Shown piece by piece: positions 1 to 64,000 of a stretch of 64,000 bases of DNA. How positions within the stretch are numbered: position 1 is the stretch's first letter; every line of letters starts with the position of its first letter. The notes beneath the pieces were generated by a model, which was given only the letters and a program-made list of their open reading frames with translations, had not been told where the DNA came from and made no database searches. Position numbers and translations under genes: made by a program. The stretch is from Neptunicoccus cionae (GTDB lineage Bacteria; Pseudomonadota; Alphaproteobacteria; Rhodobacterales; Rhodobacteraceae), in assembly GCF_014643735.1 (NCBI RefSeq), contig NZ_BMKA01000002.1:1054001-1118000 (forward strand), given 5' to 3'.

Positions 1-1117
1 CCACATCGTCGCTGTACCCACGGGACGCACCGCCAAGGGCTGGCATCACCGCATAGCCGTCATCGGCTGACTCGCGGAAGATATTCTCGGTTACGACAGG
101 TTCTGGCGGTGTGTTTTGCACACGCAGGGTGCGGGCGCGCAGAACTTTGGTTTTGATCGCATCGTTGATCCGGTTGCGCACACGGTCTTCGTCGTGAACG
201 TGTTCGTCATGCGTTTCGTGGGGCAGGGTTTCGATCAGTTCGTCTTCTTCTTCTACGTCGATCTCGGCCTGTGGCTTGCGCAGGGTAGGGAGCTTCAGCT
301 TGGGCAGTGTGATCCCCCGCAGAGGTTTGATTTTCTCAACAGCGGTAGGTTCTGCATCTGTTGGTTCTTTCGCCACCAAAGGTGCTTTTTGTGCAGCGGT
401 TTCCTTGCGAGTGGCACGGCGGGTTTCCATACCGGCTTTGGCGGCAACGGCACCTTTGGCACCGCCCTGCACCAAAAGGGTCAGGAAGGACACGATAGAG
501 GCGTAAGACAGGATCACTGCAACCAATGCGTACTGGCTGATGTGGGACAGTTCCTGTTTGGAAAAGCCAAGGGCAAACAACGAGGTCACCACAAACAGAA
601 AGGCAAGCGCCAGCGTGATCACGATCAGACGCAGCGTCAGCTGCATCGGTACCAGATCCATCAGGATACCAACGGCGGCATCGCCGGACAGACCGCCAAG
701 GCCGAACCCGTGCTGCCAGCTATCCAGCGGTACATGAGTGGCAAGAAATACGGCAGTAAAGGCGATGAAAACCGGAATGCTGATGGCGCGGCTCAGCAGG
801 CGTTTGTCGCCGGTGTGCAGCACGAAACGAGAGCCCCAAACAAAGAACAGCACCGGCAGACACCAGGACGCCCAGCCGATTGTCAGCATAAGGCGGGATG
901 AAATGGACGCGCCAAACGTGCCCAGAATATTCTGCGCCGGTGCGGATGTCGCGGACAGCCAGCTTGGGTCTTCCGGAGAATAGGTCCACAGCATCGCCCC
1001 CATCAGGATGGCAAAACCCACCATCGCAAGGCCGATCAGCTCGGTTCCGCGTTTGCGGATCGCTTCCTGCATGTGGGTTTCCAAAAGTGGATCGCGCGTG
1101 CGCGTCTGATACGCCAT
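1..1117 (-). CDS. ftsK: DNA translocase FtsK, N-terminal part (runs off the left edge)
   Basis: The minus strand is open from an ATG at 1117 to base 1, about 372 codons with no stop, so the C-terminal motor lies outside the window. The visible part matches the FtsK/SpoIIIE membrane anchor. Hydrophobic segments lie near residues 26-45, 75-95, 109-127, 158-180 and 190-212, with the family's YSPEDPSW motif in the first periplasmic loop. A charged, low-complexity cytoplasmic linker follows. FtsK sits at the division septum and pumps chromosome ends toward dif for XerCD resolution. The gene starts 11 bases after the DapC-like gene, so the two are probably co-transcribed. The family call is firm; motor integrity cannot be judged. 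Confidence 0.9.
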   Translation of the reverse strand, partial: MAYQTRTRDPLLETHMQEAIRKRGTELIGLAMVGFAILMGAMLWTYSPEDPSWLSATSAPAQNILGTFGASISSRLMLTIGWASWCLPVLFFVWGSRFVLHTGDKRLLSRAISIPVFIAFTAVFLATHVPLDSWQHGFGLGGLSGDAAVGILMDLVPMQLTLRLIVITLALAFLFVVTSLFALGFSKQELSHISQYALVAVILSYASIVSFLTLLVQGGAKGAVAAKAGMETRRATRKETAAQKAPLVAKEPTDAEPTAVEKIKPLRGITLPKLKLPTLRKPQAEIDVEEEDELIETLPHETHDEHVHDEDRVRNRINDAIKTKVLRARTLRVQNTPPEPVVTENIFRESADDGYAVMPALGGASRGYSDDV

Positions 1118-1128
1118 GTCCCTACCTC

Positions 1129-2307
1129 TCAGTACAAATGGCGGCGGATGTCATGCAGTCCGCGCGTCATTTCATCTATCGGGGCAACCAAGGCCACACG
1201 GATATATCCGTGGCCCGGGTTCGTCCCGTTTACGTCTCTTCCCAAAAATGCACCTGGCAACACCCGAACACCGGAGGCTTGCCACAGCTTCAATGCAGCC
1301 GCTGCGCCATCTTCCACAGGCAGCCACAGGAAAAATCCGGCTTGCGGTGCAACATAGCCGTTGATGCCGTGAAAGACTTCATCGGCCAGTTCAAACTTCG
1401 CGCGGTACAGGGCGCGGTTTTCAATTACGTGGTCCTCATCCGCCCAAGCCCGCGTTGCGGCCCGTTGGATCGGCAGGGGCAATGGCGCACCGGCGTAGTT
1501 GCGCAGCTGTTTTAGGTGGGCCATCGTCGCCGGTCCACCCGCTGCAAAACCGGAGCGCAGTCCGGGCAGGTTGGACCGCTTTGACAGTGAATGGAAAATC
1601 ACCACACGTTCGGGATCAGCGCCCAACTTGTGCGCTGCCTCTAACGCCCCTGTGGGGGCTGTGTCGCGGTAAATTTCGGAATAACATTCGTCGGCGAAGA
1701 TGCGGAAATCGTGCTTTTCGGCCAGCGCCAGCAGGTCGCGCCAATAGTCAAAATCCGCCACAGCCCCTTGTGGGTTCGAGGGCGAACAGACGTAGACAAT
1801 GGCGGTATCGTTCAGAATGTCTTCAGAGACACCGGCGTAATCGGGCAGAAAGCCGGTTTCAGCGGTAGAGTTCACAAAGACGGGTTTTGCCCCGACCGCA
1901 GCGGCGGCAACAGCATAGACCTGATAGAACGGGTTCGGCATCAGCACATAAGGTGTCTTGCCGGACTTCTTTTCGGGGCAGGTGGCTACGCAGGCGTTGA
2001 ACAGTCCTTCGCGGGTGCCATTCAGGGATAACACTTGGGTCGCTGGATCAACCGACACGTCAAACCGGCGTTTGATCCAGTCCGCAATCGCGCCCAAAAG
2101 TTCGGGCGCGCCGTCATTGGGCGGGTATTTCGCAAACTCATGCGCGTGCTTTGCGATTTCTTCTTCGACGAATCGCGGGAAGGCGTGTTTGGGTTCGCCA
2201 ATGGACATATGCAACACATCGCCGCCCGCAGGATGGTGATCCAACAGGGCACGGAGACGCGGAAACGCGTATTCTGGCAGGTTCGAGAACCGCTCTGGAA
2301 ATTTCAT
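1129..2307 (-). CDS. dapC: Class I/II PLP aminotransferase, DapC-like
   Basis: A 392-residue fold-type I aminotransferase. The PLP lysine is in SLSKRSNLPGLRSGF (K243). The other family residues are visible: SPSNPQG with the cofactor asparagine (N178), DECYSEIY with the pyridine-nitrogen aspartate (D207) and the phosphate-binding arginine after the lysine loop. In alphaproteobacteria this subgroup is usually annotated as N-succinyl-diaminopimelate aminotransferase, in the lysine/meso-DAP branch that feeds peptidoglycan. Its position directly before ftsK is compatible with a cell-envelope role. Substrate is inferred from family resemblance, so another N-acyl amino acid is possible. Confidence 0.75.
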   Translation of the reverse strand: MKFPERFSNLPEYAFPRLRALLDHHPAGGDVLHMSIGEPKHAFPRFVEEEIAKHAHEFAKYPPNDGAPELLGAIADWIKRRFDVSVDPATQVLSLNGTREGLFNACVATCPEKKSGKTPYVLMPNPFYQVYAVAAAAVGAKPVFVNSTAETGFLPDYAGVSEDILNDTAIVYVCSPSNPQGAVADFDYWRDLLALAEKHDFRIFADECYSEIYRDTAPTGALEAAHKLGADPERVVIFHSLSKRSNLPGLRSGFAAGGPATMAHLKQLRNYAGAPLPLPIQRAATRAWADEDHVIENRALYRAKFELADEVFHGINGYVAPQAGFFLWLPVEDGAAAALKLWQASGVRVLPGAFLGRDVNGTNPGHGYIRVALVAPIDEMTRGLHDIRRHLY

Positions 2308-2462
2308 GTCTGCCTCAGGGTATGGGGTCTAAGCGCCCCGTTTCCACCACATTAGACAAAAATATCCAGCGGGCCAAACCTCTTTTGGTGAAGGCGAGGC
2401 GATTGTGGCTTTTTTGCCCTGCGCCCCGCTTTAACAATCCTAAGGTTGATAGCTTAACAGTT

Positions 2463-3800
2463 TCAGGCGTTTAGCGCGGCCTCCAGCGCGGCCCCGTCCC
2501 GCAGGATTTTCCGCTCGCCAAAGGGTGTGCTCATCGCCATCAGACCTACGCTTGGCGTTCCGGTCGGCAGGGTCAGGCTGCACACACCCAGCAGATTGGC
2601 CACCCGCGTATTGCGCAGCGCCATCAGATTTGCGTGCTGGTAATAGGCGCTTTCGGTTTTCAGACGTTCCAGATCGGGCGGCAGAATCGGGGAAGCGGGC
2701 AGCAGCACTGCGTCATACCCTGCGACATGGGCAAGGTATTCTGTGCGCAGTTGCATCATCCGCTTCTGCGCTGCGACATAATCCACGCCGCTGAAATTCA
2801 GCCCGCCACGAAACCGTTCCAGAATCTGCGGGAACATCGCATCGGGGTTCGCTTCCAATTCGGTTTTCCACTGGGCATAGGCCTCTACCGTGAAGACAAC
2901 CGGCGACAGGGACAGCAGTTCGGGCAGTAGGGGCACTTCGATCTCGGTGATTTTCGCCCCCTGTTTTGCCAGACGGTCAATCGCGTCCTGAAAGCCGTCG
3001 GCAATGCCAGTGTCGAGATCATCAAGAACAGATGTTTTGCACAAGGCAAAGTGACGGCCTGACAGGCGCGACCCTTCCAGATCAGGGGTTTTAGCATTTC
3101 CTGTCAGCGCTGCAAGAAGCTGGGCGCTGTCCTCAACCGAGCGGCACAAGGGGCCGATGGTATCAAAGCTCGCCGCGAGAGGCACCACACCGTCAAGAGA
3201 GACCAGTCCGGAGGTGGTTTTCAACCCGACTAGATCATTCCACGCGGCAGGTATCCGCACCGAGCCGCCAGTGTCGGACCCGATCGCCGCCGCAGACAGG
3301 TTAAACGCAACCGAGGCCGCTGCACCCGAAGACGATCCCCCCGGCACGGCGTTATGATTGTTCACACAAGGCGGCGTCTGGGTAACCGGATTATAGCCAA
3401 GACCCGAAAACGCCAGTTCCGACATATGGGTTTTGCCCATGCAAACCAGTCCCGCACGGGTGGCGTGTTGCAGGCATTCGCCGTCCTGTGCGGGCACGCG
3501 CCCTTTCAACAGGTCACTGCCGGAAACGGTTTCAATTTCGGCGGTGTCCACTAGGTCTTTCCAAGACACCGGCACCCCGTCGAGCAGGCTGTTGCGCAAT
3601 CCGGCATCGGCGCGGGCTTTGGCGGCTTTTGCTTCGGACAGGGCGCGGTCGCGGGTGACGTGGGTGAAAATTCGCTGGCTGAATTCGTGGGTCTCGGCGG
3701 CGTCGAGATAAGTTTCGCAAAGCTCTACAGGGTCGATTTTACCTGCGGCGATGCCCCGCCCCAGATCGGATGCGGTTGCGTGTAGCCAGGGGTGTGCCAT
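2463..3800 (-). CDS. Amidase signature family enzyme
   Basis: A 445-residue amidase. The Ser-cisSer-Lys triad is visible: lysine in VSWKDLVD (about K81), the cis-serine in GGSSSGAAASVA (about 156) and the nucleophile in GSDTGGSVRIPAA (about S180). I start at the ATG at 3800, which has AAGGAG seven bases upstream; the GTG at 3803 directly before it is too close. The family includes GatA-like subunits, but no gatB or gatC lies nearby and the length fits a stand-alone amide hydrolase. It diverges from the ubiH-like gene across 83 bases. The substrate cannot be read from the sequence. Confidence 0.85.
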   Translation of the reverse strand: MAHPWLHATASDLGRGIAAGKIDPVELCETYLDAAETHEFSQRIFTHVTRDRALSEAKAAKARADAGLRNSLLDGVPVSWKDLVDTAEIETVSGSDLLKGRVPAQDGECLQHATRAGLVCMGKTHMSELAFSGLGYNPVTQTPPCVNNHNAVPGGSSSGAAASVAFNLSAAAIGSDTGGSVRIPAAWNDLVGLKTTSGLVSLDGVVPLAASFDTIGPLCRSVEDSAQLLAALTGNAKTPDLEGSRLSGRHFALCKTSVLDDLDTGIADGFQDAIDRLAKQGAKITEIEVPLLPELLSLSPVVFTVEAYAQWKTELEANPDAMFPQILERFRGGLNFSGVDYVAAQKRMMQLRTEYLAHVAGYDAVLLPASPILPPDLERLKTESAYYQHANLMALRNTRVANLLGVCSLTLPTGTPSVGLMAMSTPFGERKILRDGAALEAALNA

Positions 3801-3883
3801 CACGGGTCTCCTTCGTATTTGGATCGAACCCTAGCGGCGGAATGACCGATGGACAATCCCGCAGAAGCGCCCATATTCAGCCT

Positions 3884-5110
3884 ATGACTATGGATACGGA
3901 TATTCTGATTGCAGGGGGCGGGCTGAATGGCTCCGCGCTCGCCTTGGCGCTGGCACAAGCCGGTTTTCGCAGCACGGTAATTGACGCGCTGCCGGTGGAT
4001 ACCCGCAAGGAAGCGGATTTTGACGGGCGCGGTTATGCGCTGGCGCTGACCTCGCAGCGGATGCTTGCAGCGTTGGGATTGTGGGACGACTTGCGCGAGC
4101 ACGCCCAGCCAATTCTGGATATCAAAGTGTCCGACGGACGCCCCGGCGAAGGTGCTTCGCCCTATTTCCTGCATTTCGATCATAACGAGATCGAAGAAGG
4201 TCCGATGGGGCAGATGATTGAGGACCGTTACCTGCGCCGCGCTTTGCTGGAGCGCGTGGCCGACCACGAACGCATCACCCATCTGGCCGAGCGTTCGGTG
4301 ATTGCACAGGACGTGGACGCGGCGGGGGTGACAATCACGCTGAACAACGGGGAAACCCTGCGGGGGCGTATGCTGGTGGGCAGTGACGGGCGGCAAAGCA
4401 GTGTGGCACAGCGCAGCGGTATCCGGCGCACCGGATGGCAGTACGAACAAGCCTCGCTAGTGTGTGCGGTTGAACATGAACTTCCCCACCAAGGCTGCGC
4501 CCATCAGTTGTTCCTGCCCTCCGGCCCGCTGGCGATCCTACCCCTGCCGGGCAATCGCAGTTCGATCGTATGGACCGAAGGCACAGCCCGCGCCGAGACG
4601 ATACAGGCGATGGATGATGCGGAATATCTGGCCTGTCTGCGCCCCTCCTTCGGGGAGTTTCTGGGCGAGATCAAGCTGGCAGGAACGCGCTTTATGTACC
4701 CGCTTGGTCTGTCACTGGCGCAATCTTTTGTGGCGGATCGTGTGGCGCTGGTGGGGGATGCAGCCCACGGTATCCATCCGCTTGCGGGGCAGGGACTGAA
4801 CCTTGGTCTGCGTGACGTAGCAGCTTTGGCGCAGGTGCTGGCGGATGCGGCGCGGCGTGGGCAGGACATCGGCAGCCCTGTGGCACTTCAACCCTACCAG
4901 CAGTGGCGGCGCTTTGATGCGGCCAGCCTTGCGGCGGCGACGGACGGTCTGAACCGGCTATTTTCTAACGACAATCCGCTTCTGCGCGGCTTGCGGGATC
5001 TGGGCTTGGGCGCGGTGAACGCTGTGCCATCGGCGCGGCGCAGCCTGATCCGGCAGGCGGCAGGTCTGACAGGGGAACTGCCCCGCCTGATGCAAGGGCA
5101 TGCGGTTTAG
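3884..5110 (+). CDS. ubiH: UbiH/UbiF-type FAD-dependent ubiquinone biosynthesis hydroxylase
   Basis: A 408-residue flavin monooxygenase. The N-terminal dinucleotide site reads [21 protein letters not shown], and the second FAD motif reads [21 protein letters not shown], both typical of the UbiH/UbiF/Coq6 group that hydroxylates the ubiquinone ring. The frame is open further upstream, but the protein-like sequence begins with MTMDTDI, so I start at 3884. No strong ribosome site is present, and the ATG at 3842 is the alternative. Its last four bases overlap the convergent Trm112 gene. Which ring position is hydroxylated cannot be settled by eye. Confidence 0.8.
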
Positions 5111-5289
5111 TCCAGCGGGCGGGCCTCGTCTATCAACATCACCGGAATGCCATTGCGAATGGGAAAGGCCAGACGGGCCTTTTTCGAGACCAGTTCATGT
5201 GCCTCCGCATCATAGCGCAACAGGGTGTGCGTCACCGGACAGATCAGCGCTTCCAGCATCTTCGGGTCGGTCTTGGAGGTATCGCTCAT
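5107..5289 (-). CDS. Trm112 family small protein
   Basis: A 60-residue protein of the Trm112/YcaR family, recognised from [17 protein letters not shown] near the start and the closing [16 protein letters not shown]. Eukaryotic Trm112 activates methyltransferases; the bacterial members have no settled role. Its start overlaps the stop of the LON-domain gene by four bases, which suggests translational coupling. It is the last gene of a thioredoxin-LON-Trm112 string. Only one cysteine is seen, so a zinc site is unlikely. Confidence 0.85.
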
Positions 5290-5933
5290 TGGATGGGGTC
5301 CTCTCCGAGATCGCCTGCCAGCGTAAATTCCATCAGCGTCACCAGTGTTTCGCGGCGGTTTGCCAGATTGGGCGCCTCCAGCAACGCCTGTTTTTCTTCC
5401 GGATCAAACGGGCAGAGCATCGACAGGGAGTTGATCAGCAGCTCCTCATCAGCCTCTTTCAAGCTTTCCCAATCCGTAGACAGCGACGTCGCGGTGAAAT
5501 AGCGGGACAGGGTTTTCAGGAAATGCGGTCGATCAAACCGGTGGTCAACGTCCTGTGCGCCCTTGTCTGCCGTAAAGCTGGACCAGTCCACGGCTGCGTT
5601 GATGTAGGGGTGAAACCCGTCTTCAAGATCGCGCAGACGAAAGCGACTGATGCCGGATAGCGTAATCAAATAACGCCCGTCTTCGGTTTCCGAAAATGAA
5701 GTGACACGCCCTGCGCAGCCGATGTGCTGCAAGGCCATTTCCCCAGTGTTGCCCGGAATTTCGCGGGGTTGCACCATGCCGATCATCCGGTGGTCGGTCT
5801 TCAACGCATCATCGAGCATCGTCAGATAGCGCGGTTCGAACACGTTGAGGGGGAGTCGGGTGCGCGGCAGAAGCAGCACACCTGACAAAGGAAAGATCGG
5901 AATTTTCGGGGGCAGGTCGATGACGTTTATCAT
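5286..5933 (-). CDS. LON peptidase substrate-binding domain protein (no protease part)
   Basis: A 215-residue protein formed only of the LON N-terminal substrate-binding domain (PF02190). The pattern [23 protein letters not shown] is followed by [11 protein letters not shown]. No AAA ATPase or Ser-Lys protease domain follows, so this is not Lon itself. The frame could start at 6074, but the family begins at the [14 protein letters not shown] segment, so I use 5933. It lies 26 bases after the thioredoxin gene and overlaps the Trm112 gene. The function of stand-alone LON domains is unknown; a proteostasis role is plausible from its neighbour. Confidence 0.85.
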
Positions 5934-5959
5934 GTGCCAAACATAGCCCCCGAACCGCG

Positions 5960-6874
5960 TTAGGCAAAGATCATTGATGACAATTTGCGTCGACCGTTTT
6001 GCGCGACAGGATCGGTCGGTCCGAGACTGTCGAAAACCTTGAACAATTGCGCCTTGGCCGCGCTGTCGTTCCATTCGCGGTCGCGACGGAAAATATCCAG
6101 CAGTTCTGCAATGGCCTCTTCGGTTTTACCCTCGCCCAGCAACGCCATAGCCAGATCAAGCCGCGCCTGATGGTCGTTCTCATCCGCGTCAAGCTTGGCA
6201 CGCAGTTCGGCAGTTTCCCCCGCATCTGCGGCAGTGGCGGCCAGTTCGGCCTGTGCTTTCACCGCAAGGATCGCTGTGTCCTGCGCGATGGCTTCTGGCA
6301 CATTTGCCAGCAGTTCATTGGCCTGATCACTGTCCCCAAGCGCGAGGCAGGATTTCACCAGACCGGCATATGCAGCGGCGTGGCTCGGGTCTTCCTCGAC
6401 GATTGCAGCAAAGGTTTGGGCCGCATCCGCGATGTCGCCTTGCTCGTACATTTCTTCGGCAGCGGCCACCGCATCGTCCAGACCGTTGTCTTCCTCACCC
6501 GCAAGAGCGGCGATTTTATCTACGAATGTTTTGATCTCGCTTGGGGGCAGTGCGCCCTGAAACGCATCGACGGGTTTGCCTTCGTGGAAAGCAAATACAG
6601 TCGGGATGGATTGCACCCGCAACTGACCGGCGAGCATCTGGTTCTCGTCCACGTTGATCTTAACCATTTTCACGCGACCACCCGCCGCTGTCACCGCTTC
6701 TTCCAAAGCAGGGCCGAGCGTTTTGCACGGGCCGCACCACGGTGCCCAGAAATCAACGATCACCGGGGTGGTTTGGGAGGTTTCGATCACGTCCTCCATA
6801 AAGGTCGCTTCAGAGCCGTCTGTGATCAGATCACCGGCAGGGGCGGAGGCGTCAGCGCCATTCAATTCCAACAT
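5960..6874 (-). CDS. cnoX: Thioredoxin-TPR protein, CnoX (YbbN)-like
   Basis: A 304-residue protein with an N-terminal thioredoxin domain carrying an intact WAPWCGPCK site (about residues 45-53) and a helical tetratricopeptide C-terminal half rich in alanine. This arrangement matches CnoX/YbbN, the chaperedoxin that guards proteins against oxidation and hands them to GroEL. E. coli CnoX lacks a full CxxC motif; this one has it, so reductase activity is possible. I start at 6874, with AGAGAG just upstream, rather than 6889. It heads the LON-Trm112 string. Confidence 0.85.
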   Translation of the reverse strand: MLELNGADASAPAGDLITDGSEATFMEDVIETSQTTPVIVDFWAPWCGPCKTLGPALEEAVTAAGGRVKMVKINVDENQMLAGQLRVQSIPTVFAFHEGKPVDAFQGALPPSEIKTFVDKIAALAGEEDNGLDDAVAAAEEMYEQGDIADAAQTFAAIVEEDPSHAAAYAGLVKSCLALGDSDQANELLANVPEAIAQDTAILAVKAQAELAATAADAGETAELRAKLDADENDHQARLDLAMALLGEGKTEEAIAELLDIFRRDREWNDSAAKAQLFKVFDSLGPTDPVAQNGRRKLSSMIFA

Positions 6875-6958
6875 ATGTCTCTCTTGCAATTAGACTTGGG
6901 TTGCTTGTGATGTAGGCGAACAGGGCCGCTGGAACAAGGTCTGGCGGCCTGTTGCGGA

Positions 6959-7750
6959 TCAATCCAGATCAAAGGTAGCGAACAACGGGGCGTGATCGCT
7001 TGGCTTTTCCCAACCCCGTGCATCGCGTAACACGCGGCTGGAGTGGGCGCTGGCAGAAATATCCGGCGTGGCCCAGATGTGATCGAGCCGCCGACCCTTA
7101 TCCGCAGTGTCCCAATCCCGTGCGCGGTAGGACCACCACGTATAAAGCAGACCTTCGGGAATATCCTGACGGGTGATGTCCACCCATTTGCCCGCATCCT
7201 GTGTTTCGGCCAGCTTTTCAACTTCAATCGGCGTGTGGGACACAACTTTCAAAAGCTTCTTGTGATCCCAGACATCATCTTCGCGCGGCGCGATGTTCAG
7301 ATCCCCTACCATCACGGATTTCTGCGGCGCTTCGCTGTGGAACCAGTCGCGCATCTCTGTCAGGAAATCCATCTTGTGGCCGAATTTTTCGTTTACCTCG
7401 CGGTCGGCAACATCGCCACCGGCCGGAACATAGAAATTGTGGACGATCATGCCGTTGTCCAGTTGGGCTGCAACGTGACGGGCATCGCCTTTTTCGCAGA
7501 AATCCCGATGACCCGCATCGACGATAGGGCGTTTGGACAGGATCGCAACGCCGTTGTACCCCTTCTGGCCACGAGCAACCATGTGGGAATATCCAAGGGC
7601 GGCAAAGTTCTCGGTCGGGATTTTTTCTACAGGACTTTTGCATTCTTGCAGGCACAGAACATCCGGTTGTTCGTCTTCCAGAAGCTTCATGACAATCGGT
7701 TCGCGCAGGCGAACGGAGTTGATGTTCCACGTACAGATTTTGATAGGCAT
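6959..7750 (-). CDS. xthA: Exodeoxyribonuclease III
   Basis: A 263-residue member of the ExoIII/AP endonuclease family. Visible motifs are CTWNINSVR (metal asparagine), LCLQECK (metal glutamate), GDLNIAPRE, RLDHIWAT and the closing SDHAPLFATF with the catalytic Asp-His. It repairs abasic sites and acts as a 3' exonuclease in base excision repair. It stands alone between the thioredoxin gene and the response regulator terminator. Length is normal for the family. Confidence 0.92.
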   Translation of the reverse strand: MPIKICTWNINSVRLREPIVMKLLEDEQPDVLCLQECKSPVEKIPTENFAALGYSHMVARGQKGYNGVAILSKRPIVDAGHRDFCEKGDARHVAAQLDNGMIVHNFYVPAGGDVADREVNEKFGHKMDFLTEMRDWFHSEAPQKSVMVGDLNIAPREDDVWDHKKLLKVVSHTPIEVEKLAETQDAGKWVDITRQDIPEGLLYTWWSYRARDWDTADKGRRLDHIWATPDISASAHSSRVLRDARGWEKPSDHAPLFATFDLD

Positions 7751-7799
7751 GGGGCAGACCTTTAATGATTTGGCCGCACCTTAGAGGAATGTTTCATGC

Positions 7800-7827
7800 A
7801 AAAAAAGACCCGCCTGCGGGGCGGGTC
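7800..7827 (-). terminator. Rho-independent terminator of the response regulator gene
   Basis: Read on the minus strand, an 8-base-pair stem (GACCCGCC/GGCGGGTC, arms at 7820-7827 and 7807-7814) is followed by a run of seven T (7806-7800). It lies about 45 bases after the stop of the response regulator and directly before xthA, so it separates those two units. Confidence 0.85.
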
Positions 7828-7871
7828 AGTGCAGGGAAAAACTATGAAAAGCCCTGCGAGTCTTTGTGCGC

Positions 7872-8558
7872 TTACGCGTTCAGGCGATAGCCGCCTGATT
7901 CCGTTACCAACAGCCGCGCATTGCCGGGATCGGGTTCGATCTTCTGGCGCAGACGGTAAATGTGGGTTTCAAGCGTATGGGTCGTCACACCTGCATTATA
8001 GCCCCAAACCTCGTGTAAAAGAACCTCTCTTGGCACAACGCCGTCCTGCGAACGGTACAGGAACTTGAGAATATTGGTTTCTTTTTCGGTCAGACGCACT
8101 TTTTTGTCTGCCTCATCGACCAGCATCTTGGATGAAGGTTTGAATGTATACGGACCCAGATTGAACACCGCATCTTCGGATTGTTCGTGCTGGCGCAATT
8201 GCGCGCGGATGCGGGCCAGTAGGACCGGAAACTTGAAGGGCTTGGACACATAGTCATTGGCCCCTGCGTCCAGACCCAGAATGGTATCAGCATCCGTGTC
8301 ATGGCCCGTGAGCATCACAATCGGACACTTAACGCCCTGTTTGCGCATCAGGCGGCACAGTTCGCGCCCGTCCATATCCGGTAGGCCGACGTCCAGCAGC
8401 ACCAAATCATAAAGCGCCTGTTTCGCCTTTTCCAAGCCTCCGGCACCATCTTCTGCCTCAAAGACATCGAATTCTTCGGTCAGCACCAATTGATCCGCCA
8501 AGGCTTCGCGCAGGTCGTCATCATCGTCAACCATCAGAATTTTCTTCACATTACTCAT
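7872..8558 (-). CDS. OmpR/PhoB-family response regulator (orphan)
   Basis: A 228-residue two-domain regulator. The receiver has the acidic cluster in MVDDDDDLREAL, the phospho-acceptor in LVLLDVGLPDMDG, the MLTGHD threonine and the YVSKPFK lysine. The C-terminal half is a winged-helix DNA-binding domain ending in HIYRLRQKI and ESGGYRL. I start at 8558, with GAGGAG upstream. No sensor kinase is adjacent. The receiver resembles the CenR group (envelope regulator of alphaproteobacteria), but I cannot confirm that assignment by eye. It diverges from ribA across 153 bases. Confidence 0.9.
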   Translation of the reverse strand: MSNVKKILMVDDDDDLREALADQLVLTEEFDVFEAEDGAGGLEKAKQALYDLVLLDVGLPDMDGRELCRLMRKQGVKCPIVMLTGHDTDADTILGLDAGANDYVSKPFKFPVLLARIRAQLRQHEQSEDAVFNLGPYTFKPSSKMLVDEADKKVRLTEKETNILKFLYRSQDGVVPREVLLHEVWGYNAGVTTHTLETHIYRLRQKIEPDPGNARLLVTESGGYRLNA

Positions 8559-8711
8559 GGAGTATCTCCTCATCTCGTGATGAAATTGCGCGTCTCGGGA
8601 GCATTTATCAATCCGCCTCACAGGGACGTGTTAAATTTCGTTATAATGTTTCACTTCTGCGTTATGAGAGATATAGAAGGCAGGCAAATTGTTTCAAGCA
8701 ACAGGATCCAA

Positions 8712-9788
8712 ATGCCGTTTTCTGTAACACTGGATGAGAAAATCGCACGCGCCCGTGCCGATCTGCGTATGGGAGTGCCCGTTGTTCTGCGCGAAGGCGC
8801 GGCGCGGGTTGTTGTGGCTGCTATTGAAACGCTCAGTTCTGACCGGCTTGCCCAGATGCGCGATGTGGGCGATGTGCTTCATATTGCGATCACGAACCGG
8901 CGGGCCGAAACCCTGTCTGCCCCTGCCTATGACGGCGATCTGGTGCGAATCGCGGTGCCGTTTGATGCCCCTGCAACCTGGGTTCACGCGATGGCTGACC
9001 CCTCGCTCGATCTGGTGATGCCGATGAAGGGGCCGTTCCTGTACCTGCGGGATGGCTCTGCGCTGGTGGATCGCACGATCATCCGTCTGTGCAAGACCGC
9101 GGGCCTGCTTCCCGGTGCGATCCTTGCCCCCGTAGCGGCAGAGCCTGAGGGGTTGCTGGTGCTCGACGTGGCCGAGATTGCGGCGAGTGCGGCGCTGCGT
9201 ATGCCGCTGGATCAGATTGCCCATGCCCGTGTGCCCCTGCACGTTTCCCAGAAGTCGCGGGTCCACGTCTATCGCAAGCGGGACGGCGGCGAGGAACATT
9301 ACGCTATCGAAGTGGGCCAACCAGCACGGGACAAACCTGTGCTGTCACGGCTTCATTCGGCGTGTTTTACCGGTGACGTTATAGGCTCTCTCAAATGCGA
9401 TTGCGGGCCGCAGTTGCAGGCCGCACTGGCGCAAATCGGGATCGAGGGCGAGGGCGTCTTGCTATACCTCAATCAGGAAGGGCGCGGGATCGGGCTGGCC
9501 AATAAGATGCGGGCTTATTCTTTGCAAGATCAGGGGTTTGACACGGTAGAGGCCAATCACCGTCTGGGGTTTGAGGATGACGAGCGTGATTTCAGGCTTG
9601 GCGCGGAAATCCTGCAAAGCCTCGGCTTTGAATCGACCCGCTTGATGACAAACAATCCGGCCAAAGTTGCGCGGATGGAAGAAGCTGGTATCGCGGTGGC
9701 CGAACGGGTGCCTTTGCAAGTGGGCCGCACGGCGCAGAATACCGGATACCTTGATACCAAAGCAAAAAAGAGCGGGCATTTACTATGA
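8712..9788 (+). CDS. ribA: GTP cyclohydrolase II with a degenerate RibB-like N-terminal domain
   Basis: A 358-residue protein. From about residue 185 it is a normal GTP cyclohydrolase II: zinc cysteines in ACFTGDVIGSLKCDCG and the nucleotide loop LNQEGRGIGLANKM. This enzyme opens GTP to the first pyrimidine of riboflavin synthesis. The first 180 residues align in outline with DHBP synthase (for example RLCKTAGLLPGAILAP near residues 124-139) but lack the acidic DDE, REN and EGD residues and the HTEA motif, so RibB activity is probably lost. I start at 8712, with AGGA six bases upstream; 8664 is the alternative. It overlaps the L,D-transpeptidase gene by four bases. Confidence 0.88.
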   Translation: MPFSVTLDEKIARARADLRMGVPVVLREGAARVVVAAIETLSSDRLAQMRDVGDVLHIAITNRRAETLSAPAYDGDLVRIAVPFDAPATWVHAMADPSLDLVMPMKGPFLYLRDGSALVDRTIIRLCKTAGLLPGAILAPVAAEPEGLLVLDVAEIAASAALRMPLDQIAHARVPLHVSQKSRVHVYRKRDGGEEHYAIEVGQPARDKPVLSRLHSACFTGDVIGSLKCDCGPQLQAALAQIGIEGEGVLLYLNQEGRGIGLANKMRAYSLQDQGFDTVEANHRLGFEDDERDFRLGAEILQSLGFESTRLMTNNPAKVARMEEAGIAVAERVPLQVGRTAQNTGYLDTKAKKSGHLL

Positions 9789-10294
9789 GAGCCGGTTTCG
9801 ACGATCTGATTGTGACAAAATGGGGCGCGCGGTTTCAGGGGCGCCGTTATTGCTGTGCGATCGGACGCGGTGGGATCGGTGTGAAACAGGGCGAAGGCGA
9901 CGGGATCACACCGCTTGGAACCTATCAACTGGGCGGCGTTGGGTATCGCAGTGATCGCGTCAGCTTTGACGCGCCTGCGCTTGATTGCTGGCCAATCCAT
10001 CTGGCGGATATCTGGTCTGACGATCCCAAGGATCCGGACTATAACCAAAAGGTACAGGCGCGCAATTATCGGTTCAGCCATGAAAGACTGCGCCGTGCCG
10101 ATCCGCTTTACGATATCTTTGCAATTGTGGATTATAACTGGCCCGAAGCGGAATCCGGTGCGGGCAGCGCGATTTTCCTGCACAAATGGCGCAAGCCGCG
10201 TCACCCTACGGAAGGCTGCATCGCTTTTGATGAAATTGATCTGGTAGAGATCCTGTCAGGCTGGACCGATAGCTCCCGGCTGATCATCCGATAG
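9785..10294 (+). CDS. L,D-transpeptidase family (YkuD fold) protein
   Basis: A 169-residue protein with the YkuD signature near its end: FLHKWRKPRHPTEGCIAF, where the histidine and the cysteine of HPTEGC form the catalytic site. YkuD enzymes form 3-3 peptidoglycan crosslinks or attach lipoproteins. No signal peptide is visible, and members of this short group are often annotated only as L,D-transpeptidase family. It starts inside the ribA stop (ATGA overlap), so it is translated with ribA; the link between the two jobs is unexplained. It is convergent with the YggS gene, 15 bases apart. Confidence 0.8.
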   Translation: MRAGFDDLIVTKWGARFQGRRYCCAIGRGGIGVKQGEGDGITPLGTYQLGGVGYRSDRVSFDAPALDCWPIHLADIWSDDPKDPDYNQKVQARNYRFSHERLRRADPLYDIFAIVDYNWPEAESGAGSAIFLHKWRKPRHPTEGCIAFDEIDLVEILSGWTDSSRLIIR

Positions 10295-10309
10295 GGTCAG
10301 ACCACCGGA

Positions 10310-10966
10310 TCAGACTTCGTAGGCCCGTTCCCCAAAGATCGCAGAACCGACACGCACGTGGGTCGCACCAAGCGCCACAGCCCGTTCAAAATCGCTGCTC
10401 ATCCCCATCGACAGACCAGATAGGCCGTTCCGCTCGGCAATTTTACGAAGCAGGGAAAAATGCAGGGCCGGTTCTTCGTCAACGGGCGGGATCACCATCA
10501 AACCATTGATGACCAGATCCATCGCGCGACATTCCGCGATGAAAGAATCCGCTTCAGCGGGCAGGACGCCAGCCTTTTGCGGTTCTTCACCGGTATTCAC
10601 TTGGATAAACAGCTCGGGTGATTTGCCCTGCGCCTGAATTTCGCTGGCGATCTTGCGGGCAAGCTTGGCACGGTCCAGCGTGTGGATTGCGTCAAACAAT
10701 TCCACCGCAGGCTTGACCTTGTTGCTTTGCAGCGGGCCGATCAGATGAACCTCTACAGGACCAAACTCCTCGCGAAAACTTGGCCATTTGCCTTGGGCTT
10801 CCTGCACTTTGTTTTCCCCGAACACACGATGGCCGGTTTCCAGTACGGAACGCACCCTTTCATCGGGTTGAACCTTGGAAACGGCAATCAAACGGGTGCT
10901 GCCGGCGGGGCGGTTCGCCTCGGCTTTGGCTGCGGTGATGCGGGATGTGATATCTGAAAGGGACAT
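10310..10966 (-). CDS. YggS/PLPBP-type pyridoxal phosphate homeostasis protein
   Basis: A 218-residue single-barrel PLP protein of the YggS/PROSC family. The PLP lysine is in TRLIAVSKVQPDE (about residue 32). Other family segments are GENKVQEAQGKW, HLIGPLQSNKVK, LSMGMSSDFE and VRVGSAIFGER. These proteins bind PLP without a known catalytic reaction and balance B6 vitamers and amino acid pools. I start at 10966, the MSLSDIT methionine, because the residues before it are not family-like. Gene length is normal. Confidence 0.9.
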   Translation of the reverse strand: MSLSDITSRITAAKAEANRPAGSTRLIAVSKVQPDERVRSVLETGHRVFGENKVQEAQGKWPSFREEFGPVEVHLIGPLQSNKVKPAVELFDAIHTLDRAKLARKIASEIQAQGKSPELFIQVNTGEEPQKAGVLPAEADSFIAECRAMDLVINGLMVIPPVDEEPALHFSLLRKIAERNGLSGLSMGMSSDFERAVALGATHVRVGSAIFGERAYEV

Positions 10967-11005
10967 GGCGAATGAATGCCTGTCTGCTTTGATTTGGGCA
11001 AGCCC

Positions 11006-11040
11006 AAAAAGAGAAAGAGCAGACCCGATGGGCCTACTCT
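11006..11040 (-). terminator. Terminator of the first porin gene
   Basis: Minus strand: an 11-base-pair imperfect stem between 11040 and 11016 (AGAGTAGGCCC, loop ATC, GGGTCTGCTCT) followed by a T-rich tail over 11015-11006. It closely resembles the terminator of the second porin at 12251-12281, so the duplication seems to have included the downstream region. Confidence 0.75.
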
Positions 11041-11067
11041 TCCTGTGCACCTAATATTCAGCCTAAC

Positions 11068-12018
11068 TTAGAAGGCAAAGCGAACGCCGAGGTCCGCCAT
11101 TGTTTCTTCTGTGTAGTCGCGGGAGATACCGCCAGCCAAAACTGCGCCACCCAGGGAGTGGGTGAAGCCGATGCCGTACTCTGTTTCGTCGCCAGTTGCG
11201 CCGATACCTGCGGAACCAAATGAGTCTTCGTCTGTGTGTGCAACGAAGGCAGTCACAGTTGTCGCGTCAAAGGCGTAAGAACCGGACAGAACTGCTTTGG
11301 AACCAACGTTCTCCAGATCGGAGTAGTTCACGTTCACAGCGAAGTCAGCAATCTGGCCGCCAGCGGAAAGCGACCACATGTCCAGTTCGCCTGCAGCTGT
11401 TGTCGCGTTGTTTGCGTTTTTCGCGTAACCCGCAGCAACAGTCCAGTCTCCGAAGTTGTAGGATGCTGCGATTGCATCTTCGGAACCGTTGGACAGGTGG
11501 TCGCCTGTTGAGTCAGTGGACACGGACAAGCCAAAGCCGCCAACATTGTAGTCCAAACGGACAACATCACCAGCGTTCCCGCGGGAAGAGTATGTGTTCA
11601 GCAGGGATTGGAACGTACCGATGTTGAAGGAGTTGTCCGCGTCGTGCAGACCAGTCAGACCAACGGTGCCGTCAAAGTAAGCGATGCGGTTAACAAGCGC
11701 GCCATCAGTGTTACCAACTGTGATGCGGAACATGTCGTTGCCCATCCAGATGTTGGCGGAACCAACAGCACCGGAAGTGTCGCCTTCATCGGAACGCAGA
11801 CGGATACGGCCACCGAATTCCAGACCAGTGTCTGTGGCGCCTGTACCGTCGATGTTAACGGTCATACGACGTTCGATTTTTGTTTTTGACTGACCGGCAG
11901 CATCGCGGGAGCTGTCGTATACGATACCGAAACGGCCAGAGCCGGACAGTGTTACGTCAGCGGCAGCGGCGGAAGCCGAAGCAACAATCGCTGTCGTTGC
12001 AAGGAGAACTTTTTTCAT
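11068..12018 (-). CDS. Outer-membrane porin, copy 1
   Basis: A 316-residue precursor. It has a signal peptide (MKKVLLATTAIVASASAAAA) and a mature chain of alternating beta strands starting DVTLSGSGRFGIVYDS, ending in GVRFAF with the C-terminal phenylalanine read by the BAM machinery. This is the alphaproteobacterial general porin type that lets small hydrophilic solutes through the outer membrane. The start at 12018 is set by the signal peptide; the longer frame to 12054 adds non-signal residues. It has its own terminator and is followed upstream by a second, clearly related copy. Confidence 0.9.
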   Translation of the reverse strand: MKKVLLATTAIVASASAAAADVTLSGSGRFGIVYDSSRDAAGQSKTKIERRMTVNIDGTGATDTGLEFGGRIRLRSDEGDTSGAVGSANIWMGNDMFRITVGNTDGALVNRIAYFDGTVGLTGLHDADNSFNIGTFQSLLNTYSSRGNAGDVVRLDYNVGGFGLSVSTDSTGDHLSNGSEDAIAASYNFGDWTVAAGYAKNANNATTAAGELDMWSLSAGGQIADFAVNVNYSDLENVGSKAVLSGSYAFDATTVTAFVAHTDEDSFGSAGIGATGDETEYGIGFTHSLGGAVLAGGISRDYTEETMADLGVRFAF

Positions 12019-12150
12019 TTTGTTTCTCTTTTGGTAGTGGGAGGAATGGCGCAAGCGCCAAGGGGAGGAAGCAGCAAGCAGCTGCCAGCCTCACGGATAC
12101 CTAAAGTATCCACTAGGCGGAAGGTTGTTTTCGACAAATTTCGTTGGGTA

Positions 12151-12179
12151 ATTATCACAAGGGTGTGAGGTGCTTGAAT
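12151..12179 (-). promoter_or_regulatory. Possible promoter of porin copy 1
   Basis: On the minus strand a GATAAT -10 box (12156-12151) is preceded by TGT, giving an extended -10, and by a weak TTCAAG/ATTCAA -35 at 16-17 bases. It sits about 133 bases before the porin start, leaving a long untranslated leader. Only the -10 is a good match, so this is tentative. The rest of the 287-base gap between the two porins holds the terminator of copy 2 and nothing else I can identify. Confidence 0.3.
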
Positions 12180-12250
12180 TTAAGCAATAACAACAACATG
12201 GCGCCAGTGCGGTTCCGAGCCCTGCTTTTAAGGTACAGGCGAATACGCAC

Positions 12251-12281
12251 AAAAAAAAGAGCAGACCCGAAGGCCTGCTCT
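12251..12281 (-). terminator. Terminator of the second porin gene
   Basis: Minus strand: stem AGAGCAGGCC / GGTCTGCTCT (12281-12258) closed by a TTCG-type loop with one U-G wobble, followed by a run of T to 12251. It lies 25 bases after the stop of porin copy 2. Confidence 0.85.
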
Positions 12282-12305
12282 TCTCGAAACTTCTTCTAAG
12301 AAAAC

Positions 12306-13259
12306 TTAGAAGTTGAAGCGAACACCCAGGTCAGCCATTGTTTCGTCTGTGTAGTTGCGGGAGATACCGCCAGCCAGAACTGCGCCACCCAGGGAGTGGG
12401 TGAAGCCGATGCCGTATTCGGTTTCTTCGCCAGCAGCGCCGATACCTGCGGAACCAACAGTGTCTTCATCTGTGTGTGCAACGAATGCAGCTACAGTTGT
12501 TTGACCGAAGTCATATTCACCGTTCAGAACAACTTTGGAAGCTACGTCTTCCAGATCGGAGTACTGAATGCCAACACCGAAGTCACCGATGTTACCAGCA
12601 GCGGACAGGGAGAACATGTCACGCTCGGTTGCGCTTACAGCAGAGTTGTTTGCGTTTTTAGCGAAACCAGCAGCAACGTTCCAGTCACCGAAGTTGTAGG
12701 AGATAGCGATGCCATCCTCAGAGCCGTTGGACAGGTGGTCGCCTGTGGAGTCGGAAGACAGGGATACGCCGAAGCCGCCTACGTTGAAGTCCAGACGCAC
12801 AACATCGCCAGCGTTACCGCGGGAAGAGTATGTGTTCAGGATGAAGCGGGAAGCGCTACCCATGTTGAAGGATACGTTTGCCCAGTGCAGACCTGTCAGG
12901 CCGATGGAACCTTGGAAGTAACCGATACGGTTAACCAGAGCGCCTTCAGTGTTGCCCACTGTGATGCGGAACATGTCGTTGCCCATCCACACGTTTGCGG
13001 AAGCAGCAGAGGAAGCAGCGTCACCCTCGTCGGAACGCAGACGGATGCGACCACCGAAGTCCAGACCTGTGTCTGTGGAGCCTGTGCCATCAACGTTGAT
13101 GGTCATACGCTTTTCGATTTTGGTTTTGGACTGGCCAGCGCCGTCCAGTGCGGAGTTGTATACAATGCCGAAGCGGCCGGAACCGGACAGCGTTACGTCA
13201 GCAGCGGCCATGCCGCCTGTTGCGATAAGTGCTGTGGTTGCAAAGAGAACTTTTTTCAT
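12306..13259 (-). CDS. Outer-membrane porin, copy 2
   Basis: A 317-residue precursor, colinear with the porin at 11068-12018 over its whole length. It has signal peptide MKKVLFATTALIATGGMAAA, mature start DVTLSGSGRFGIVYNS and C-terminal GVRFNF. Differences cluster in the segments that would form loops, for example around residues 105-120 and 175-215, as expected for porin paralogs under diversifying selection. The start is fixed by the signal peptide with GAGGG upstream. Its 275-base upstream region is shared with the divergent DUF3576 gene. Confidence 0.9.
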   Translation of the reverse strand: MKKVLFATTALIATGGMAAADVTLSGSGRFGIVYNSALDGAGQSKTKIEKRMTINVDGTGSTDTGLDFGGRIRLRSDEGDAASSAASANVWMGNDMFRITVGNTEGALVNRIGYFQGSIGLTGLHWANVSFNMGSASRFILNTYSSRGNAGDVVRLDFNVGGFGVSLSSDSTGDHLSNGSEDGIAISYNFGDWNVAAGFAKNANNSAVSATERDMFSLSAAGNIGDFGVGIQYSDLEDVASKVVLNGEYDFGQTTVAAFVAHTDEDTVGSAGIGAAGEETEYGIGFTHSLGGAVLAGGISRNYTDETMADLGVRFNF

Positions 13260-13462
13260 AGTTTTCCCTCGTTAGGTTAAAAGGTGCACCTCTATCCGAG
13301 GTATCCGGAAAGAGTGTGTATGCTTTTCACTCTCCGGGCCCCGAATATCAAGCGTCTGTGCTGCGGGCAGGATGATAAGCCTGAAGTTGGTGCAATGATG
13401 CCACAGTCGTTTTCCACCCCTTGAAGCTTCCTTATATATAACAGTCCGTTCCCCCGTGCGCA

Positions 13463-13484
13463 GAATAAGAACTTGTTCGTATTC
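13463..13484. promoter_or_regulatory. 22-base palindrome, candidate operator between porin and DUF3576 gene
   Basis: Two 10-base arms, GAATAAGAAC and GTTCGTATTC, form an inverted repeat with one mismatch around a central TT. It is about 50 bases before the DUF3576 start and about 205 bases before the porin start, in the space shared by two divergent genes. There is no T run, so it is not a terminator. The size suits a dimeric repressor site. The regulator is unknown. Confidence 0.4.
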
Positions 13485-13534
13485 GCAAGGAACGGTACAT
13501 GAAAGAAACAGCTGTAAAGCTTGGGGCGTAGAGC

Positions 13535-14071
13535 ATGATGAATTATGGTTTCAAAGCAGGTCTGATCGCGATTGTAAGCGGCGCACTTGTTGGATGTGGC
13601 AGTTTCGGTAACTCGGGACGCAGCAGTGGCGGCTTTTTAAACCGGCCTGTCGCAGTGACACCGGACCCGTCCCGCGAGGATCCGTCCTCCGGCGCGATGG
13701 AACGGGCTTTGGGCGAAGCTGGTGGCGATACGGTCTCTATTTTTGACGCGCTACGCTCTCCTGATGAAAATACCAACGTCCGTGTGAATAAATACCTTTG
13801 GAGTGCGGCTCTCGAAACGCTGAGCTTCTTGCCGGTCGAATCGGCTGATCCCTTTACGGGTGTGCTGGTTATGGGCTGGGGCCGTGCGCCCGGCAGCGCC
13901 CGCCAGTACCGCGCGACTGTATTGGTGCAGGATCCTGCCCTTGATGCCCGGTCCCTGAAACTGTCGATCCAGACCCGTAACGGTCCGGCCAGTGCGGAAA
14001 CCGTGCGCCGTGTGGAAGATGCTATCCTGACCCGCGCCCGTCAGTTGCGCGTGCGCGATAAAAACCTATAA
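13535..14071 (+). CDS. DUF3576 family lipoprotein
   Basis: A 178-residue predicted lipoprotein. The signal segment is followed by a lipobox-like LVGCGS (cysteine about residue 22), then a low-complexity linker and a globular domain with NKYLWSAALETL and SADPFTGVLVMGWG, which match the alphaproteobacterial DUF3576 family. Function is unknown; an outer-membrane or periplasmic anchor is inferred from the lipobox. It is followed by a terminator and then leuS, lptE and holA. DUF3576 next to leuS and lptE hints at an envelope-assembly role, but nothing shows it directly. Confidence 0.85.
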   Translation: MMNYGFKAGLIAIVSGALVGCGSFGNSGRSSGGFLNRPVAVTPDPSREDPSSGAMERALGEAGGDTVSIFDALRSPDENTNVRVNKYLWSAALETLSFLPVESADPFTGVLVMGWGRAPGSARQYRATVLVQDPALDARSLKLSIQTRNGPASAETVRRVEDAILTRARQLRVRDKNL

Positions 14072-14102
14072 CGCGGGTGATACCGCCCGTTGAAGTTAAT
14101 GA

Positions 14103-14127
14103 CGCCGGGCTGATTGTCCGGCGTTTT
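14103..14127 (+). terminator. Short terminator after the DUF3576 gene
   Basis: A six-base-pair GC stem (CGCCGG 14103-14108, CCGGCG 14118-14123) is followed by TTTT. It is only 20 bases before the leuS start. Being short, it may attenuate rather than fully stop transcription into leuS. Confidence 0.55.
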
Positions 14128-14146
14128 GCTGTGTAAGGAAGAAAAC

Positions 14147-16684
14147 ATGTCTCGTTATAATGCCCGTGTTGTGGAACCGAAGTGGCAACAAGCCTGGGAC
14201 GACGCATCCGTGTTCAAAGCAGAACGCGATGAGTCCCGCGCGAAGTATTATGTGCTGGAGATGTTTCCTTACCCGTCAGGCCGCATCCATATGGGCCACG
14301 TGCGCAACTATACTATGGGCGACGTGGTCGCGCGCTATAAAGCGGTAAACGGATTCAACGTCTTGCATCCGATGGGCTGGGACGCTTTCGGCCTGCCTGC
14401 GGAAAATGCCGCGATGGAAAAAGGTGTGCATCCAGGCGAGTGGACCTATCAGAACATCGCCGATATGCGCGAACAATTGAAGCCGATGGGCCTTTCGATT
14501 GACTGGTCCCGCGAACTCGCCACCTGTGATCCGGAATATTATGGACAGCAGCAGGCCATGTTCATCGACATGATGGATAAAGGGCTGGTCTACCGTAAAA
14601 AGGCGGTGGTGAACTGGGATCCGGTGGATATGACGGTTTTGGCCAACGAACAGGTTGAAGCAGGGCGCGGCTGGCGCTCCGGTGCGCTGGTGGAGCGCAA
14701 GGAACTGACACAGTGGTTCTTTAAGATCAGCGCATTCTCCGAAGATCTGCTGAGCGCGATTGATAAACTTGACGGTTGGCCGGATAAGGTTCGCCTGATG
14801 CAGCAGAACTGGATCGGCAAGTCCCGCGGGCTGGAGTTTTCGTTTGAACGTGTGGACGGCGGGGAAAAGATCGAGGTCTACACCACGCGGCCAGACACGC
14901 TGAACGGTGCGTCCTTTGTCGGCGTTTCGCCGGATCATCCGATTGCCAAGCAGCTAGAGGCGGAAAACGCCGATGTGGCGGCGTTTGTTGCAGAATGCCG
15001 CAAGGGTGGCACCACGGAAGAGGCTATCGAAACCGCGCCGAAGCTGGGAATGGACACGGGCATCCGCGTCAAACATCCGATCTATGAAGACCGCGAACTG
15101 CCGGTCTGGATCGCCAACTTCATCCTGATGGACTATGGAACGGGCGCGATTTTCGGCTGTCCGGCCCATGACCAGCGAGATTTGGATTTCTGCCGCAAAT
15201 ATGACCTGCCCGTGATCGACACCTTCTTTGCGCTGGATGACGAAACCCCTGTCGCCAAAGATGCTTTCGTTCCGCCAAAGACAGAGAAAGTGAAATGGGT
15301 CGACCATTTCGCCGGTTTGGACGCGGCTACCGGACAAGAGGCCATAGACGCCACCATCGCCTACATTGAAAAAGAAGGCTGGGGCAAAGGTACCACGAAT
15401 TACCGCCTGCGGGACTGGGGCGCGTCGCGTCAGCGGTTCTGGGGCTGCCCGATTCCTGTGGTGCATTGTGAAAAATGTGGTGTGGTGCCCGAAAAGAAAG
15501 AGAACCTGCCGGTTGAACTGCCAAAGGACGCGACATTCGATCGTCCGGGAAATCCGCTGAACTGGCACCCCACATGGCGCGATGTGCCCTGTCCAGAATG
15601 TGGTGCGCCTGCGCAGCGCGAAACCGACACAATGGATACCTTTGTGGATTCAAGCTGGTATTTCGCCCGTTTCACAGCCCCCCGCGCCGATACACCTACC
15701 GTAGATGCGGATCTGTCCTACTGGATGAATGTGGACCAGTATATCGGCGGTGTGGAACACGCGATTCTGCACCTGCTTTATGCACGCTTCTTTGCGCGGG
15801 CGATGAATCTGACCGGCCATATGCCCGACAGCGCAACCGAACCGTTTAACGCTTTGTTTACGCAAGGCATGGTATGTCATGAAACTTACAAAGACCCTGA
15901 CGGCAAGTGGCTCAATCCGGATGACATCAAACCGGTTAAAGGCGGCTATGAAACACAAGACGGGCGGCCTGTGACCGTTGGACCGTCTATCAAGATGTCC
16001 AAGTCTAAGAAAAACGTGGTCGATCCGGAAGATATTATCGATCAATACGGCGCGGATACCGCCCGCTGGTTCGTGATGTCTGACAGCCCGCCCGAGCGGG
16101 ATGTGGAATGGACAGCCTCCGGCGCAGAGGCCGCTTGGAAACATCTGCAACGGGTTTGGCGGCTTGCGGATGAACTGGAAACAGCGGATGCCGAAGGGTC
16201 GGATGCGGATAATCTCGCATTGGACAAAGCCTGCCACCGCGCCATTGACGAAGTGACCAAGGGGATTGAAGGTTTTGCCTTCAATAAATCCGTGGCCAAA
16301 CTTTACGAGCTTACCAATGCTCTGGCGAAATCCAAGGCGGATAAGGCGACGCGCAGTCGTGTGCTGAAGGTCATGGCGCAACTGATGCAACCGATGACCC
16401 CGCATCTGGCTGAGGAACTTTGGGCGCATCTGGGCGGCGAAGGTCTGGTGGCACAGGCGGATTGGCCGAAAGCCGACCCTGCGATGCTGGTGGACGATGA
16501 CGTTACCTTGCCAATCCAGATCAATGGCAAACGGCGGGACGAAATCACTGTGCCGAAATCCATGCCGAAAGAAGAGGTTGAAAAACTGGTTCTGGCCAAC
16601 GAGACTGTGATCAAGATGCTGGACGGCGCAACGCCGAAAAAGCTGATCGTGGTTCCGGGGCGGATTGTGAATGTTGTTGTATAA
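14147..16684 (+). CDS. leuS: Leucyl-tRNA synthetase
   Basis: An 845-residue class I synthetase of full length. The HIGH-type motif is [15 protein letters not shown] (about residues 40-54), the KMSKS loop is [15 protein letters not shown] (about 619-633), the editing domain includes [12 protein letters not shown] and the catalytic core has [13 protein letters not shown]. It charges tRNA-Leu. I start at 14147, with AAGGAAG upstream; the in-frame codon at 14114 falls inside the terminator stem. The last 14 bases overlap lptE. Confidence 0.97.
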
Positions 16685-17168
16685 CAGACGGATATTTCTG
16701 GCGCTCGCCCTTTCGGGCGGCGTCGCGGCCTGCGGTTTTGAACCTGTTTACCAACAGGGCACAACTGCGGCCAACCTGCGGGGCCAGATTGCGATTGATC
16801 TGGTTAAAGGGCGCAACGGGTTTGAATTGCGCCAACAGCTTGAGGACCGTTTGGGCTATGCCAGCGGCAACGCGCCTTATGTTCTAAGCTTTTCACTAGC
16901 GCTGAGCGAGAGCGCCCTTGCCGTGACCGAAGACGAAGGTACGACTCGCACCAGTCTGACAGGCACAGCGAAGTTCACCGTGCGGGACAGCGCGACACAA
17001 CAAGTCGTTTTTGAAGATAGCGTGAAGAACGTGACCTCCTATGGCTCGACCTCTGAAACCTATCCTTCCAGTGTGGCGGAGCGGGATGCGAATACCCGTC
17101 TGGCCAAGGCGCTGGCCAATCAGATCGCGCAACGCATTGCGATTACGTCGGACGGCTGGGCGGGATGA
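16671..17168 (+). CDS. lptE: LptE, LPS-assembly lipoprotein
   Basis: A 165-residue lipoprotein. Signal peptide [20 protein letters not shown] carries the lipobox cysteine, and GFEPVYQQG just after it is typical of alphaproteobacterial LptE. LptE plugs the LptD barrel that places LPS in the outer leaflet. It starts inside the 3' end of leuS and overlaps holA by four bases; leuS-lptE-holA is a conserved order in proteobacteria, which supports the call despite the low sequence conservation of LptE. Confidence 0.85.
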
Positions 17169-18187
17169 AACTGTCTGGTGCGCAGGCGTCAGCTTTCATC
17201 GCCAAACCCGAAGGTGCACGCGCGGGTATTCTGCTTTACGGTATGGATGCTATGCGGGTTTCTCTCAAGCGTCAGCAGCTTATCAAGGCGCTGGTCGGCC
17301 CGAGCGCGGAAGAAGAGATGCGGCTGGAGCGGATCAACGGTGCCGATCTGCGCAAGGAACCAGCTCGTGTGCTCGATGGCCTGAAAGCGCAGGGATTCTT
17401 TCCCGGCCCTCGTGTAGTGTTTATCGAAGGCGTGACCGATGGGCTAACGGACGTGATGGCCACGGCCTTGAAGGAATGGACTAAGGATGACGCCACCCTT
17501 GTGGCGACGGCTGGCAGCCTAAACGCCCGTTCCAAACTGCGCAAAGCCTTTGAAAGTGACCCGCGCTCTGTGGCGATTGGCATTTATGACGATCCACCGG
17601 GACGCGCAGATATTGAGCGGATGGCGAAAGAAGCCAACCTCGCGCAGCTGTCACAGTCTTCTATGGATGATCTGCTGACACTGGCCCGCACGCTTGATCC
17701 GGGTGAAATGGCGCAGACGATCGAAAAGCTGGGCCTTTATAAATTCCGCGACGACACCCCGATCACCGGTGATGATATTGACGCCTGCATGCCCGCCACA
17801 GCGGATGCGAACCTTGATGATGCGGTTCATGCTGCCGCCGAAGGGCGCAGCGGGGATGTGGTTCCAACGCTTAAACGGCTTGCCGGACAGGGCGTCAATC
17901 CAACGGCATTGTGCATCGCAGCCACCCGTCATTTCCGCACCCTTCACGCCGCCGCGACCCATCCCCAAGGCCCCGACACCGCCCTGTCCCGCGCCCGTCC
18001 GCCCGTATTTGGACCGCGCAAGGACCGTTTGGTGCGACAGGCCCAACGGTTGGGCGCCGCGCGATTGGAACGGGCGCTTGATGATCTGATGAACACCGAT
18101 CTGACGTTACGCTCTGCCAAGAAACCACCCGAGATGGCGCTGGTGGAACGGGCCTTTATTCGCATATCAATGTTAAGACGGTCTTAG
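17165..18187 (+). CDS. holA: DNA polymerase III delta subunit
   Basis: A 340-residue clamp-loader subunit. It has a RecA-like N-terminal domain with GILLYGMDAMRVSLKRQQLI, RINGADLRKEPARVLDGL and PGPRVVFIEGVTDG, and a helical C-terminal domain ending MALVERAFIRISMLR. Delta opens the beta clamp during clamp loading. No Walker A is expected or seen. It overlaps lptE by four bases. Confidence 0.9.
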   Translation: MKLSGAQASAFIAKPEGARAGILLYGMDAMRVSLKRQQLIKALVGPSAEEEMRLERINGADLRKEPARVLDGLKAQGFFPGPRVVFIEGVTDGLTDVMATALKEWTKDDATLVATAGSLNARSKLRKAFESDPRSVAIGIYDDPPGRADIERMAKEANLAQLSQSSMDDLLTLARTLDPGEMAQTIEKLGLYKFRDDTPITGDDIDACMPATADANLDDAVHAAAEGRSGDVVPTLKRLAGQGVNPTALCIAATRHFRTLHAAATHPQGPDTALSRARPPVFGPRKDRLVRQAQRLGAARLERALDDLMNTDLTLRSAKKPPEMALVERAFIRISMLRRS

Positions 18188-18198
18188 GGAGAGAACAG

Positions 18199-18798
18199 AT
18201 GTATACAGTGGTCGGATCACCGAAAACACGCGCGTTTCGGGTTGTTTGGGCGATGGAGGAACTGGGGCTTGAGTATGATCTCGTGTCAGAGCCGCCGCGC
18301 GGGGAAACCGCGTCGGCGTTGAACCCGACAGGCAAGATTCCCTGTCTGAAAGTCGGCCATGCGACGATCATCGATTCTGTAGCGATCCTCCAGTATCTCG
18401 CGGATAAACACGGTGCGTTGACCTATGAAGCGGGCACGCTGGAACGGGCCGAACAGGACAGTTTTACCCAGTTCATTTGCGACGAGATCGACGGCGCGCT
18501 CTGGACTGCGGCGCGTAATGATTTCGTCAATCCCGAAGAAAAACGGGTCGCGGCGATCAAGGACGTGCTGGTTTGGGAAATGGAACGGTCTGTCAAAGCG
18601 TTGGAGCAGCGGTTGGGCGATAGGGAGTTCCTGATGGGCGACAGGTTCACTGTGCCGGACATTCTTCTAACCCATTGTGCAGGCTGGATGCGCGGCACTG
18701 GTTTCCCGCTGGAAAGCGACACGCTGCGGGCCTATGTGCGCCGCAATATCGAACGCGAGGCTTACAAAAAAGCCAGTGCGGTGCGCAAACCGTCCTAA
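18199..18798 (+). CDS. Glutathione S-transferase family protein
   Basis: A 199-residue cytosolic GST fold protein. The N-terminal thioredoxin-like half begins MYTVVGSPKTRAFRVVWAME, with TGKIPCLK holding the cis-proline and IIDSVAILQYLAD the glutathione-contacting Asp-Ser. The helical C-terminal half ends near GDRFTVPDILLTHCAGW. The conjugation or peroxidase substrate is unknown. It starts 11 bases after holA and ends in a four-base overlap with the convergent flavoprotein gene. Confidence 0.85.
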   Translation: MYTVVGSPKTRAFRVVWAMEELGLEYDLVSEPPRGETASALNPTGKIPCLKVGHATIIDSVAILQYLADKHGALTYEAGTLERAEQDSFTQFICDEIDGALWTAARNDFVNPEEKRVAAIKDVLVWEMERSVKALEQRLGDREFLMGDRFTVPDILLTHCAGWMRGTGFPLESDTLRAYVRRNIEREAYKKASAVRKPS

Positions 18799-19991
18799 GT
18801 TTTCAGGGCCTTGGCAGTGCGCGCCGCTGCCAGACCTGCGGCGCGTCCCGTGGCCAGACACGCAGTGATCAGATAGCCGCCGGTTGGTGCCTCCCAGTCG
18901 AGCATTTCGCCCGCGCAAAAGACACCTTTGGCCGCGACAAGTTCGAAATCTTCCGAGAGTGATCTCCAGCGTAGCCCACCTGCCACAGAAATCGCCTGAT
19001 CCAAAGGCGCTGTGCCAGTGTAGGGAATTGTTAAGCCTTTCAGTGTAGACCCGAGTGTACTGCGGGGTGTCTGGCGTGCGAATTCCAGAAACAACGCGGT
19101 TTTGGCGGGGTCCAGACGCAGGGTCTTGCGCAGGATATTGGTCAGGGAAGTTTTGGCACCCGCCTTGTCGATCCGTTCCTGAAGCTGTGCTGCGCTTAGA
19201 TCAGGGAACAGGTCTACCTGCAACTCTGCGCCCGCCCGAAACGCGGCCGAGAATTGATAGATTAGTGAACCTTCCAGTCCTGCACGGGACAGGACAGCCT
19301 CGCCGGTTGCGGTTTTGCCGCCGCAGGTTATGGCAATTGACTTAAGGGGGCTACCGAAACGGGGCTCCATATGGGGTGACCATTCAACTGTGATGCCCAT
19401 GTTGGACGGCGCAAATTCGGTGATTTCAGCGCCTTTCGCAGCCAAAAGCGCGGTCCAGGCCCCGTCAGAGCCGAGCCGCGCCCAGCTTGCACCACCAAGC
19501 GCGAGAACGGCGACTTTTGGCGTAACAATCCGCGTCCCCTCAGGCGTTTCGAATTGAAACCGAGAGCCTTCCCACCCGGTCCAGCGCCATCGGGTGCGCA
19601 GGTCGACGCCTTTATTATTCAACCGAGCCAACCAGTTGCGCAGTAGGGGGGAGGCTTTCATGACTTCTGGAAACACCCGACCGGATGATCCCGTGAACAC
19701 GGTTTGCCCCAAATCCTCGGCCCAGCGTTTCACATGCTCGGGGCCGAATTCTGACAGACACGCGTGCAAGTGTTCTCCAGCAGGACCGAAAGCCGCCAGA
19801 AACGGTTCGTCCGGTTCGTCCTTGGTAAGGTTCAAACCGGATTTTCCTGCCATCAAAAACTTGCGCCCGACAGAAGGTTTTGCCTCGGCCAGCAGCACCG
19901 ACAACCCTGACTGGACGAGCATTTCTGCCGCCATCAGGCCCGCCGGACCGGCGCCGATGACCAGCGCATCGGGTGTTTGATCTGGTGTCAT
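18795..19991 (-). CDS. TIGR03862-type (HI0933/YhiN-like) flavoprotein
   Basis: A 398-residue FAD-binding protein. N-terminal dinucleotide site ALVIGAGPAGLMAAEML, then GRKFLMAGKSGLNLT, VFTGSSGRVFPEVMKAS and a closing second FAD motif with GVFCAGEMLDWEAPTGGY. This pattern matches the TIGR03862 subgroup of HI0933-like oxidoreductases. Neither partner nor substrate is known for the group. It lies eight bases after the crotonase gene on the same strand. Confidence 0.85.
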   Translation of the reverse strand: MTPDQTPDALVIGAGPAGLMAAEMLVQSGLSVLLAEAKPSVGRKFLMAGKSGLNLTKDEPDEPFLAAFGPAGEHLHACLSEFGPEHVKRWAEDLGQTVFTGSSGRVFPEVMKASPLLRNWLARLNNKGVDLRTRWRWTGWEGSRFQFETPEGTRIVTPKVAVLALGGASWARLGSDGAWTALLAAKGAEITEFAPSNMGITVEWSPHMEPRFGSPLKSIAITCGGKTATGEAVLSRAGLEGSLIYQFSAAFRAGAELQVDLFPDLSAAQLQERIDKAGAKTSLTNILRKTLRLDPAKTALFLEFARQTPRSTLGSTLKGLTIPYTGTAPLDQAISVAGGLRWRSLSEDFELVAAKGVFCAGEMLDWEAPTGGYLITACLATGRAAGLAAARTAKALKT

Positions 19992-19999
19992 CGTCTGCC

Positions 20000-20731
20000 T
20001 TAAACCGCTTCCGCAGTGCTCGGGCGGCCCGTGATCCGCGAGATTGCTGCGGCATCATCCTCGTATGCAGCTTTGTAGCAGTCCTGCAATTGTGCCGCAT
20101 CCAGATCGTCAAACAGACGGTTGATGGCCGCGATGCTTTGGGGTTTTGCGGCCGCCGCGTCACTGGTGAGCGTGTCAAGGAAACCGTCAAACTCTGCCAG
20201 TGGCAGGACCCGTTCCACCAGCCCGATCCGCAGCGCTTCAGCCGCGTCGATTTTCTGACCACCCATCAGGATCAGCTTGGCGCGGGCTGTGCCGGTCAAT
20301 GCGGCCAGCCGTTGAACATCATCGGGTTGGGGCAGGAACCCCCGCTTAAGAACCGGATAGAAAAACTTTGCTTTGGGCGTGGCAATTCGCAAATCGCAAG
20401 CAAGGGCCAGCGCGAAACCGCCCCCTGCAAGCGTCCCGTTCAGCGCCGCGATGGTCAGGCAGGGCAGGGCGGCGATTGCACCGGAGGCTTCTGACCACAG
20501 CGGGCTTTGGGTGAAGGCGTACATATCTTCGCCGCCGCCCACATCGGCACCGGCACAGAAAACCCGTTCGCCTGCACCGGTCAGGATGAAACTGCGCAAT
20601 TCAGGATCGCTGTGCGCCTTGCGCGCAGCAGCCGCCACGCCCCGCAACATATCCGGAGACAGGGCGTTGGCTTTGTCGGGCCGGTTCAGCGTGACGCGCC
20701 ACAGCCCGTTTTCGTTTTGAACGTCGATCAC
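20000..20731 (-). CDS. Enoyl-CoA hydratase/isomerase (crotonase) family protein
   Basis: A 243-residue crotonase fold protein. The CoA-binding and first oxyanion segment is FCAGADVGGGEDMY, and NGTLAGGGFALALACDLR gives the second. The usual catalytic glutamates of enoyl-CoA hydratases are not evident: the segment normally carrying them reads KRGFLPQPDDVQRL and later MGGQKIDAAEAL. Hydratase activity is therefore doubtful; isomerase or other crotonase chemistry is possible. Its start overlaps the SDR stop by four bases, so SDR and crotonase probably act on the same acyl-CoA pathway. Confidence 0.8.
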   Translation of the reverse strand: MIDVQNENGLWRVTLNRPDKANALSPDMLRGVAAAARKAHSDPELRSFILTGAGERVFCAGADVGGGEDMYAFTQSPLWSEASGAIAALPCLTIAALNGTLAGGGFALALACDLRIATPKAKFFYPVLKRGFLPQPDDVQRLAALTGTARAKLILMGGQKIDAAEALRIGLVERVLPLAEFDGFLDTLTSDAAAAKPQSIAAINRLFDDLDAAQLQDCYKAAYEDDAAAISRITGRPSTAEAV

Positions 20732-21480
20732 ACCAAACCTACCCGTTTGCGGATGCTTTCGTCGCGCAGAGAGACAACCGCGCCGCGATAATCATCGCTG
20801 TCGCTGGTGGCCATCCAGACCAGCGTGTCGGCCACCCACTCTGGTGGGATGTGATCCTCCCAGTCGAGCTGGCTGACAGGGTTCACGCCGGATTTTTTGA
20901 TCACCCGCTGCATTTCCGTTGCTACTGTTCCGGGCGAAAGGACAAGCGCACGGATGCCGTTTTCGTCTTCCTCTGCGTGGAGGCAATTGTTCAGATGGTG
21001 AACCGCCGCCTTTGAAGAACAGTAGTGGGACCAGCCTTCCAACGCGCCGTTTGCAGCGCCGGACCCGATGGTCAGGATGGTGCCGCCTTTGGCTGCTTTC
21101 ATCACCGGAAGGGCCGCGCGAATGCCGTAGAACACGCCCTTAACGTTCACATCAATGACGCTATCCCATGCCGCGACTGTGGCATTTTCCAACCGCTCCA
21201 CCGGGTCGAGCGCGCCTGCGTTGTTGATCAGGATATCAAGCCCGCCAAACTCTGCCACCGCGCGGTCGACGGCGGCTTGTACCTGATCGTAATCGGCCAC
21301 ATCGGTCTTTTGCGCGATCGCGGTGCCACCGGCTTTGGTTATTTCAGCGGCGATGTCGTCAATGTCTCCACCGGAACGGGCGCAAAGCATGACCTTGGCC
21401 CCACATTCCGCAAACTTGCGGGCCGCTGCTGCGCCAATGCCACGGCTGGCGCCGGTGATGATAACCGATTTATTCTTCAT
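20728..21480 (-). CDS. Short-chain dehydrogenase/reductase
   Basis: A 250-residue classical SDR. The cofactor loop is TGASRGIGAAAARKFAE, followed by LINNAG, the catalytic serine in LTIGSGAANG and the YCSSKAA tyrosine-lysine pair. The basic residue after the second strand favours NADP, an inference. I start at 21480 with MKNKSVIITG. It sits between an MBL-fold hydrolase and a crotonase on the same strand. Confidence 0.9.
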   Translation of the reverse strand: MKNKSVIITGASRGIGAAAARKFAECGAKVMLCARSGGDIDDIAAEITKAGGTAIAQKTDVADYDQVQAAVDRAVAEFGGLDILINNAGALDPVERLENATVAAWDSVIDVNVKGVFYGIRAALPVMKAAKGGTILTIGSGAANGALEGWSHYCSSKAAVHHLNNCLHAEEDENGIRALVLSPGTVATEMQRVIKKSGVNPVSQLDWEDHIPPEWVADTLVWMATSDSDDYRGAVVSLRDESIRKRVGLV

Positions 21481-21493
21481 ATCCGTCAATTTT

Positions 21494-22318
21494 CTAGTCC
21501 TCTTTAAAGATATAGCCCGTGCCGGAGCGTTCGAGCCGGCCAATGTTGGGACGCAACATATGCCCCCCTGACAGCTTCATTCCGTCGGTCGCAACCATAT
21601 CCAGCGTGCGTTTGCGTGTAGCGCGGGCCTGATCCATGTCGATGTCAAAGGCGATGCCGATTTCGGGGTTGGCGAATTGCAGCACCTGCGCATGAGCGAT
21701 ATCCCCCACATGGGCGAAACTGTCAGATCCGCTGTCCGCACGAAACCCCATATGCCCCGGCGTGTGACCGGGAAGGTTCAGCGCCGTTACGTCACCAACC
21801 AATGTATCGCCGTCCTTAATCAGCTCTGTGCGCCCGCTATAGGCGGCAAGGGCCGCCTGCGCCAGTTGTTGCCATTGGACGAGCGTGTCATCCGTGAAAC
21901 TGTGGGAAGACCAGAACTTGTGATCTGCCTCGGACACCAGCATCTGCGCCTTTTCAAACACCGGTTGGTTGTCCGTGGTCAGCGCGCCTGCGATGTGGTC
22001 AGGGTGCAGGTGGGTGAAGTAAAGATGGGTGATCTCGTCCGGTCCGATACCTGCTTCTTCCAAAGCATCGCCAAGATAGCCGCAGGTCGGGCCAAACAGA
22101 TCGCGCGGACCCGCGTCCACCAGCATAGTGTCACCACCGGATTTCACGATAAATGCGTTGAAATTCGTGTCGATTGCCTCTGCGTTGGCGGATTTCAAAA
22201 GCTCGTCAATCACAGCTTCTTCGGTGCCGGGGAACAGTTCAGCGCCGAATTGGGTTTCGCCGTCGGTCAGGGCAATGATCTCTACATCGCCTATGGTGGT
22301 TCTGTTGATACGGGACAT
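21494..22318 (-). CDS. Metallo-beta-lactamase-fold hydrolase
   Basis: A 274-residue MBL-fold enzyme. The metal motif is YFTHLHPDHIAG (HxHxDH, around residues 100-105); MLVDAGPRDL, LNLPGHTPGHMG and FAHVGDIAH supply the remaining ligands. Members hydrolyse thioesters, lactones or related esters. It lies 13 bases before the SDR gene on the same strand, so MBL-SDR-crotonase looks like one small operon of acyl or lactone metabolism. No signal peptide is visible. Confidence 0.85.
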   Translation of the reverse strand: MSRINRTTIGDVEIIALTDGETQFGAELFPGTEEAVIDELLKSANAEAIDTNFNAFIVKSGGDTMLVDAGPRDLFGPTCGYLGDALEEAGIGPDEITHLYFTHLHPDHIAGALTTDNQPVFEKAQMLVSEADHKFWSSHSFTDDTLVQWQQLAQAALAAYSGRTELIKDGDTLVGDVTALNLPGHTPGHMGFRADSGSDSFAHVGDIAHAQVLQFANPEIGIAFDIDMDQARATRKRTLDMVATDGMKLSGGHMLRPNIGRLERSGTGYIFKED

Positions 22319-22348
22319 GGTTTCCTCCTTCTAAGTGGTCAGTCGGGT

Positions 22349-24691
22349 CTAGCGGTCGTCGTCGGTGTCGCCTTCCGGCTGCCCTTCCAGTTCGTCTTCA
22401 TCGATCGCAGCCAGCGCCGCGGCGCCGACGGCTTCTTTTTGTTTCTTGGTCAGATCATTCGGATCTACATCGGCCAGTCGCACTGTCACCTCTTTATGGG
22501 CAAAGCGGATGCCTTCCCGTTCAAAGAGGTCGCGGATTTCCTGATAGACCCGCTTGCGCAGGATCCACTGGTCGCCCGGTTTCGTCATGAATTTCACGCG
22601 GATGATCATGGCGCTGTCTTGCATTTCGATCACGCCCTGGGATTTGAGGGGTTGCAGAAACTGGTTTCCAACCACTTCGTCTTCAAGCAGTTCCTGCCCA
22701 AGTTTTTTGACCAGTTTGCGGACCTTTTCGACATCTGTGTCATAGGTAACCCGCAGCTTCAGCTTCATCATCACCCAGTCGCGGGAAAAGTTCGTCAGGT
22801 GCTGGATTTCTCCGAACGGCACCGTGTGTAGCGGGCCAAGATGGTGGCGTAACTGGAAGGAGCGTACAGAGATTTTTTCGACCGTGCCTTTAACAGAGCC
22901 GATGTCGATATATTCGCCCTTGCGGAAAGCATCATCGAACAGAAAGAACGCGCCCGAGAAAATATCCCGTACCAGCGCCTGCGCACCAAAGCCGATGGCC
23001 AGACCGACAACACCAGCACCGGCGAAAAGGGCAGAGACATTGATGCCGATATTCGTCAGTGCGATCAGCGCGAAAGCGACAAAGATGATTGCCAGAAGAA
23101 AGTTGCGGAACAGCGGCAGCAGGGTTGCAAGCCGCGATGCCCCACCGGCCCCGCCTTCATCTCCGGGAGCGACCTCTACCGCGTCACCGCCTTCTTCTGC
23201 AATCTTCTGATCGATCCAGATACGCACGAAGTGGTAGATCACATAACCGATGAACAGGATCGTTACGATGTCGTAAATCCGGTCAAAGCGGGTAGTAGCG
23301 ATCATGTCGATGTCGATCTGCCAGATCTCTGAAATTGCCCAGAACGCCGCAACCACGGCCAGAATATTGGCGATGCGGCGGGAGAGATCCTCGTAAGTGT
23401 GCATCTTGTGGGTATTGAGGAAGGGGGACAGTTCGTCCTTGGTGTCTTCGTCCTCTTCCAAAGTGGCATCCGCGTCAGGACCGGTCCCGTGGCTGTCTTC
23501 CGCAGCTTTGGCGCGCCATTGTTCCAATAAGCGCTGGCGGTGGAAAAAGCGTTCGATCAGATAACCGACGATGCCGTAAACCACGATGACTGTCAGCAGC
23601 ACCAGATAGAAACCGGTGATCAAGGGCAGGCCAAGGGGTTGGGCCTCTATCAGGCGGTAGGTCATTTCCGCCCAAGCGATGAAGAAATAGGCGATCACCA
23701 GCGGCGCCCAAGCCTGTGATGCGATTCTGGTGGGCAGCGAGGCATCTTCATACCGTTCGCCGTTCAGAATTGCCTCGGACACCGCCTTGCGATTCACCAG
23801 CACCATCGCCACGTTCAAGAACACAACGAACAGCGTCAGGGTCGAGGTCAGCAGCGCGTGGATGTCATAGCTAAGGCCCAGTTCTTTCATCCATCCGCAG
23901 AAGTTCACGACAATGGCCGAAACCGACGCCACATTCAAAAGCCAGTAGAACAGCTTGCGCGCATCCTTGTCGGAAAAATGGGGGATGCGGTATTGTTCCA
24001 GATAGGGCGACAGGATCATCCGCCACAGGAACACCACAGAACGGGTGACAATATAGGTGAGGTAAATATAGGCCACAGTCAGGCGCACGGTGCCGTCTTC
24101 GGACTCCCCGAAAATGGCGATTCCAACACCGTAGGAAATCATCACCACCAGCGCGAGCCCAACCATTGCAAGCACAGTGCGCAGCAACAGGATCGGCAGT
24201 TTGTCAGTGTATCCTATCGGATTTGGGGTTTGTAGGTTGATAAACCACGGCCCGACCAGACGTTTGCCGTAGGTTTCCCGCACGATAAGTTCGGACAGGA
24301 TCAGGCTGATCATCGTGGTTAGCAGAATGAAAAAGTAGATCGAATAATGCCCCGTAGGACTTTGCCCGTTCAAGATAAAGACGATCTCTTCAATCGCCTC
24401 GGGCGCACGGGCCACACGGTTGCGCAGGGTGGTGCGGAACGTATAGGCGCGCTCCTGCGTTTTCATCAACAAAGAGCCTTCGTATTGCTCTGCCTCGGTC
24501 AGTTCGTCTGATTTGGCCGGACCGTCGGGATTGATGACGATCACCTGCATCCCCGAATCCGTGGCGGATTTGATAATCTCGTCCATCGGATTGGACGCCG
24601 AGCTGCCGATGGATTGGGCCTGTGCAAATCCTGCCAATAAGGCAAACAGCGCAGTGATCAGGCACAGACGAAGGAAGTGGAGGATGGTCAT
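22349..24691 (-). CDS. Large MscS-type mechanosensitive channel
   Basis: A 780-residue protein. After a signal peptide (LITALFALLAGFAQA) and a periplasmic stretch come about ten hydrophobic segments, then the MscS pore and beta domain: FAGAGVVGLAIGFGAQALVRDIFSGAFF near residues 560-590, then DDAFRKGEYIDIGSVKGTVE. The tail after residue 740 is acidic and soluble. Like the larger MscK/YbdG members, it has many extra membrane segments. It relieves osmotic downshock. A 369-base spacer separates its start from the glycan operon. Confidence 0.9.
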   Translation of the reverse strand: MTILHFLRLCLITALFALLAGFAQAQSIGSSASNPMDEIIKSATDSGMQVIVINPDGPAKSDELTEAEQYEGSLLMKTQERAYTFRTTLRNRVARAPEAIEEIVFILNGQSPTGHYSIYFFILLTTMISLILSELIVRETYGKRLVGPWFINLQTPNPIGYTDKLPILLLRTVLAMVGLALVVMISYGVGIAIFGESEDGTVRLTVAYIYLTYIVTRSVVFLWRMILSPYLEQYRIPHFSDKDARKLFYWLLNVASVSAIVVNFCGWMKELGLSYDIHALLTSTLTLFVVFLNVAMVLVNRKAVSEAILNGERYEDASLPTRIASQAWAPLVIAYFFIAWAEMTYRLIEAQPLGLPLITGFYLVLLTVIVVYGIVGYLIERFFHRQRLLEQWRAKAAEDSHGTGPDADATLEEDEDTKDELSPFLNTHKMHTYEDLSRRIANILAVVAAFWAISEIWQIDIDMIATTRFDRIYDIVTILFIGYVIYHFVRIWIDQKIAEEGGDAVEVAPGDEGGAGGASRLATLLPLFRNFLLAIIFVAFALIALTNIGINVSALFAGAGVVGLAIGFGAQALVRDIFSGAFFLFDDAFRKGEYIDIGSVKGTVEKISVRSFQLRHHLGPLHTVPFGEIQHLTNFSRDWVMMKLKLRVTYDTDVEKVRKLVKKLGQELLEDEVVGNQFLQPLKSQGVIEMQDSAMIIRVKFMTKPGDQWILRKRVYQEIRDLFEREGIRFAHKEVTVRLADVDPNDLTKKQKEAVGAAALAAIDEDELEGQPEGDTDDDR

Positions 24692-25060
24692 AAGTGACCC
24701 TTTGTTATGAGCGTAACTGACCTTAGAGCGGTTTGGCGCACTGGGGAAGGGCGGAACCTGTTTCGATCCGACCGTCCGCCAATTTCCGCAAGGGCAAGTG
24801 AACCTAGTCTAACAGCGGATCTTGTAACACTGTCTCAAGTCACTGTGAGTCTTGGAATTTGCCACTGTTCTTTCGCGCACCCGTTGTTAAGTGCGCAAGT
24901 GTATCGCGGGGCATCTGGGTGCATTGGGGCTCTTGCCCTTTGCGCACGGGGGCTTTTACATGGAAAAACGTGGCGGAAGCCGGAAAAGGCGCGTAAATGT
25001 TTATTTGCAGGCTATATTTAGGTGCCACATGCAACAGATAGACGCAAAGGTCGGGTTAAT
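24692..25060. other. 369-base spacer before the glycan operon
   Basis: This divergent spacer must hold the promoters of the MscS gene and the seven-gene operon. I see no RNA gene or strong hairpin. A 34-codon basic frame starts with ATG at 24960 after GGGGGC and ends in TGA at 25062-25064, overlapping the operon's ATG; it could be a coupled leader peptide, but the evidence is weak. Confidence 0.4.
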
Positions 25061-26284
25061 ATGAGTTCTGATGGATCGCGGCCTACAGAGTTGGGTCGGC
25101 GTGCGCCGCGCGTGTTGCTTTACAGCCATGATACTTTTGGTCTGGGCCACTTGCGCCGCTCGCGTACCATTGCTGGGGCTTTGACGGAACTTGATCCCAA
25201 CCTCTCGGCGCTGATCCTGACCGGATCGCCTGTTGCGGGCCGGTTCACCTTTCCTGACAGGGTTGATCACATTCGCCTTCCCGGTGTGACGAAACTGACT
25301 GACGGATCCTATGCCTCGGAAGCGCTGGGTCTTGATATTGACGAAACCACAGCGTTGCGGGCCGGTCTGATCCGTGCGGCAGCCGAGAATTTTGAACCCG
25401 ATCTGGTGATCGTCGACAAGGAACCCAACGGATTTCGCGGCGAGCTGATGGAAACGCTGGCATGGTTGCGGGCGAACACAAACGCAAAACTTGTGCTTGG
25501 TCTGCGGGACGTTCTGGACGAGGGCGAGACACTGGCCGCGGAATGGGACCGCAAAGGCGCCGTTGCTGCGATGCGGGATTTTTACCACGACATCTGGGTT
25601 TACGGGCTGGAGTCGATCTATAATCCGTTGCAGGGCGTGTCTTATCCCAAAGAAATTAACCACCGTATGCATTACACTGGATACCTGCGTCGCGAGACTT
25701 GGGACCACGGGCCGGATGTGGATGTAGAGCCTTATATACTTGTCACGCCCGGTGGCGGCGGGGATGGTGCAAAACTGGTGGATCAGGTGTTGCGCGCCTA
25801 TGAGGCCGATCCGACACTCTCGCCCAAAGCCCATATTATCTACGGGCCGTTCCTGTCCGGCGATACCCGCACCCAGTTTGAAGATCGGGTTGCGAAGCTG
25901 GAGGGTCGGGTGATTTCGCTCGGGTTTGACAGCAAGATGGAAAACCTGATCGACAATGCGGTCGGAGTCATCGCTATGGGCGGATATAACACTTTCTGCG
26001 AAATCCTGTCCTTTGACAAACGGGCGATTATCATGCCCCGCAAGGTGCCCCGTCTGGAGCAATACATCCGCGCGGCACGGGCTGAACAGCTGGGGCTGGT
26101 GCGTATGCTTGACCCTGATCGTGACGGGCCGGGAACGGACGTAATGATAAACGCCATCCGCGCCCTGCCAGACCAACCGCTGCCCTCTACAGGGGAATAT
26201 CCTGACCTTTTGGAAGGGTTGGATCATATCACTGCACGGGTCCGTGACCTGCTGAAGACATCGGACATAAAGGCCGCAGAATGA
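25061..26284 (+). CDS. MurG-like glycosyltransferase (COG4671 type), first gene of glycan operon
   Basis: A 407-residue GT-B type glycosyltransferase. It opens with RVLLYSHDTFGLGHLRRSRTI, the GLGHLRR signature of the predicted glycosyltransferases grouped in COG4671 and related to MurG. The C-terminal half has ILVTPGGGGDG, MGGYNTFCEILSF and PRVEQ-type nucleotide-sugar contacts in the form VPRLEQYIRAA. No membrane segment or signal is seen, so it is likely cytoplasmic. I start at 25061, where MSSDGS begins, with a poor ribosome site. It overlaps the next gene by four bases. Donor and acceptor are unknown. Confidence 0.8.
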   Translation: MSSDGSRPTELGRRAPRVLLYSHDTFGLGHLRRSRTIAGALTELDPNLSALILTGSPVAGRFTFPDRVDHIRLPGVTKLTDGSYASEALGLDIDETTALRAGLIRAAAENFEPDLVIVDKEPNGFRGELMETLAWLRANTNAKLVLGLRDVLDEGETLAAEWDRKGAVAAMRDFYHDIWVYGLESIYNPLQGVSYPKEINHRMHYTGYLRRETWDHGPDVDVEPYILVTPGGGGDGAKLVDQVLRAYEADPTLSPKAHIIYGPFLSGDTRTQFEDRVAKLEGRVISLGFDSKMENLIDNAVGVIAMGGYNTFCEILSFDKRAIIMPRKVPRLEQYIRAARAEQLGLVRMLDPDRDGPGTDVMINAIRALPDQPLPSTGEYPDLLEGLDHITARVRDLLKTSDIKAAE

Positions 26285-27513
26285 GCGAAGAAGACCCGAA
26301 ACTGGCGGTTGTCGTCAAAGGCTGGCCACGGCTGTCTGAAACTTTCATTGCACAAGAACTCGTCGCGCTGGAGCGGGCAGGGCACAGCTTTGACATCTGG
26401 TCGTTGCGCTTTCCGACCGATAAGAAACGCCACCCCTTGCATGAAGAAACCCGCGCAAGGGTGCGCTATCTGCCGGAGTATCTGCACCACGAAAAGGCCC
26501 GTGTCGTGCGGGGCTGGACCAAAGCGCGCAAGATGCCGGGGTTCAAGAAGGCCCATCAGGTCTGGATGCAGGACCTGCGCCGTGATCTGACCCGCAACAG
26601 GGTGCGCCGCTTCGGTCAGGCCTGTGTGCTGGCGGCAGAATTGCCAGCGGGGACCAAGGGTCTATACGCTCATTTCCTGCACACACCGTCTTCTGTCGCG
26701 CGTTATGCCGCGCTGATCCGTGGGATCGACTGGTCCTTTTCCGCCCATGCCAAAGACATCTGGACCTCGCCTGATTGGGAAATTCGCGAAAAACTGGCGA
26801 ATGACGGAACCGGGGCCGCCTTTGGTGTGACCTGCACAGGGTTCGGTGCCGCGCATTTGCAACAGATGGCGGAACCATCGGACCGTGTCAGCCTGCTCTA
26901 TCACGGGCTGGATCTGGACCGCTTTCCGTTGCCCCCTGCGCAACGCCCTGATGACGGCGTGTTCCGGATGCTGTCAGTTGGACGTCTGGTGGAAAAGAAG
27001 GGGTTTGACCGGCTCGTCAAAGCGTTGTCGTTGCTTCCTGGCGATCTGGTCTGGCACTGGACCCATATCGGGGGTGGTGATCTGAAAGACGATCTGCAAG
27101 CGATGGCCAAGGCCGAGGATATCGACGATCGCATCACATGGAAGGGTGCGTGCGACCAACCCGAAGTGGTTGAGGCAATGCGCAGCCATGATTTGTTCGT
27201 GCTGCCCTCGCGGATTGCCGATGATGGCGACCGTGACGGCCTGCCCAACGTGTTAATGGAAGCGGCCTCGCAAAAGCTGGCGATCCTGTCCACACCCGTC
27301 AGCGCCATTCCCGAATTCATTACCTCCGGCGTTCATGGCCTGCTGGTCGAAGACACTCCGGAAACCCTGACTTTCGCGATTATGGATTTGGCCCGCAATC
27401 CAAAGCAGCGGACAAAATACGCAGAAGCAGCTTATGACCGGTTGGTGGCGGATTTCGGCGTGGATGCCGGAATTACGCAACTGTCCGCGCGTCTGAATAC
27501 GCTGATCTCATGA
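26281..27513 (+). CDS. GT4-family glycosyltransferase A
   Basis: A 410-residue GT-B enzyme. N-terminal VVKGWPRLSETFIAQEL, WSFSAHAKDIW and the C-terminal retaining GT4 signature: MLSVGRLVEKKGFDRLVKAL followed by LFVLPSRIADDGDRDGLPNVLMEAA with the E-x7-E type donor pocket. It resembles the WcaL/colanic acid group of exopolysaccharide glycosyltransferases. It is coupled to both neighbours by four-base ATGA overlaps. Sugar specificity cannot be read. Confidence 0.85.
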   Translation: MSEEDPKLAVVVKGWPRLSETFIAQELVALERAGHSFDIWSLRFPTDKKRHPLHEETRARVRYLPEYLHHEKARVVRGWTKARKMPGFKKAHQVWMQDLRRDLTRNRVRRFGQACVLAAELPAGTKGLYAHFLHTPSSVARYAALIRGIDWSFSAHAKDIWTSPDWEIREKLANDGTGAAFGVTCTGFGAAHLQQMAEPSDRVSLLYHGLDLDRFPLPPAQRPDDGVFRMLSVGRLVEKKGFDRLVKALSLLPGDLVWHWTHIGGGDLKDDLQAMAKAEDIDDRITWKGACDQPEVVEAMRSHDLFVLPSRIADDGDRDGLPNVLMEAASQKLAILSTPVSAIPEFITSGVHGLLVEDTPETLTFAIMDLARNPKQRTKYAEAAYDRLVADFGVDAGITQLSARLNTLIS

Positions 27514-28586
27514 CCAAGGGGCACGCCCCGCGCATCGCCTTTTACGCGCCGCTGAAACCGCCAAACCACGATACACCAAGCGGGGACCGTACGATTGCGC
27601 GGGCATTGATGCACGCGCTAAAGGGGCTGGGCGCGGTGGAACTGGTCAGCAGCTTTCGCAGCCGCGAACCCGCCGGAGACGCCGCGGCGCAAGCCGCACT
27701 GGTGGCCAAAGCGGATCGTATCGCGAAAGATCTGATTGCCAAAGGTCCGGTGTGGGACGCTTGGATCACCTATCACAATTACTACAAAGCGCCCGACCTG
27801 ATCGGCCCGAAGGTGTGCGCAGCGCGCGGCATCCCTTATCATTTGGTAGAGGCAAGCCGCGCTCCGAAACGGTTGCTGGGACCATGGGCAGATTTCGCCC
27901 GCCGTGCGGATGCCGCAAGCGACGCGGCGGCGGTTATTTTCTACTTCACCGGACGGGATTTGCCGGAACTGGAAAAGGCCCGTCCCGTGCCCCAAAAGCT
28001 GGTGCATCTGCGCCCGTTTCTGGACCGCGACACCCTGCCGGAAGAGTCTAAAAAGCCAGCGGGTAAGACACTGCTGGCGGTTGGTATGTTGCGCAAAGGC
28101 GATAAACTGGCGTCCTATCGAAACCTCGCAGCGGCGTTGCATTTCGTAAAGACAGACGGTTGGAGCCTGCGCATCGTTGGTGGTGGCCCTGCACAGGCAG
28201 AGGTGCGCGCTTTGTTTGCCCCCTTCGACGCGCGCATTACATATGTCGGGGCGCTGGACGCAGCAGGCGTTGCCGCCGAAATGGCGGCTGCGGATGTCTT
28301 CGTCTGGCCCGGCGTGAACGAGGCATTCGGTATGGTTTACATAGAGGCACAAGCTGCCGGTCTGGTGGTCGTCGCCGAGAATCGGGCAGGCGTGCGGGAT
28401 GTGGTCGGCCCTGCGGGATTTCTGACGCCTCCGGATGATGCCAAAGCCTTCGGTGCGGCGATTGATCAGGCGTTTCACAGGGGTCCACAAGACACTTCTG
28501 TACGCCGTTATGCCCAACAGCATCTACGGGGCGCAGCGATAAAGACACTCGCCGGAGCGGTTCAATTCAAAGAGGCAACACAATGA
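27510..28586 (+). CDS. GT4-family glycosyltransferase B
   Basis: A 358-residue GT-B enzyme. It begins RIAFYAPLKPPNHDTPSGDR and has a GT4-type C-terminal half, with TLLAVGMLRKGDKL, ITYVGALDAAGVAAEM and DVFVWPGVNEAFGMVYIEAQA holding the E-x7-E pair. It differs from the previous GT4 in its short N-terminal half, so it is not a recent duplicate. Four-base overlaps on both sides place it firmly in the operon. Confidence 0.85.
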   Translation: MTKGHAPRIAFYAPLKPPNHDTPSGDRTIARALMHALKGLGAVELVSSFRSREPAGDAAAQAALVAKADRIAKDLIAKGPVWDAWITYHNYYKAPDLIGPKVCAARGIPYHLVEASRAPKRLLGPWADFARRADAASDAAAVIFYFTGRDLPELEKARPVPQKLVHLRPFLDRDTLPEESKKPAGKTLLAVGMLRKGDKLASYRNLAAALHFVKTDGWSLRIVGGGPAQAEVRALFAPFDARITYVGALDAAGVAAEMAAADVFVWPGVNEAFGMVYIEAQAAGLVVVAENRAGVRDVVGPAGFLTPPDDAKAFGAAIDQAFHRGPQDTSVRRYAQQHLRGAAIKTLAGAVQFKEATQ

Positions 28587-29161
28587 TCAGACTGGCGATT
28601 ATCCGTCACGGACACACACCTTGGAACCGCGCAGGGCAGATACAGGGGCGCACAGATATTGCCTTGGAAAAACAGGCGGCGGCTGACCTTGCCGCGCTGA
28701 AACTGCCCCAAGGGTGGGCAAAGGCCGATCTGGTGGCGAGCCCGCTGAAAAGGGCGACCCAAACGGCTCGTCTGATCGCGGATCGTGACGCAACAGAAGT
28801 TCCGGCACTAACTGAAATGGATTGGGGTGATTGGGAAGGCAAAAAGGGTCTGGACCTAAAGGCCGATCCAAATTCCGGCTTTCAGGACATAGAACATTGG
28901 GGCTGGGATTATCGTCCGCCAAACGGGGAAAGCCCGCGCGATGTTGCTGCGCGCTTGAACCCCTTTGTGCAAGCGTTGCAACGGGACACGATTGCAGTCT
29001 GCCACATCGGTATCATGCGGGTTCTACTGGCACAGGCGACAGGCTGGGATTTCGACGGCCCCGCCCCGTTCCAGATTAAACGCAACCGGCTCTATGTGAT
29101 GGACTGGGATAGAAGCACCCTGTCTGTTTCCGGCGATCCAATCCGGCTGGAGGCCCGTTAA
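28583..29161 (+). CDS. Histidine phosphatase (RHG, phosphoglycerate mutase-like) in glycan operon
   Basis: A 192-residue member of the histidine phosphatase superfamily. The phospho-acceptor motif is LAIIRHGHTPWN (R8-H9-G10), the second arginine is in ASPLKRATQTA and the second histidine in IAVCHIGIMRVLL. It is short and has no mutase-type extension, so a phosphatase rather than glycolytic mutase is expected. Buried between glycosyltransferases with a four-base overlap upstream and two bases to the next gene, it probably removes a phosphate from a sugar, lipid carrier or intermediate of the same glycan. Confidence 0.8.
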   Translation: MIRLAIIRHGHTPWNRAGQIQGRTDIALEKQAAADLAALKLPQGWAKADLVASPLKRATQTARLIADRDATEVPALTEMDWGDWEGKKGLDLKADPNSGFQDIEHWGWDYRPPNGESPRDVAARLNPFVQALQRDTIAVCHIGIMRVLLAQATGWDFDGPAPFQIKRNRLYVMDWDRSTLSVSGDPIRLEAR

Positions 29162-29163
29162 CC

Positions 29164-30324
29164 ATGCGTGTGATGATCCTTGTGACCCATCTGCTCGGCA
29201 CCGGCCATCTTAGCCGCGCCCTGACACTCGGCCGCGCTTTTGGTGGTGCAGGGCATGACGCCCATGTGGTTTCCGGCGGTGTGCCGGTTGAAAACCTGTC
29301 GGCCAAGGGGATCACTCTGCACCAGCTTCCGCCTGTAAAGTCGGACGGGATTAATTTCACCACGCTACTAACGGAACAGGGTGGGATTGCCGATGCAGAC
29401 TACCTTGCCGACCGTAAGGCGGCTTTGTTGTCATGTCTGGAACAGATCGAGCCGGATGTGATTATCACAGAACTTTACCCGTTCGGGCGACGGGTTCTGA
29501 AGGGGGAATTTCAGGCCCTGCTGAACCGCGCACAAGAAGCGGTAGACCCGCCGCTGGTGTTCAGTTCCATCCGTGATATTCTTGCGCCCCCGTCGAAACC
29601 CGAAAAAGCACTGGAAACAGAGGCGGTTGCCGCCGTGTACTATGACGGGGTGCTGGTCCACTCGGACGCTAAACTCACCCCGTTGGAGGCAAGCTGGCCG
29701 GTTGGCGCAATGCTCGCCGATAAACTGCAATACACCGGATATGTGGCCCCGCCTGCCGCGGGTGAACATCCAGACGGGACGGGTTCGGGCGAGGTTTTGG
29801 TCACTGCAGGCGGTGGATCTGTGGGTCAAAACTTATTCGAGGCGGCTGTGAAAGCAGCCGCGTTAGACACTGAAAACCACTGGCGTTTGCTGGTGGGCGG
29901 GGCCGATAAAGCGCGTGTTATCGCTGAGTTACAGTCTAGAGTGAAGTGCAGCAACGTAACCATCGAACCCACCCGTCCCGATTTCCGGCAGATGCTGACA
30001 GGCGCTAGGATCGCTGTCTGTATGTGTGGCTACAACACGGCGATGGACCTGCTGCAATCCCGCACCCCTGCGGTTTTCGTGCCCTTCGATGCTGGTGGCG
30101 AGGTGGAACAGACCCTACGGGCAGAAAGCCTTGCAAAACAGACAGGCTTTACCGTTGTTCGGGCAGCTGATGCCACCCCCGAAGCCCTGCTAGAGGCGGT
30201 CCAAAGTCTGGCGGGGGCGGAGGTCCAGCCGCTTGACCCGAAACAGTTCGAAGGCGCAACGCAAGCTGTTGAAATCGTAGAGCAGTTTTTTGAGAAACAC
30301 ATAGGTCAGGAGCAAAGCGCATGA
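29164..30324 (+). CDS. MurG-like glycosyltransferase, second copy type in glycan operon
   Basis: A 386-residue GT-B enzyme. It starts VMILVTHLLGTGHLSRALTLG, a variant of the G-x-GH motif of MurG-like enzymes, and its C-terminal half has VLVTAGGGSVG, VCMCGYNTAMDLLQS and VPFDAGGEVEQTLRAESL, the typical acceptor-donor cleft of this class. The design is the same as the first gene of the operon, but the sequences have diverged widely. It overlaps the deacetylase gene by four bases. Confidence 0.8.
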   Translation: MRVMILVTHLLGTGHLSRALTLGRAFGGAGHDAHVVSGGVPVENLSAKGITLHQLPPVKSDGINFTTLLTEQGGIADADYLADRKAALLSCLEQIEPDVIITELYPFGRRVLKGEFQALLNRAQEAVDPPLVFSSIRDILAPPSKPEKALETEAVAAVYYDGVLVHSDAKLTPLEASWPVGAMLADKLQYTGYVAPPAAGEHPDGTGSGEVLVTAGGGSVGQNLFEAAVKAAALDTENHWRLLVGGADKARVIAELQSRVKCSNVTIEPTRPDFRQMLTGARIAVCMCGYNTAMDLLQSRTPAVFVPFDAGGEVEQTLRAESLAKQTGFTVVRAADATPEALLEAVQSLAGAEVQPLDPKQFEGATQAVEIVEQFFEKHIGQEQSA

Positions 30325-31082
30325 GCGATATTTGGGCGCCGTTAGACACTGAATTCGACGCATGGCGCGCCGCTGATATGCGTTTGCCGTTCTGGTGGCG
30401 GGATGATGATGCCTATCATGTAACGCCGGAGCTGGATCAGTTGAACGCCCTGTCTGAGCGGACCGGTGTGGATGTCTATCTGGCTGTAATTCCAAGTAAA
30501 TTGCAGACGGATTTAACGGCTTATGTGACAGATCACCAAAACCTTATTCCGGTTACGCATGGCTATGCCCATCAGGATCACACGCCTGTGGGAGTGAAGA
30601 AATGCGAATTTGCCTCTGATCGGGATGCTGGTGCGGTCACACGAGAGCTGGAAGAGGGAAAACAGATTATGGAGGAGGGGTTCGGGACGGATTTTGTGCC
30701 GATGTTCGTGCCCCCGTGGAACCGTTTCGGGAATGACCACAAGTTTAAGCTGAAGGCTCTTGGTTACAAAGGGTTCTCCACATACGGCCCACGCAGCAAC
30801 CGCTGGTCAAAGCGCGGGATGGAGCAGGTTAATACTCACGTGGACCCGATCAACTGGCGCGGCAGCCGTTCGCTGGACGAACCGACACAGATCATCGCAC
30901 GGATGGTGGAGCAATTGACGGCGCGGCGGACAGGGCAGGCCGACAATTCTGAACCCTATGGCTATCTCACCCACCACAAGGCTCATGATGTTGATATCTG
31001 GGCTTTTTCCGAACAACTCCTGATGAAATTCAAAAGCGGACCCGCCGACTTATGGTCCGCGCAAGACATGGCAAAGAGGTAA
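30321..31082 (+). CDS. NodB-like polysaccharide deacetylase family protein
   Basis: A 253-residue protein. The metal motifs are in place: FWWRDDDAYH (catalytic and metal aspartates, about residues 27-32) and THGYAHQDH with the H-x3-H pair (about 80-84), then FVPPWNRFG as the third motif and THHKAHD near the end. This suggests deacetylation of an N- or O-acetylated sugar. No signal peptide is seen, so it would act in the cytoplasm on an intermediate, unlike most secreted deacetylases. Directly follows a glycosyltransferase with ATGA overlap. Confidence 0.78.
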   Translation: MSDIWAPLDTEFDAWRAADMRLPFWWRDDDAYHVTPELDQLNALSERTGVDVYLAVIPSKLQTDLTAYVTDHQNLIPVTHGYAHQDHTPVGVKKCEFASDRDAGAVTRELEEGKQIMEEGFGTDFVPMFVPPWNRFGNDHKFKLKALGYKGFSTYGPRSNRWSKRGMEQVNTHVDPINWRGSRSLDEPTQIIARMVEQLTARRTGQADNSEPYGYLTHHKAHDVDIWAFSEQLLMKFKSGPADLWSAQDMAKR

Positions 31083-31086
31083 CAAG

Positions 31087-31563
31087 ATGAGCAGATTAGA
31101 CAGTATGCTGCGCCGGTTCACAGCACAGCGGGACGGGTTGAACTGGGCCGCGAAACTGGTGGAAAGCCACGCGGGTGACGGGCTGGATATGGGGCTTGGT
31201 AACGGGCGGACCTATGATCACATGCGCGAAACCATGCCGGACCGCCGCATCTGGGTGATGGACCGCGTTTTGCAGTGTCATCCGTCCTGTGTGCCACCGG
31301 AACTGGATTTCCTGCAGGGAGAGGCGGAAGAGGGTCTTGCGCGATTGGTGGAAATGGATGCGAAAATTGTGCTCGCCCATTATGATTTCGGCTACGGCGT
31401 AAAAGAAGAAGACGTTGCCGAGGCTGCGCGGCTCAGTCCGCTGATCGCCAAGATCATGGTGCGCGGTGGGATGATCGTGTCGGGGCAACCTCTGGCGGGG
31501 TTTGATCAGGTAGAAGGACCGGACCACATCGCGCCGGACCGGTATTATTTCTACCGGACCTGA
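31087..31563 (+). CDS. Small SAM-dependent methyltransferase, last gene of glycan operon
   Basis: A 158-residue methyltransferase. The SAM-binding loop reads GDGLDMGLGNGRTYDHMRE (about residues 31-49), and VMDRVLQCHPSC follows as the adenosine-contact strand. The domain resembles the Methyltransf_17 type annotated in Rhodobacterales. The protein is short and lacks the substrate-binding extension of most class I enzymes. It lies four bases after the deacetylase and may methylate the sugar the operon builds. Converges on chrA with five bases between. Confidence 0.72.
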   Translation: MSRLDSMLRRFTAQRDGLNWAAKLVESHAGDGLDMGLGNGRTYDHMRETMPDRRIWVMDRVLQCHPSCVPPELDFLQGEAEEGLARLVEMDAKIVLAHYDFGYGVKEEDVAEAARLSPLIAKIMVRGGMIVSGQPLAGFDQVEGPDHIAPDRYYFYRT

Positions 31564-31568
31564 AGGGG

Positions 31569-32783
31569 TTAGCCTGCGAGGTTAAGGAGCACACCGCCAC
31601 AGGCCGCGAACGCGACCACGGCCCAAGGCGGTGTCTTCCAGATCATCAGCAACACGAAACACCCTACAGCCAGCGCCAGATCGGGCATCCCGCTGATCGC
31701 GCTGGTGAAGACGGGCGAATAGAGTGCCGCGCCTAATATTCCGACCACCGCTGCATTGGCCCCTTGCATCATATTTCGAACGCTCGGCCTGCTGCGTAGG
31801 CTTTGCCAGAACGGTAGCACGCCTGTCAGCAACAGAAAACCGGGCAGAAACAGGGCCGTTTGCGCGATTATTGCGCCTGTGATGCCGTTTGGCTGGGGGT
31901 TTAGCACAGCGCCCAGATAGGCCGCGAAGGTGAACAACGGGCCGGGAACAGCCTGTGCTGCGCCATATCCTGCCAGAAACGTATCCGCCGAGACCCATCC
32001 GCTTTGCACGACCTCTGCTTCCAGCAAGGGCAGCACAACGTGGCCGCCACCAAATACCAAGGCTCCTGCACGGTAGAAACTGTCAAACACGCTTAGGCTT
32101 GGGGCTAGGGGCGCGAGTAGGGGGAGTAAGCCCAGCAATCCGGCTGCGAGGATCAGGCAGGATATGGCTGTGGTGCGCGATACTGGCAAGTCGGGCGCTG
32201 TGGCTTGGCGTGCTGTGCTGTGGCAGAACAGACGCCCCGTTACCGCACCAAACAGGATTGCACCCACCATGCCGATTGCACCGGAGAACAGGGCAAGCAT
32301 GCCGATAGCGCCGACTGCAATACTTGCGCGGGCGCGATCGGGACAAAGCGTGCGCGCCATGCCCCAGACAGCTTGGGCGACAATGGCAACGGCGACTATT
32401 TTCAAACCATGCAACGCGCCGGTTCCGACTGGGCCGGATAAGGTAGCTGCACCCAGCGCGAAGGTGAAAAGGAAAAGGACCGATGGGAAGGTGAAACCGG
32501 CGAAGGCTGCAAATGCACCGGCCCAGCCCGCCCGCATCAGGCCAAGCGCAAAGCCCACCTGACTGGACGCAGGGCCAGGCAGAAACTGGCAGAGCGCCAC
32601 CAGATCAGCGTAATCTGTATCGCTCAGCCAGCGCCGCCACGTCACCAGTTCATCGCGGAAATATCCCAAGTGGGCCACCGGTCCGCCAAAGGATGTCAGA
32701 CCCAGTTTTAGGAACACCGCAAACACTTCACCGGCATTGCTGTTTAAGGGCTTTGAGGAGGGGTTTGGCGTTGCGTCTGTCAT
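31569..32783 (-). CDS. chrA: Chromate transporter ChrA (long-chain, two-domain)
   Basis: A 404-residue membrane protein of two homologous halves, as in the long CHR family. The first half carries LTSFGGPVAHLGYF and LCQFLPGPASSQVGFALG; the second carries LVFGGGHVVLPLLEAEVV and AAQAVPGPLFTFAAYLGA. It pumps chromate out, probably with proton exchange; a housekeeping role in sulfate-like anion handling is possible where chromate is absent. I start at 32783, with MTDATP, as the frame from 32840 crosses the ugd terminator. No chrB or other chromate gene is near. Confidence 0.88.
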   Translation of the reverse strand: MTDATPNPSSKPLNSNAGEVFAVFLKLGLTSFGGPVAHLGYFRDELVTWRRWLSDTDYADLVALCQFLPGPASSQVGFALGLMRAGWAGAFAAFAGFTFPSVLFLFTFALGAATLSGPVGTGALHGLKIVAVAIVAQAVWGMARTLCPDRARASIAVGAIGMLALFSGAIGMVGAILFGAVTGRLFCHSTARQATAPDLPVSRTTAISCLILAAGLLGLLPLLAPLAPSLSVFDSFYRAGALVFGGGHVVLPLLEAEVVQSGWVSADTFLAGYGAAQAVPGPLFTFAAYLGAVLNPQPNGITGAIIAQTALFLPGFLLLTGVLPFWQSLRSRPSVRNMMQGANAAVVGILGAALYSPVFTSAISGMPDLALAVGCFVLLMIWKTPPWAVVAFAACGGVLLNLAG

Positions 32784-32799
32784 GCAGTTAACTCGATAC

Positions 32800-32832
32800 A
32801 AAAAAGGGGGCAGGCCAAACAGCCTGTCCCCC
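32800..32832 (-). terminator. Terminator of the UDP-sugar dehydrogenase gene
   Basis: Minus strand: arms at 32832-32822 and 32815-32806 form ten base pairs with one bulged A (a T on the plus strand at 32827), followed by five to six T. It lies about 40 bases after the stop of the gene at 32873-34174 and reaches into the chrA leader. Confidence 0.8.
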
Positions 32833-32872
32833 GATAGCATGGGCCCGTAACGGTATCATTAAAGGCCGCCGG

Positions 32873-34174
32873 TCAACGCCCGACGCTTACATAGGTCAGG
32901 CCGGATTTTGCAGCCTCTTCAGGGTCATAGACGTTCCTCAGGTCGGCCATTTTAGGTGTCTTCATGATGCTAACCAAGCGGTCTAAATCCAGCGCACGGA
33001 ATTCGTTCCACTCTGTCATCAGGATCACCGCTTCTGCATCAGTCATCGCAGCATAGGCATCTTCTTCCCATGTCACGCCGGGCAGCAGATCCTTGCCTTC
33101 CTTATAGCCTTGGGGATCAACCACATGCACCGTGGCACCAGCCCCAACCAGAGCAGGCACGATGGTCAGCGACGGGCTGTCGCGCATATCGTCGGTGTTC
33201 GGTTTGAAGGTTACGCCAAGAACAGCGATTTTCTTGCCGTTCACGGTATCGCCGCAAAGTTCCATAATCTTGTCGATCATCCGCCGTTTTGTGGCTTCGT
33301 TAATGTCGATTACGGATTCAACGATTTCCATCGGGCTGGCATATTCCTGACCGATCCGCGCAAGCGCTTTGGTATCTTTGGGAAAACAGGAGCCGCCGTA
33401 ACCGGGGCCAGCGTTCAGGAACTTGGACCCAATCCGGTTGTCCATGCCCATGCCTTTAGACACGGATTTCACGTCAGCACCAACTTTTTCGCACAAAGCG
33501 GCGATTTCGTTGATGAAGGTGATCTTGGTCGCCAGAAATGCGTTGGCGGCGTATTTGATCATCTCGGCAGATTCCAGATCGGTATAGACAATCGGGGCTT
33601 CGCGCAGGGCCAACGGGCGATAGATCTTGGCCATCACATCGCGGGCCTTATCGGTTTCTACGCCGACAACCACACGGTCAGGGCGCATGAAATCTTCAAT
33701 CGCGGCCCCTTCGCGCAGGAACTCGGGATTGGACGCCACATCAAATTCCGCCTCGGGATTTTCTTCGCGAATGATCTCTTCAATCCGGCGGTTGGTACCA
33801 ACGGGCACGGTGGATTTGGTCACAACAACGGTGTAACCGTCCATCGCGCGGGCGATTTCGCGGGCGGCGTCATAGACGTAGGTAAGATCGGCGTGGCCGT
33901 CACCGCGGCGTGTGGGGGTGCCAACGCCGATAAATACGGCATCTGCTTTGGAAACAGCTCCGGCGAAATCCAACGTGAACCCGAGACGCCCAGCCGCCAC
34001 GTTGCGTGCCATCAAATCTTCCAGTCCCGGCTCAAAGATTGGAACGATGCCGTTTTCTAAAGCTTCAATCTTTTCAGGTAGCTTGTCGACGCAAATCACG
34101 TCATGGCCGAAATCGGAAAAACAAACCCCTGAAACGAGCCCGACATAGCCGGTGCCAATCATTGTTAACTGCAT
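32873..34174 (-). CDS. ugd: UDP-glucose 6-dehydrogenase
   Basis: A 433-residue nucleotide-sugar dehydrogenase of normal length. N-terminal NAD site MIGTGYVGLVSG, the ASNPEFLREG substrate loop, and the catalytic cysteine in GPGYGGSCFPKDT. It oxidises UDP-glucose twice to UDP-glucuronate. I start at 34174 (MQLTMIGTG), since earlier residues are not family-like. It diverges from the epimerase gene, which uses its product, with 141 bases between. Confidence 0.93.
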   Translation of the reverse strand: MQLTMIGTGYVGLVSGVCFSDFGHDVICVDKLPEKIEALENGIVPIFEPGLEDLMARNVAAGRLGFTLDFAGAVSKADAVFIGVGTPTRRGDGHADLTYVYDAAREIARAMDGYTVVVTKSTVPVGTNRRIEEIIREENPEAEFDVASNPEFLREGAAIEDFMRPDRVVVGVETDKARDVMAKIYRPLALREAPIVYTDLESAEMIKYAANAFLATKITFINEIAALCEKVGADVKSVSKGMGMDNRIGSKFLNAGPGYGGSCFPKDTKALARIGQEYASPMEIVESVIDINEATKRRMIDKIMELCGDTVNGKKIAVLGVTFKPNTDDMRDSPSLTIVPALVGAGATVHVVDPQGYKEGKDLLPGVTWEEDAYAAMTDAEAVILMTEWNEFRALDLDRLVSIMKTPKMADLRNVYDPEEAAKSGLTYVSVGR

Positions 34175-34315
34175 ATTAAAGCCTTTTACTGGAAGATGAC
34201 GCCCCTGATAATCGGTGGTTCTATCGAAAACGGGGCTTGGATCAAGCGAATTAGCCTGATTGCAGAGCCCGCTTGCGACAGGTAAGGGTTGGGTGTTTCT
34301 GCAAAAAGGCAAGTC

Positions 34316-35335
34316 ATGGCAAAAATACTGATTACAGGCAGTGCAGGGTTTATCGGTTTCCATCTCGCACAGGTGATGCTGGATAAAGGGTGGCAGGTTC
34401 TGGGCGTCGATGCGATGACCGATTACTATGACGTAAATCTAAAACGCCGCCGTCATGCAATGTTGTCCCAGAACGAAGGCTTCAGCGCGCTTGAAGTGGA
34501 CATTCTGGACTTTGCGGAACTGCAACCGCCGGTGATGGAATTTGCACCCGATGTGATTGTCCATCTCGCAGCGCAAGCCGGAGTGCGGTATTCGATTGAA
34601 AACCCCCGCGCCTACATCGAAACCAATTTGGTGGGCACTTTCAACATCATGGAGCTGGCCCGTGAACTGGCAGTGGACCATTTGCTGATGGCCTCTACGT
34701 CCAGCGTTTACGGCGCCAACGAGGTGATGCCTTTCACCGAAGTGGAAAAGACCGACACGCAGATGACGCTTTATGCAGCGACCAAAAAAGCCAATGAAAA
34801 CATGGGGCATTCCTATGCGCATCTGTGGAAACTGCCTACTACCATGTTCCGCTTCTTCACGGTGTACGGCCCTTGGGGGCGTCCTGACATGGCGCTGTTC
34901 AAATTTGTTAAGGCGGGGCTGAATGGTGATCCGATTGATGTTTACAATCACGGCGATATGGAGCGGGATTTCACCTATGTGGTGGACTTGGTGCGCGCAA
35001 TCAGCCTGCTTGTCGATGCGCCCCCGCCACTGCTAGAGGCCCGCGCGGACTGGACTCCGCTGGAAAATGACAGCCTGTCACCTGCTGCGCCCTTTCGTGT
35101 GATCAATATCGGCAATTCGGACAAAGTGCGCCTGCTCGACTTTGTGGAAGAGATCGAAACGGCAATCGGGCAAAAGATCGAGCGGAATTACATGGATATG
35201 CAACCCGGTGACGTGCCTGCCACATGGGCGGATTGCGAATTGCTCAAGCAGCTTGTGGGGTATACGCCCGAAACAAATGTTCACGATGGCGTGCGGGCCT
35301 TTGTCGATTGGTACCGGGACTATTATTCTGTGTGA
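34316..35335 (+). CDS. UDP-glucuronate 4-epimerase-like NAD-dependent epimerase
   Basis: A 339-residue extended SDR. NAD loop ILITGSAGFIGFHLAQ, the serine in ASTSSVYG, the YAATKKANE tyrosine-lysine pair and YGPWGRPDMALF. The YDVNLK near residue 40 and the WGRPDMA segment are typical of UDP-glucuronate/UDP-galacturonate epimerases. Its neighbour ugd makes UDP-glucuronate, so UDP-galacturonate is the likely product, a sugar many alphaproteobacteria place in LPS. It precedes the third gene, which starts 21 bases on. Confidence 0.88.
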   Translation: MAKILITGSAGFIGFHLAQVMLDKGWQVLGVDAMTDYYDVNLKRRRHAMLSQNEGFSALEVDILDFAELQPPVMEFAPDVIVHLAAQAGVRYSIENPRAYIETNLVGTFNIMELARELAVDHLLMASTSSVYGANEVMPFTEVEKTDTQMTLYAATKKANENMGHSYAHLWKLPTTMFRFFTVYGPWGRPDMALFKFVKAGLNGDPIDVYNHGDMERDFTYVVDLVRAISLLVDAPPPLLEARADWTPLENDSLSPAAPFRVINIGNSDKVRLLDFVEEIETAIGQKIERNYMDMQPGDVPATWADCELLKQLVGYTPETNVHDGVRAFVDWYRDYYSV

Positions 35336-35356
35336 TGCACAGAAGGAAGCATTGCT

Positions 35357-36634
35357 ATGTTGGATATGAAATCAGCCCGAATCGCCGTGATCGGTCTTGG
35401 CTACGTCGGGTTGCCGCTCGCGGTGGAGTTCGGCCGCCTGTTTCCCACGGTGGGCTTTGATTTAAATCCTGAACGGATCAGCGCGCTGCGCAAAGGTGAG
35501 GATTTCACCCGAGAGGTCACACCCGATGAACTGTCACAAGCGCAGCATCTGCAATTTGTCGATAATGTTAAGGATATTCGTGACTGCAATGTTTACGTGG
35601 TGACGGTGCCAACCCCTGTCGATGCCCACAAGCGTCCTGACCTAGGCCCATTGCTCGCGGCCAGCCGGTCAGTCGGCGGAGTGCTGTCGAAAGGCGATGT
35701 GGTGATCTTTGAAAGCACGGTCTATCCCGGCGCCACCGAAGAAGACTGCGTGCCTGTGATCGAAGACGCCTCCGGTCTGGTGTTCAACCGCGATTTCTTT
35801 GTGGGCTACAGCCCTGAACGGATCAACCCCGGCGACATGCAGCGCCGTTTGCCGAGCATTGTTAAAGTCACCTCCGGCAGCACGCCCGAAGCGGCGGATT
35901 TTGTGGACAGCCTCTATGCCGCGATCGTGCCGGTTGGCACCCATAAGGCCCCCTCTATCGCGGTGGCTGAGGCGGCAAAGGTGATCGAAAACACACAACG
36001 CGATCTGAATATTGCGCTGGTAAACGAGCTGGCGATGATTTTTCACCGGCTCGGGATTGATACCGCTGACGTGTTGGAAGCTGCCGGAACGAAATGGAAT
36101 TTTCTGCCCTTCAAACCGGGTCTGGTGGGCGGCCACTGCATCGGCGTTGATCCTTACTACCTGACCCACAAGGCGCAGGCGGTGGGCTACAACCCCGAAG
36201 TGATCCTTGCGGGGCGGCGGATCAACGATGCGATGGGCAAAGTGGTTGCGTCTGAGTTGATCAAGGCGATGATCCGCAAAGGGGTCGCGATTGAAGGCTC
36301 AGAGATCCTTGTGATGGGGCTGACGTTTAAGGAAAACTGTCCAGACCTGCGCAACACCCGCGTGGTGGATGTGATTGCAGAGCTTCAGGATTACGGGGTG
36401 ACGGTGCATGTGCATGACCCTTGGGCCGATCCCGAACAGGCCCGCGCGATCTATGGAATTGATCTGGTCGCAGCGCCGGAAAATGGCCGGTATGACGCGG
36501 TTGTGCTGGCTGTCGCGCACGACGAATTTTCCAAAGACGATCCAGCAAAAATAAGCGCGCTCTGTGCTTCCCCTAGCGTCATCTACGATCTGAAGCATAT
36601 TTTGCCCAAATCAGCAGTCGATTTGCGTCTGTAA
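35357..36634 (+). CDS. TviB/WbpA-like UDP-N-acetylhexosamine 6-dehydrogenase
   Basis: A 425-residue nucleotide-sugar dehydrogenase of a different class from ugd. It has [18 protein letters not shown], then SPERINPGD, and a catalytic motif [16 protein letters not shown]; the GHCIxVDPYYL pattern marks the WecC/TviB/WbpA branch acting on UDP-GlcNAc, UDP-GalNAc or UDP-ManNAc. It would yield an aminouronic acid donor. Together with ugd and the epimerase it makes charged sugars, the likely building blocks for surface polysaccharide. The exact substrate within this branch is not resolved by eye. Confidence 0.85.
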
Positions 36635-36721
36635 CCCACCGCAGTCCTTGTTTTTTTCCTGCACCACGCGTTAACTGGAGCCGAGGCCTTGGGAGAGGCC
36701 GTGATCAAACGGGACACCAGA

Positions 36722-38509
36722 ATGAACGCCGACACCGCGCCGCTCTTGCAGGTTAACGACCTGTCGATCGGGTTTGGAGACCAGCCCCCGATTATTACGG
36801 ATGTTAACTTTTCGATTAATCGGGGCGAAACGCTTGCTCTGGTCGGGGAAAGCGGATCCGGTAAGACAATCACGTGCCGCTCGCTGTTGCGGGTGCTGCC
36901 CCGTGCTGCGGTGATCCATTCCGGCACGGCTGTATTTGATCCAAAGGCCTCTGCGCCGGTGGATTTGTTCAACCTCTCTGAAAAAGATTTACGCGATGTG
37001 CGCGGTGACCGGATTTCGATGATCTTTCAGGAACCGATGCACAGCCTGTCGCCGTTGCACCGTATCGGACATCAGGTGGCAGAAGTGCTGACCCTGCATC
37101 GTGGCCATTCCCGTACCAGTGCGAAGGTCGAGGTGTTAGAGAAATTCCGCCGTGTCGGCTTTGTTGATCCGGAACGGGCCTTCGCGGCCTATCCGTTCGA
37201 GCTTTCGGGCGGTATGCGCCAGCGGGCGATGATTGCGATGGCGATGATTGCGCGGCCCGAATTGTTGATCGCGGATGAACCGACTACAGCTCTTGATGTG
37301 ACCACACAGGCGCAGGTGCTGGAGCTGATCAAGGGGTTGCAGGAAGAAACCGGTATGGCGGTGATCTTCGTGACCCATGATCTGGGGGTGGTGGCAAATA
37401 TCGCCGATCAGGTCTGTGTGCTGCGCAAAGGGCGCGTGATGGAGAGCGGGCCGACCGACATCGTGATCGGCGCACCGGCCCATGGGTACACGAAAAAGCT
37501 TCTGGCGGCGGCCCCTGCCATTCCGCACAGCGCGGAACCCTCTAAGGCGCGGCCCGTCGTGGACCCGATCCTCCAGCTTGAGGGGATCAACAAAACCTTT
37601 GTGTCCCGCGCTGGCACGTTCTTTGGTAAAAACCGTGCGGTTCAGGCCGTTCAGAACGTAAGCCTGACGGTTGAGCGGGGTAAAACCTTTGCTATCGTGG
37701 GCGAAAGCGGGTCGGGCAAGTCCACCGTGGCCAACATCGCGCTGGGCGCAACGTCGGCAGATGCGGGCGGAGAAATCCGGTATTGGGCCGAGAAAGGCGC
37801 CTTGCCGGTAGATGTTGCACATCTGGATGCGTCAGAGCGGCGGTCCTTTCAGCGGGAAGCGCAGATGGTGTTTCAAGACCCGTTTAGTTCCCTGTCCCCC
37901 CGAATGCAGATCATCGATATCCTGACGGAACCGCTGCGGATTCACGGGATCGGGACACGCAAGGAACAAAAGGAACGTGCGGCGGAACTGCTAGAGAAAG
38001 TCGGGCTGGATAAAAATATGCTGCGCCGGTTCCCCCATGCCTTTTCCGGTGGCCAGCGCCAGCGCCTGTCTATCGCGCGGGCGCTCGCGCTTAATCCCAG
38101 CTTGCTGGTCTGTGACGAACCCACCAGTGCGCTCGACCTGTCGGTTCAGATGCAAGTGCTGGAATTGCTGGAAAAAATTCGGGACGATTTCGGACTGAGC
38201 TATCTGTTTATCAGTCACGATCTGGCCGTTGTGGCGCGGATCGCGGATGAGGTGGCCGTGATGCGGCAGGGACAGATTGTGGAGCAGGCCGCCCCCGATG
38301 TGCTGTTCACAGCGCCGCGTCATCCCTACACAAAGGCGCTTATCGCTGCCTGTCTAGAGGCCGACGTCAGCCAGAAAATTAACCTTCAAACTGTGGCGCT
38401 GGGCGCGGGTGATCCCCACACATGGCCCGAAGACTATGCGATGCAGGGCAGCAGCCTGCCGCCCCTGATCGAAACGGAGCCGGGCCATCTGGTTCGGGTG
38501 AACCCATGA
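36722..38509 (+). CDS. Fused dual ABC ATPase of peptide-type importer
   Basis: A 595-residue protein with two complete ABC domains in tandem, like YejF or DppD-DppF fused. First: Walker A GESGSGKTITCRSLL, signature LSGGMRQRAMI and Walker B LLIADEPTTALD. Second: Walker A GESGSGKSTVANIAL, signature FSGGQRQRLSI and Walker B LLVCDEPTSALD. I start at 36722; the TTG at 36689 lacks support. It powers the two permeases downstream. Its stop overlaps the binding-protein start. Confidence 0.93.
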   Translation: MNADTAPLLQVNDLSIGFGDQPPIITDVNFSINRGETLALVGESGSGKTITCRSLLRVLPRAAVIHSGTAVFDPKASAPVDLFNLSEKDLRDVRGDRISMIFQEPMHSLSPLHRIGHQVAEVLTLHRGHSRTSAKVEVLEKFRRVGFVDPERAFAAYPFELSGGMRQRAMIAMAMIARPELLIADEPTTALDVTTQAQVLELIKGLQEETGMAVIFVTHDLGVVANIADQVCVLRKGRVMESGPTDIVIGAPAHGYTKKLLAAAPAIPHSAEPSKARPVVDPILQLEGINKTFVSRAGTFFGKNRAVQAVQNVSLTVERGKTFAIVGESGSGKSTVANIALGATSADAGGEIRYWAEKGALPVDVAHLDASERRSFQREAQMVFQDPFSSLSPRMQIIDILTEPLRIHGIGTRKEQKERAAELLEKVGLDKNMLRRFPHAFSGGQRQRLSIARALALNPSLLVCDEPTSALDLSVQMQVLELLEKIRDDFGLSYLFISHDLAVVARIADEVAVMRQGQIVEQAAPDVLFTAPRHPYTKALIAACLEADVSQKINLQTVALGAGDPHTWPEDYAMQGSSLPPLIETEPGHLVRVNP

Positions 38510-40434
38510 TGCTGAAGCCTGTTATTCGATCCCTATGTCTTGTCGCTTCACTGATCGCAGCGCCTTTGACGGCTATGGCAGACGACATTGTTATGCAGGA
38601 AACCGGATTTTGGGAAACAGAGGTCAAATCCGGCGCGCTCGACCCGATTGGCACGCGGATGCCGCGCAATCCGGTCGTGGTGGACATGGCCGCAAAAGGG
38701 CGGGCGTTCGGCCAGCACGGCGGCAACCTGCGGACGATGATCACGCGATCCAAAGATGTCCGTCAGATGGTCGTTTACGGCTACGGTCGGCTGGTCGGTT
38801 ATGATGCGAAATATGACCTTGTGCCCGACATTCTTGAGGATGTGAAAGTCGCTGAGGAACGGATTTTCGTTCTGAAACTTCGCGAGGGCCACCGCTGGTC
38901 TGATGGTGCGCCTTTTACCTCGGATGATTTCCGCTACTGGTGGTATGACGTTGCGAATAATCCTGAACTCTCCCCCAGCGGGCCGCCGTCTTTTCTGCGG
39001 GTGGATGGGGAATATCCGCGCGTATTGTTCCCTGATGAGACCACCGTCATCTTTCGCTGGTCCAAACCCAACCCCGGATTTCTGCCACGTCTTGCACAGG
39101 CCAGACCGCCGTTTATCTATCGCCCCTCGGGTTACCTGAAACAGTTCCACGAAAAATATGCCGATCCGGCAAAGCTGGCCAAAGCTGTGGCAAAGAAAAA
39201 GGTTCGCGGGTGGGCGGCGCTGCACAACAAGCGCGACAATATGTATAAGTTCGACAACCCCAGCCTGCCGACTTTGCAGCCGTGGATACCGGCGGACACT
39301 GGCATGGACAGCCGCCGTCTTTTCGTGCGCAATCCCTATTACCACCGCATCGACAGTCGCGGTTTGCAACTGCCCTACATCGACACCGTCGAAATGAGCA
39401 TCGTCGGTTCCGGTCTGGTGGCCGCAAAAACCAACGCCGGAGAGGTCGACCTTCAGGCACGGGGGCTCGATTTTAATGATGTGGCGGTGTTGAAGAAGGG
39501 TGAATCCGAAGGACAGGATTACACGGTGCATCTGTGGCCCAATGGCACGGCGAGCCAGATTGCGATTTACCTGAACCTCAACCACGCTGATCCGGTCTGG
39601 CGCGAAATACTGCGGGATGTACAGTTCCGTCGTGCGCTGTCCCTTGGGATTGACCGGCGGATGATCAACCGCGCGCTCTATTTCGGGCTGGCCTCGGAAG
39701 GGAATATGACAGCACTGCCCGCCAGCCCGTTTTTCAGCGAGGCAAACCTGAACAGTTATGCCCAATATGATCCGGAGCGGGCGAGCAGGCTTCTGGATGA
39801 TCTGGGGTATACGAAACGCAGAGGGGACGGTATCCGCGTTCTGGAGGATGGCCGCCCCATGCGCATTCTGGTGGAAACCGCGGGCGAGCGTCAGGAAGTC
39901 GAAAACGCCCTGCAAATCATCGCTGACACATGGCGCGATATCGGGGTGGAACTGGTGATGCGTCCGCTTGACCGCGATATTCTGCGCCAGCATGTCTATT
40001 CCGGCCAGTCTATGGCTGCGGTCTGGTTTGGCTGGGACAATGGCATCCCCACACCCAACACCTCTCCGGGGTATCTTGCGCCGCGTGCGCAGGACTTTTT
40101 CGCTTGGCCGAAATGGGGGCAGTATTATCAGACGAACGCCGAAGCGGGGGAGCCTGTGGATATGCCCAAAGCGGCCCGCCTGATGGATTTGGCGGCGGAA
40201 TGGGAAAGAACGGACAATCGCACGCGACGGGTGGCGATCTGGCAGGAGATGTTAAAAATCCACGCAGAAGAAAAATACGCTATCGGCATTCTGGCGGAAG
40301 CACCCCAACCGGTTGTCGTGTCTAACAAATTGAAGAACGTGCCGGACGCGGGGCTGTGGGCCTGGGATCCGGGGGCGCATTTCGGGATACACCGGATGGA
40401 TGAGTTCTTCTTCGCGCCAGAGGTCACCAACTGA
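38506..40434 (+). CDS. Periplasmic substrate-binding protein (SBP_bac_5)
   Basis: A 642-residue extracellular binding protein. Signal peptide from MMLKPVIRSL to AAPLTAMADD, then the SBP_bac_5 layout with KLREGHRWSDGAPFTSDDFRYWW near residues 125-147 and RRALSLGIDRRMINRALYFG. It is longer than DppA/OppA and resembles the larger family members that bind bulky or modified peptides. The ligand is not known. The start at 38506 is set by the signal and a four-base overlap with the ATPase gene. Confidence 0.9.
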   Translation: MMLKPVIRSLCLVASLIAAPLTAMADDIVMQETGFWETEVKSGALDPIGTRMPRNPVVVDMAAKGRAFGQHGGNLRTMITRSKDVRQMVVYGYGRLVGYDAKYDLVPDILEDVKVAEERIFVLKLREGHRWSDGAPFTSDDFRYWWYDVANNPELSPSGPPSFLRVDGEYPRVLFPDETTVIFRWSKPNPGFLPRLAQARPPFIYRPSGYLKQFHEKYADPAKLAKAVAKKKVRGWAALHNKRDNMYKFDNPSLPTLQPWIPADTGMDSRRLFVRNPYYHRIDSRGLQLPYIDTVEMSIVGSGLVAAKTNAGEVDLQARGLDFNDVAVLKKGESEGQDYTVHLWPNGTASQIAIYLNLNHADPVWREILRDVQFRRALSLGIDRRMINRALYFGLASEGNMTALPASPFFSEANLNSYAQYDPERASRLLDDLGYTKRRGDGIRVLEDGRPMRILVETAGERQEVENALQIIADTWRDIGVELVMRPLDRDILRQHVYSGQSMAAVWFGWDNGIPTPNTSPGYLAPRAQDFFAWPKWGQYYQTNAEAGEPVDMPKAARLMDLAAEWERTDNRTRRVAIWQEMLKIHAEEKYAIGILAEAPQPVVVSNKLKNVPDAGLWAWDPGAHFGIHRMDEFFFAPEVTN

Positions 40435-41462
40435 TGCTAATACTGCGCTATTCGATCTATCGTTTCATCACGATGCTCGCGACCCTTGTGGTGGTGTCGG
40501 CTCTGGTGTTCTTCATAATGAACCTGCCGCCGGGGGATTACCTGTCGAACCTGATTGCCGAATTGCGGGCAACAGGGCAGGCGGACGGGATTTCCAAGGT
40601 GGAGTTCTTGCGGGTGGAATACTCGCTCGATCAGCCATTGTGGAAGCAATACCTGATCTGGATGGGCTTCTGGCCTGGCCCGCACGGGTTTTCCGGCATC
40701 ATCCAAGGGGATTTTGGTTGGTCATTTGAATTCGACCGCCCCGTTGCGGAAATTGTCGGCGGGGCTCTGTGGTTGACGGTTTTGGTGAACGTGGCAGCGG
40801 TGCTGTTCGTTTATCTGGTGGCCCTGCCGCTGGGCGTTCTGGCGGCGGCGAAATCGAAAACATGGGTGGATTACACGTCGGCTTTTGTGGGGTATCTGGG
40901 ACTGGCCACGCCGAACTTCTTGCTGGCGCTGATCCTGTTCTATTACGGGCACAAATATCTGAACCTGCCCATCGGCGGTTTGATGGCACCGGAGTTTGAG
41001 GGCCAACCCATGTCCCCCGAGAAGATAAAATCGGTCCTGCTGCACCTGATCATCCCAACCTTTGTGATTGGTACATCGGGCGCGGCAGCGATGATGCAGC
41101 GGTTGCGGGCCAATCTGCTGGACGAGCTGTCGAAACCCTATGTGGATACGGCAAGGGCCAAGGGGGTGCCGCCGGTGAAGGCCATTCTGAAGTATCCGTT
41201 CCGCGTTTCACTGAACCCGCTTGTTGCGGATATCGGTAATCTGCTGCCCTCTCTTATTTCCGGCTCGGTGCTTGTTTCCGTCGTGCTCGGCTTGCAGACG
41301 ATCGGTCCGGCGCTGCTGACGGCGCTGAAATCGCAGGACCAGTTCCTCGCCGGTTTTATCCTGCTGTTTGTCGCGGCGTTAACCCTTGTTGGGACAATGA
41401 TTTCTGACGTGTTGCTGGTGCTTCTTGATCCGCGCATCCGGTTTGGAGGGCGCGGAAAATGA
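40434..41462 (+). CDS. ABC permease 1 (DppB-type)
   Basis: A 342-residue inner-membrane permease with about six segments. It contains the conserved loop in the form AKGVPPVKAILKYPFRVSLNPL, which docks with the ATPase. The long first periplasmic loop after residue 40 is typical of DppB/OppB proteins. It shares one base with the stop of the binding-protein gene (TGATG) and overlaps the second permease by four. Confidence 0.92.
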   Translation: MLILRYSIYRFITMLATLVVVSALVFFIMNLPPGDYLSNLIAELRATGQADGISKVEFLRVEYSLDQPLWKQYLIWMGFWPGPHGFSGIIQGDFGWSFEFDRPVAEIVGGALWLTVLVNVAAVLFVYLVALPLGVLAAAKSKTWVDYTSAFVGYLGLATPNFLLALILFYYGHKYLNLPIGGLMAPEFEGQPMSPEKIKSVLLHLIIPTFVIGTSGAAAMMQRLRANLLDELSKPYVDTARAKGVPPVKAILKYPFRVSLNPLVADIGNLLPSLISGSVLVSVVLGLQTIGPALLTALKSQDQFLAGFILLFVAALTLVGTMISDVLLVLLDPRIRFGGRGK

Positions 41463-42616
41463 CCAACTTGCCAAACAACCACTACGTCGATGATGCGCCT
41501 TATGATCCGAACGAGGATATTAAATCCATCGACCGCCCTGATCTGGACGCGCCAAGCTGGCAGCTGATCTGGCGCAAATTCAAACGGCACAAGCTGGGTT
41601 TGTGGTCCGGTATTTTCCTGCTGGTGGCCTATCTTAGCCTGCCGTTCGTGGGGTTTCTCGTGCCCTACACCCCGAACGAGCGGAACGCGGATCACCTTTA
41701 TGCGGCGCCCCAAATGGTGCGGCTGTTCCATGAAGGCGCGTTCATCGGGCCCTATGTCTATCCGATTACCGCCGAGGCGGATCTTGAAAACTTCCGCTGG
41801 AATTACGCACAAGACCGCGAAAATCCGGCGCGGCTGGAGTATTTCTGCAAAGGGGATGACTATAACTTCCTTGGCTTGTTCCGCGCCGATACCCATCTGT
41901 TCTGCGCACCCGAAGGCGCGACAGTGTTCTTGTGGGGGGCGGACCGGCTGGGGCGGGATATCTTCTCTCGTATCTTTTACGGCGCACAACTTTCCCTGAC
42001 GGTGGGTCTGATCGGGATCACCGTGTCATTTATCCTAGGGATCACTATCGGGGGGCTTGCAGGGTACTTTGGTGGGCGCACAGATTGGGGCGTGCAGCGG
42101 GTGATTGAAGTTTTGCGATCCCTGCCGGAGCTGCCTTTGTGGCTGGCCCTGTCTGCGGCGGTGCCGAGCCACTGGGGGCCGGTGGCGGTGTTCTTTGTGA
42201 TTTCGATCATTCTGGGGCTGCTGGACTGGCCCGGACTGGCGCGGGCGGTGCGGTCCAAATTTCTTGCCCTGCGGGAAGAGGAATTCGTGCGCGCGGCTGA
42301 AATGATGGGAGCGAAGCCGAACCGGATTATCCGAAAGCATCTGCTGCCCAATTTCGCCAGCCATTTGATCGCCAGCGCCATGCTGTCGATTCCGGCGATG
42401 ATCCTTGGTGAAACGGCATTGTCGTTTCTTGGTCTGGGGCTGCGGGCTCCGGCGGTGAGTTGGGGGGTGATGCTGAACGATGCGCAGAACCTTGCCTCGA
42501 TCGAGATTTATCCCTGGACTGCAATCCCGATGCTGCCGGTTATTATCGTGGTGCTGGCGTTCAACTTTTTAGGGGACGGTTTGCGGGATTCCCTCGATCC
42601 GTACTCGGACCACTAA
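41459..42616 (+). CDS. ABC permease 2 (DppC-type)
   Basis: A 385-residue permease, somewhat long for DppC because of an extra periplasmic insert after the first membrane segment (about residues 65-155). It has FRADTHLFCAPEGA and GADRLGRDIFSRIFYGAQLSL, the usual DppC motifs, and the ATPase-docking loop AAEMMGAKPNRIIRKHLLPN. It closes the importer operon and is followed by a GC-rich palindrome. Confidence 0.92.
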   Translation: MTNLPNNHYVDDAPYDPNEDIKSIDRPDLDAPSWQLIWRKFKRHKLGLWSGIFLLVAYLSLPFVGFLVPYTPNERNADHLYAAPQMVRLFHEGAFIGPYVYPITAEADLENFRWNYAQDRENPARLEYFCKGDDYNFLGLFRADTHLFCAPEGATVFLWGADRLGRDIFSRIFYGAQLSLTVGLIGITVSFILGITIGGLAGYFGGRTDWGVQRVIEVLRSLPELPLWLALSAAVPSHWGPVAVFFVISIILGLLDWPGLARAVRSKFLALREEEFVRAAEMMGAKPNRIIRKHLLPNFASHLIASAMLSIPAMILGETALSFLGLGLRAPAVSWGVMLNDAQNLASIEIYPWTAIPMLPVIIVVLAFNFLGDGLRDSLDPYSDH

Positions 42617-42630
42617 AGACGGGGCGGTAG

Positions 42631-42657
42631 CCGGGGGCGCTGCCCCCGGACCCCCGG
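42631..42657. terminator. GC-rich intergenic palindrome
   Basis: An eight-base-pair stem (CCGGGGGC 42631-42638 and GCCCCCGG 42642-42649) with a GCT loop is followed by ACCCCCGGGATATT. This kind of element is widespread between genes of Rhodobacteraceae. It lies between the ends of the permease gene and the convergent HupE gene, so it may act as a bidirectional terminator, though no T run follows on either strand. Confidence 0.5.
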
Positions 42658-42680
42658 GATATTGTTCGCCAGAAGAAGCC

Positions 42681-43826
42681 TCAGGCGATGAGGGCTGTAC
42701 GCTCCAACACCCAGTATGTGGCCATGATTGCGATCGCGGCCGAGGCGGGGACGACGATGCGGCTGTGATACCACTGTTTGTTGCGGAACCAGATGCCCAC
42801 TGCAAGGAAACAGATGGCGATCACAGCGAGCTGGCCGATTTCGACACCAATGTTAAAGGCGATCAGTGCGGGGATGAATTGCGCTGTGGGCAGGCCGAAG
42901 TCGCCCAGAACAGATGCAAAGCCGAGCCCGTGCAGCAAGCCAAAGCCGAATATCAGGAAGGGCCGCCACGCGGTGAGCTTTTCGGTAAAGATGTTTTCCA
43001 CCGCGACAAAGACGATAGAGGCGGCGATCAGCGGTTCGACGATGGAGCCGGGCACATTAACCCAGCCAAGTGCGCCAAGGGCCAGCGTGATGGTATGGGC
43101 CAGCGTAAACATGGTGACTTGCATCAGCAGCGGGCGCAGGTGGGCGGAAAGCAGAAACAGGCCGATTACGAACAGGATATGGTCGAGACCTTTGGGGATG
43201 ATATGATCAAAGCCTGCCACGATATAATCCCAGACGACCTCTCCGGTGGATTGGGGGGCGATGTTGTCCAGATCAACGGTCGCTGTCGCACCGCTTGCCA
43301 CATAGTCTGCGATCACCGGATCGACAGTATCTGGTAGCGACACCCGCAGGACGCTATCGCCGTAATCCGCAGGAAAATCCCATGTCAGCGTGCCGGAGGC
43401 CGAGGGCAGGGTCGCGCTGTAAGTCAGGGTGGAGACACGGGCGATGTCAGGGTCGCCGACTGGAGGAATGGTGTGATCCACATAACGCAGGTCCACCGGT
43501 GTTCCATCCAACGAGAGCCTGAGCGTTGGGTCAAAGGCAGGGCGCAAAGCGGCATATGCCTGTGCAAGTTCTTCAGGCGTGGTTTCGCGCAGGCGAAGGT
43601 ATTCTTCCTCCCCTGCTTCGGCGTTCTCTGTGTTCGACTCATCCGCAACTCCGGCGATGATGGCTTCCAGATTTGTGTTGATCGACAGGGTTACTTCACT
43701 GCCGTTCAGGGCCATGTCGATGATCGACGGCGTGGCTTCATGGGCCCGTAAAGGACTGAGAGAGATAAAAAATGCGGCGAGCGTGGCTAAGAGGAGCAAC
43801 GCACTATATGGTTTGGGAAAGGTCAT
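42681..43826 (-). CDS. HupE/UreJ family membrane protein
   Basis: A 381-residue protein with signal peptide (SALLLLATLAAFFISLSPLRA), a soluble domain to about residue 205 and a C-terminal membrane block of six to seven segments. HupE-type motifs are visible: GFDHIIPKGLDHILFVIGLF, TLAHTITLALG, EPLIAASIVFVAVEN and GFGLLHGLGFASVL. HupE and UreJ bring nickel or a related metal into the cell. It diverges from the DUF4198 gene with only 15 bases between the start codons. No hydrogenase or urease gene is in view. Confidence 0.88.
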   Translation of the reverse strand: MTFPKPYSALLLLATLAAFFISLSPLRAHEATPSIIDMALNGSEVTLSINTNLEAIIAGVADESNTENAEAGEEEYLRLRETTPEELAQAYAALRPAFDPTLRLSLDGTPVDLRYVDHTIPPVGDPDIARVSTLTYSATLPSASGTLTWDFPADYGDSVLRVSLPDTVDPVIADYVASGATATVDLDNIAPQSTGEVVWDYIVAGFDHIIPKGLDHILFVIGLFLLSAHLRPLLMQVTMFTLAHTITLALGALGWVNVPGSIVEPLIAASIVFVAVENIFTEKLTAWRPFLIFGFGLLHGLGFASVLGDFGLPTAQFIPALIAFNIGVEIGQLAVIAICFLAVGIWFRNKQWYHSRIVVPASAAIAIMATYWVLERTALIA

Positions 43827-43841
43827 GAGGGGATTTCTGTT

Positions 43842-44630
43842 ATGAATTGGTTGAAGGCTTGTGTTGTGTCTATGGTATTTGGACTGTCGGGTCCATCACT
43901 GGCACATGAGTACTGGATCGAGCCACTGGATTTTACCGTGCCAGTGGACGGGCGTATGATGGCCTTTCTCAAGGTGGGGTCCGAGTTGAAAGGGTCCACA
44001 TTTCCCTATATTCCTGCGCAGTTCCAGTCCTTTACTATTACGAATGGTAAGGGGACTTTGGATCACAAAGGGACCGTCGGGGACAGCCCAGCCTTGCAAG
44101 TTGCAGCGCCTGAGAACGGGTTGAACATCCTTGCCTATCATTCCAACGCGAACCGTTTAACCTATCGCGATCCCGACCTTCTGGAGAAATATCTAAAGGC
44201 CGAGGGGCTGGATTTTGTGCTTGAAGAGCATCGCGCCAATGGATGGCCCGAGATCAATATCACCGAGACCTACACGCGCAATGCAAAGGCGCTGGTGCAG
44301 GTCGGCCCTTATGACGGGGGCAGTGATCAAGTGCTCGGCTTGCCGTTTGAACTGGTGGTCGAAGGCTCTCCCTATGCACCCGATACAGATCGCGTGCGGG
44401 TGCAACTGCTTTGGCAGGGGGCGCCGGTGGCAGACTATCCGATCAATGTGTTTATGAAGGACGGCGAAGTCACCACTGGGCGGGTCCATACGGATGAGGC
44501 CGGATATGCCGAAGTAGCCGTCCCCGAGAGCGGTTTTGTCTTATTGAATTCCGTTCACATCGCGCGGCCAGACACCGGAGACGCACCGTTTTACGAAAGT
44601 TTCTGGGCTTCAATGACTTTCGGGCGCTGA
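43842..44630 (+). CDS. DUF4198 family periplasmic protein (metal uptake partner)
   Basis: A 262-residue protein with a signal peptide ending SLAHEYWIEP; this HExW start to the mature chain matches DUF4198, a family linked with nickel or cobalt uptake (NikM-like). It then forms a beta-rich domain (for example QVGPYDGGSDQVLGLPFELV). GAGGGG lies nine bases before ATG 43842. Its pairing with HupE/UreJ supports a role in handling a metal in the periplasm, an inference. Confidence 0.85.
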   Translation: MNWLKACVVSMVFGLSGPSLAHEYWIEPLDFTVPVDGRMMAFLKVGSELKGSTFPYIPAQFQSFTITNGKGTLDHKGTVGDSPALQVAAPENGLNILAYHSNANRLTYRDPDLLEKYLKAEGLDFVLEEHRANGWPEINITETYTRNAKALVQVGPYDGGSDQVLGLPFELVVEGSPYAPDTDRVRVQLLWQGAPVADYPINVFMKDGEVTTGRVHTDEAGYAEVAVPESGFVLLNSVHIARPDTGDAPFYESFWASMTFGR

Positions 44631-44888
44631 TCAGCTACCGCGCTTTAGAAGCTGGAGCAGGAACAACAATATCACAGCGCCAATCGTGGCGCTGATGATA
44701 GAGCCAAGCAATCCGCCGCCGACGGGCAGACCTATGGCGGGCAGCAGCAGTGTGGCGATGAAAGCGCCCAGGATACCGATCACGATGTTTCCGATCAGGC
44801 CAAAGCCGGAGCCTTTGACGATTTTTCCGGCCAGCCAGCCGGCGACCGCGCCGACGATCAAAAGAACAAAGACACTTGTGATACCCAT
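44631..44888 (-). CDS. GlsB/YeaQ/YmgE family small membrane protein
   Basis: An 85-residue protein with three hydrophobic segments. The sequence ITSVFVLLIVGAVAGWLAG, then KIVKGSGFGLIGNIVIGILG, matches the transglycosylase-associated/GlsB family often induced by stress. I start at 44888 with AAGGATAG upstream rather than 44915. Its stop abuts the DUF4198 stop from the other strand, with no spacer at all. Confidence 0.88.
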   Translation of the reverse strand: MGITSVFVLLIVGAVAGWLAGKIVKGSGFGLIGNIVIGILGAFIATLLLPAIGLPVGGGLLGSIISATIGAVILLFLLQLLKRGS

Positions 44889-44979
44889 GAAGCTATCCTT
44901 TTTTGTTGCAACCACCGTGACGTGGTTTCTGCCCTAACACAAGATATATGGCGCGGATTGCGGCCTTGGCAATTATGCT

Positions 44980-46341
44980 TCAACTCTGTCCGGTCAGAAC
45001 TGCCATTGGGGCGGTAAAGCACCACAACAGACCGTCCGCCGCAAACTCGCGCTGCGTTTCACCTGATGTGGTAGTTTCCAGCAAAAGGCCTGTCACTTGC
45101 GACCCGAACCCAGATCCAGTGGGTGGCGTGACGGGGGGACCGCCGGTTTCATGCCAACACATTTTCAGATCAGGTTTTTCACCGCTGGTGATTTCCCATG
45201 ACAGCTCTACCCTGCCGCTTTCTTGCGAGAGCGCGCCGTATTTCGCAGCATTCGTCACCAGTTCGAAAATCGCCATACCCACCGCCTGCGAGACAGATTC
45301 GTCCAGATGCACAGTTGGACCGGAGAGGCTGGTCTGGGTGTCAGCTACGTCGACAAGATGGGTAAACTGGGCCCGCGCCAGCTCTTCAAGATCTACATAA
45401 ACGCTGCCGCTATTAAGTAGAATATCCTGATTGGACGCCAGACTCCGCAGCCGGTTGGAAAAGATCGGGAGAAAAGCTTCCCCGTGATAGCGCCTGCCGG
45501 TCTGGCGGGCGATCACTTCGACGATGGTCAGCAGATTTTTCGAACGGTGATTGATTTCGTGAAGCAGGGTTTGGATTTTCTTTTCGGATTCTTTGCGCAC
45601 CGTGATGTCACTGTACATGGTGACAAATCCGGTATGGGTCCGGTTTTCATCCCGAATGGCAGCAAAGCTGCGTTCTACGTTAATTTTCTGGCCGTTCTTG
45701 TGCAGCCTGAAGGACTCACTGCGCAAAACTTCCCCCGCTATGACATCTGGAATACGCGCATCAAGGGCCGGCAATTCTTCGGCTGGCAGCAAAAGCTGAT
45801 TGAACCGTTGGCCCAGTACTTCTTCTCTGGTGTAGCCGAACAAACGCTCTGCGGCGGGGTTCCAGGCGTGGATTTTAAAGTCCTTATCAGACGATACAAT
45901 CGCATGGGGTGAGGATTCCACGAGACTTCTGAACTCGTCGCTGTCCCGCCTCCGGTCCACCAGTTCCCGTTCAAAGGCTTGGCGTTGCTCGTTCTTGAAG
46001 ATGCAGAAGTAGGCTTCGCTCAACTCGCCGTCTGTGCGAACTGCACGCGCATTGACATAGACGCCGAAACGGGTGCCATCCGGTCTTTCCAAATCCAGCG
46101 ATATTTCCGTGAACTCGCCTTCCAGCAAAAGGAGTGGGCGCAAATGGGTTTCAAAAAAAATGCGGCTTGCCCGTGTCAGGATGTCCACGACGCGGGTTTC
46201 CCCGTCGAGCGACACCTTATCCCGTTCCAACCAGGACCGCAGGGTTGCGTTCGTTGTGGTGATCACCCCGTCGCCGTTTATTACCATAAGACCACCGGGC
46301 CAGAGGTCCAGATCGGTGGGGGGGCGGATATTGTGGATCAT
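44980..46341 (-). CDS. PAS-PAS HWE-type sensor histidine kinase, coupled to RsbQ-type hydrolase
   Basis: A 453-residue cytoplasmic kinase with no membrane segment. A first PAS-like domain (about 1-120) and a second PAS domain (about 138-250, with NPAAERLFGYTREEVLG) precede the HWE/HisKA_2 dimerisation helix LLHEINHRSKNLLTI (phosphate on H265 expected), then FELVTNAAKYGALS and the WHETGGP-type motif CWHETGGPPV of HWE kinases. Its start overlaps the stop of the RsbQ-like gene (46338-46341), so the hydrolase is translated first. The PAS domains could read the hydrolase's state, as in Bacillus RsbP with RsbQ. No response regulator is adjacent. Confidence 0.88.
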   Translation of the reverse strand: MIHNIRPPTDLDLWPGGLMVINGDGVITTTNATLRSWLERDKVSLDGETRVVDILTRASRIFFETHLRPLLLLEGEFTEISLDLERPDGTRFGVYVNARAVRTDGELSEAYFCIFKNEQRQAFERELVDRRRDSDEFRSLVESSPHAIVSSDKDFKIHAWNPAAERLFGYTREEVLGQRFNQLLLPAEELPALDARIPDVIAGEVLRSESFRLHKNGQKINVERSFAAIRDENRTHTGFVTMYSDITVRKESEKKIQTLLHEINHRSKNLLTIVEVIARQTGRRYHGEAFLPIFSNRLRSLASNQDILLNSGSVYVDLEELARAQFTHLVDVADTQTSLSGPTVHLDESVSQAVGMAIFELVTNAAKYGALSQESGRVELSWEITSGEKPDLKMCWHETGGPPVTPPTGSGFGSQVTGLLLETTTSGETQREFAADGLLWCFTAPMAVLTGQS

Positions 46342-47144
46342 TGCGCTGCGGTTGGCTGCAAAAAGGCCGAGATTGCGCGGGTGGTTTGGGCTGGAAAGCT
46401 CATGTGGGGGCAGTGGCCTGTCGCATCCAGCAGGACCTGTTCGCCCCGTTGCAGGTTTTCCTCAAGCCATGCACGCACCGTGTCTGGCACAAGGATGTCA
46501 TCGCTGCACTGAAGCACCAGTGTGGGCTGCGCGACTTGCTTCACATCCTCACGGTGATCAGTCAAGAAGGTCACTTTGGCAAAGTGTTTCGCAATGTCGG
46601 GATCGGTCTGGCAAAAGCTCTCGGTAAGTTCTGCGCCCAGATCGGGACGATCGGGCGTACCCATGATCGCAGGGGCCATATCGCTGGCCCAACCCAAATA
46701 ATTGACCTCTAGTATGTCAAGCAGCCCAAGCAGGTCGCTTTCCTCAAACCCGCCGGAATAATCGCCGTCATTCATGTAGCTCGGGGAGGGGCAGATCATG
46801 ACATTCTTTGCGATCAGATCGCGGCGGCGGTTTGCAGCCAAAGCGACAGTCATCGCGCTGACCGAGTGGCCGACTGCAATCACATCGCTTAGTTCGAGTT
46901 CGTCAAGAATATCTATCAAATCGTCCGCATGACCGTCTAGCGTGGCATATCGCGCGCGGTCGTAGTGCTCAATTGCAGACTGTCCATAGCCCATCAGATC
47001 GTAGGTGATGACTTTGAAACGGGACTCAAACGTGGGGGCCATCTTGCGCCACATGCCGCTGTCACATCCATAACCGTGAAGAAAGATGATTGCGCTCTCG
47101 CCGGTGCCGGTCACTTTAACGGCGCAACGCTCAACTTTTGACAT
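46338..47144 (-). CDS. RsbQ-type alpha/beta hydrolase
   Basis: A 268-residue alpha/beta hydrolase of the RsbQ/KAI2 type. Nucleophile S94 is in VIAVGHSVSAMTV; the acid is D215 or D216 in LQCSDDILVP and the histidine is H244 in DATGHCPHMS, near the positions in Bacillus RsbQ. Family marks include FLHGYGCDSGMW and YDLMGYGQS. I start at 47144, with AGGGAGAG upstream. RsbQ activates the PAS-domain phosphatase RsbP in Bacillus; here the partner gene, overlapping by four bases, is a PAS-domain kinase. The natural ligand is unknown. Confidence 0.9.
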   Translation of the reverse strand: MSKVERCAVKVTGTGESAIIFLHGYGCDSGMWRKMAPTFESRFKVITYDLMGYGQSAIEHYDRARYATLDGHADDLIDILDELELSDVIAVGHSVSAMTVALAANRRRDLIAKNVMICPSPSYMNDGDYSGGFEESDLLGLLDILEVNYLGWASDMAPAIMGTPDRPDLGAELTESFCQTDPDIAKHFAKVTFLTDHREDVKQVAQPTLVLQCSDDILVPDTVRAWLEENLQRGEQVLLDATGHCPHMSFPAQTTRAISAFLQPTAAQ

Positions 47145-47385
47145 CTCACTCTCCCTTATTGGTCGTACAATTGATAAGTGATCGCATTTGGTCCCACCAG
47201 TCCGGTTGCATCTGACGACACAGGTCCACAATTGTTAAGCCTTCCCAATGCTCATCTTCCGATTGTGGGTGGCCAAGAGCGGTTTTCCGCCCGAATCTTT
47301 ACCAGATTAGAAAAAAACTGTTGTGAATTTCAAGAATTAACCTTGGCTCACGGTTTGTTGAAACGATACGGCGCGCTTCGCGTAA

Positions 47386-48255
47386 TCACCGGTTCAGAAG
47401 TTCCCAGAATTCAAGCGCTGGCCCGCGCAAGCTGTCCGGTTCCTGTTTGATCTTGCGCAACTCCCGCTGGCTTGGTGATTGTGCGGGCACGAAGAACTCT
47501 ACCCCGTCGGGTTGGTTGCGCACAGCGTCGAAAGGCAGAATGCTGGCGCCGAAACCGCGTCTGACAAAGGACAGAATGGCGGTGGTGTTGCGTGCTTCCA
47601 GTACACTGGCCACGCGCAGCGCCTCAACCGTTGGATCGTTTACCAGATCACACAACGGGTTAGAGATTAGCGGCTCAAGTTGCAGCAAGTCCCAGCCGGA
47701 GGCCCCTTGCGTGTCGGAATGGGCCCGATGGATGGCGCCGTCTTCGGCACAAACAATCCCAAGATCATCTGATAGGATACGAACGCCCTCTAACGGATCG
47801 CCGGGCCTTGCAGAGACAATACCGATGTCGGCCTCGTCGCGGTGCAGTCGCGCGCGCACAGCGGCACTGTCCACATCGCTGATTTCAATGCGTACTTGGG
47901 GTCGCATTTTTCGAAAGGCGTCGATCACATCTGGCAGCAGCGCCACGGTGGCTGAAGGCACGGCAGCAATGCGAACGATACCCGCGGTGGACAAGGCGTG
48001 CCGCCGGATCGCATCAACACTGTTGTCAAAGGCTTCGGTGGCGCGCCGGGCCTCGTCCAGCACCAGTTGGCCAAGGGGGGTCAGACGGCTTTTGCGGTCG
48101 GTTTCAAACAGGGGGGCGCCGACCTCTTGTTCGAACTGGGCCAGCATCATGGAAATGGCTGATGGCGTGCGGCCCAGCACGGCTGAGGCACCGGATAAAG
48201 TGCCTTGCGCGGCGACAGTTGCAAACGTGCGGAGCATCTCAAGTTTTACTGACAT
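47386..48255 (-). CDS. LysR family transcriptional regulator of the adjacent catabolic operon
   Basis: A 289-residue LysR regulator: N-terminal winged helix (LEMLRTFATVAAQGTLSGASAV, then GRTPSAISMML) and a C-terminal ligand-binding domain. It diverges from the aldehyde dehydrogenase gene across 90 bases. Two TTCA-N7-TGAA sites lie in that gap, one at the lysR start codon, which suggests autorepression and ligand-dependent activation of the operon. The inducer is probably an operon substrate or intermediate. Confidence 0.9.
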   Translation of the reverse strand: MSVKLEMLRTFATVAAQGTLSGASAVLGRTPSAISMMLAQFEQEVGAPLFETDRKSRLTPLGQLVLDEARRATEAFDNSVDAIRRHALSTAGIVRIAAVPSATVALLPDVIDAFRKMRPQVRIEISDVDSAAVRARLHRDEADIGIVSARPGDPLEGVRILSDDLGIVCAEDGAIHRAHSDTQGASGWDLLQLEPLISNPLCDLVNDPTVEALRVASVLEARNTTAILSFVRRGFGASILPFDAVRNQPDGVEFFVPAQSPSQRELRKIKQEPDSLRGPALEFWELLNR

Positions 48256-48269
48256 TCAATTTTCCTGAA
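48255..48269. promoter_or_regulatory. LysR-type site 1 (T-N11-A) at the lysR start
   Basis: TTCAATTTTCCTGAA has TTCA and TGAA arms seven bases apart, giving a T-N11-A core. It touches the lysR start codon, where bound protein could block the gene's own expression. It has the same arms and spacing as a second site 30 bases away. Confidence 0.5.
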
Positions 48270-48284
48270 AGCAACTTCAATTTA

Positions 48285-48299
48285 TTCATAGTGACTGAA
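48285..48299. promoter_or_regulatory. LysR-type site 2 (T-N11-A) toward the operon
   Basis: TTCATAGTGACTGAA repeats the TTCA-N7-TGAA arrangement of site 1, with centres 30 bases (about three helical turns) apart. The site is about 47 bases before the ALDH start, where a LysR activation site is commonly found. Confidence 0.5.
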
Positions 48300-48345
48300 A
48301 TCCCCCTGTGGGTCTAGACCAGAGCCAAGCAAATAGGAGATTGTC

Positions 48346-49797
48346 ATGACTGATCGTACGCAACTTTATATTGATGGTTCCTGGACCGACGGGGCGAGCG
48401 AAATAGAAAACCGCAACCCTTCTGATACATCCGATTTGATCGGCATGTATGCACAGGCGGATGCCGGACAGTTGGACGCAGCGCTTGCTGCGGCGCGTCG
48501 TGCCCAGCCCGCATGGTGGGTCGCTGGTATCCAGAAGCGTCATGATGTGCTGATGGCAATCGGTACAGAGCTGATGGCCCGCGCCGAAGAAATCGGCCGC
48601 ATGTTGTCCCGCGAAGAAGGCAAACCGCTGGCTGAAGGCAAGGGCGAGGTTTACCGCGCCGGACAGTTCTTCACCTATTACGCCGCTGAATGCCTGCGCC
48701 AACATGGTGATCTGGCCGAAAGCGTGCGTCCCGGTATCGAAATCGACGTGCGCCGCGAAGCTGTCGGCGTGGTGGCGATCATTTCACCTTGGAATTTCCC
48801 AGTGGCAACGCCCGCATGGAAAATCGCCCCTGCGCTGGCATTCGGCAATGCGGTTGTGTGGAAACCGGCCAATGTGACACCGGCCAGTGCCATAGCCCTT
48901 ACCGAAATCATCGCCCGTCAGGACATCCCCAAAGGTCTGTTCAACCTTGTGGCCGGTCCGGGCCGCGATGTGGGCCAGCGTCTGGTGGAAGGCGGGCAGG
49001 TGGATGCGATCAGCTTCACCGGTTCGGTTCCCGTGGGCCGTGGCATTGCCGCTGCTGCTGTGCAGAATATGACCAAGGTTCAGATGGAAATGGGATCGAA
49101 GAATCCGCTGATCGTGATGGATGATGCGGACCTTGATCTTGCCGTGACCCATGCTGCGGGATCGGCCTTTGGCGGGACAGGGCAGAAATGCACTGCGGCC
49201 AGCCGCCTGATCGTTCACAGCAGCCTGCACGATGCGTTCGTTGAGAAACTGGTCGCAGCCGCAAAGGCACTGAAGGTCGGTCACGCGCTGGAAGACGGCA
49301 CGCAAATCGGTCCTGTCGTCAGCGAAAGCCAGTTGAACCAGAACCTCGAATATATCGAAACCGGCAAGGGCGAAGGGGCAGAATTGCTCTGTGGTGGTGA
49401 GCGTCTGGAGATGGCGACGCAGGGCTACTATCAAGCGCCTGCGGTATTTGCCAACACCCGCAACGACATGCGGATCAACCGTGAAGAAATGTTCGGTCCA
49501 ATTACCGCCGTGCAAAAGGTGGACAGCTACGAAGAGGCGCTGTCGGTTGCCAATGACAGCCAGTTCGGCCTGACCGCTGGTATCATGACAACTTCACTGG
49601 CCCGTGCCAGCCACTTCCGCGCCAACATGCGGGCGGGAACCGTGATGGTGAACCTGCCAACAGCGGGCACCGATTACCACGTCCCCTTCGGCGGTCGTGG
49701 CGCGTCGAGCTTTGGTCCGCGCGAACAAGGCACCTATGCGGCCGAGTTCTACACCACTGTGAAAACGGCCTATGTTTCGGCCGGAGAGCCAGCATGA
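48346..49797 (+). CDS. Aldehyde dehydrogenase, first gene of the LysR/BCCT operon
   Basis: A 483-residue NAD(P)-dependent aldehyde dehydrogenase. Catalytic cysteine in [13 protein letters not shown], the general base glutamate in [13 protein letters not shown] loop [11 protein letters not shown], and ISPWNFPVA near residue 145. These are all intact. It resembles semialdehyde dehydrogenases. GGAGA lies upstream of the ATG. It overlaps the M19 gene by four bases. The substrate is probably a semialdehyde made from whatever the BCCT protein imports, an inference. Confidence 0.9.
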
Positions 49798-50780
49798 CCT
49801 ATCTGATCGACGGTCTGCAATATGCTAACTGGTCAGAGAAGATCTTTCGCGAGATGCGGGCAGGGGGCGTGGATGCTGTCCACGTCACCATCACCTATCA
49901 CGAAACATTCCGCGAAACGGTTCTGGTAATAGAACAATGGAACCGCTGGTTTGAACAGTTCCCCGACCTGATCTTTCAGGGCCGCACCGCAGACGATGTG
50001 CGCCGCGCCCGTGAAACCGGCCGCACGGCAATCTTCTTCGGATCGCAAAATCCGTCCTGCATCGAAGATGACATCGGATTGGTTGAGGTGCTGCACACGC
50101 TCGGCCTGCGGTTTATGCAACTGACGTACAACAACCAATCGCTGCTGGCCTCTGGCTGTTATGAGGACGAGGACACCGGTCTGACCCGCATGGGGCGTCA
50201 GGTGGTGGCCGAGATGAACCGTGTCGGTCTGGTGGTGGACATGAGCCATTCGGGTGAGCGGTCGACCTTTGAGGCGATTGAACACTCGTCCCGACCCATC
50301 ACCATCAGCCATGCAAATCCTGCAAGCTGGCACGCCGCCCTGCGCAACAAATCCGATGATCTGCTGCGCGCGCTGGGCGAAAGCGGCGGGTTTCTGGGGC
50401 TGTCGATCTATCCCCACCATCTGAAAGACGGTGGCCAATGTTCGCTGCAATCATGGTGCGATATGGCAGCGCTGGCGGTTGATCTGGTGGGCGCAGGGCA
50501 GGTCGGGATTGGCACGGATCTGTGTCAGGACCAGCCTGACAGTATCGTTGAATGGATGCGGGTCGGACGCTGGACCAAGGCCATCGACTATGGCGAGGGC
50601 AGCGCGGATAACGCCGGTTTCCCGCCCATGCCTGTCTGGTTCCATGACAACCGCGATCTGGCAGGTATCCGCGCCGGTTTGCGGGCCGCAGGACTGGACG
50701 AGGCCACAACAGACGGGGTGATGGGCGACAGCTGGTACGCCTTTTTTGATACAAGCTTCGGGGTGCAATCCGTCCCTTAA
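49794..50780 (+). CDS. M19 dipeptidase-like hydrolase with an altered metal site
   Basis: A 328-residue member of the renal dipeptidase (M19) family. Two histidines are retained in VVDMSHSGE and ITISHANPA, and the GIGTDLCQD aspartate is present. The N-terminal metal pair, normally HxD in a DGHND-type motif, is replaced: the start reads YLIDGLQYANWSE. The bridging glutamate position reads GSQNPSC, with glutamine. This leaves perhaps one metal site, so dipeptidase activity is doubtful; another C-N hydrolysis is more likely. It is coupled to the ALDH gene upstream. Confidence 0.82.
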   Translation: MTYLIDGLQYANWSEKIFREMRAGGVDAVHVTITYHETFRETVLVIEQWNRWFEQFPDLIFQGRTADDVRRARETGRTAIFFGSQNPSCIEDDIGLVEVLHTLGLRFMQLTYNNQSLLASGCYEDEDTGLTRMGRQVVAEMNRVGLVVDMSHSGERSTFEAIEHSSRPITISHANPASWHAALRNKSDDLLRALGESGGFLGLSIYPHHLKDGGQCSLQSWCDMAALAVDLVGAGQVGIGTDLCQDQPDSIVEWMRVGRWTKAIDYGEGSADNAGFPPMPVWFHDNRDLAGIRAGLRAAGLDEATTDGVMGDSWYAFFDTSFGVQSVP

Positions 50781-50834
50781 GACAATTATTTCGCGGCCAG
50801 CAGGCCATGTGCAATCGCTTTGTGGAGGACTATG

Positions 50835-52400
50835 ATGAGCGATATAAACAGAACAACAGGCCAGCCAACCGGCCGGATAGACAAGGCGCTTTTCGCCATC
50901 ACGGGAGGGTTCATCGCGCTGTTTTGCGCCTATGCTTTCTTTAATATCGACGGGCTGTCCGCGCTGGTAGACAGCAGCTTTGCCTTCTCGGCCAAGTATT
51001 TCGGGCTCTACTGGCAGATCCTTCTTCTGGCGACCTTTCTGATCGGTCTGGTGCTTTGCGTGTTGCCAGGATCAAAGACGGTCATGGGTGGTTTGACCCT
51101 GCCGGAGTTCAGCAGCTTTAGCTGGGGGTCCATGATCATGTGTACCCTGCTTGCAGGTGGCGGCGTGTTCTGGGCTGCCGGTGAGCCGATTGCCCATTTC
51201 CTGTCCACACCGCCCCTGTTTGGCGATCTGAGCGGTGACACAGAGGCCCGCGCCAACGTAGCGCTCGCCCAGAGCTTTCTGCACTGGGGCTTTCTGGCTT
51301 GGGCGATCCTCGGGTCGCTGACCACTGTGATGCTGATGCATTACCACTATGACAAAGGTCTGCCGCTGGCACCGCGTACCCTGCTGTACCCAGTCTTTAA
51401 AGAGCGTGCCTTGCATGGCCCAATCGGCCTGATTGCCGATGCGTCCTGTGTGATTGCGGTTGTGGCGGGCACAGTCGGGCCGATCGGGTTTCTGGGGCTG
51501 CAACTGTCCTACGGCCTGAACGAGCTGACCGGCATTCCGGATAATTTCGCCACCCAATCCATCGCCATTCTGTCACTGGTTGCGATCTATACGGTCTCTG
51601 CGATCACGGGGTTGGCCAAGGGCATCAGACTGTTGTCGCAGATTAACGTGATCCTTGCTGTATTCCTGTTGGCATTCATGCTGATTGCTGGCCCGACCAC
51701 AGAGATTTTCGCCGGTTTCTTTGGCGGTATGCAGGTCTATGTGACCCATTTCTTTGATCTGACCTTGTATCGCGGTGATGCCGGACTGTTCGGGGATGCG
51801 GGCTGGCTTGGCTGGTGGACTGTGTTTTTCTGGGGCTGGTTCATGGGATATGGTCCGCTGATGGCGATTTTTATTGCCCGTATCAGCCGCGGTCGCTCTA
51901 TCCGTCAAATCATCCTGACCCTGTCAGTCATGGCGCCGCTGATCACGAACTTTTGGTTCACAATCATCGGCGGCTCCGGCATCTTCTTTGAGATCGCAGA
52001 ACCTGGTGTCATCTCCGGCCCGTTTGAAGGCTTCAACCTGCCTGCCGGACTGTTGGCGATTACCCAAGCGATGCCAATGGGAATGATCCTGTCGGTTCTG
52101 TTTCTGGTGCTAACCATGTGTTTCGTGGCTACGACCAGCGACTCCATGAGCTATGTGATCTCGACCACTATGTCAGACGGGGAGCCGTCCAGCGCGATGC
52201 GGGCCTTTTGGGGGCTGGCGATGGGCGTGATGGCACTGATCCTGATCTCGACAGGGTCGGGGGGTATCGGCAAGCTGCAAAGTTTCATTGTTGTAACGGC
52301 TGTGCCTGTGTCCCTTCTGCTGCTACCGTCATTGTGGGACGCGCTGCGGATCACGTGGATGCTGGGGCGCAAAACGAAGGCCGCCGCCGCGCAAGCTTAG
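50835..52400 (+). CDS. BCCT-family transporter
   Basis: A 521-residue membrane protein with about 12 segments. It belongs to the betaine/carnitine/choline (BCCT) family, seen in WGSMIMCTLLAGGGVFWAAGEP, the central FFWGWFMGYGPLMAIFIARIS (with the W-G-W type motif) and FLVLTMCFVATTSDSMSYV. BCCT proteins take up quaternary ammonium or sulfonium zwitterions. I start at 50835, with GGAGG at a proper distance. A hairpin separates it from the next gene. Its ligand is the probable inducer or substrate of the operon. Confidence 0.92.
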   Translation: MSDINRTTGQPTGRIDKALFAITGGFIALFCAYAFFNIDGLSALVDSSFAFSAKYFGLYWQILLLATFLIGLVLCVLPGSKTVMGGLTLPEFSSFSWGSMIMCTLLAGGGVFWAAGEPIAHFLSTPPLFGDLSGDTEARANVALAQSFLHWGFLAWAILGSLTTVMLMHYHYDKGLPLAPRTLLYPVFKERALHGPIGLIADASCVIAVVAGTVGPIGFLGLQLSYGLNELTGIPDNFATQSIAILSLVAIYTVSAITGLAKGIRLLSQINVILAVFLLAFMLIAGPTTEIFAGFFGGMQVYVTHFFDLTLYRGDAGLFGDAGWLGWWTVFFWGWFMGYGPLMAIFIARISRGRSIRQIILTLSVMAPLITNFWFTIIGGSGIFFEIAEPGVISGPFEGFNLPAGLLAITQAMPMGMILSVLFLVLTMCFVATTSDSMSYVISTTMSDGEPSSAMRAFWGLAMGVMALILISTGSGGIGKLQSFIVVTAVPVSLLLLPSLWDALRITWMLGRKTKAAAAQA

Positions 52401-52407
52401 ACTAAAT

Positions 52408-52433
52408 GGTATGGCGCAGGCACGCGCCATACC
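52408..52433 (+). other. Intercistronic RNA hairpin
   Basis: A perfect ten-base-pair stem (GGTATGGCGC 52408-52417, GCGCCATACC 52424-52433) with a six-base loop follows the BCCT stop by eight bases. There is no T run, so it is more likely to stabilise or separate transcripts of the operon than to end transcription. Confidence 0.6.
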
Positions 52434-52466
52434 CTCACCGAATTTGTGACGTAGGGGGGAAACACG

Positions 52467-54143
52467 ATGTCAGTTATTACACCGATGAACACACCGGACG
52501 TGGCCCGCTTCATGCGCCCTGCCGCAGAAGTGATGCGTCTGGCGCGGATGGGATGTGGCCACCCGACACGGTTGTCTTTCCTGCGCGTGATGCTGCGTCG
52601 CCTGAAATGCGCTGACTGGCAGATCGACCGTCCGGTCTGGAATGTGGATGCCAAAGGCGTTGGCCACGGCGTTTACCGCGTCCGCAGCGCAGATCGCAGC
52701 TACAGCCTTGTGGCGTTCGCCCATGACCTGCCGCCCGAAATGCGGTCGGACAGGGTGATCGCCACCGCTTGGGATGCAACCTTCGCCCTGTTTGACGGAG
52801 AGCCAAGCGCGGAAGATATTGCACGGCTGGCTGAAAATGTCCCCTATCAGGAAGCCGGTCGCGTCACGTCAAAAGAGCTGACGCTCGCCCGCGCCAACCG
52901 TTCCGTGCGTCTGTTTAACCATGTGGTTGAGGCACTTTCAGAAGGTCTCCAGCCCGATCCGGCGGAAATCCGATCCGTGGGCTATCTGATGCGCACAACC
53001 GCAGTCTATGGTTCTGGAAAATTCGGCGCATCTGATCGGAGTTATATCGCAGAGCGCCCCGAACTCGCAGCGCCGTTTCAGGTAGAGATGCTGACCGTTT
53101 GGCTGATCCGCGCCTTCACGGTGGATATCGTCGAACACATTGCGGCTGCAAAAGGCGGGGCGCAGGCGGTGAAACTTGCGCAGGAAACCCGCCGTAGCCT
53201 TGGTGTGGGAAACTCCACCGGGCTTGGTATGGCCCCGTTTATCGTGCGCCATCCCGTGCTGCTGAACAACTGGATGATGGCCCGCGAAGAAGCACTGGCG
53301 CGGGTGCGGGCGCAGGGAATTGCTGACCCGCAGGCGGTTCACGGGCTGACCAGCGCACTGCACTGCGCAATAGAAAATGCCAAAATATGGCAGTCCGAAC
53401 ACCCCGTGCAAAAGGGCAAACTGGAAGAATTGCGCCGCGATCTGGGCGTGCTGGAAGACGGTCTCGGGACTTGGGACTGGTCGGTAGAACTGCCTTGGAA
53501 TGCACTCTGGTTGTGGGGGGCTGCGACGCTCGGCCTTGAAGGGCAAGAGGCACTTTTGTCTTTGATGCTCGAACCCCATGGCGCATTGATCGACGATCTG
53601 GCGAACCACATGGGTGCGGATGAAGCGGCAAGTTTTCATATCAACGGCGCCATGTCGGTAGCCAAGCTGCGCGATATTATCGAAACCGATTACGGCTGGG
53701 CGCTCAAGATCGACTTTACCACCCCTGAAAACGTGGCGCGGTTCTGGTATGTCTCCGAAGAAAAACTTGAACCCCGACTGGGCGAACGCGCCACTGAAGA
53801 AGGCGCAACACTGGAACAACCGTTGTGTATCGCCCGATTGATTTCCGAACTTTATGACACGGTCAAAAATTACGACGCAGCCAAACCGGTGGCAGCTTTG
53901 TTGTTGTCCCATCCGGACCATCGCTATGCCGTCCGGCGCGCCCAGATTGCGCTATCCCATCCTTATGCAGAGGTGCAGGACAACCTGATCGCAGCCGATA
54001 TGCTGCCAATTGACCTGCTGCGCTGCAAGCTGGCGTTTTTCGGGGCGAGCCAGTTCGATCCCCGGTCTGACAGATGGGTGCGGATCAACCTGTTTGCGGG
54101 CGCCCCTTTCCCCGACGAAATCAAAGAGGAGGCCAGCGCATGA
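52467..54143 (+). CDS. Unknown 558-residue protein in the LysR/BCCT operon
   Basis: I do not recognise this family by motif. It is a soluble, 558-residue protein with no signal or membrane segment and a mostly helical composition. Conserved-looking stretches include GCGHPTRLSFLRVML (about 29-43), SVGYLMRTTAVYGSGKFG (about 171-188) and NWMMAREEALARV (about 270-282). It sits between BCCT and DUF3726 and overlaps the latter by four bases, which implies a joint function. It could be the first catalytic step or a subunit of it, as no ring-opening or demethylating enzyme is otherwise present in the operon. Confidence 0.85.
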   Translation: MSVITPMNTPDVARFMRPAAEVMRLARMGCGHPTRLSFLRVMLRRLKCADWQIDRPVWNVDAKGVGHGVYRVRSADRSYSLVAFAHDLPPEMRSDRVIATAWDATFALFDGEPSAEDIARLAENVPYQEAGRVTSKELTLARANRSVRLFNHVVEALSEGLQPDPAEIRSVGYLMRTTAVYGSGKFGASDRSYIAERPELAAPFQVEMLTVWLIRAFTVDIVEHIAAAKGGAQAVKLAQETRRSLGVGNSTGLGMAPFIVRHPVLLNNWMMAREEALARVRAQGIADPQAVHGLTSALHCAIENAKIWQSEHPVQKGKLEELRRDLGVLEDGLGTWDWSVELPWNALWLWGAATLGLEGQEALLSLMLEPHGALIDDLANHMGADEAASFHINGAMSVAKLRDIIETDYGWALKIDFTTPENVARFWYVSEEKLEPRLGERATEEGATLEQPLCIARLISELYDTVKNYDAAKPVAALLLSHPDHRYAVRRAQIALSHPYAEVQDNLIAADMLPIDLLRCKLAFFGASQFDPRSDRWVRINLFAGAPFPDEIKEEASA

Positions 54144-54865
54144 GTGTCGATCCCCACGACCAGACCCGCGGCGAAACCGCCCCGCAGTTCGCAGACAGCG
54201 AACATGCGCCCCTGTCTTGCAACGAGGCCGCCGCGCTGTGCACAAAAGCCGCCCGAGGCGTCGGAATGAGCTGGGGCATGGCCGAAGAAGCAGGTTTCGC
54301 TGCCTCGTGGTTGGTGTCCCACGGTATCGACGGCCCGACCCAGTTGCGCAGCCATCTGGAGCAGGCTGACGGGTTGGAGTGGGAAGACCTCTGCCCCGCA
54401 GTTACGCCCGGTGCATGGCAGAATGCGAAAGGGCAGGCGGCCTGCCCGATCATTCTTGGCGCGACGCTGTGTGACTATGCGGATCTGCCGGAAGGGCCAG
54501 CGCCGGACTGCGAGATTTCTCTGGGTACGGTTAATTCTCCGATCCTTCTGGTGCCGTTCCTGTCCGAGCTTGGCCGTAAAAACGACCTGTCGTTTATGCT
54601 ATGCTGGGACGGAGGGCAATTGCGCATCGACGGAACGGAAACATGGCTCAGCGCGGCGGAAAAATCCTTAAGCGTTGCGAAACTTGCGCTGACTCTCGCC
54701 GTGGATAGCACGCCCTGTCACCAACCGTGCCCAAACGAAACGCCCAACGCCCAAACCACCGCTGCAACCGTTGCAGCACTGGCGAATTTTGCCATGCGCA
54801 CCACTGTGCCAGCCACAGAAGAGTCGCGCGCTGGCGCCGGATCAACCCTCAGTGACAATGATTAA
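54140..54865 (+). CDS. DUF3726 family protein, partner of the 558-residue protein
   Basis: A 241-residue protein of the DUF3726 family, recognised from SCNEAAALCTKAARGVGMSWGMAEEAG followed by ASWLVSHGIDG. The family is of unknown function and often found beside metabolic genes in Rhodobacterales. GAGGAGG lies before ATG 54140, and it overlaps the preceding gene by four bases. No catalytic motif is visible. It probably acts with the 558-residue protein. Confidence 0.82.
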   Translation: MSVDPHDQTRGETAPQFADSEHAPLSCNEAAALCTKAARGVGMSWGMAEEAGFAASWLVSHGIDGPTQLRSHLEQADGLEWEDLCPAVTPGAWQNAKGQAACPIILGATLCDYADLPEGPAPDCEISLGTVNSPILLVPFLSELGRKNDLSFMLCWDGGQLRIDGTETWLSAAEKSLSVAKLALTLAVDSTPCHQPCPNETPNAQTTAATVAALANFAMRTTVPATEESRAGAGSTLSDND

Positions 54866-54878
54866 TAAAGGACCTGTC

Positions 54879-55244
54879 ATGACACTCTCCCGCCTCAACC
54901 CCGGCCCCCGTATGAGCCAAGCCGTCACCATCGGAAACATCGCGTTTCTGGCTGGGCAGGTGCCCGACGATCTGACCGCGGACATTACAACCCAAACCCG
55001 TCAAGTGCTGGCGAAACTGGATAAAGTTGTAGCCGATCTTGGCGCATCAAAGGCCGATATCGCATCCGTGCAAGTCTGGTTGGCCAATATGGAAGACTTT
55101 CAGGGCATGAATGCTGTCTGGGACGAATGGGTTTCAGCCGAAGCCCCGCCTGCACGGGCCACAGGCGGCACATCCCTCGCCCGCCCCGGCATGCGCGTCG
55201 AAATGATCGCCGTCGTAGCCCTGCCAGACGCTATGGCAGCCTAA
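54879..55244 (+). CDS. RidA family reactive enamine/imine deaminase
   Basis: A 121-residue Rid-family protein. It begins SRLNPGPRMSQAVTIGN, with FLAGQVPDD, the VQVWLANMEDF strand and the substrate arginine of RidA in ARPGMRVEMI. These trimers hydrolyse enamines and imines. It is the last gene of the operon, 13 bases after DUF3726, and suggests that an imine or enamine arises in the pathway. A strong terminator follows. Confidence 0.88.
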   Translation: MTLSRLNPGPRMSQAVTIGNIAFLAGQVPDDLTADITTQTRQVLAKLDKVVADLGASKADIASVQVWLANMEDFQGMNAVWDEWVSAEAPPARATGGTSLARPGMRVEMIAVVALPDAMAA

Positions 55245-55252
55245 ATAAAAAG

Positions 55253-55291
55253 AAAAAGCCGGAGCAGCAAAATCCGCTGCTCCGGCTTTTT
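55253..55291. terminator. Bidirectional terminator between RidA and tRNA-Arg
   Basis: A perfect symmetric hairpin (arms 55253-55268 and 55276-55291, including AAAAAGCC and GGCTTTTT ends). On the plus strand it ends the BCCT operon with five T; on the minus strand it ends the tRNA transcript, whose 3' end touches base 55291. Confidence 0.9.
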
Positions 55292-55367
55292 GGTGACCCC
55301 GGCAGGATTCGAACCTGCAACCTGCCCCTTAGGAGGGGGCTGCTCTATCCAGTTGAGCCACGGGGCC
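55291..55367 (-). tRNA. tRNA-Arg (anticodon CCT)
   Basis: Minus-strand gene of 77 bases with an encoded 3' CCA. The cloverleaf is complete: acceptor GGCCCCG with CGGGGTC, D arm GCTC/GAGC, anticodon stem GCCCC/GGGGC with loop CTCCTAA (anticodon CCT), T arm GCAGG/CCTGC with TTCGAAT, discriminator A. It reads AGG codons. The terminator follows directly. Confidence 0.95.
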
Positions 55368-55820
55368 AGTGGTCGCTTGAAGCCATATTTGGGCGGCGGG
55401 GGCAAGTTGCAAGCGGTTTTTTGGGTGAGAATTTGCCGTGAAGAGGACTGGAATCATCTTTCAAGCCTATCGCTCACAACTTTCGAATTGGGGCTATAAT
55501 GTGTCACGAACGTAGCTGAGTGTTTCCAAATAATCCGACAAATGCGCTGCACTTTTAGACAGGCGACCTATACCGCGTGTTTTTGAAAAACTTATTAAGT
55601 TAATAGAATCCGCGCCTTGCGACCTGTTGGATGAGACCAAGAGCCTGCGCGAATTACGAAGAATTGTTTGTATTCCTGCCTCTATTGTTTCCGAAACGGC
55701 GCTTATCCGCCGTAATTTCGCCCTGCATCTCAGGCATATTGATCAAGCTTAAATAGTATTCACGGCCTCGGGTGATTCCCCTGGTCCGTTCTGAGCGTGT
55801 ATCAGAGAAAGGGGTGTCAC
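55368..55820. other. 453-base region between tRNA-Arg and Tad genes
   Basis: No gene with a proper start is seen. A TATAAT stands at 55494-55499 without a good -35. A stretch at 55536-55751 is open on the plus strand, ending ALHLRHIDQA, but has no start codon and lower GC than its surroundings; it may be a remnant. The last 70 bases lead into the Tad genes. Confidence 0.4.
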
Positions 55821-57482
55821 ATGTTGGCGTCATTGAAAAAGAAACTGGTTAAACACGAGTATAAAGATGATGAGAAAGGTTCCATCATCGTATTTGTACT
55901 CGTCGTATTCTCGGCAATGTTCCTTGTTGGCGGCACGGCTGTCGATCTCGCCCGCCATGAAAACCTGCGCTCTTCGATCCAGTACAACTTGGATCGTGCG
56001 GTTCTTGCAGCGGCTTCGCTAAAGCAGACACAGGACCCTGATACTGTGGTGCAGGACTATATGTCTAAAGTGGTCACGATCGATGCCTTCACAGTGAATG
56101 TGGAATCAATCGTCGCCACCAACGCACGTACGGTTTCAGCGACAGCCACCGCCAATCTGGATACGTGGTTTCTTTCGATGGCTGGTATCGACGAGATGCC
56201 AATCACTGCAAGCAGCGCCGCTTCCGAGCGTATCCCAAACCTTGAAATTTCCCTAGTGCTTGACGTGTCCGGATCAATGGCCGGCAGTAAACTGAGCAAT
56301 CTGAAAACGGCTGCGAAGGAATTCGTGACGACCATGTTGACCGGTGTGGACCCTGACACTGTCTCGATTTCGGTCGTTCCGTTCAATCACAATGTCACCC
56401 CGCCGGATTCGATCTTTAGCCGCCTGAATGTCGCGGTCACGCACACTCTTTCAAATTGTCTGGATTTTTCCGATGCCAGCTTCAGTGAAGTTGCCGTCGA
56501 TCCTTTGGATAATCTGGGGCAAGGAGTATTCACCGCGCTTTATGGTGGCTTTCAGGATTTCAACGAAAGTTATGAAACCTGCATGGGCGATGCAAAATAT
56601 GAAATTATGCCCTACGAAAGCAATGAAGCCGATCTACACAGCAAGATCGACGGTCTTACTACCAGCGGTTGGACCGCGGCGCATCTGGGGATGAAGTGGG
56701 GACTGGCTCTGCTTGATCCGTCCTTCCGCACGATCGCTGATGGCCTTATTGCTGACGGTGATATCAGCCCTGGCTTGTCCGGTATTCCGGCGGATTACAC
56801 CGATAACGAAACCCTGAAAGTTGTTATCTTGATGGGGGATGGTGCGAACACATACGAATTCCGCTTTAAGGATGAGTATCGGACCGGATTTTCGGACCTG
56901 TGGGAAGTCGTAGAAGAAGAGCCAGGTGATTTTACCCACCTGACCTACTACGGCAAAACCTACACTGGTAGCGGTTACGAAAAATACTGCGGTCAATATG
57001 GCATCACTTGCTATTATGGTGATCCGGTTGAGGTAACAAATTTCTACCTGCGCAAACCCTCTACCGGCAGTCTGTTTGACATCTCGGACAACTCTTGGAT
57101 TTCATCCACGGTGTTCAACCTTATCAAAGTTGCGCTGGGCACAGTATCTTATCGTCAACTGCCGTGGGACGAGGCTTGGGGCAAGATGCCTGCCGATTAT
57201 TACGACGACGTCACCAATCAAAACGCTTTCAACGATCTGGTAAATGTTTCCAGCCGGAACATGAGCGAGGCCGACACGGTGATGTCATCGGCCTGTACCG
57301 CAGCTGAAAACGCCGGGATCGTTGTTTATACCATCGGCTATGAGACCAACAACACGACCTCGGGCAAGTTGAAGGATTGTGCCAGCACCGAAAGCCATTT
57401 CTATCCGGCTGCCGGTACAGACATTACCACCGTGTTCGCCTCTATCGCGGCGTCCATCCAAAAACTGAAGCTGACACAATAA
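55821..57482 (+). CDS. TadG-like protein with von Willebrand A domain
   Basis: A 553-residue protein. An N-terminal pseudopilin-like segment (GSIIVFVLVVFSAMFLVGGTA, about 28-48) is followed by a large extracellular vWA domain starting near residue 145 with the metal site LVLDVSGSMAGS (D-x-S-x-S). The C-terminal part has YTIGYETNN and DCASTESHFYPAAG, usual in TadG-type proteins. It probably helps build or anchor Flp/Tad pili. I start at 55821, with AAAGGGG upstream. Two pseudopilin genes follow. The pilus motor and secretin are not here. Confidence 0.85.
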   Translation: MLASLKKKLVKHEYKDDEKGSIIVFVLVVFSAMFLVGGTAVDLARHENLRSSIQYNLDRAVLAAASLKQTQDPDTVVQDYMSKVVTIDAFTVNVESIVATNARTVSATATANLDTWFLSMAGIDEMPITASSAASERIPNLEISLVLDVSGSMAGSKLSNLKTAAKEFVTTMLTGVDPDTVSISVVPFNHNVTPPDSIFSRLNVAVTHTLSNCLDFSDASFSEVAVDPLDNLGQGVFTALYGGFQDFNESYETCMGDAKYEIMPYESNEADLHSKIDGLTTSGWTAAHLGMKWGLALLDPSFRTIADGLIADGDISPGLSGIPADYTDNETLKVVILMGDGANTYEFRFKDEYRTGFSDLWEVVEEEPGDFTHLTYYGKTYTGSGYEKYCGQYGITCYYGDPVEVTNFYLRKPSTGSLFDISDNSWISSTVFNLIKVALGTVSYRQLPWDEAWGKMPADYYDDVTNQNAFNDLVNVSSRNMSEADTVMSSACTAAENAGIVVYTIGYETNNTTSGKLKDCASTESHFYPAAGTDITTVFASIAASIQKLKLTQ

Positions 57483-57506
57483 TCAAAAGCAAAAAGCGAG
57501 CAGGTC

Positions 57507-58028
57507 ATGTTTAAGTTCTTAAACAAAATCAGGGGGTTCCGCGAAGACGAGCGCGGATCCTCCACAGCAGAATTTGTAATCGTGGCGACGACGTTTCTCA
57601 CCGGTTTTTTCTGGGTGTTTGAAACCGGACTCATCATGACAAAGCAGATGATGCTGGAGCGGGCGCTTGACATCACGGTGCGCGAGTTGCGCCTTTATGC
57701 CAGCCCGCTTTACACCCACGATTATATCAAGGAAGAAATCTGCGATAAGGCGCTGGTGTTCAACGACTGCTCCGATATGCTCTTCCTTGAGATGGATGAG
57801 TTCGATCCGTCTGTTGGCTATGCCAAGAACTATAAATGCTATGACAAGGAAAACGAAATAGCACCGGTGACGACATGGTCCCCGGGTTCCCGCAACGAGA
57901 TCGTTTATATCCGTGCCTGCATTATCATCGACCCGCTGATGCCCAATGGCATAGCCCTGTTTCCGGGCACTTCTGAAACCGGTGTTCCCCTTGTTGCGGA
58001 CACTGCCTTTGTGAACGAGCCTGACTGA
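57507..58028 (+). CDS. TadE/TadF-like pseudopilin 1
   Basis: A 173-residue pseudopilin. The N-terminal segment SSTAEFVIVATTFLTGFFWVF, with glutamate at the fifth position of the hydrophobic stretch, is the TadE type cleaved by the prepilin peptidase. The cysteine pairs (EICDKALVFNDCSD and YKCYDKE) could form disulfides in the extracytoplasmic part. It lies 24 bases after the TadG-like gene and shares one base with the next gene. Confidence 0.82.
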   Translation: MFKFLNKIRGFREDERGSSTAEFVIVATTFLTGFFWVFETGLIMTKQMMLERALDITVRELRLYASPLYTHDYIKEEICDKALVFNDCSDMLFLEMDEFDPSVGYAKNYKCYDKENEIAPVTTWSPGSRNEIVYIRACIIIDPLMPNGIALFPGTSETGVPLVADTAFVNEPD

Positions 58029-58597
58029 TGCGACTGCTGAAACAGATAACAAACCGCCTGAATGCCCTGAAACGGGACGAATCCGGTGCGACAATGGTCG
58101 AATTCATGTTCGTTCTGCCGCTGATCGCCTTCTGGTTTGCAGGTACGTTCACTTTCTTTGATGCCTACAGCACTTGGACCCGTTCAGTGAAGGCAACCTA
58201 TACAGTGGCGGATATTCTGTCCCGCCAAACTGAAGTGGATGACGAGTATATCTCGGATATGAACACGCTGTTTGCTTCTATTATGGGAACGGACAGCAGC
58301 GAGACTTACATGCGGATCTCTAACATTAATCGCACTGAGGACGGGCTGGAAATTGACTGGAGCGTTGGCACAGGCACTTATCCCGAACTCACGCGGAATC
58401 AGGACATCCCAGATGAGATTTTTCCGAACCTTCAAATCGGCGAAAGCACAATTCTGATCGAAAGTCACATCCCGTTCGTTCCCTTTCAGGAATATATCGG
58501 GATCGAAGCGCGGTTGCTGGTTAAAAAGTTGGTCATGAACCCACGGTTCACATCAAAGCTGGCGAATTCGGATCATCCGTCAGGCGAATCCTCGTAA
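58028..58597 (+). CDS. TadE/TadF-like pseudopilin 2
   Basis: A 189-residue pseudopilin. ESGATMVEFMFVLPLIAFWF is a textbook TadE-type N-terminal segment. The rest is a soluble extracytoplasmic domain. Stop and start of the neighbour genes touch (TGATG), so the pair is translated together. A terminator follows, ending the three-gene unit. Confidence 0.82.
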   Translation: MRLLKQITNRLNALKRDESGATMVEFMFVLPLIAFWFAGTFTFFDAYSTWTRSVKATYTVADILSRQTEVDDEYISDMNTLFASIMGTDSSETYMRISNINRTEDGLEIDWSVGTGTYPELTRNQDIPDEIFPNLQIGESTILIESHIPFVPFQEYIGIEARLLVKKLVMNPRFTSKLANSDHPSGESS

Positions 58598-58616
58598 ATC
58601 GCGACGTGAAAGATAT

Positions 58617-58648
58617 AAAATGGCGCTAGCGTAGGCTGGCGCCATTTT
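58617..58648 (+). terminator. Terminator of the Tad gene unit
   Basis: Perfect ten-base-pair stem (AAAATGGCGC 58617-58626, GCGCCATTTT 58639-58648) then CCTTTTG. It ends the unit of the three pilus genes before the orphan gene. Confidence 0.85.
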
Positions 58649-58831
58649 CCTTTTGAAAAGCATGCGTTTGTGCAAATCCGCAAAGTCTCTTCATACATGC
58701 TCTTCGAAAAGTCGGGCGAAACTCGTTTTCAAAAGCGTGATTTGCGTCACCTCTTCGCCTGTTATTTTTATTGCTTTCCCGCGGTTTCGTGGAATGGTTG
58801 AGCCATTCAATTCATTGCGGAGATTTTTACT

Positions 58832-59443
58832 ATGGAAATATCAATTATCCTGAAAGAGAAGAAACTGCCATTGCACGGGCCGGAGGTAAGCAACAACCTT
58901 CCCAAGGGCTTTGGCGTAAATTACAACGTGAACCTGCTGGATGAGATTAAATCGGCTATGGTGGCGGCCACCAAGGCGAAGGCGATAGCAAATGCGTTGC
59001 AATCGGCGGAGTGGAAGTCAGAGACATCTTCAATTAAGAACGGTCTAAAGTCTGAACCGGCTAACGGAGTGGTCGGGAAACACACGATCAAGTTCAAGGT
59101 GGACGGAACGGCCCTGTCTCTTAAGCCCCGCTGCCTGATTGCCGCGCCGAGTTCTGACAAGCTGGAACCGCCGACCAAGACGAACAGTGCCGCCGTGTCC
59201 AAAGCCTTGAAAGAACTAAAGGCGCTAGAGGCGAAATATGGTAGTATCATCACCACCAAAAAAGGTGATGGCCAGCATAAAACGAATACGATCTATTCAA
59301 TGCAGCTTGGGGACAAGAAGATCATCCACTCCATCCCCAGTGCAGCGGATACCCATATTAAGGAAGGCAGCAAGAAAGCGGCCCTCGTGGATTGGGCGAA
59401 GGCGAAAAAGCAATTGTCGGCTTACTTGAAATCGCAAAAGTAA
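58832..59443 (+). CDS. Orphan basic protein of unknown function
   Basis: A 203-residue soluble protein with no signal, membrane segment or motif I recognise. It is rich in lysine (for example LKELKALEAKYG and VDWAKAKKQLSAYLK), especially in its second half, and has few cysteines. GGAG lies 11 bases before the ATG. Its own terminator follows at 59450, so it is a single-gene unit flanked by unrelated pathways. The 234-base leader is unusually AT-rich for this window, which may indicate acquired DNA, an inference. Confidence 0.7.
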   Translation: MEISIILKEKKLPLHGPEVSNNLPKGFGVNYNVNLLDEIKSAMVAATKAKAIANALQSAEWKSETSSIKNGLKSEPANGVVGKHTIKFKVDGTALSLKPRCLIAAPSSDKLEPPTKTNSAAVSKALKELKALEAKYGSIITTKKGDGQHKTNTIYSMQLGDKKIIHSIPSAADTHIKEGSKKAALVDWAKAKKQLSAYLKSQK

Positions 59444-59449
59444 CTGGAT

Positions 59450-59484
59450 CTCCGGCGGCGGTGCTGCCGCCGGAGGATTTCTTG
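59450..59484 (+). terminator. Terminator of the orphan gene
   Basis: A ten-base-pair GC stem (CTCCGGCGGC 59450-59459, GCCGCCGGAG 59466-59475) with a six-base loop is followed by GATTTCTTG. The T run is short, so efficiency may be moderate. Confidence 0.6.
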
Positions 59485-59486
59485 CA

Positions 59487-60905
59487 TTATGGGAGTATGT
59501 CGCTCAGCCGGAGAAGGGCGATCCGTTCTACCTGCTTGCAAGCCGTTGCCAGTTCTGTGTCGCGGTCGTTGTGGATACGGGTTTTAAAGGCTGTCAGGAT
59601 ATCGTCCTTGGTCAGCCCCTTCACCGCAATGATGAACGGAAAGCCGAATTTTCCGGTGTATTCCTTGTTAAGCGCCTGAAAGGTTTCCCGTTCCTCATCC
59701 GTCAGCGCGTCCAACCCTGCCGAAGCCTGCTCTGATGTGCTCTCTGCGGTCAGTTGTTTGGCAGCGGCCAGCTTGCCCGCCAGATCGGGGTGCGCTTGCA
59801 AGACGCCAAGGCGCAGTTCGTCACTGGCACTGCGGAACACACGGCAGAGGGCAGAATGCAAGCCAATGGCGGTGTTGTGGGCGGGGCCAAGTTCCAGCCC
59901 GTGCGCGCCTTCAGCGATCCAGGGGGAGTGTTCAAAGATGCTGCCGTAGTGGGACACGAATGTGTCTTTGTCCATTTCGGTGGGGACTGTTTCGGCGTGG
60001 ACAGGGGGGTGGTTTTCTTGCCAGTGTCGCGCGATGTCGATGCGCCTTGCGTACCAGACGTCCTGCTTGGCTTTGACATACTCCACAAAGCGTTTGAGGG
60101 ACTGGATGCGACCGGGCCGTCCAATCAGCCGACAATGCAGGCCGATGCTCATCATCTTCGGCGCGCCCGCTTCGCCTTCGGCATAAAGCGCGTCGAAACT
60201 GTCTTTGAGATAGGTGAAGAACTGGTCGCCCGAATTGAACCCCTGCGCAGAAGCAAATCGCATGTCGTTGGCATCAAGCGTGTAGGGAATGATCAGTTGG
60301 TCACGCCCCTGATGTTCGCGCCAGTAAGGCAGATCGTCATCATAGGTATCCGAACAATACTCAAACCCGCCTTCTTCGGACACGATATCCACGGTATTTG
60401 CCGAACAGCGCCCCGTATACCAGCCGCGGGGACGTTCGCCGGTGACTTCGGTGTGAAGGCGGACGGCCTCTTCCAGATCGGCCCGTTCCGACTCCTTTTC
60501 GTAATCCTTGTATTCGATCCATTTCAATCCGTGGGAGGCGATCTCCCAGTCTGCGGATTGCATGGCTGCAACTTGATGCGGGGAACGCGCCAATGCGGTG
60601 GCGACGCCGTAGATGGTGACTGGAATATCCGCTCCGGTGAACAAGCGGTGCAGCCGCCAGAAACCGGCGCGGGCGCCATATTCATACATGCTTTCCATGT
60701 TCCAGTGGCGCTGTCCCGGCCACGGTTGCGCGCCGACCACTTCGGACAGGAAGGCCTCGGAGGCCGCATCACCGTGCAGCAGGCAGTTTTCGCCGCCTTC
60801 TTCATAGTTCATCACGAATTGAACCGCGATTTTGGCGTTGTTCGGCCAGTTTGCGGCAGGCGGATTAGGGCCGTAGCCCTGCATATTGCGTGGATATCGG
60901 TTCAT
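59487..60905 (-). CDS. puuE: PuuE-type allantoinase fused to OHCU decarboxylase (UraD)
   Basis: A 472-residue two-domain enzyme. Residues 1-300 match the cofactor-free allantoinase PuuE of the polysaccharide deacetylase fold (NYPEEGG-type start as NYEEGGENCLLHGD, ASHGLKWIEY, GWYTGRCSANT). Residues 315-472 are a UraD-type OHCU decarboxylase, with QAHPDLAGKLA and TGKFGFPFIIAVKG. OHCU decarboxylation gives (S)-allantoin, which the other half opens to allantoate, so the fusion joins two successive steps of urate breakdown. The divergent HIU hydrolase makes its substrate. Confidence 0.9.
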   Translation of the reverse strand: MNRYPRNMQGYGPNPPAANWPNNAKIAVQFVMNYEEGGENCLLHGDAASEAFLSEVVGAQPWPGQRHWNMESMYEYGARAGFWRLHRLFTGADIPVTIYGVATALARSPHQVAAMQSADWEIASHGLKWIEYKDYEKESERADLEEAVRLHTEVTGERPRGWYTGRCSANTVDIVSEEGGFEYCSDTYDDDLPYWREHQGRDQLIIPYTLDANDMRFASAQGFNSGDQFFTYLKDSFDALYAEGEAGAPKMMSIGLHCRLIGRPGRIQSLKRFVEYVKAKQDVWYARRIDIARHWQENHPPVHAETVPTEMDKDTFVSHYGSIFEHSPWIAEGAHGLELGPAHNTAIGLHSALCRVFRSASDELRLGVLQAHPDLAGKLAAAKQLTAESTSEQASAGLDALTDEERETFQALNKEYTGKFGFPFIIAVKGLTKDDILTAFKTRIHNDRDTELATACKQVERIALLRLSDILP

Positions 60906-61078
60906 GATCAGACTTCTTTTTGATGTTCATTTCCCAAACTATACGAAAGTGTTGTCGAGTTTTATCAAAAAAAGATTGAAACTGCTGTTCTGTTTGCTGG
61001 CAGAAATGCCTTTGCGCCATCGCCCGCGAGGTGGTTGAATGGGCCGTAGGGTTTGAGATTTTCAAGGAAGGAACCGGC

Positions 61079-61435
61079 ATGGCTGGATGGCTATCGACAC
61101 ATGTTTTGGACACGGCACGCGGGGTTCCCGCCGAGGGCATCAAGATCGTGCTGTATCGTTTGTCCGGCGACGCCCGCGAACAGGTGGTTGAGATGGCCAC
61201 CAATGATGACGGCCGTACTGACGCGCCGATCCTGCCCGCCGAGAGCTTTCAGACCGGAACATATGAACTGGTGTTTTATGCGGGTGACTACCTGCGGGCT
61301 TGCGGCGTTGCAGGGGGCGATGTTCTTTTTCTGGACGAGATTCCGATCCGCTTTGGCATGGATGACGCAGAGGCCCATTATCATGTGCCGCTGTTGCTAA
61401 GCCCGTTCGGCTATTCCACCTATCGCGGCAGCTAG
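61079..61435 (+). CDS. uraH: 5-hydroxyisourate hydrolase
   Basis: A 118-residue transthyretin-like enzyme. It has the opening LSTHVLDTARGVPA with the catalytic histidine and the closing FGYSTYRGS that marks HIU hydrolases and separates them from transthyretin. It hydrolyses 5-hydroxyisourate to OHCU, the substrate of the fused decarboxylase that faces it across 173 bases. I start at 61079, with AAGGAAGG upstream. The urate oxidase is not in this window. Confidence 0.92.
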   Translation: MAGWLSTHVLDTARGVPAEGIKIVLYRLSGDAREQVVEMATNDDGRTDAPILPAESFQTGTYELVFYAGDYLRACGVAGGDVLFLDEIPIRFGMDDAEAHYHVPLLLSPFGYSTYRGS

Positions 61436-61520
61436 GCGCGCGGGACAAGGGAATGCTGGTCAAGACGGGTAAACCTGCGTAAGCCTTCGCGGAAATGTTC
61501 TGTTTTTCAACGGTTGCCCG

Positions 61521-62567
61521 ATGTCCTTGCCCATCCCCCAAAACGCAGAAGAGATCACGCCGGACTGGTTGTCAGTCGCGATGGGCCGGACTGTCACCGG
61601 CTGCACAGCGCAACGGATCGGGCGAGACGAAAGTTTTACCGGCGGCAGTCTGATCCGGTTGGGTCTGGACTATTCCGAGACGAAGGGTCCTGAGTCGATT
61701 ATCGCGAAACTCTCTGCCAAACGTCCCGCATTCCGCAAGGCTCTGGCAGAGGCCAACAGGCGGGAAGTGGGGTTTTATTCTAGGAAGGCTGACCGCCGAA
61801 ACCTTCCCGTCCCCCGATGCTGTTATGCCGACTTCGACGAAAACTCCGGAGACAGCATCGTGCTGGTGGAAGATTTTGCACAGGCGCGTTCTGGAGATTT
61901 TGTTAAAGGGTGTTCGCTGAAAGATGCGCAGGCGGTGATCGCTGCGATGGCAAAGGTTCACGCCAGTTATTGGGAGGAGGGACCGGCCGAAAACAGCTGG
62001 TTGCCGGAGTTTGATTTCGCACAGTGTTGGACCGATTACCCCGCACGGCTTTCACAGATTTTACCGGACCAGCACCTGCCGGCCGGGTTTCGTAGGCTTG
62101 GCGACCATCTGGCAGATAACCCGCATTTGTATGCGCAGTTGTTGGGGCAGGGGCCGCAGACCTGCATTCATCGGGATTTGCAGGTGGATAATGTTCTGTT
62201 CACGCCCAAAGGCGCTGTCGTGCTGGACTGGCAGTTCACTGGATATGGTAACGGGACGAGCGATCTGGGGTATTTCCTGATCAGTTCGCTGTCGCCGGAA
62301 CAGCGGCGCGGTGCGGAGCGGGGATTGGTCCGAGCCTATCACAAAGCGCTGTTAGGGCAGGGTTTGACCGGTTTTGCATTGCCGGACTGTCAACGCGGGT
62401 ATGTTTTGTCCGTTTTGGGAAAGCTGTTTTTGACGGTGGTTGCAACCGTGCTGTTCGATAACTCGAGCGCCCATAAGAGAGAGTGGCGTCGTGCAGATCT
62501 GCAGCGGTTGCTGTCATTTTGCGATGATCACGAGATTGCGCCTGAACTGTGGACGGAACAGTGCTGA
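61521..62567 (+). CDS. CHK/aminoglycoside phosphotransferase-like kinase
   Basis: A 348-residue phosphotransferase of the protein-kinase-like superfamily. The catalytic loop is CIHRDLQVDNVLF and the metal loop is VVLDWQFTGYGNG, as in CHK (ecdysteroid kinase-like) and choline/aminoglycoside kinases. The lysine is in SIIAKLSAK, and LVEDFAQARSGD is hinge-like. Its target is unknown. It follows the HIU hydrolase on the same strand but has a spacer of 85 bases, so it may be separate. Confidence 0.8.
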   Translation: MSLPIPQNAEEITPDWLSVAMGRTVTGCTAQRIGRDESFTGGSLIRLGLDYSETKGPESIIAKLSAKRPAFRKALAEANRREVGFYSRKADRRNLPVPRCCYADFDENSGDSIVLVEDFAQARSGDFVKGCSLKDAQAVIAAMAKVHASYWEEGPAENSWLPEFDFAQCWTDYPARLSQILPDQHLPAGFRRLGDHLADNPHLYAQLLGQGPQTCIHRDLQVDNVLFTPKGAVVLDWQFTGYGNGTSDLGYFLISSLSPEQRRGAERGLVRAYHKALLGQGLTGFALPDCQRGYVLSVLGKLFLTVVATVLFDNSSAHKREWRRADLQRLLSFCDDHEIAPELWTEQC

Positions 62568-62569
62568 AC

Positions 62570-62631
62570 ACCCTGCAAATATGAAGCTTCATTTTAGACG
62601 CCTCTTGTATGACGCTTCATATTTGCAGGGT
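62570..62631. repeat. 18-base perfect inverted repeat
   Basis: The arms ACCCTGCAAATATGAAGC (62570-62587) and GCTTCATATTTGCAGGGT (62614-62631) match perfectly around a 26-base loop. The repeat starts three bases after the kinase stop. It is not followed by a T run, so a plain terminator is doubtful; a mobile small repeat or an mRNA end structure is possible. Confidence 0.7.
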
Positions 62632-62693
62632 CTTAATCATGTTTACTCCGTAATATCAGTGTCTTAAAATTTCGCTTCAAAGCCTCACTAACG

Positions 62694-62720
62694 AAAAAGG
62701 GCGCCGATATCGACGCCCCT
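62694..62720 (-). terminator. Terminator of the acyl-CoA synthetase gene
   Basis: Minus strand: a GC stem (outer pairs GGGCG/CGCCC, with inner GATATC) is followed by five T (plus-strand A run at 62694-62698). It lies about 21 bases after the synthetase stop. Confidence 0.75.
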
Positions 62721-62741
62721 TTGTTACTCTTTTTACCGAGA

Positions 62742-64000
62742 TTACTCACCGGTAAACAAACCCCCGTATTCCTCGCGCAGCGCCTTTTTCTGCACCTTAC
62801 CCATCGTGTTACGCGGCAATTCCGGCAGCACGATCAGCCGTTGCGGCTGTTTGAACCGGGCCAGCGAAGTGCCGACACTGGCTTTGATTGCTTCGAGGTC
62901 CAGATCCTTCCCTGCCTGCGGTACCAAAACCGCCACAACTGTTTCGCCAAAGTCTGGATGGGGCACGCCGATCACAGCGCTTTCCAGTACGCCGGGCTCT
63001 TCATCCAGCAGCAACTCGATCTCTTTGGGGTAAATGTTGTACCCGCCGGAAATGATCAAGTCTTTGTTGCGCCCAACAATCTGAATGTACCCGTCCGCAT
63101 CGAACTGCCCCAGATCGCCCGTGATGAAAAACCCGTCCTCGCGCAGTTCCTCGGCGGTTTTTTCCGGCATCTGCCAGTAACCTTTGAACACGTTCGGTCC
63201 GCGCACTTCGATTTGGCCGATCTCGCCTTGGGGCAGGGTTTCGCCAGTGTCTGCATTGGTGATCTTCACCTCAACACCCGGCAGGGCAAAGCCAACAGTC
63301 CCTGCACGGCGTTCCCCGTCGTAGGGGTTCGACGTGTTCATATTTGTTTCGGTCATGCCATAGCGTTCCAGAATCCGGTGGCCGGTGCGCTCTTCAAAGG
63401 ACACATGGGTTTCCGCCAGCAAGGGCGCGGACCCTGACACAAACAGCCGCATATGTTGGGCGAGGTCTTTGGTAAACCGCGCATCATCCAACAGACGCGT
63501 GTAGAACGTGGGAACGCCCATCATAGTCGTTGCAGCTGGCAAGTTAGCCACAATCTGGTCGAGATCGAACTTGGGCATAAAGATCATCTGCCCGCCCGCG
63601 AACAGGGTGATATTGGTCGCCACAAACAGCCCGTGGGTGTGAAAGATCGGCAGCGCGTGCAGCAGCACATCCTGATCGGTGAAGCGCCATTCTTCGGCCA
63701 GCGTTTTCGCATTAGACAGTAGGTTCGCCTGCGTCAGCATCGCACCCTTGGAGCGACCTGTCGTGCCAGAAGTATAGAGGAAAGCTGCCAGATCGTCCGC
63801 CTCCCGCGCCACGGTTTCGAAAGCCACTGGATAATCCACAGCTTTGGTTGTGAAAGACCCGCTGCCATCCCCGTTCAGGGTTTCCAGTGTTGCACCGGCA
63901 CTTTTGGCGACGGGGGCCAGATCGGAGGCGTGGCCTTCATCGCATAACACGACGCGTGCGCCACTGTTTTCGACGAAATAGGCCACTTCATCGGCGGTAT
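62742..64000 (-). CDS. matB: Malonyl-CoA synthetase-like acyl-CoA synthetase (partial, runs off the right edge)
   Basis: At least 419 codons of an ANL-superfamily enzyme; the frame is open through base 64000, so the N-terminal part is missing (the GTG at 63986 is internal). The P-loop is FLYTSGTTGRSKGAML, with ERYGMTETNMN, FFITGDLGQFDADGYI and the acyl-adenylate lysine in PRNTMGKVQKKALRE. The group with HALPIFHTHGLF and YGMTETNMN is often assigned to malonyl-CoA synthetase MatB in Rhodobacterales. The substrate could be another short acid. Confidence 0.82.
   Translation of the reverse strand, partial: TADEVAYFVENSGARVVLCDEGHASDLAPVAKSAGATLETLNGDGSGSFTTKAVDYPVAFETVAREADDLAAFLYTSGTTGRSKGAMLTQANLLSNAKTLAEEWRFTDQDVLLHALPIFHTHGLFVATNITLFAGGQMIFMPKFDLDQIVANLPAATTMMGVPTFYTRLLDDARFTKDLAQHMRLFVSGSAPLLAETHVSFEERTGHRILERYGMTETNMNTSNPYDGERRAGTVGFALPGVEVKITNADTGETLPQGEIGQIEVRGPNVFKGYWQMPEKTAEELREDGFFITGDLGQFDADGYIQIVGRNKDLIISGGYNIYPKEIELLLDEEPGVLESAVIGVPHPDFGETVVAVLVPQAGKDLDLEAIKASVGTSLARFKQPQRLIVLPELPRNTMGKVQKKALREEYGGLFTGE

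Follow-up and report, generated by a model that had tools for sequence, protein, structure and literature searches.

A LysR-flanked operon of Neptunicoccus cionae as a probable locus of ring-betaine catabolism, with homarine as the leading candidate substrate

Ring-betaine pathways and the locus

Homarine (N-methylpicolinate) is a ring-shaped compound made by algae. An operon for its catabolism, hom, has reportedly been described by Ferrer-Gonzalez et al. (2026, Nat Microbiol), and homABCDER of Rhodobacterales is said to unite a regulator gene with five genes for catabolism in a single unit. The tgn pathway, which degrades the ring betaine trigonelline, involves a semialdehyde dehydrogenase, removal of a one-carbon unit from nitrogen, and a two-component flavin monooxygenase. 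Among the homarine matches listed in our literature searches (the best 30 of 54 and the best 20 of 71), no title concerned the hom genes; the nearest was PMC13390433, which cites the homarine study and, in its accessible part, reports that N-methylglutamate dehydrogenase (Mgd) takes part in homarine catabolism. The accessible part of PMC12817926 describes homarine as a product of marine phytoplankton that Ruegeria pomeroyi depletes in a matter of hours.

We analyzed a 64,000-nucleotide stretch of Neptunicoccus cionae DNA (contig NZ_BMKA01000002.1 of assembly GCF_014643735.1; hereafter the window), which contains an operon of seven genes, each matching its named family with the exception of that for a 558-residue protein (U558).

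47386..48255, minus strand: LysR-type regulator, divergent, candidate homR-like; PF03466 78.2 bits, PF00126 (HTH_1) 54.1 bits; same position in relatives
48255..48299: putative LysR-binding region; TTCA-N7-TGAA at 48255-48269, more TTCA/TGAA half-sites at 48276-48299
48346..49797, plus strand: aldehyde dehydrogenase (ALDH); PF00171 531.7 bits
49794..50780, plus strand: M19-like protein; PF01244 227.9 bits (cut-off 26)
about 50832 (start) to 52400, plus strand: BCCT transporter; PF02028 477.8 bits (cut-off 27)
52408..52433, plus strand: hairpin between BCCT and U558, GGTATGGCGC...GCGCCATACC; from fold prediction
52467..54143, plus strand: U558, unrecognised 558-residue protein; no family above cut-off
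54140..54865, plus strand: DUF3726 protein; PF12525 91 bits (cut-off 22.1)
54858 or 54879 (start) to 55244, plus strand: RidA/Rid-family protein; PF01042 88.3 bits (cut-off 27.3)

The ALDH and M19-like genes, as well as those for U558 and DUF3726, share ATGA overlaps. The sequence-only reading had taken the six plus-strand genes as one unit with a divergent LysR gene, and this was confirmed by the coordinates, the family matches, and recurrence in relatives. All five main-copy loci fetched from the genus Ruegeria (L135-L139) consist of a LysR gene followed by ALDH-M19-U558-DUF3726-Ldh_2, with BCCT downstream in one of them, and so hold five enzyme genes plus one LysR gene, which fits the name homABCDER; the window shows the same count if BCCT is set aside. 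Further likenesses to hom are the Rhodobacterales hosts and the reported link to Mgd (accessible part of PMC13390433), whereas the window differs in having RidA instead of Ldh_2 and in carrying BCCT inside the operon. Identity with the hom genes is suggested by this gene count and by the name of that operon. With the tgn pathway, the route proposed below shares a ring betaine, a semialdehyde dehydrogenase, and one-carbon removal from nitrogen, but the two-component flavin monooxygenase is missing: Pfam and NCBIfam profiles revealed neither it nor any known ring-opening enzyme among the operon proteins, and the earlier remark that no oxygenase is visible was borne out by the same profiles.

Regulatory features and recognisable proteins

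An alignment of 17 intergenic regions (the window and 16 relatives) showed that the ATTCA...CTGA and TGACTGA columns are mostly kept, and the TTCA-N7-TGAA region is, judged from its sequence, a putative LysR-binding site. The hairpin is followed by no T-run, and comparable stems with altered letters were found in 6 of 16 relatives inspected.

The nearest NCBIfam models to ALDH are those of alpha-ketoglutaric semialdehyde dehydrogenase (504.4 bits, below the equivalog cut-off of 770 for NF042993) and 2,5-dioxovalerate dehydrogenase (500 bits, below the cut-off of 750); the protein leans toward C5 keto-acid semialdehyde models. The solved structures nearest to BCCT are trimethylamine, choline, DddT, and BetP transporters. 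RidA scored below the cut-off of the TIGR00004 subfamily (58.7 vs 106.25 bits); its nearest solved structures are PSPTO_0102 (9bk1) and 3k12, and a 2-aminomuconate deaminase was a distant match (35.5 bits).

M19 dipeptidases contain a two-metal site with a bridging Glu and an N-terminal His-x-Asp. The M19-like protein shares the Pfam profile of the membrane dipeptidase, but the usual metal ligands are replaced, being absent in all 112 sequences compared: Gln85 occupies the Glu position throughout, according to alignments to 3id7 and GliJ, and position 8, which we take to be the place of the N-terminal His, as these alignments stop short of the N-terminus, is Leu in 112/112. On the other hand, H152, H173, R184, and D242 are invariant in the same set. 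The nearest solved structure, 2i5g, is named an amidohydrolase and also has Gln at the bridging-Glu position, indicating that ligand loss occurs outside this operon as well. Lacking the usual ligands, the protein is not an ordinary dipeptidase, and an amide hydrolase, from which cleavage of an amide-like bond had been predicted, cannot be assumed.

The U558-DUF3726 pair across relatives

U558 scored above the cut-off of no family in Pfam or NCBIfam and has no relative of known function, and searches with its predicted structure (pLDDT 82.6, pTM 0.86) gave no clear fold match, in agreement with its earlier description as unrecognised. A search for relatives retrieved 403 proteins, of which 80 were kept; 51 of these loci and the window made up alignment A1, and the neighbourhoods were tallied for the 53 of 80 loci with wide flanks. 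DUF3726 was present in all 53 and M19 in 52, while ALDH, M19, DUF3726, RidA, and BCCT all lay within 8 kb of U558 in 33 (2 of these with Ldh_2 as well), which shows that the operon grouping is not due to chance. Furthermore, DUF3726 adjoins U558 in 43 of the 43 genomes where it was found, and the two are fused at four loci of one lineage. This constant neighbourhood and the fusion are new observations, and the two proteins, lying side by side, probably act as a pair.

DUF3726, for which no mention was found in the literature searched, was folded alone from alignment A4 (62 rows, drawn mainly from a list of 105 ORFs), since a joint, fusion-guided alignment with U558 (A3) had been dropped because DUF3726 fragments were seemingly placed onto the U558 part. 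The predicted model (pLDDT 91.2) matches Ldh_2 structures, i.e. a shortened type-2 malate/lactate dehydrogenase fold; DUF3726 falls about 90 residues short of an Ldh_2 enzyme. SHG is the catalytic motif of Ldh_2 enzymes. DUF3726 lacks it: hhalign against the Ldh_2 profile placed a gap at SHG in a match that is weak by sequence alone (65 columns, probability 32, E 5e-4), and Ldh_2 was not among the Pfam matches of the 62 DUF3726 members. With an Ldh_2-like fold but no catalytic motif, DUF3726 probably does not catalyze the first step by itself. The suggestion that the unrecognised proteins perform the first step is thus kept for U558, together with DUF3726, and given up for DUF3726 alone; U558 is a candidate main subunit of a ring-activating or ring-opening enzyme.

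RidA and Ldh_2 tend to substitute for each other across the flanked loci, which suggests two ways of finishing an N-methylimine; the exceptions are 13 of 53 loci with neither nearby and 2 with both (including Ruegeria sediminis, L045). Litoreibacter meonggei and Planktotalea frisia are among the carriers of the RidA version. The Ruegeria-type Ldh_2 keeps SHG, and its best match is delta1-piperideine-2-carboxylate reductase (1wtj) at 188 bits, ahead of the next at 140 bits. However, 11 of 45 Ldh_2 matches have ICGL in place of SHG and may not catalyze the same reaction. BCCT and OpuAC-type ABC importers, both betaine-type, alternate at U558 loci. M19-U558-DUF3726 was also found in low-GC (28-36%) genomes of 1.2-1.4 Mb, which are SAR11-like in size and GC only; two of four additionally carry an OpuAC-type importer, ALDH, and Ldh_2, the last being not clearly closest to 1wtj at L117 (134.5 vs 132.6 bits). 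Carriers that are not obviously marine include Acidocella, Paracoccus, Gemmobacter, Mesorhizobium, and Aminobacter.

Within the genus Ruegeria, U558 occurs in 52 of 54 genomes and would by extension be expected in R. pomeroyi DSS-3. The window-type protein alone (1017-1020 bits) occurs in three of the 52 carriers and the common type (801-862 bits) in the other 49; no genome has both, as expected if equivalents replace each other. The window and Ruegeria clades are nevertheless separate on a quick U558 tree of 85 rows, which omits L084, U558 scores below 450 bits, and poorly flanked loci. The relative in S. meliloti is distant (31%) and lies on pSymB, whereas growth of this organism on trigonelline needs pSymA (accessible part of PMC4207669); it was therefore set aside as a guide to the substrate. 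No joint mention of PA5396 and dimethylglycine was found in the literature searched.

Proposed route and rival readings

From these data we infer that the operon probably serves the catabolism of an N-methylated ring betaine, with homarine as the likeliest substrate, and represents a RidA/BCCT variant. BCCT would import the betaine, and a ligand would make LysR switch the operon on. U558 and DUF3726, as one enzyme, would de-aromatise and open the pyridinium ring to give a C5 (or C6) semialdehyde, with the M19-like protein aiding ring opening or removing the one-carbon piece from nitrogen. ALDH would oxidise the semialdehyde to a dicarboxylate, after which RidA would hydrolyse a 2-(methylimino)glutarate-type imine to 2-oxoglutarate and methylamine; in Ruegeria-type operons, Ldh_2 would instead reduce the imine to N-methylglutamate, feeding Mgd. 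The earlier idea of an operon that opens an N-heterocyclic betaine and is related to homarine breakdown is partly upheld in this form, with indirect support from the alternating betaine-type importers, the LysR-plus-five-enzyme set of Ruegeria, the proximity of its Ldh_2 to 1wtj, and the Mgd report (accessible part of PMC13390433), but without M19 as a presumed amide hydrolase and without DUF3726 as a stand-alone first step. Only tentatively do we extend it to the proposal that U558 and the degenerate Ldh_2-fold DUF3726 form a new N-methylpyridinium ring opener with no recognisable oxygenase, flavin, or cofactor domain, in an operon that comes in an Ldh_2 version (imine to N-methylglutamate) and a RidA version (2-oxoglutarate and methylamine).

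The same enzyme family and logic could act in the window clade on another N-methyl or quaternary betaine, i.e. trigonelline, stachydrine, or another ring or chain betaine. Second-subfamily U558 paralogues coexist in some genomes, and the separation of the two clades points the same way; distant relatives adjoin another kind of importer, which could mean that the substrates of the family are not limited to one compound. However, the replacement without coexistence in the three window-type Ruegeria genomes and the pSymA requirement in S. meliloti, where the distant U558 relative is on pSymB, speak against this reading, and we consider a different betaine rather unlikely. A further alternative concerns the enzyme: the M19-like protein itself might be the missing oxygen-using or hydrolytic ring opener, with a putative mononuclear metal on H152, H173, and D242 (a 2-His-1-carboxylate site), while U558-DUF3726 acts elsewhere. 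The exchange of the bridging Glu for Gln and the loss of the N-terminal His-x-Asp, the invariance of the three residues in 112/112 sequences, and the near-constant presence of M19, which lies beside U558 even in the distant S. meliloti and L124, are compatible with such a role. Nevertheless, 2i5g has the same Gln, and five loci (L119, L121, L126, L140, and L141) carry U558 with M19 absent within range, which makes this quite improbable. Still less probable, in our judgment, is an O2-free hydrolytic route, in which water addition to the ring, followed by ring opening, would yield an N-methylaminomuconate-type C6 semialdehyde that is processed by ALDH and then RidA. The combination of ALDH with a Rid protein resembles the 2-aminomuconate pathway, in line with the distant Rid match to the deaminase of that pathway, but Pfam profiles revealed no decarboxylase, hydratase, or tautomerase among the operon proteins, and a C5 N-methyl amino acid is what the reported involvement of Mgd (accessible part of PMC13390433) suggests.

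On the homarine reading, the link of DUF3726 to the Ldh_2 fold and to a constant partner would narrow the search for the missing first step of ring opening to two defined proteins. The exchange of RidA for Ldh_2 would, in turn, predict whether a given bacterium gives off methylamine or retains the nitrogen in N-methylglutamate, and such a difference is measurable.

Layout and surroundings of the operon

The sequence-only reading had described a divergent LysR gene followed by genes for an ALDH, an M19-like protein, a BCCT transporter, an unrecognised 558-residue protein (U558), DUF3726 and RidA. ORF reading and family search bore out both the positions and the named families of all seven genes, and we judge the operon to be real. 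ATGA overlaps join ALDH to M19 and likewise U558 to DUF3726, while RidA starts either 8 bases within DUF3726 or 13 bases past its end. The gap of 90 bases separating LysR from the divergent ALDH gene, taken together with the LysR start codon, contains TTCA-N7-TGAA and more half-sites; across 17 aligned sequences (the window and 16 relatives) these are for the most part conserved. This is what a LysR target should look like, and we consider it a putative one. The following features were also observed in the window:

44980-47231 (-), candidate PAS-type histidine kinase ORF, directly past an alpha/beta hydrolase gene
52408-52433 (+), strong hairpin between BCCT and U558
55291-55367 (-), tRNA-Arg(CCT), directly past RidA, 3' end towards the operon
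59487-60905 (-), ORF reading as a candidate fusion of a polysaccharide-deacetylase-type allantoinase with an OHCU-decarboxylase-like part

The hydrolase (Abhydrolase_6) is presumably RsbQ-like, and its pair with the candidate kinase also adjoins the operon in one relative's locus, L017. The hairpin occurs in the same gap in 6 of the 16 relatives looked at (L001, L003, L004, L008, L017 and L067), some stretches stopping short of the gap; its core is TGGCGC/GCGCCA, and the outer pairs vary between relatives on both sides. Since no T-run follows it in the window, it is perhaps an mRNA-processing or stability element. The operon flanks vary from genome to genome, and the operon may therefore move as a cassette.

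Constant and exchangeable parts

A search of GTDB contigs gave 403 relatives of U558, of which 80 were kept, and neighbourhoods were tallied in the 53 wide-flanked loci among these. DUF3726 was found in 53/53 and M19 in 52/53; ALDH, M19, DUF3726, RidA and BCCT occurred together in 33, two of which had in addition a gene of the type-2 malate/lactate dehydrogenase family (Ldh_2), and in the remaining loci parts were missing or swapped. U558, a DUF3726-sized ORF and M19 remain consecutive in distant loci, L124 and that of S. meliloti pSymB (L131); M19 was not seen in range of U558 in L119, L121, L126, L140 and L141. The pSymB locus (about 10001-18866) holds a distant U558 (31% identity) with an M19-like gene and, where DUF3726 would be expected, an ORF; further ORFs read as a candidate polyamine-type ABC importer and aminotransferase. 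Here the core is the same and the substrate probably another.

U558 matches (E <= 0.001) were present in 53/385 genomes of the class sample, 177/394 of the family to which the Ruegeria sediminis genome belongs and 52/54 of its genus. Four carriers with genomes of 1.2-1.4 Mb and fetched stretches of 28-36% GC are read, by size and GC alone, as SAR11-like; in each of the four, M19, U558 and DUF3726 are consecutive, and two (L115 and L117) also carry Ldh_2, OpuAC-type importer genes and ALDH.

The importer was BCCT in 40/53 flanked loci and OpuAC-type in 5/53 (PF04069 in L033), both being known for betaines. RidA alone was found in 31 loci, Ldh_2 alone in 7, both in 2 and neither in 13; the two are thus seldom together (Fisher p 0.019, 53 loci, kinship uncorrected), and their state changed at least 7 times on the U558 tree, a quick tree with some long branches. 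BCCT accompanied RidA in 33/33 RidA loci.

Catalytic sites of Ldh_2 and the M19-like protein

The catalytic place of the 45 Ldh_2 hits in the loci reads SHG in 34 and ICGL in 11 (L022, L025, L026, L030, L045, L047, L049, L051, L075, L079 and L145), and nine aligned ICGL-type proteins have SHTCTSLG in place of SYNCG. As read from these sequences, the ICGL type is a second Ldh_2 type with residues altered at the catalytic place; the operon would thus draw on two types, and the one with ICGL may have a different role. Among SHG-type proteins, those of L063 and of the Ruegeria-genus locus L138 are closest to delta1-piperideine-2-carboxylate reductase 1wtj (195 and 188 bits, next 140 in both), and that of the SAR11-like L117 is not distinct (134.5 bits, next 132.6). 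This reductase type also combines 2-oxo acids with methylamine to give N-methyl amino acids.

In 112 M19-like sequences (the window, 110 from loci and one from S. meliloti), position 85 is always Gln, aligned with a Glu of the solved relatives 3id7 and GliJ that we take to be the bridging ligand, and position 8, presumably the expected place of the N-terminal His, is always Leu. H152, H173, R184 and D242 are invariant, and the nearest solved relative, 2i5g, has Gln in the place of position 85 too. Judging by these residues, 'dipeptidase' should not be used as its name.

Proposed function and probable relation to the homarine operon

The Ruegeria-genus main-copy loci L135-L139 comprise LysR and five enzyme genes, with BCCT behind in L135, and two loci of the family sample, L142 and L144, have the same set. 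In gene number this form fits the name homABCDER, presumably that of the homarine operon. Ruegeria layouts also vary: in strain TM1040 BCCT lies inside the operon and Ldh_2 is last, and the L045 locus combines BCCT and RidA with an Ldh_2 of the ICGL type. A paper of 2026 (PMC13390433) mentions in passing, citing a homarine study, that N-methylglutamate dehydrogenase (Mgd) participates in homarine catabolism. A four-gene sarcosine-oxidase-type cluster lies near the operon copy of TM1040 and DMSP demethylation genes adjoin that of P. inhibens, which points to osmolyte catabolism as the setting there.

Of the family models, those for C5 keto-acid semialdehydes come closest to ALDH, with scores below cut-off. 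Together with the importers and a RidA or imine reductase at the end, this fits N-methylpyridinium ring opening, and most likely the ring would be opened, followed by oxidation and then imine removal, in this inferred order; the 13/53 loci with neither RidA nor Ldh_2 nearby limit this proposal. The same evidence and the Ruegeria-genus form make the earlier suggestion of homarine likely right in kind. The window clade could act on another betaine, since distant U558 subfamilies have other importers alongside and two subfamilies coexist in some genomes. Within the Ruegeria genus, U558 scores 801-862 bits in 49 genomes and is of the window type (1017-1020 bits) in three, and no genome has both (genome completeness not given), which favours one function shared by the common and window types.

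If the homarine idea is true, the pathway is already known and the window holds its RidA/BCCT variant. New here are the constant U558-DUF3726 pair, with DUF3726 as a modelled Ldh_2-fold partner, the non-canonical M19 site, and a predicted split in end products between operon versions.
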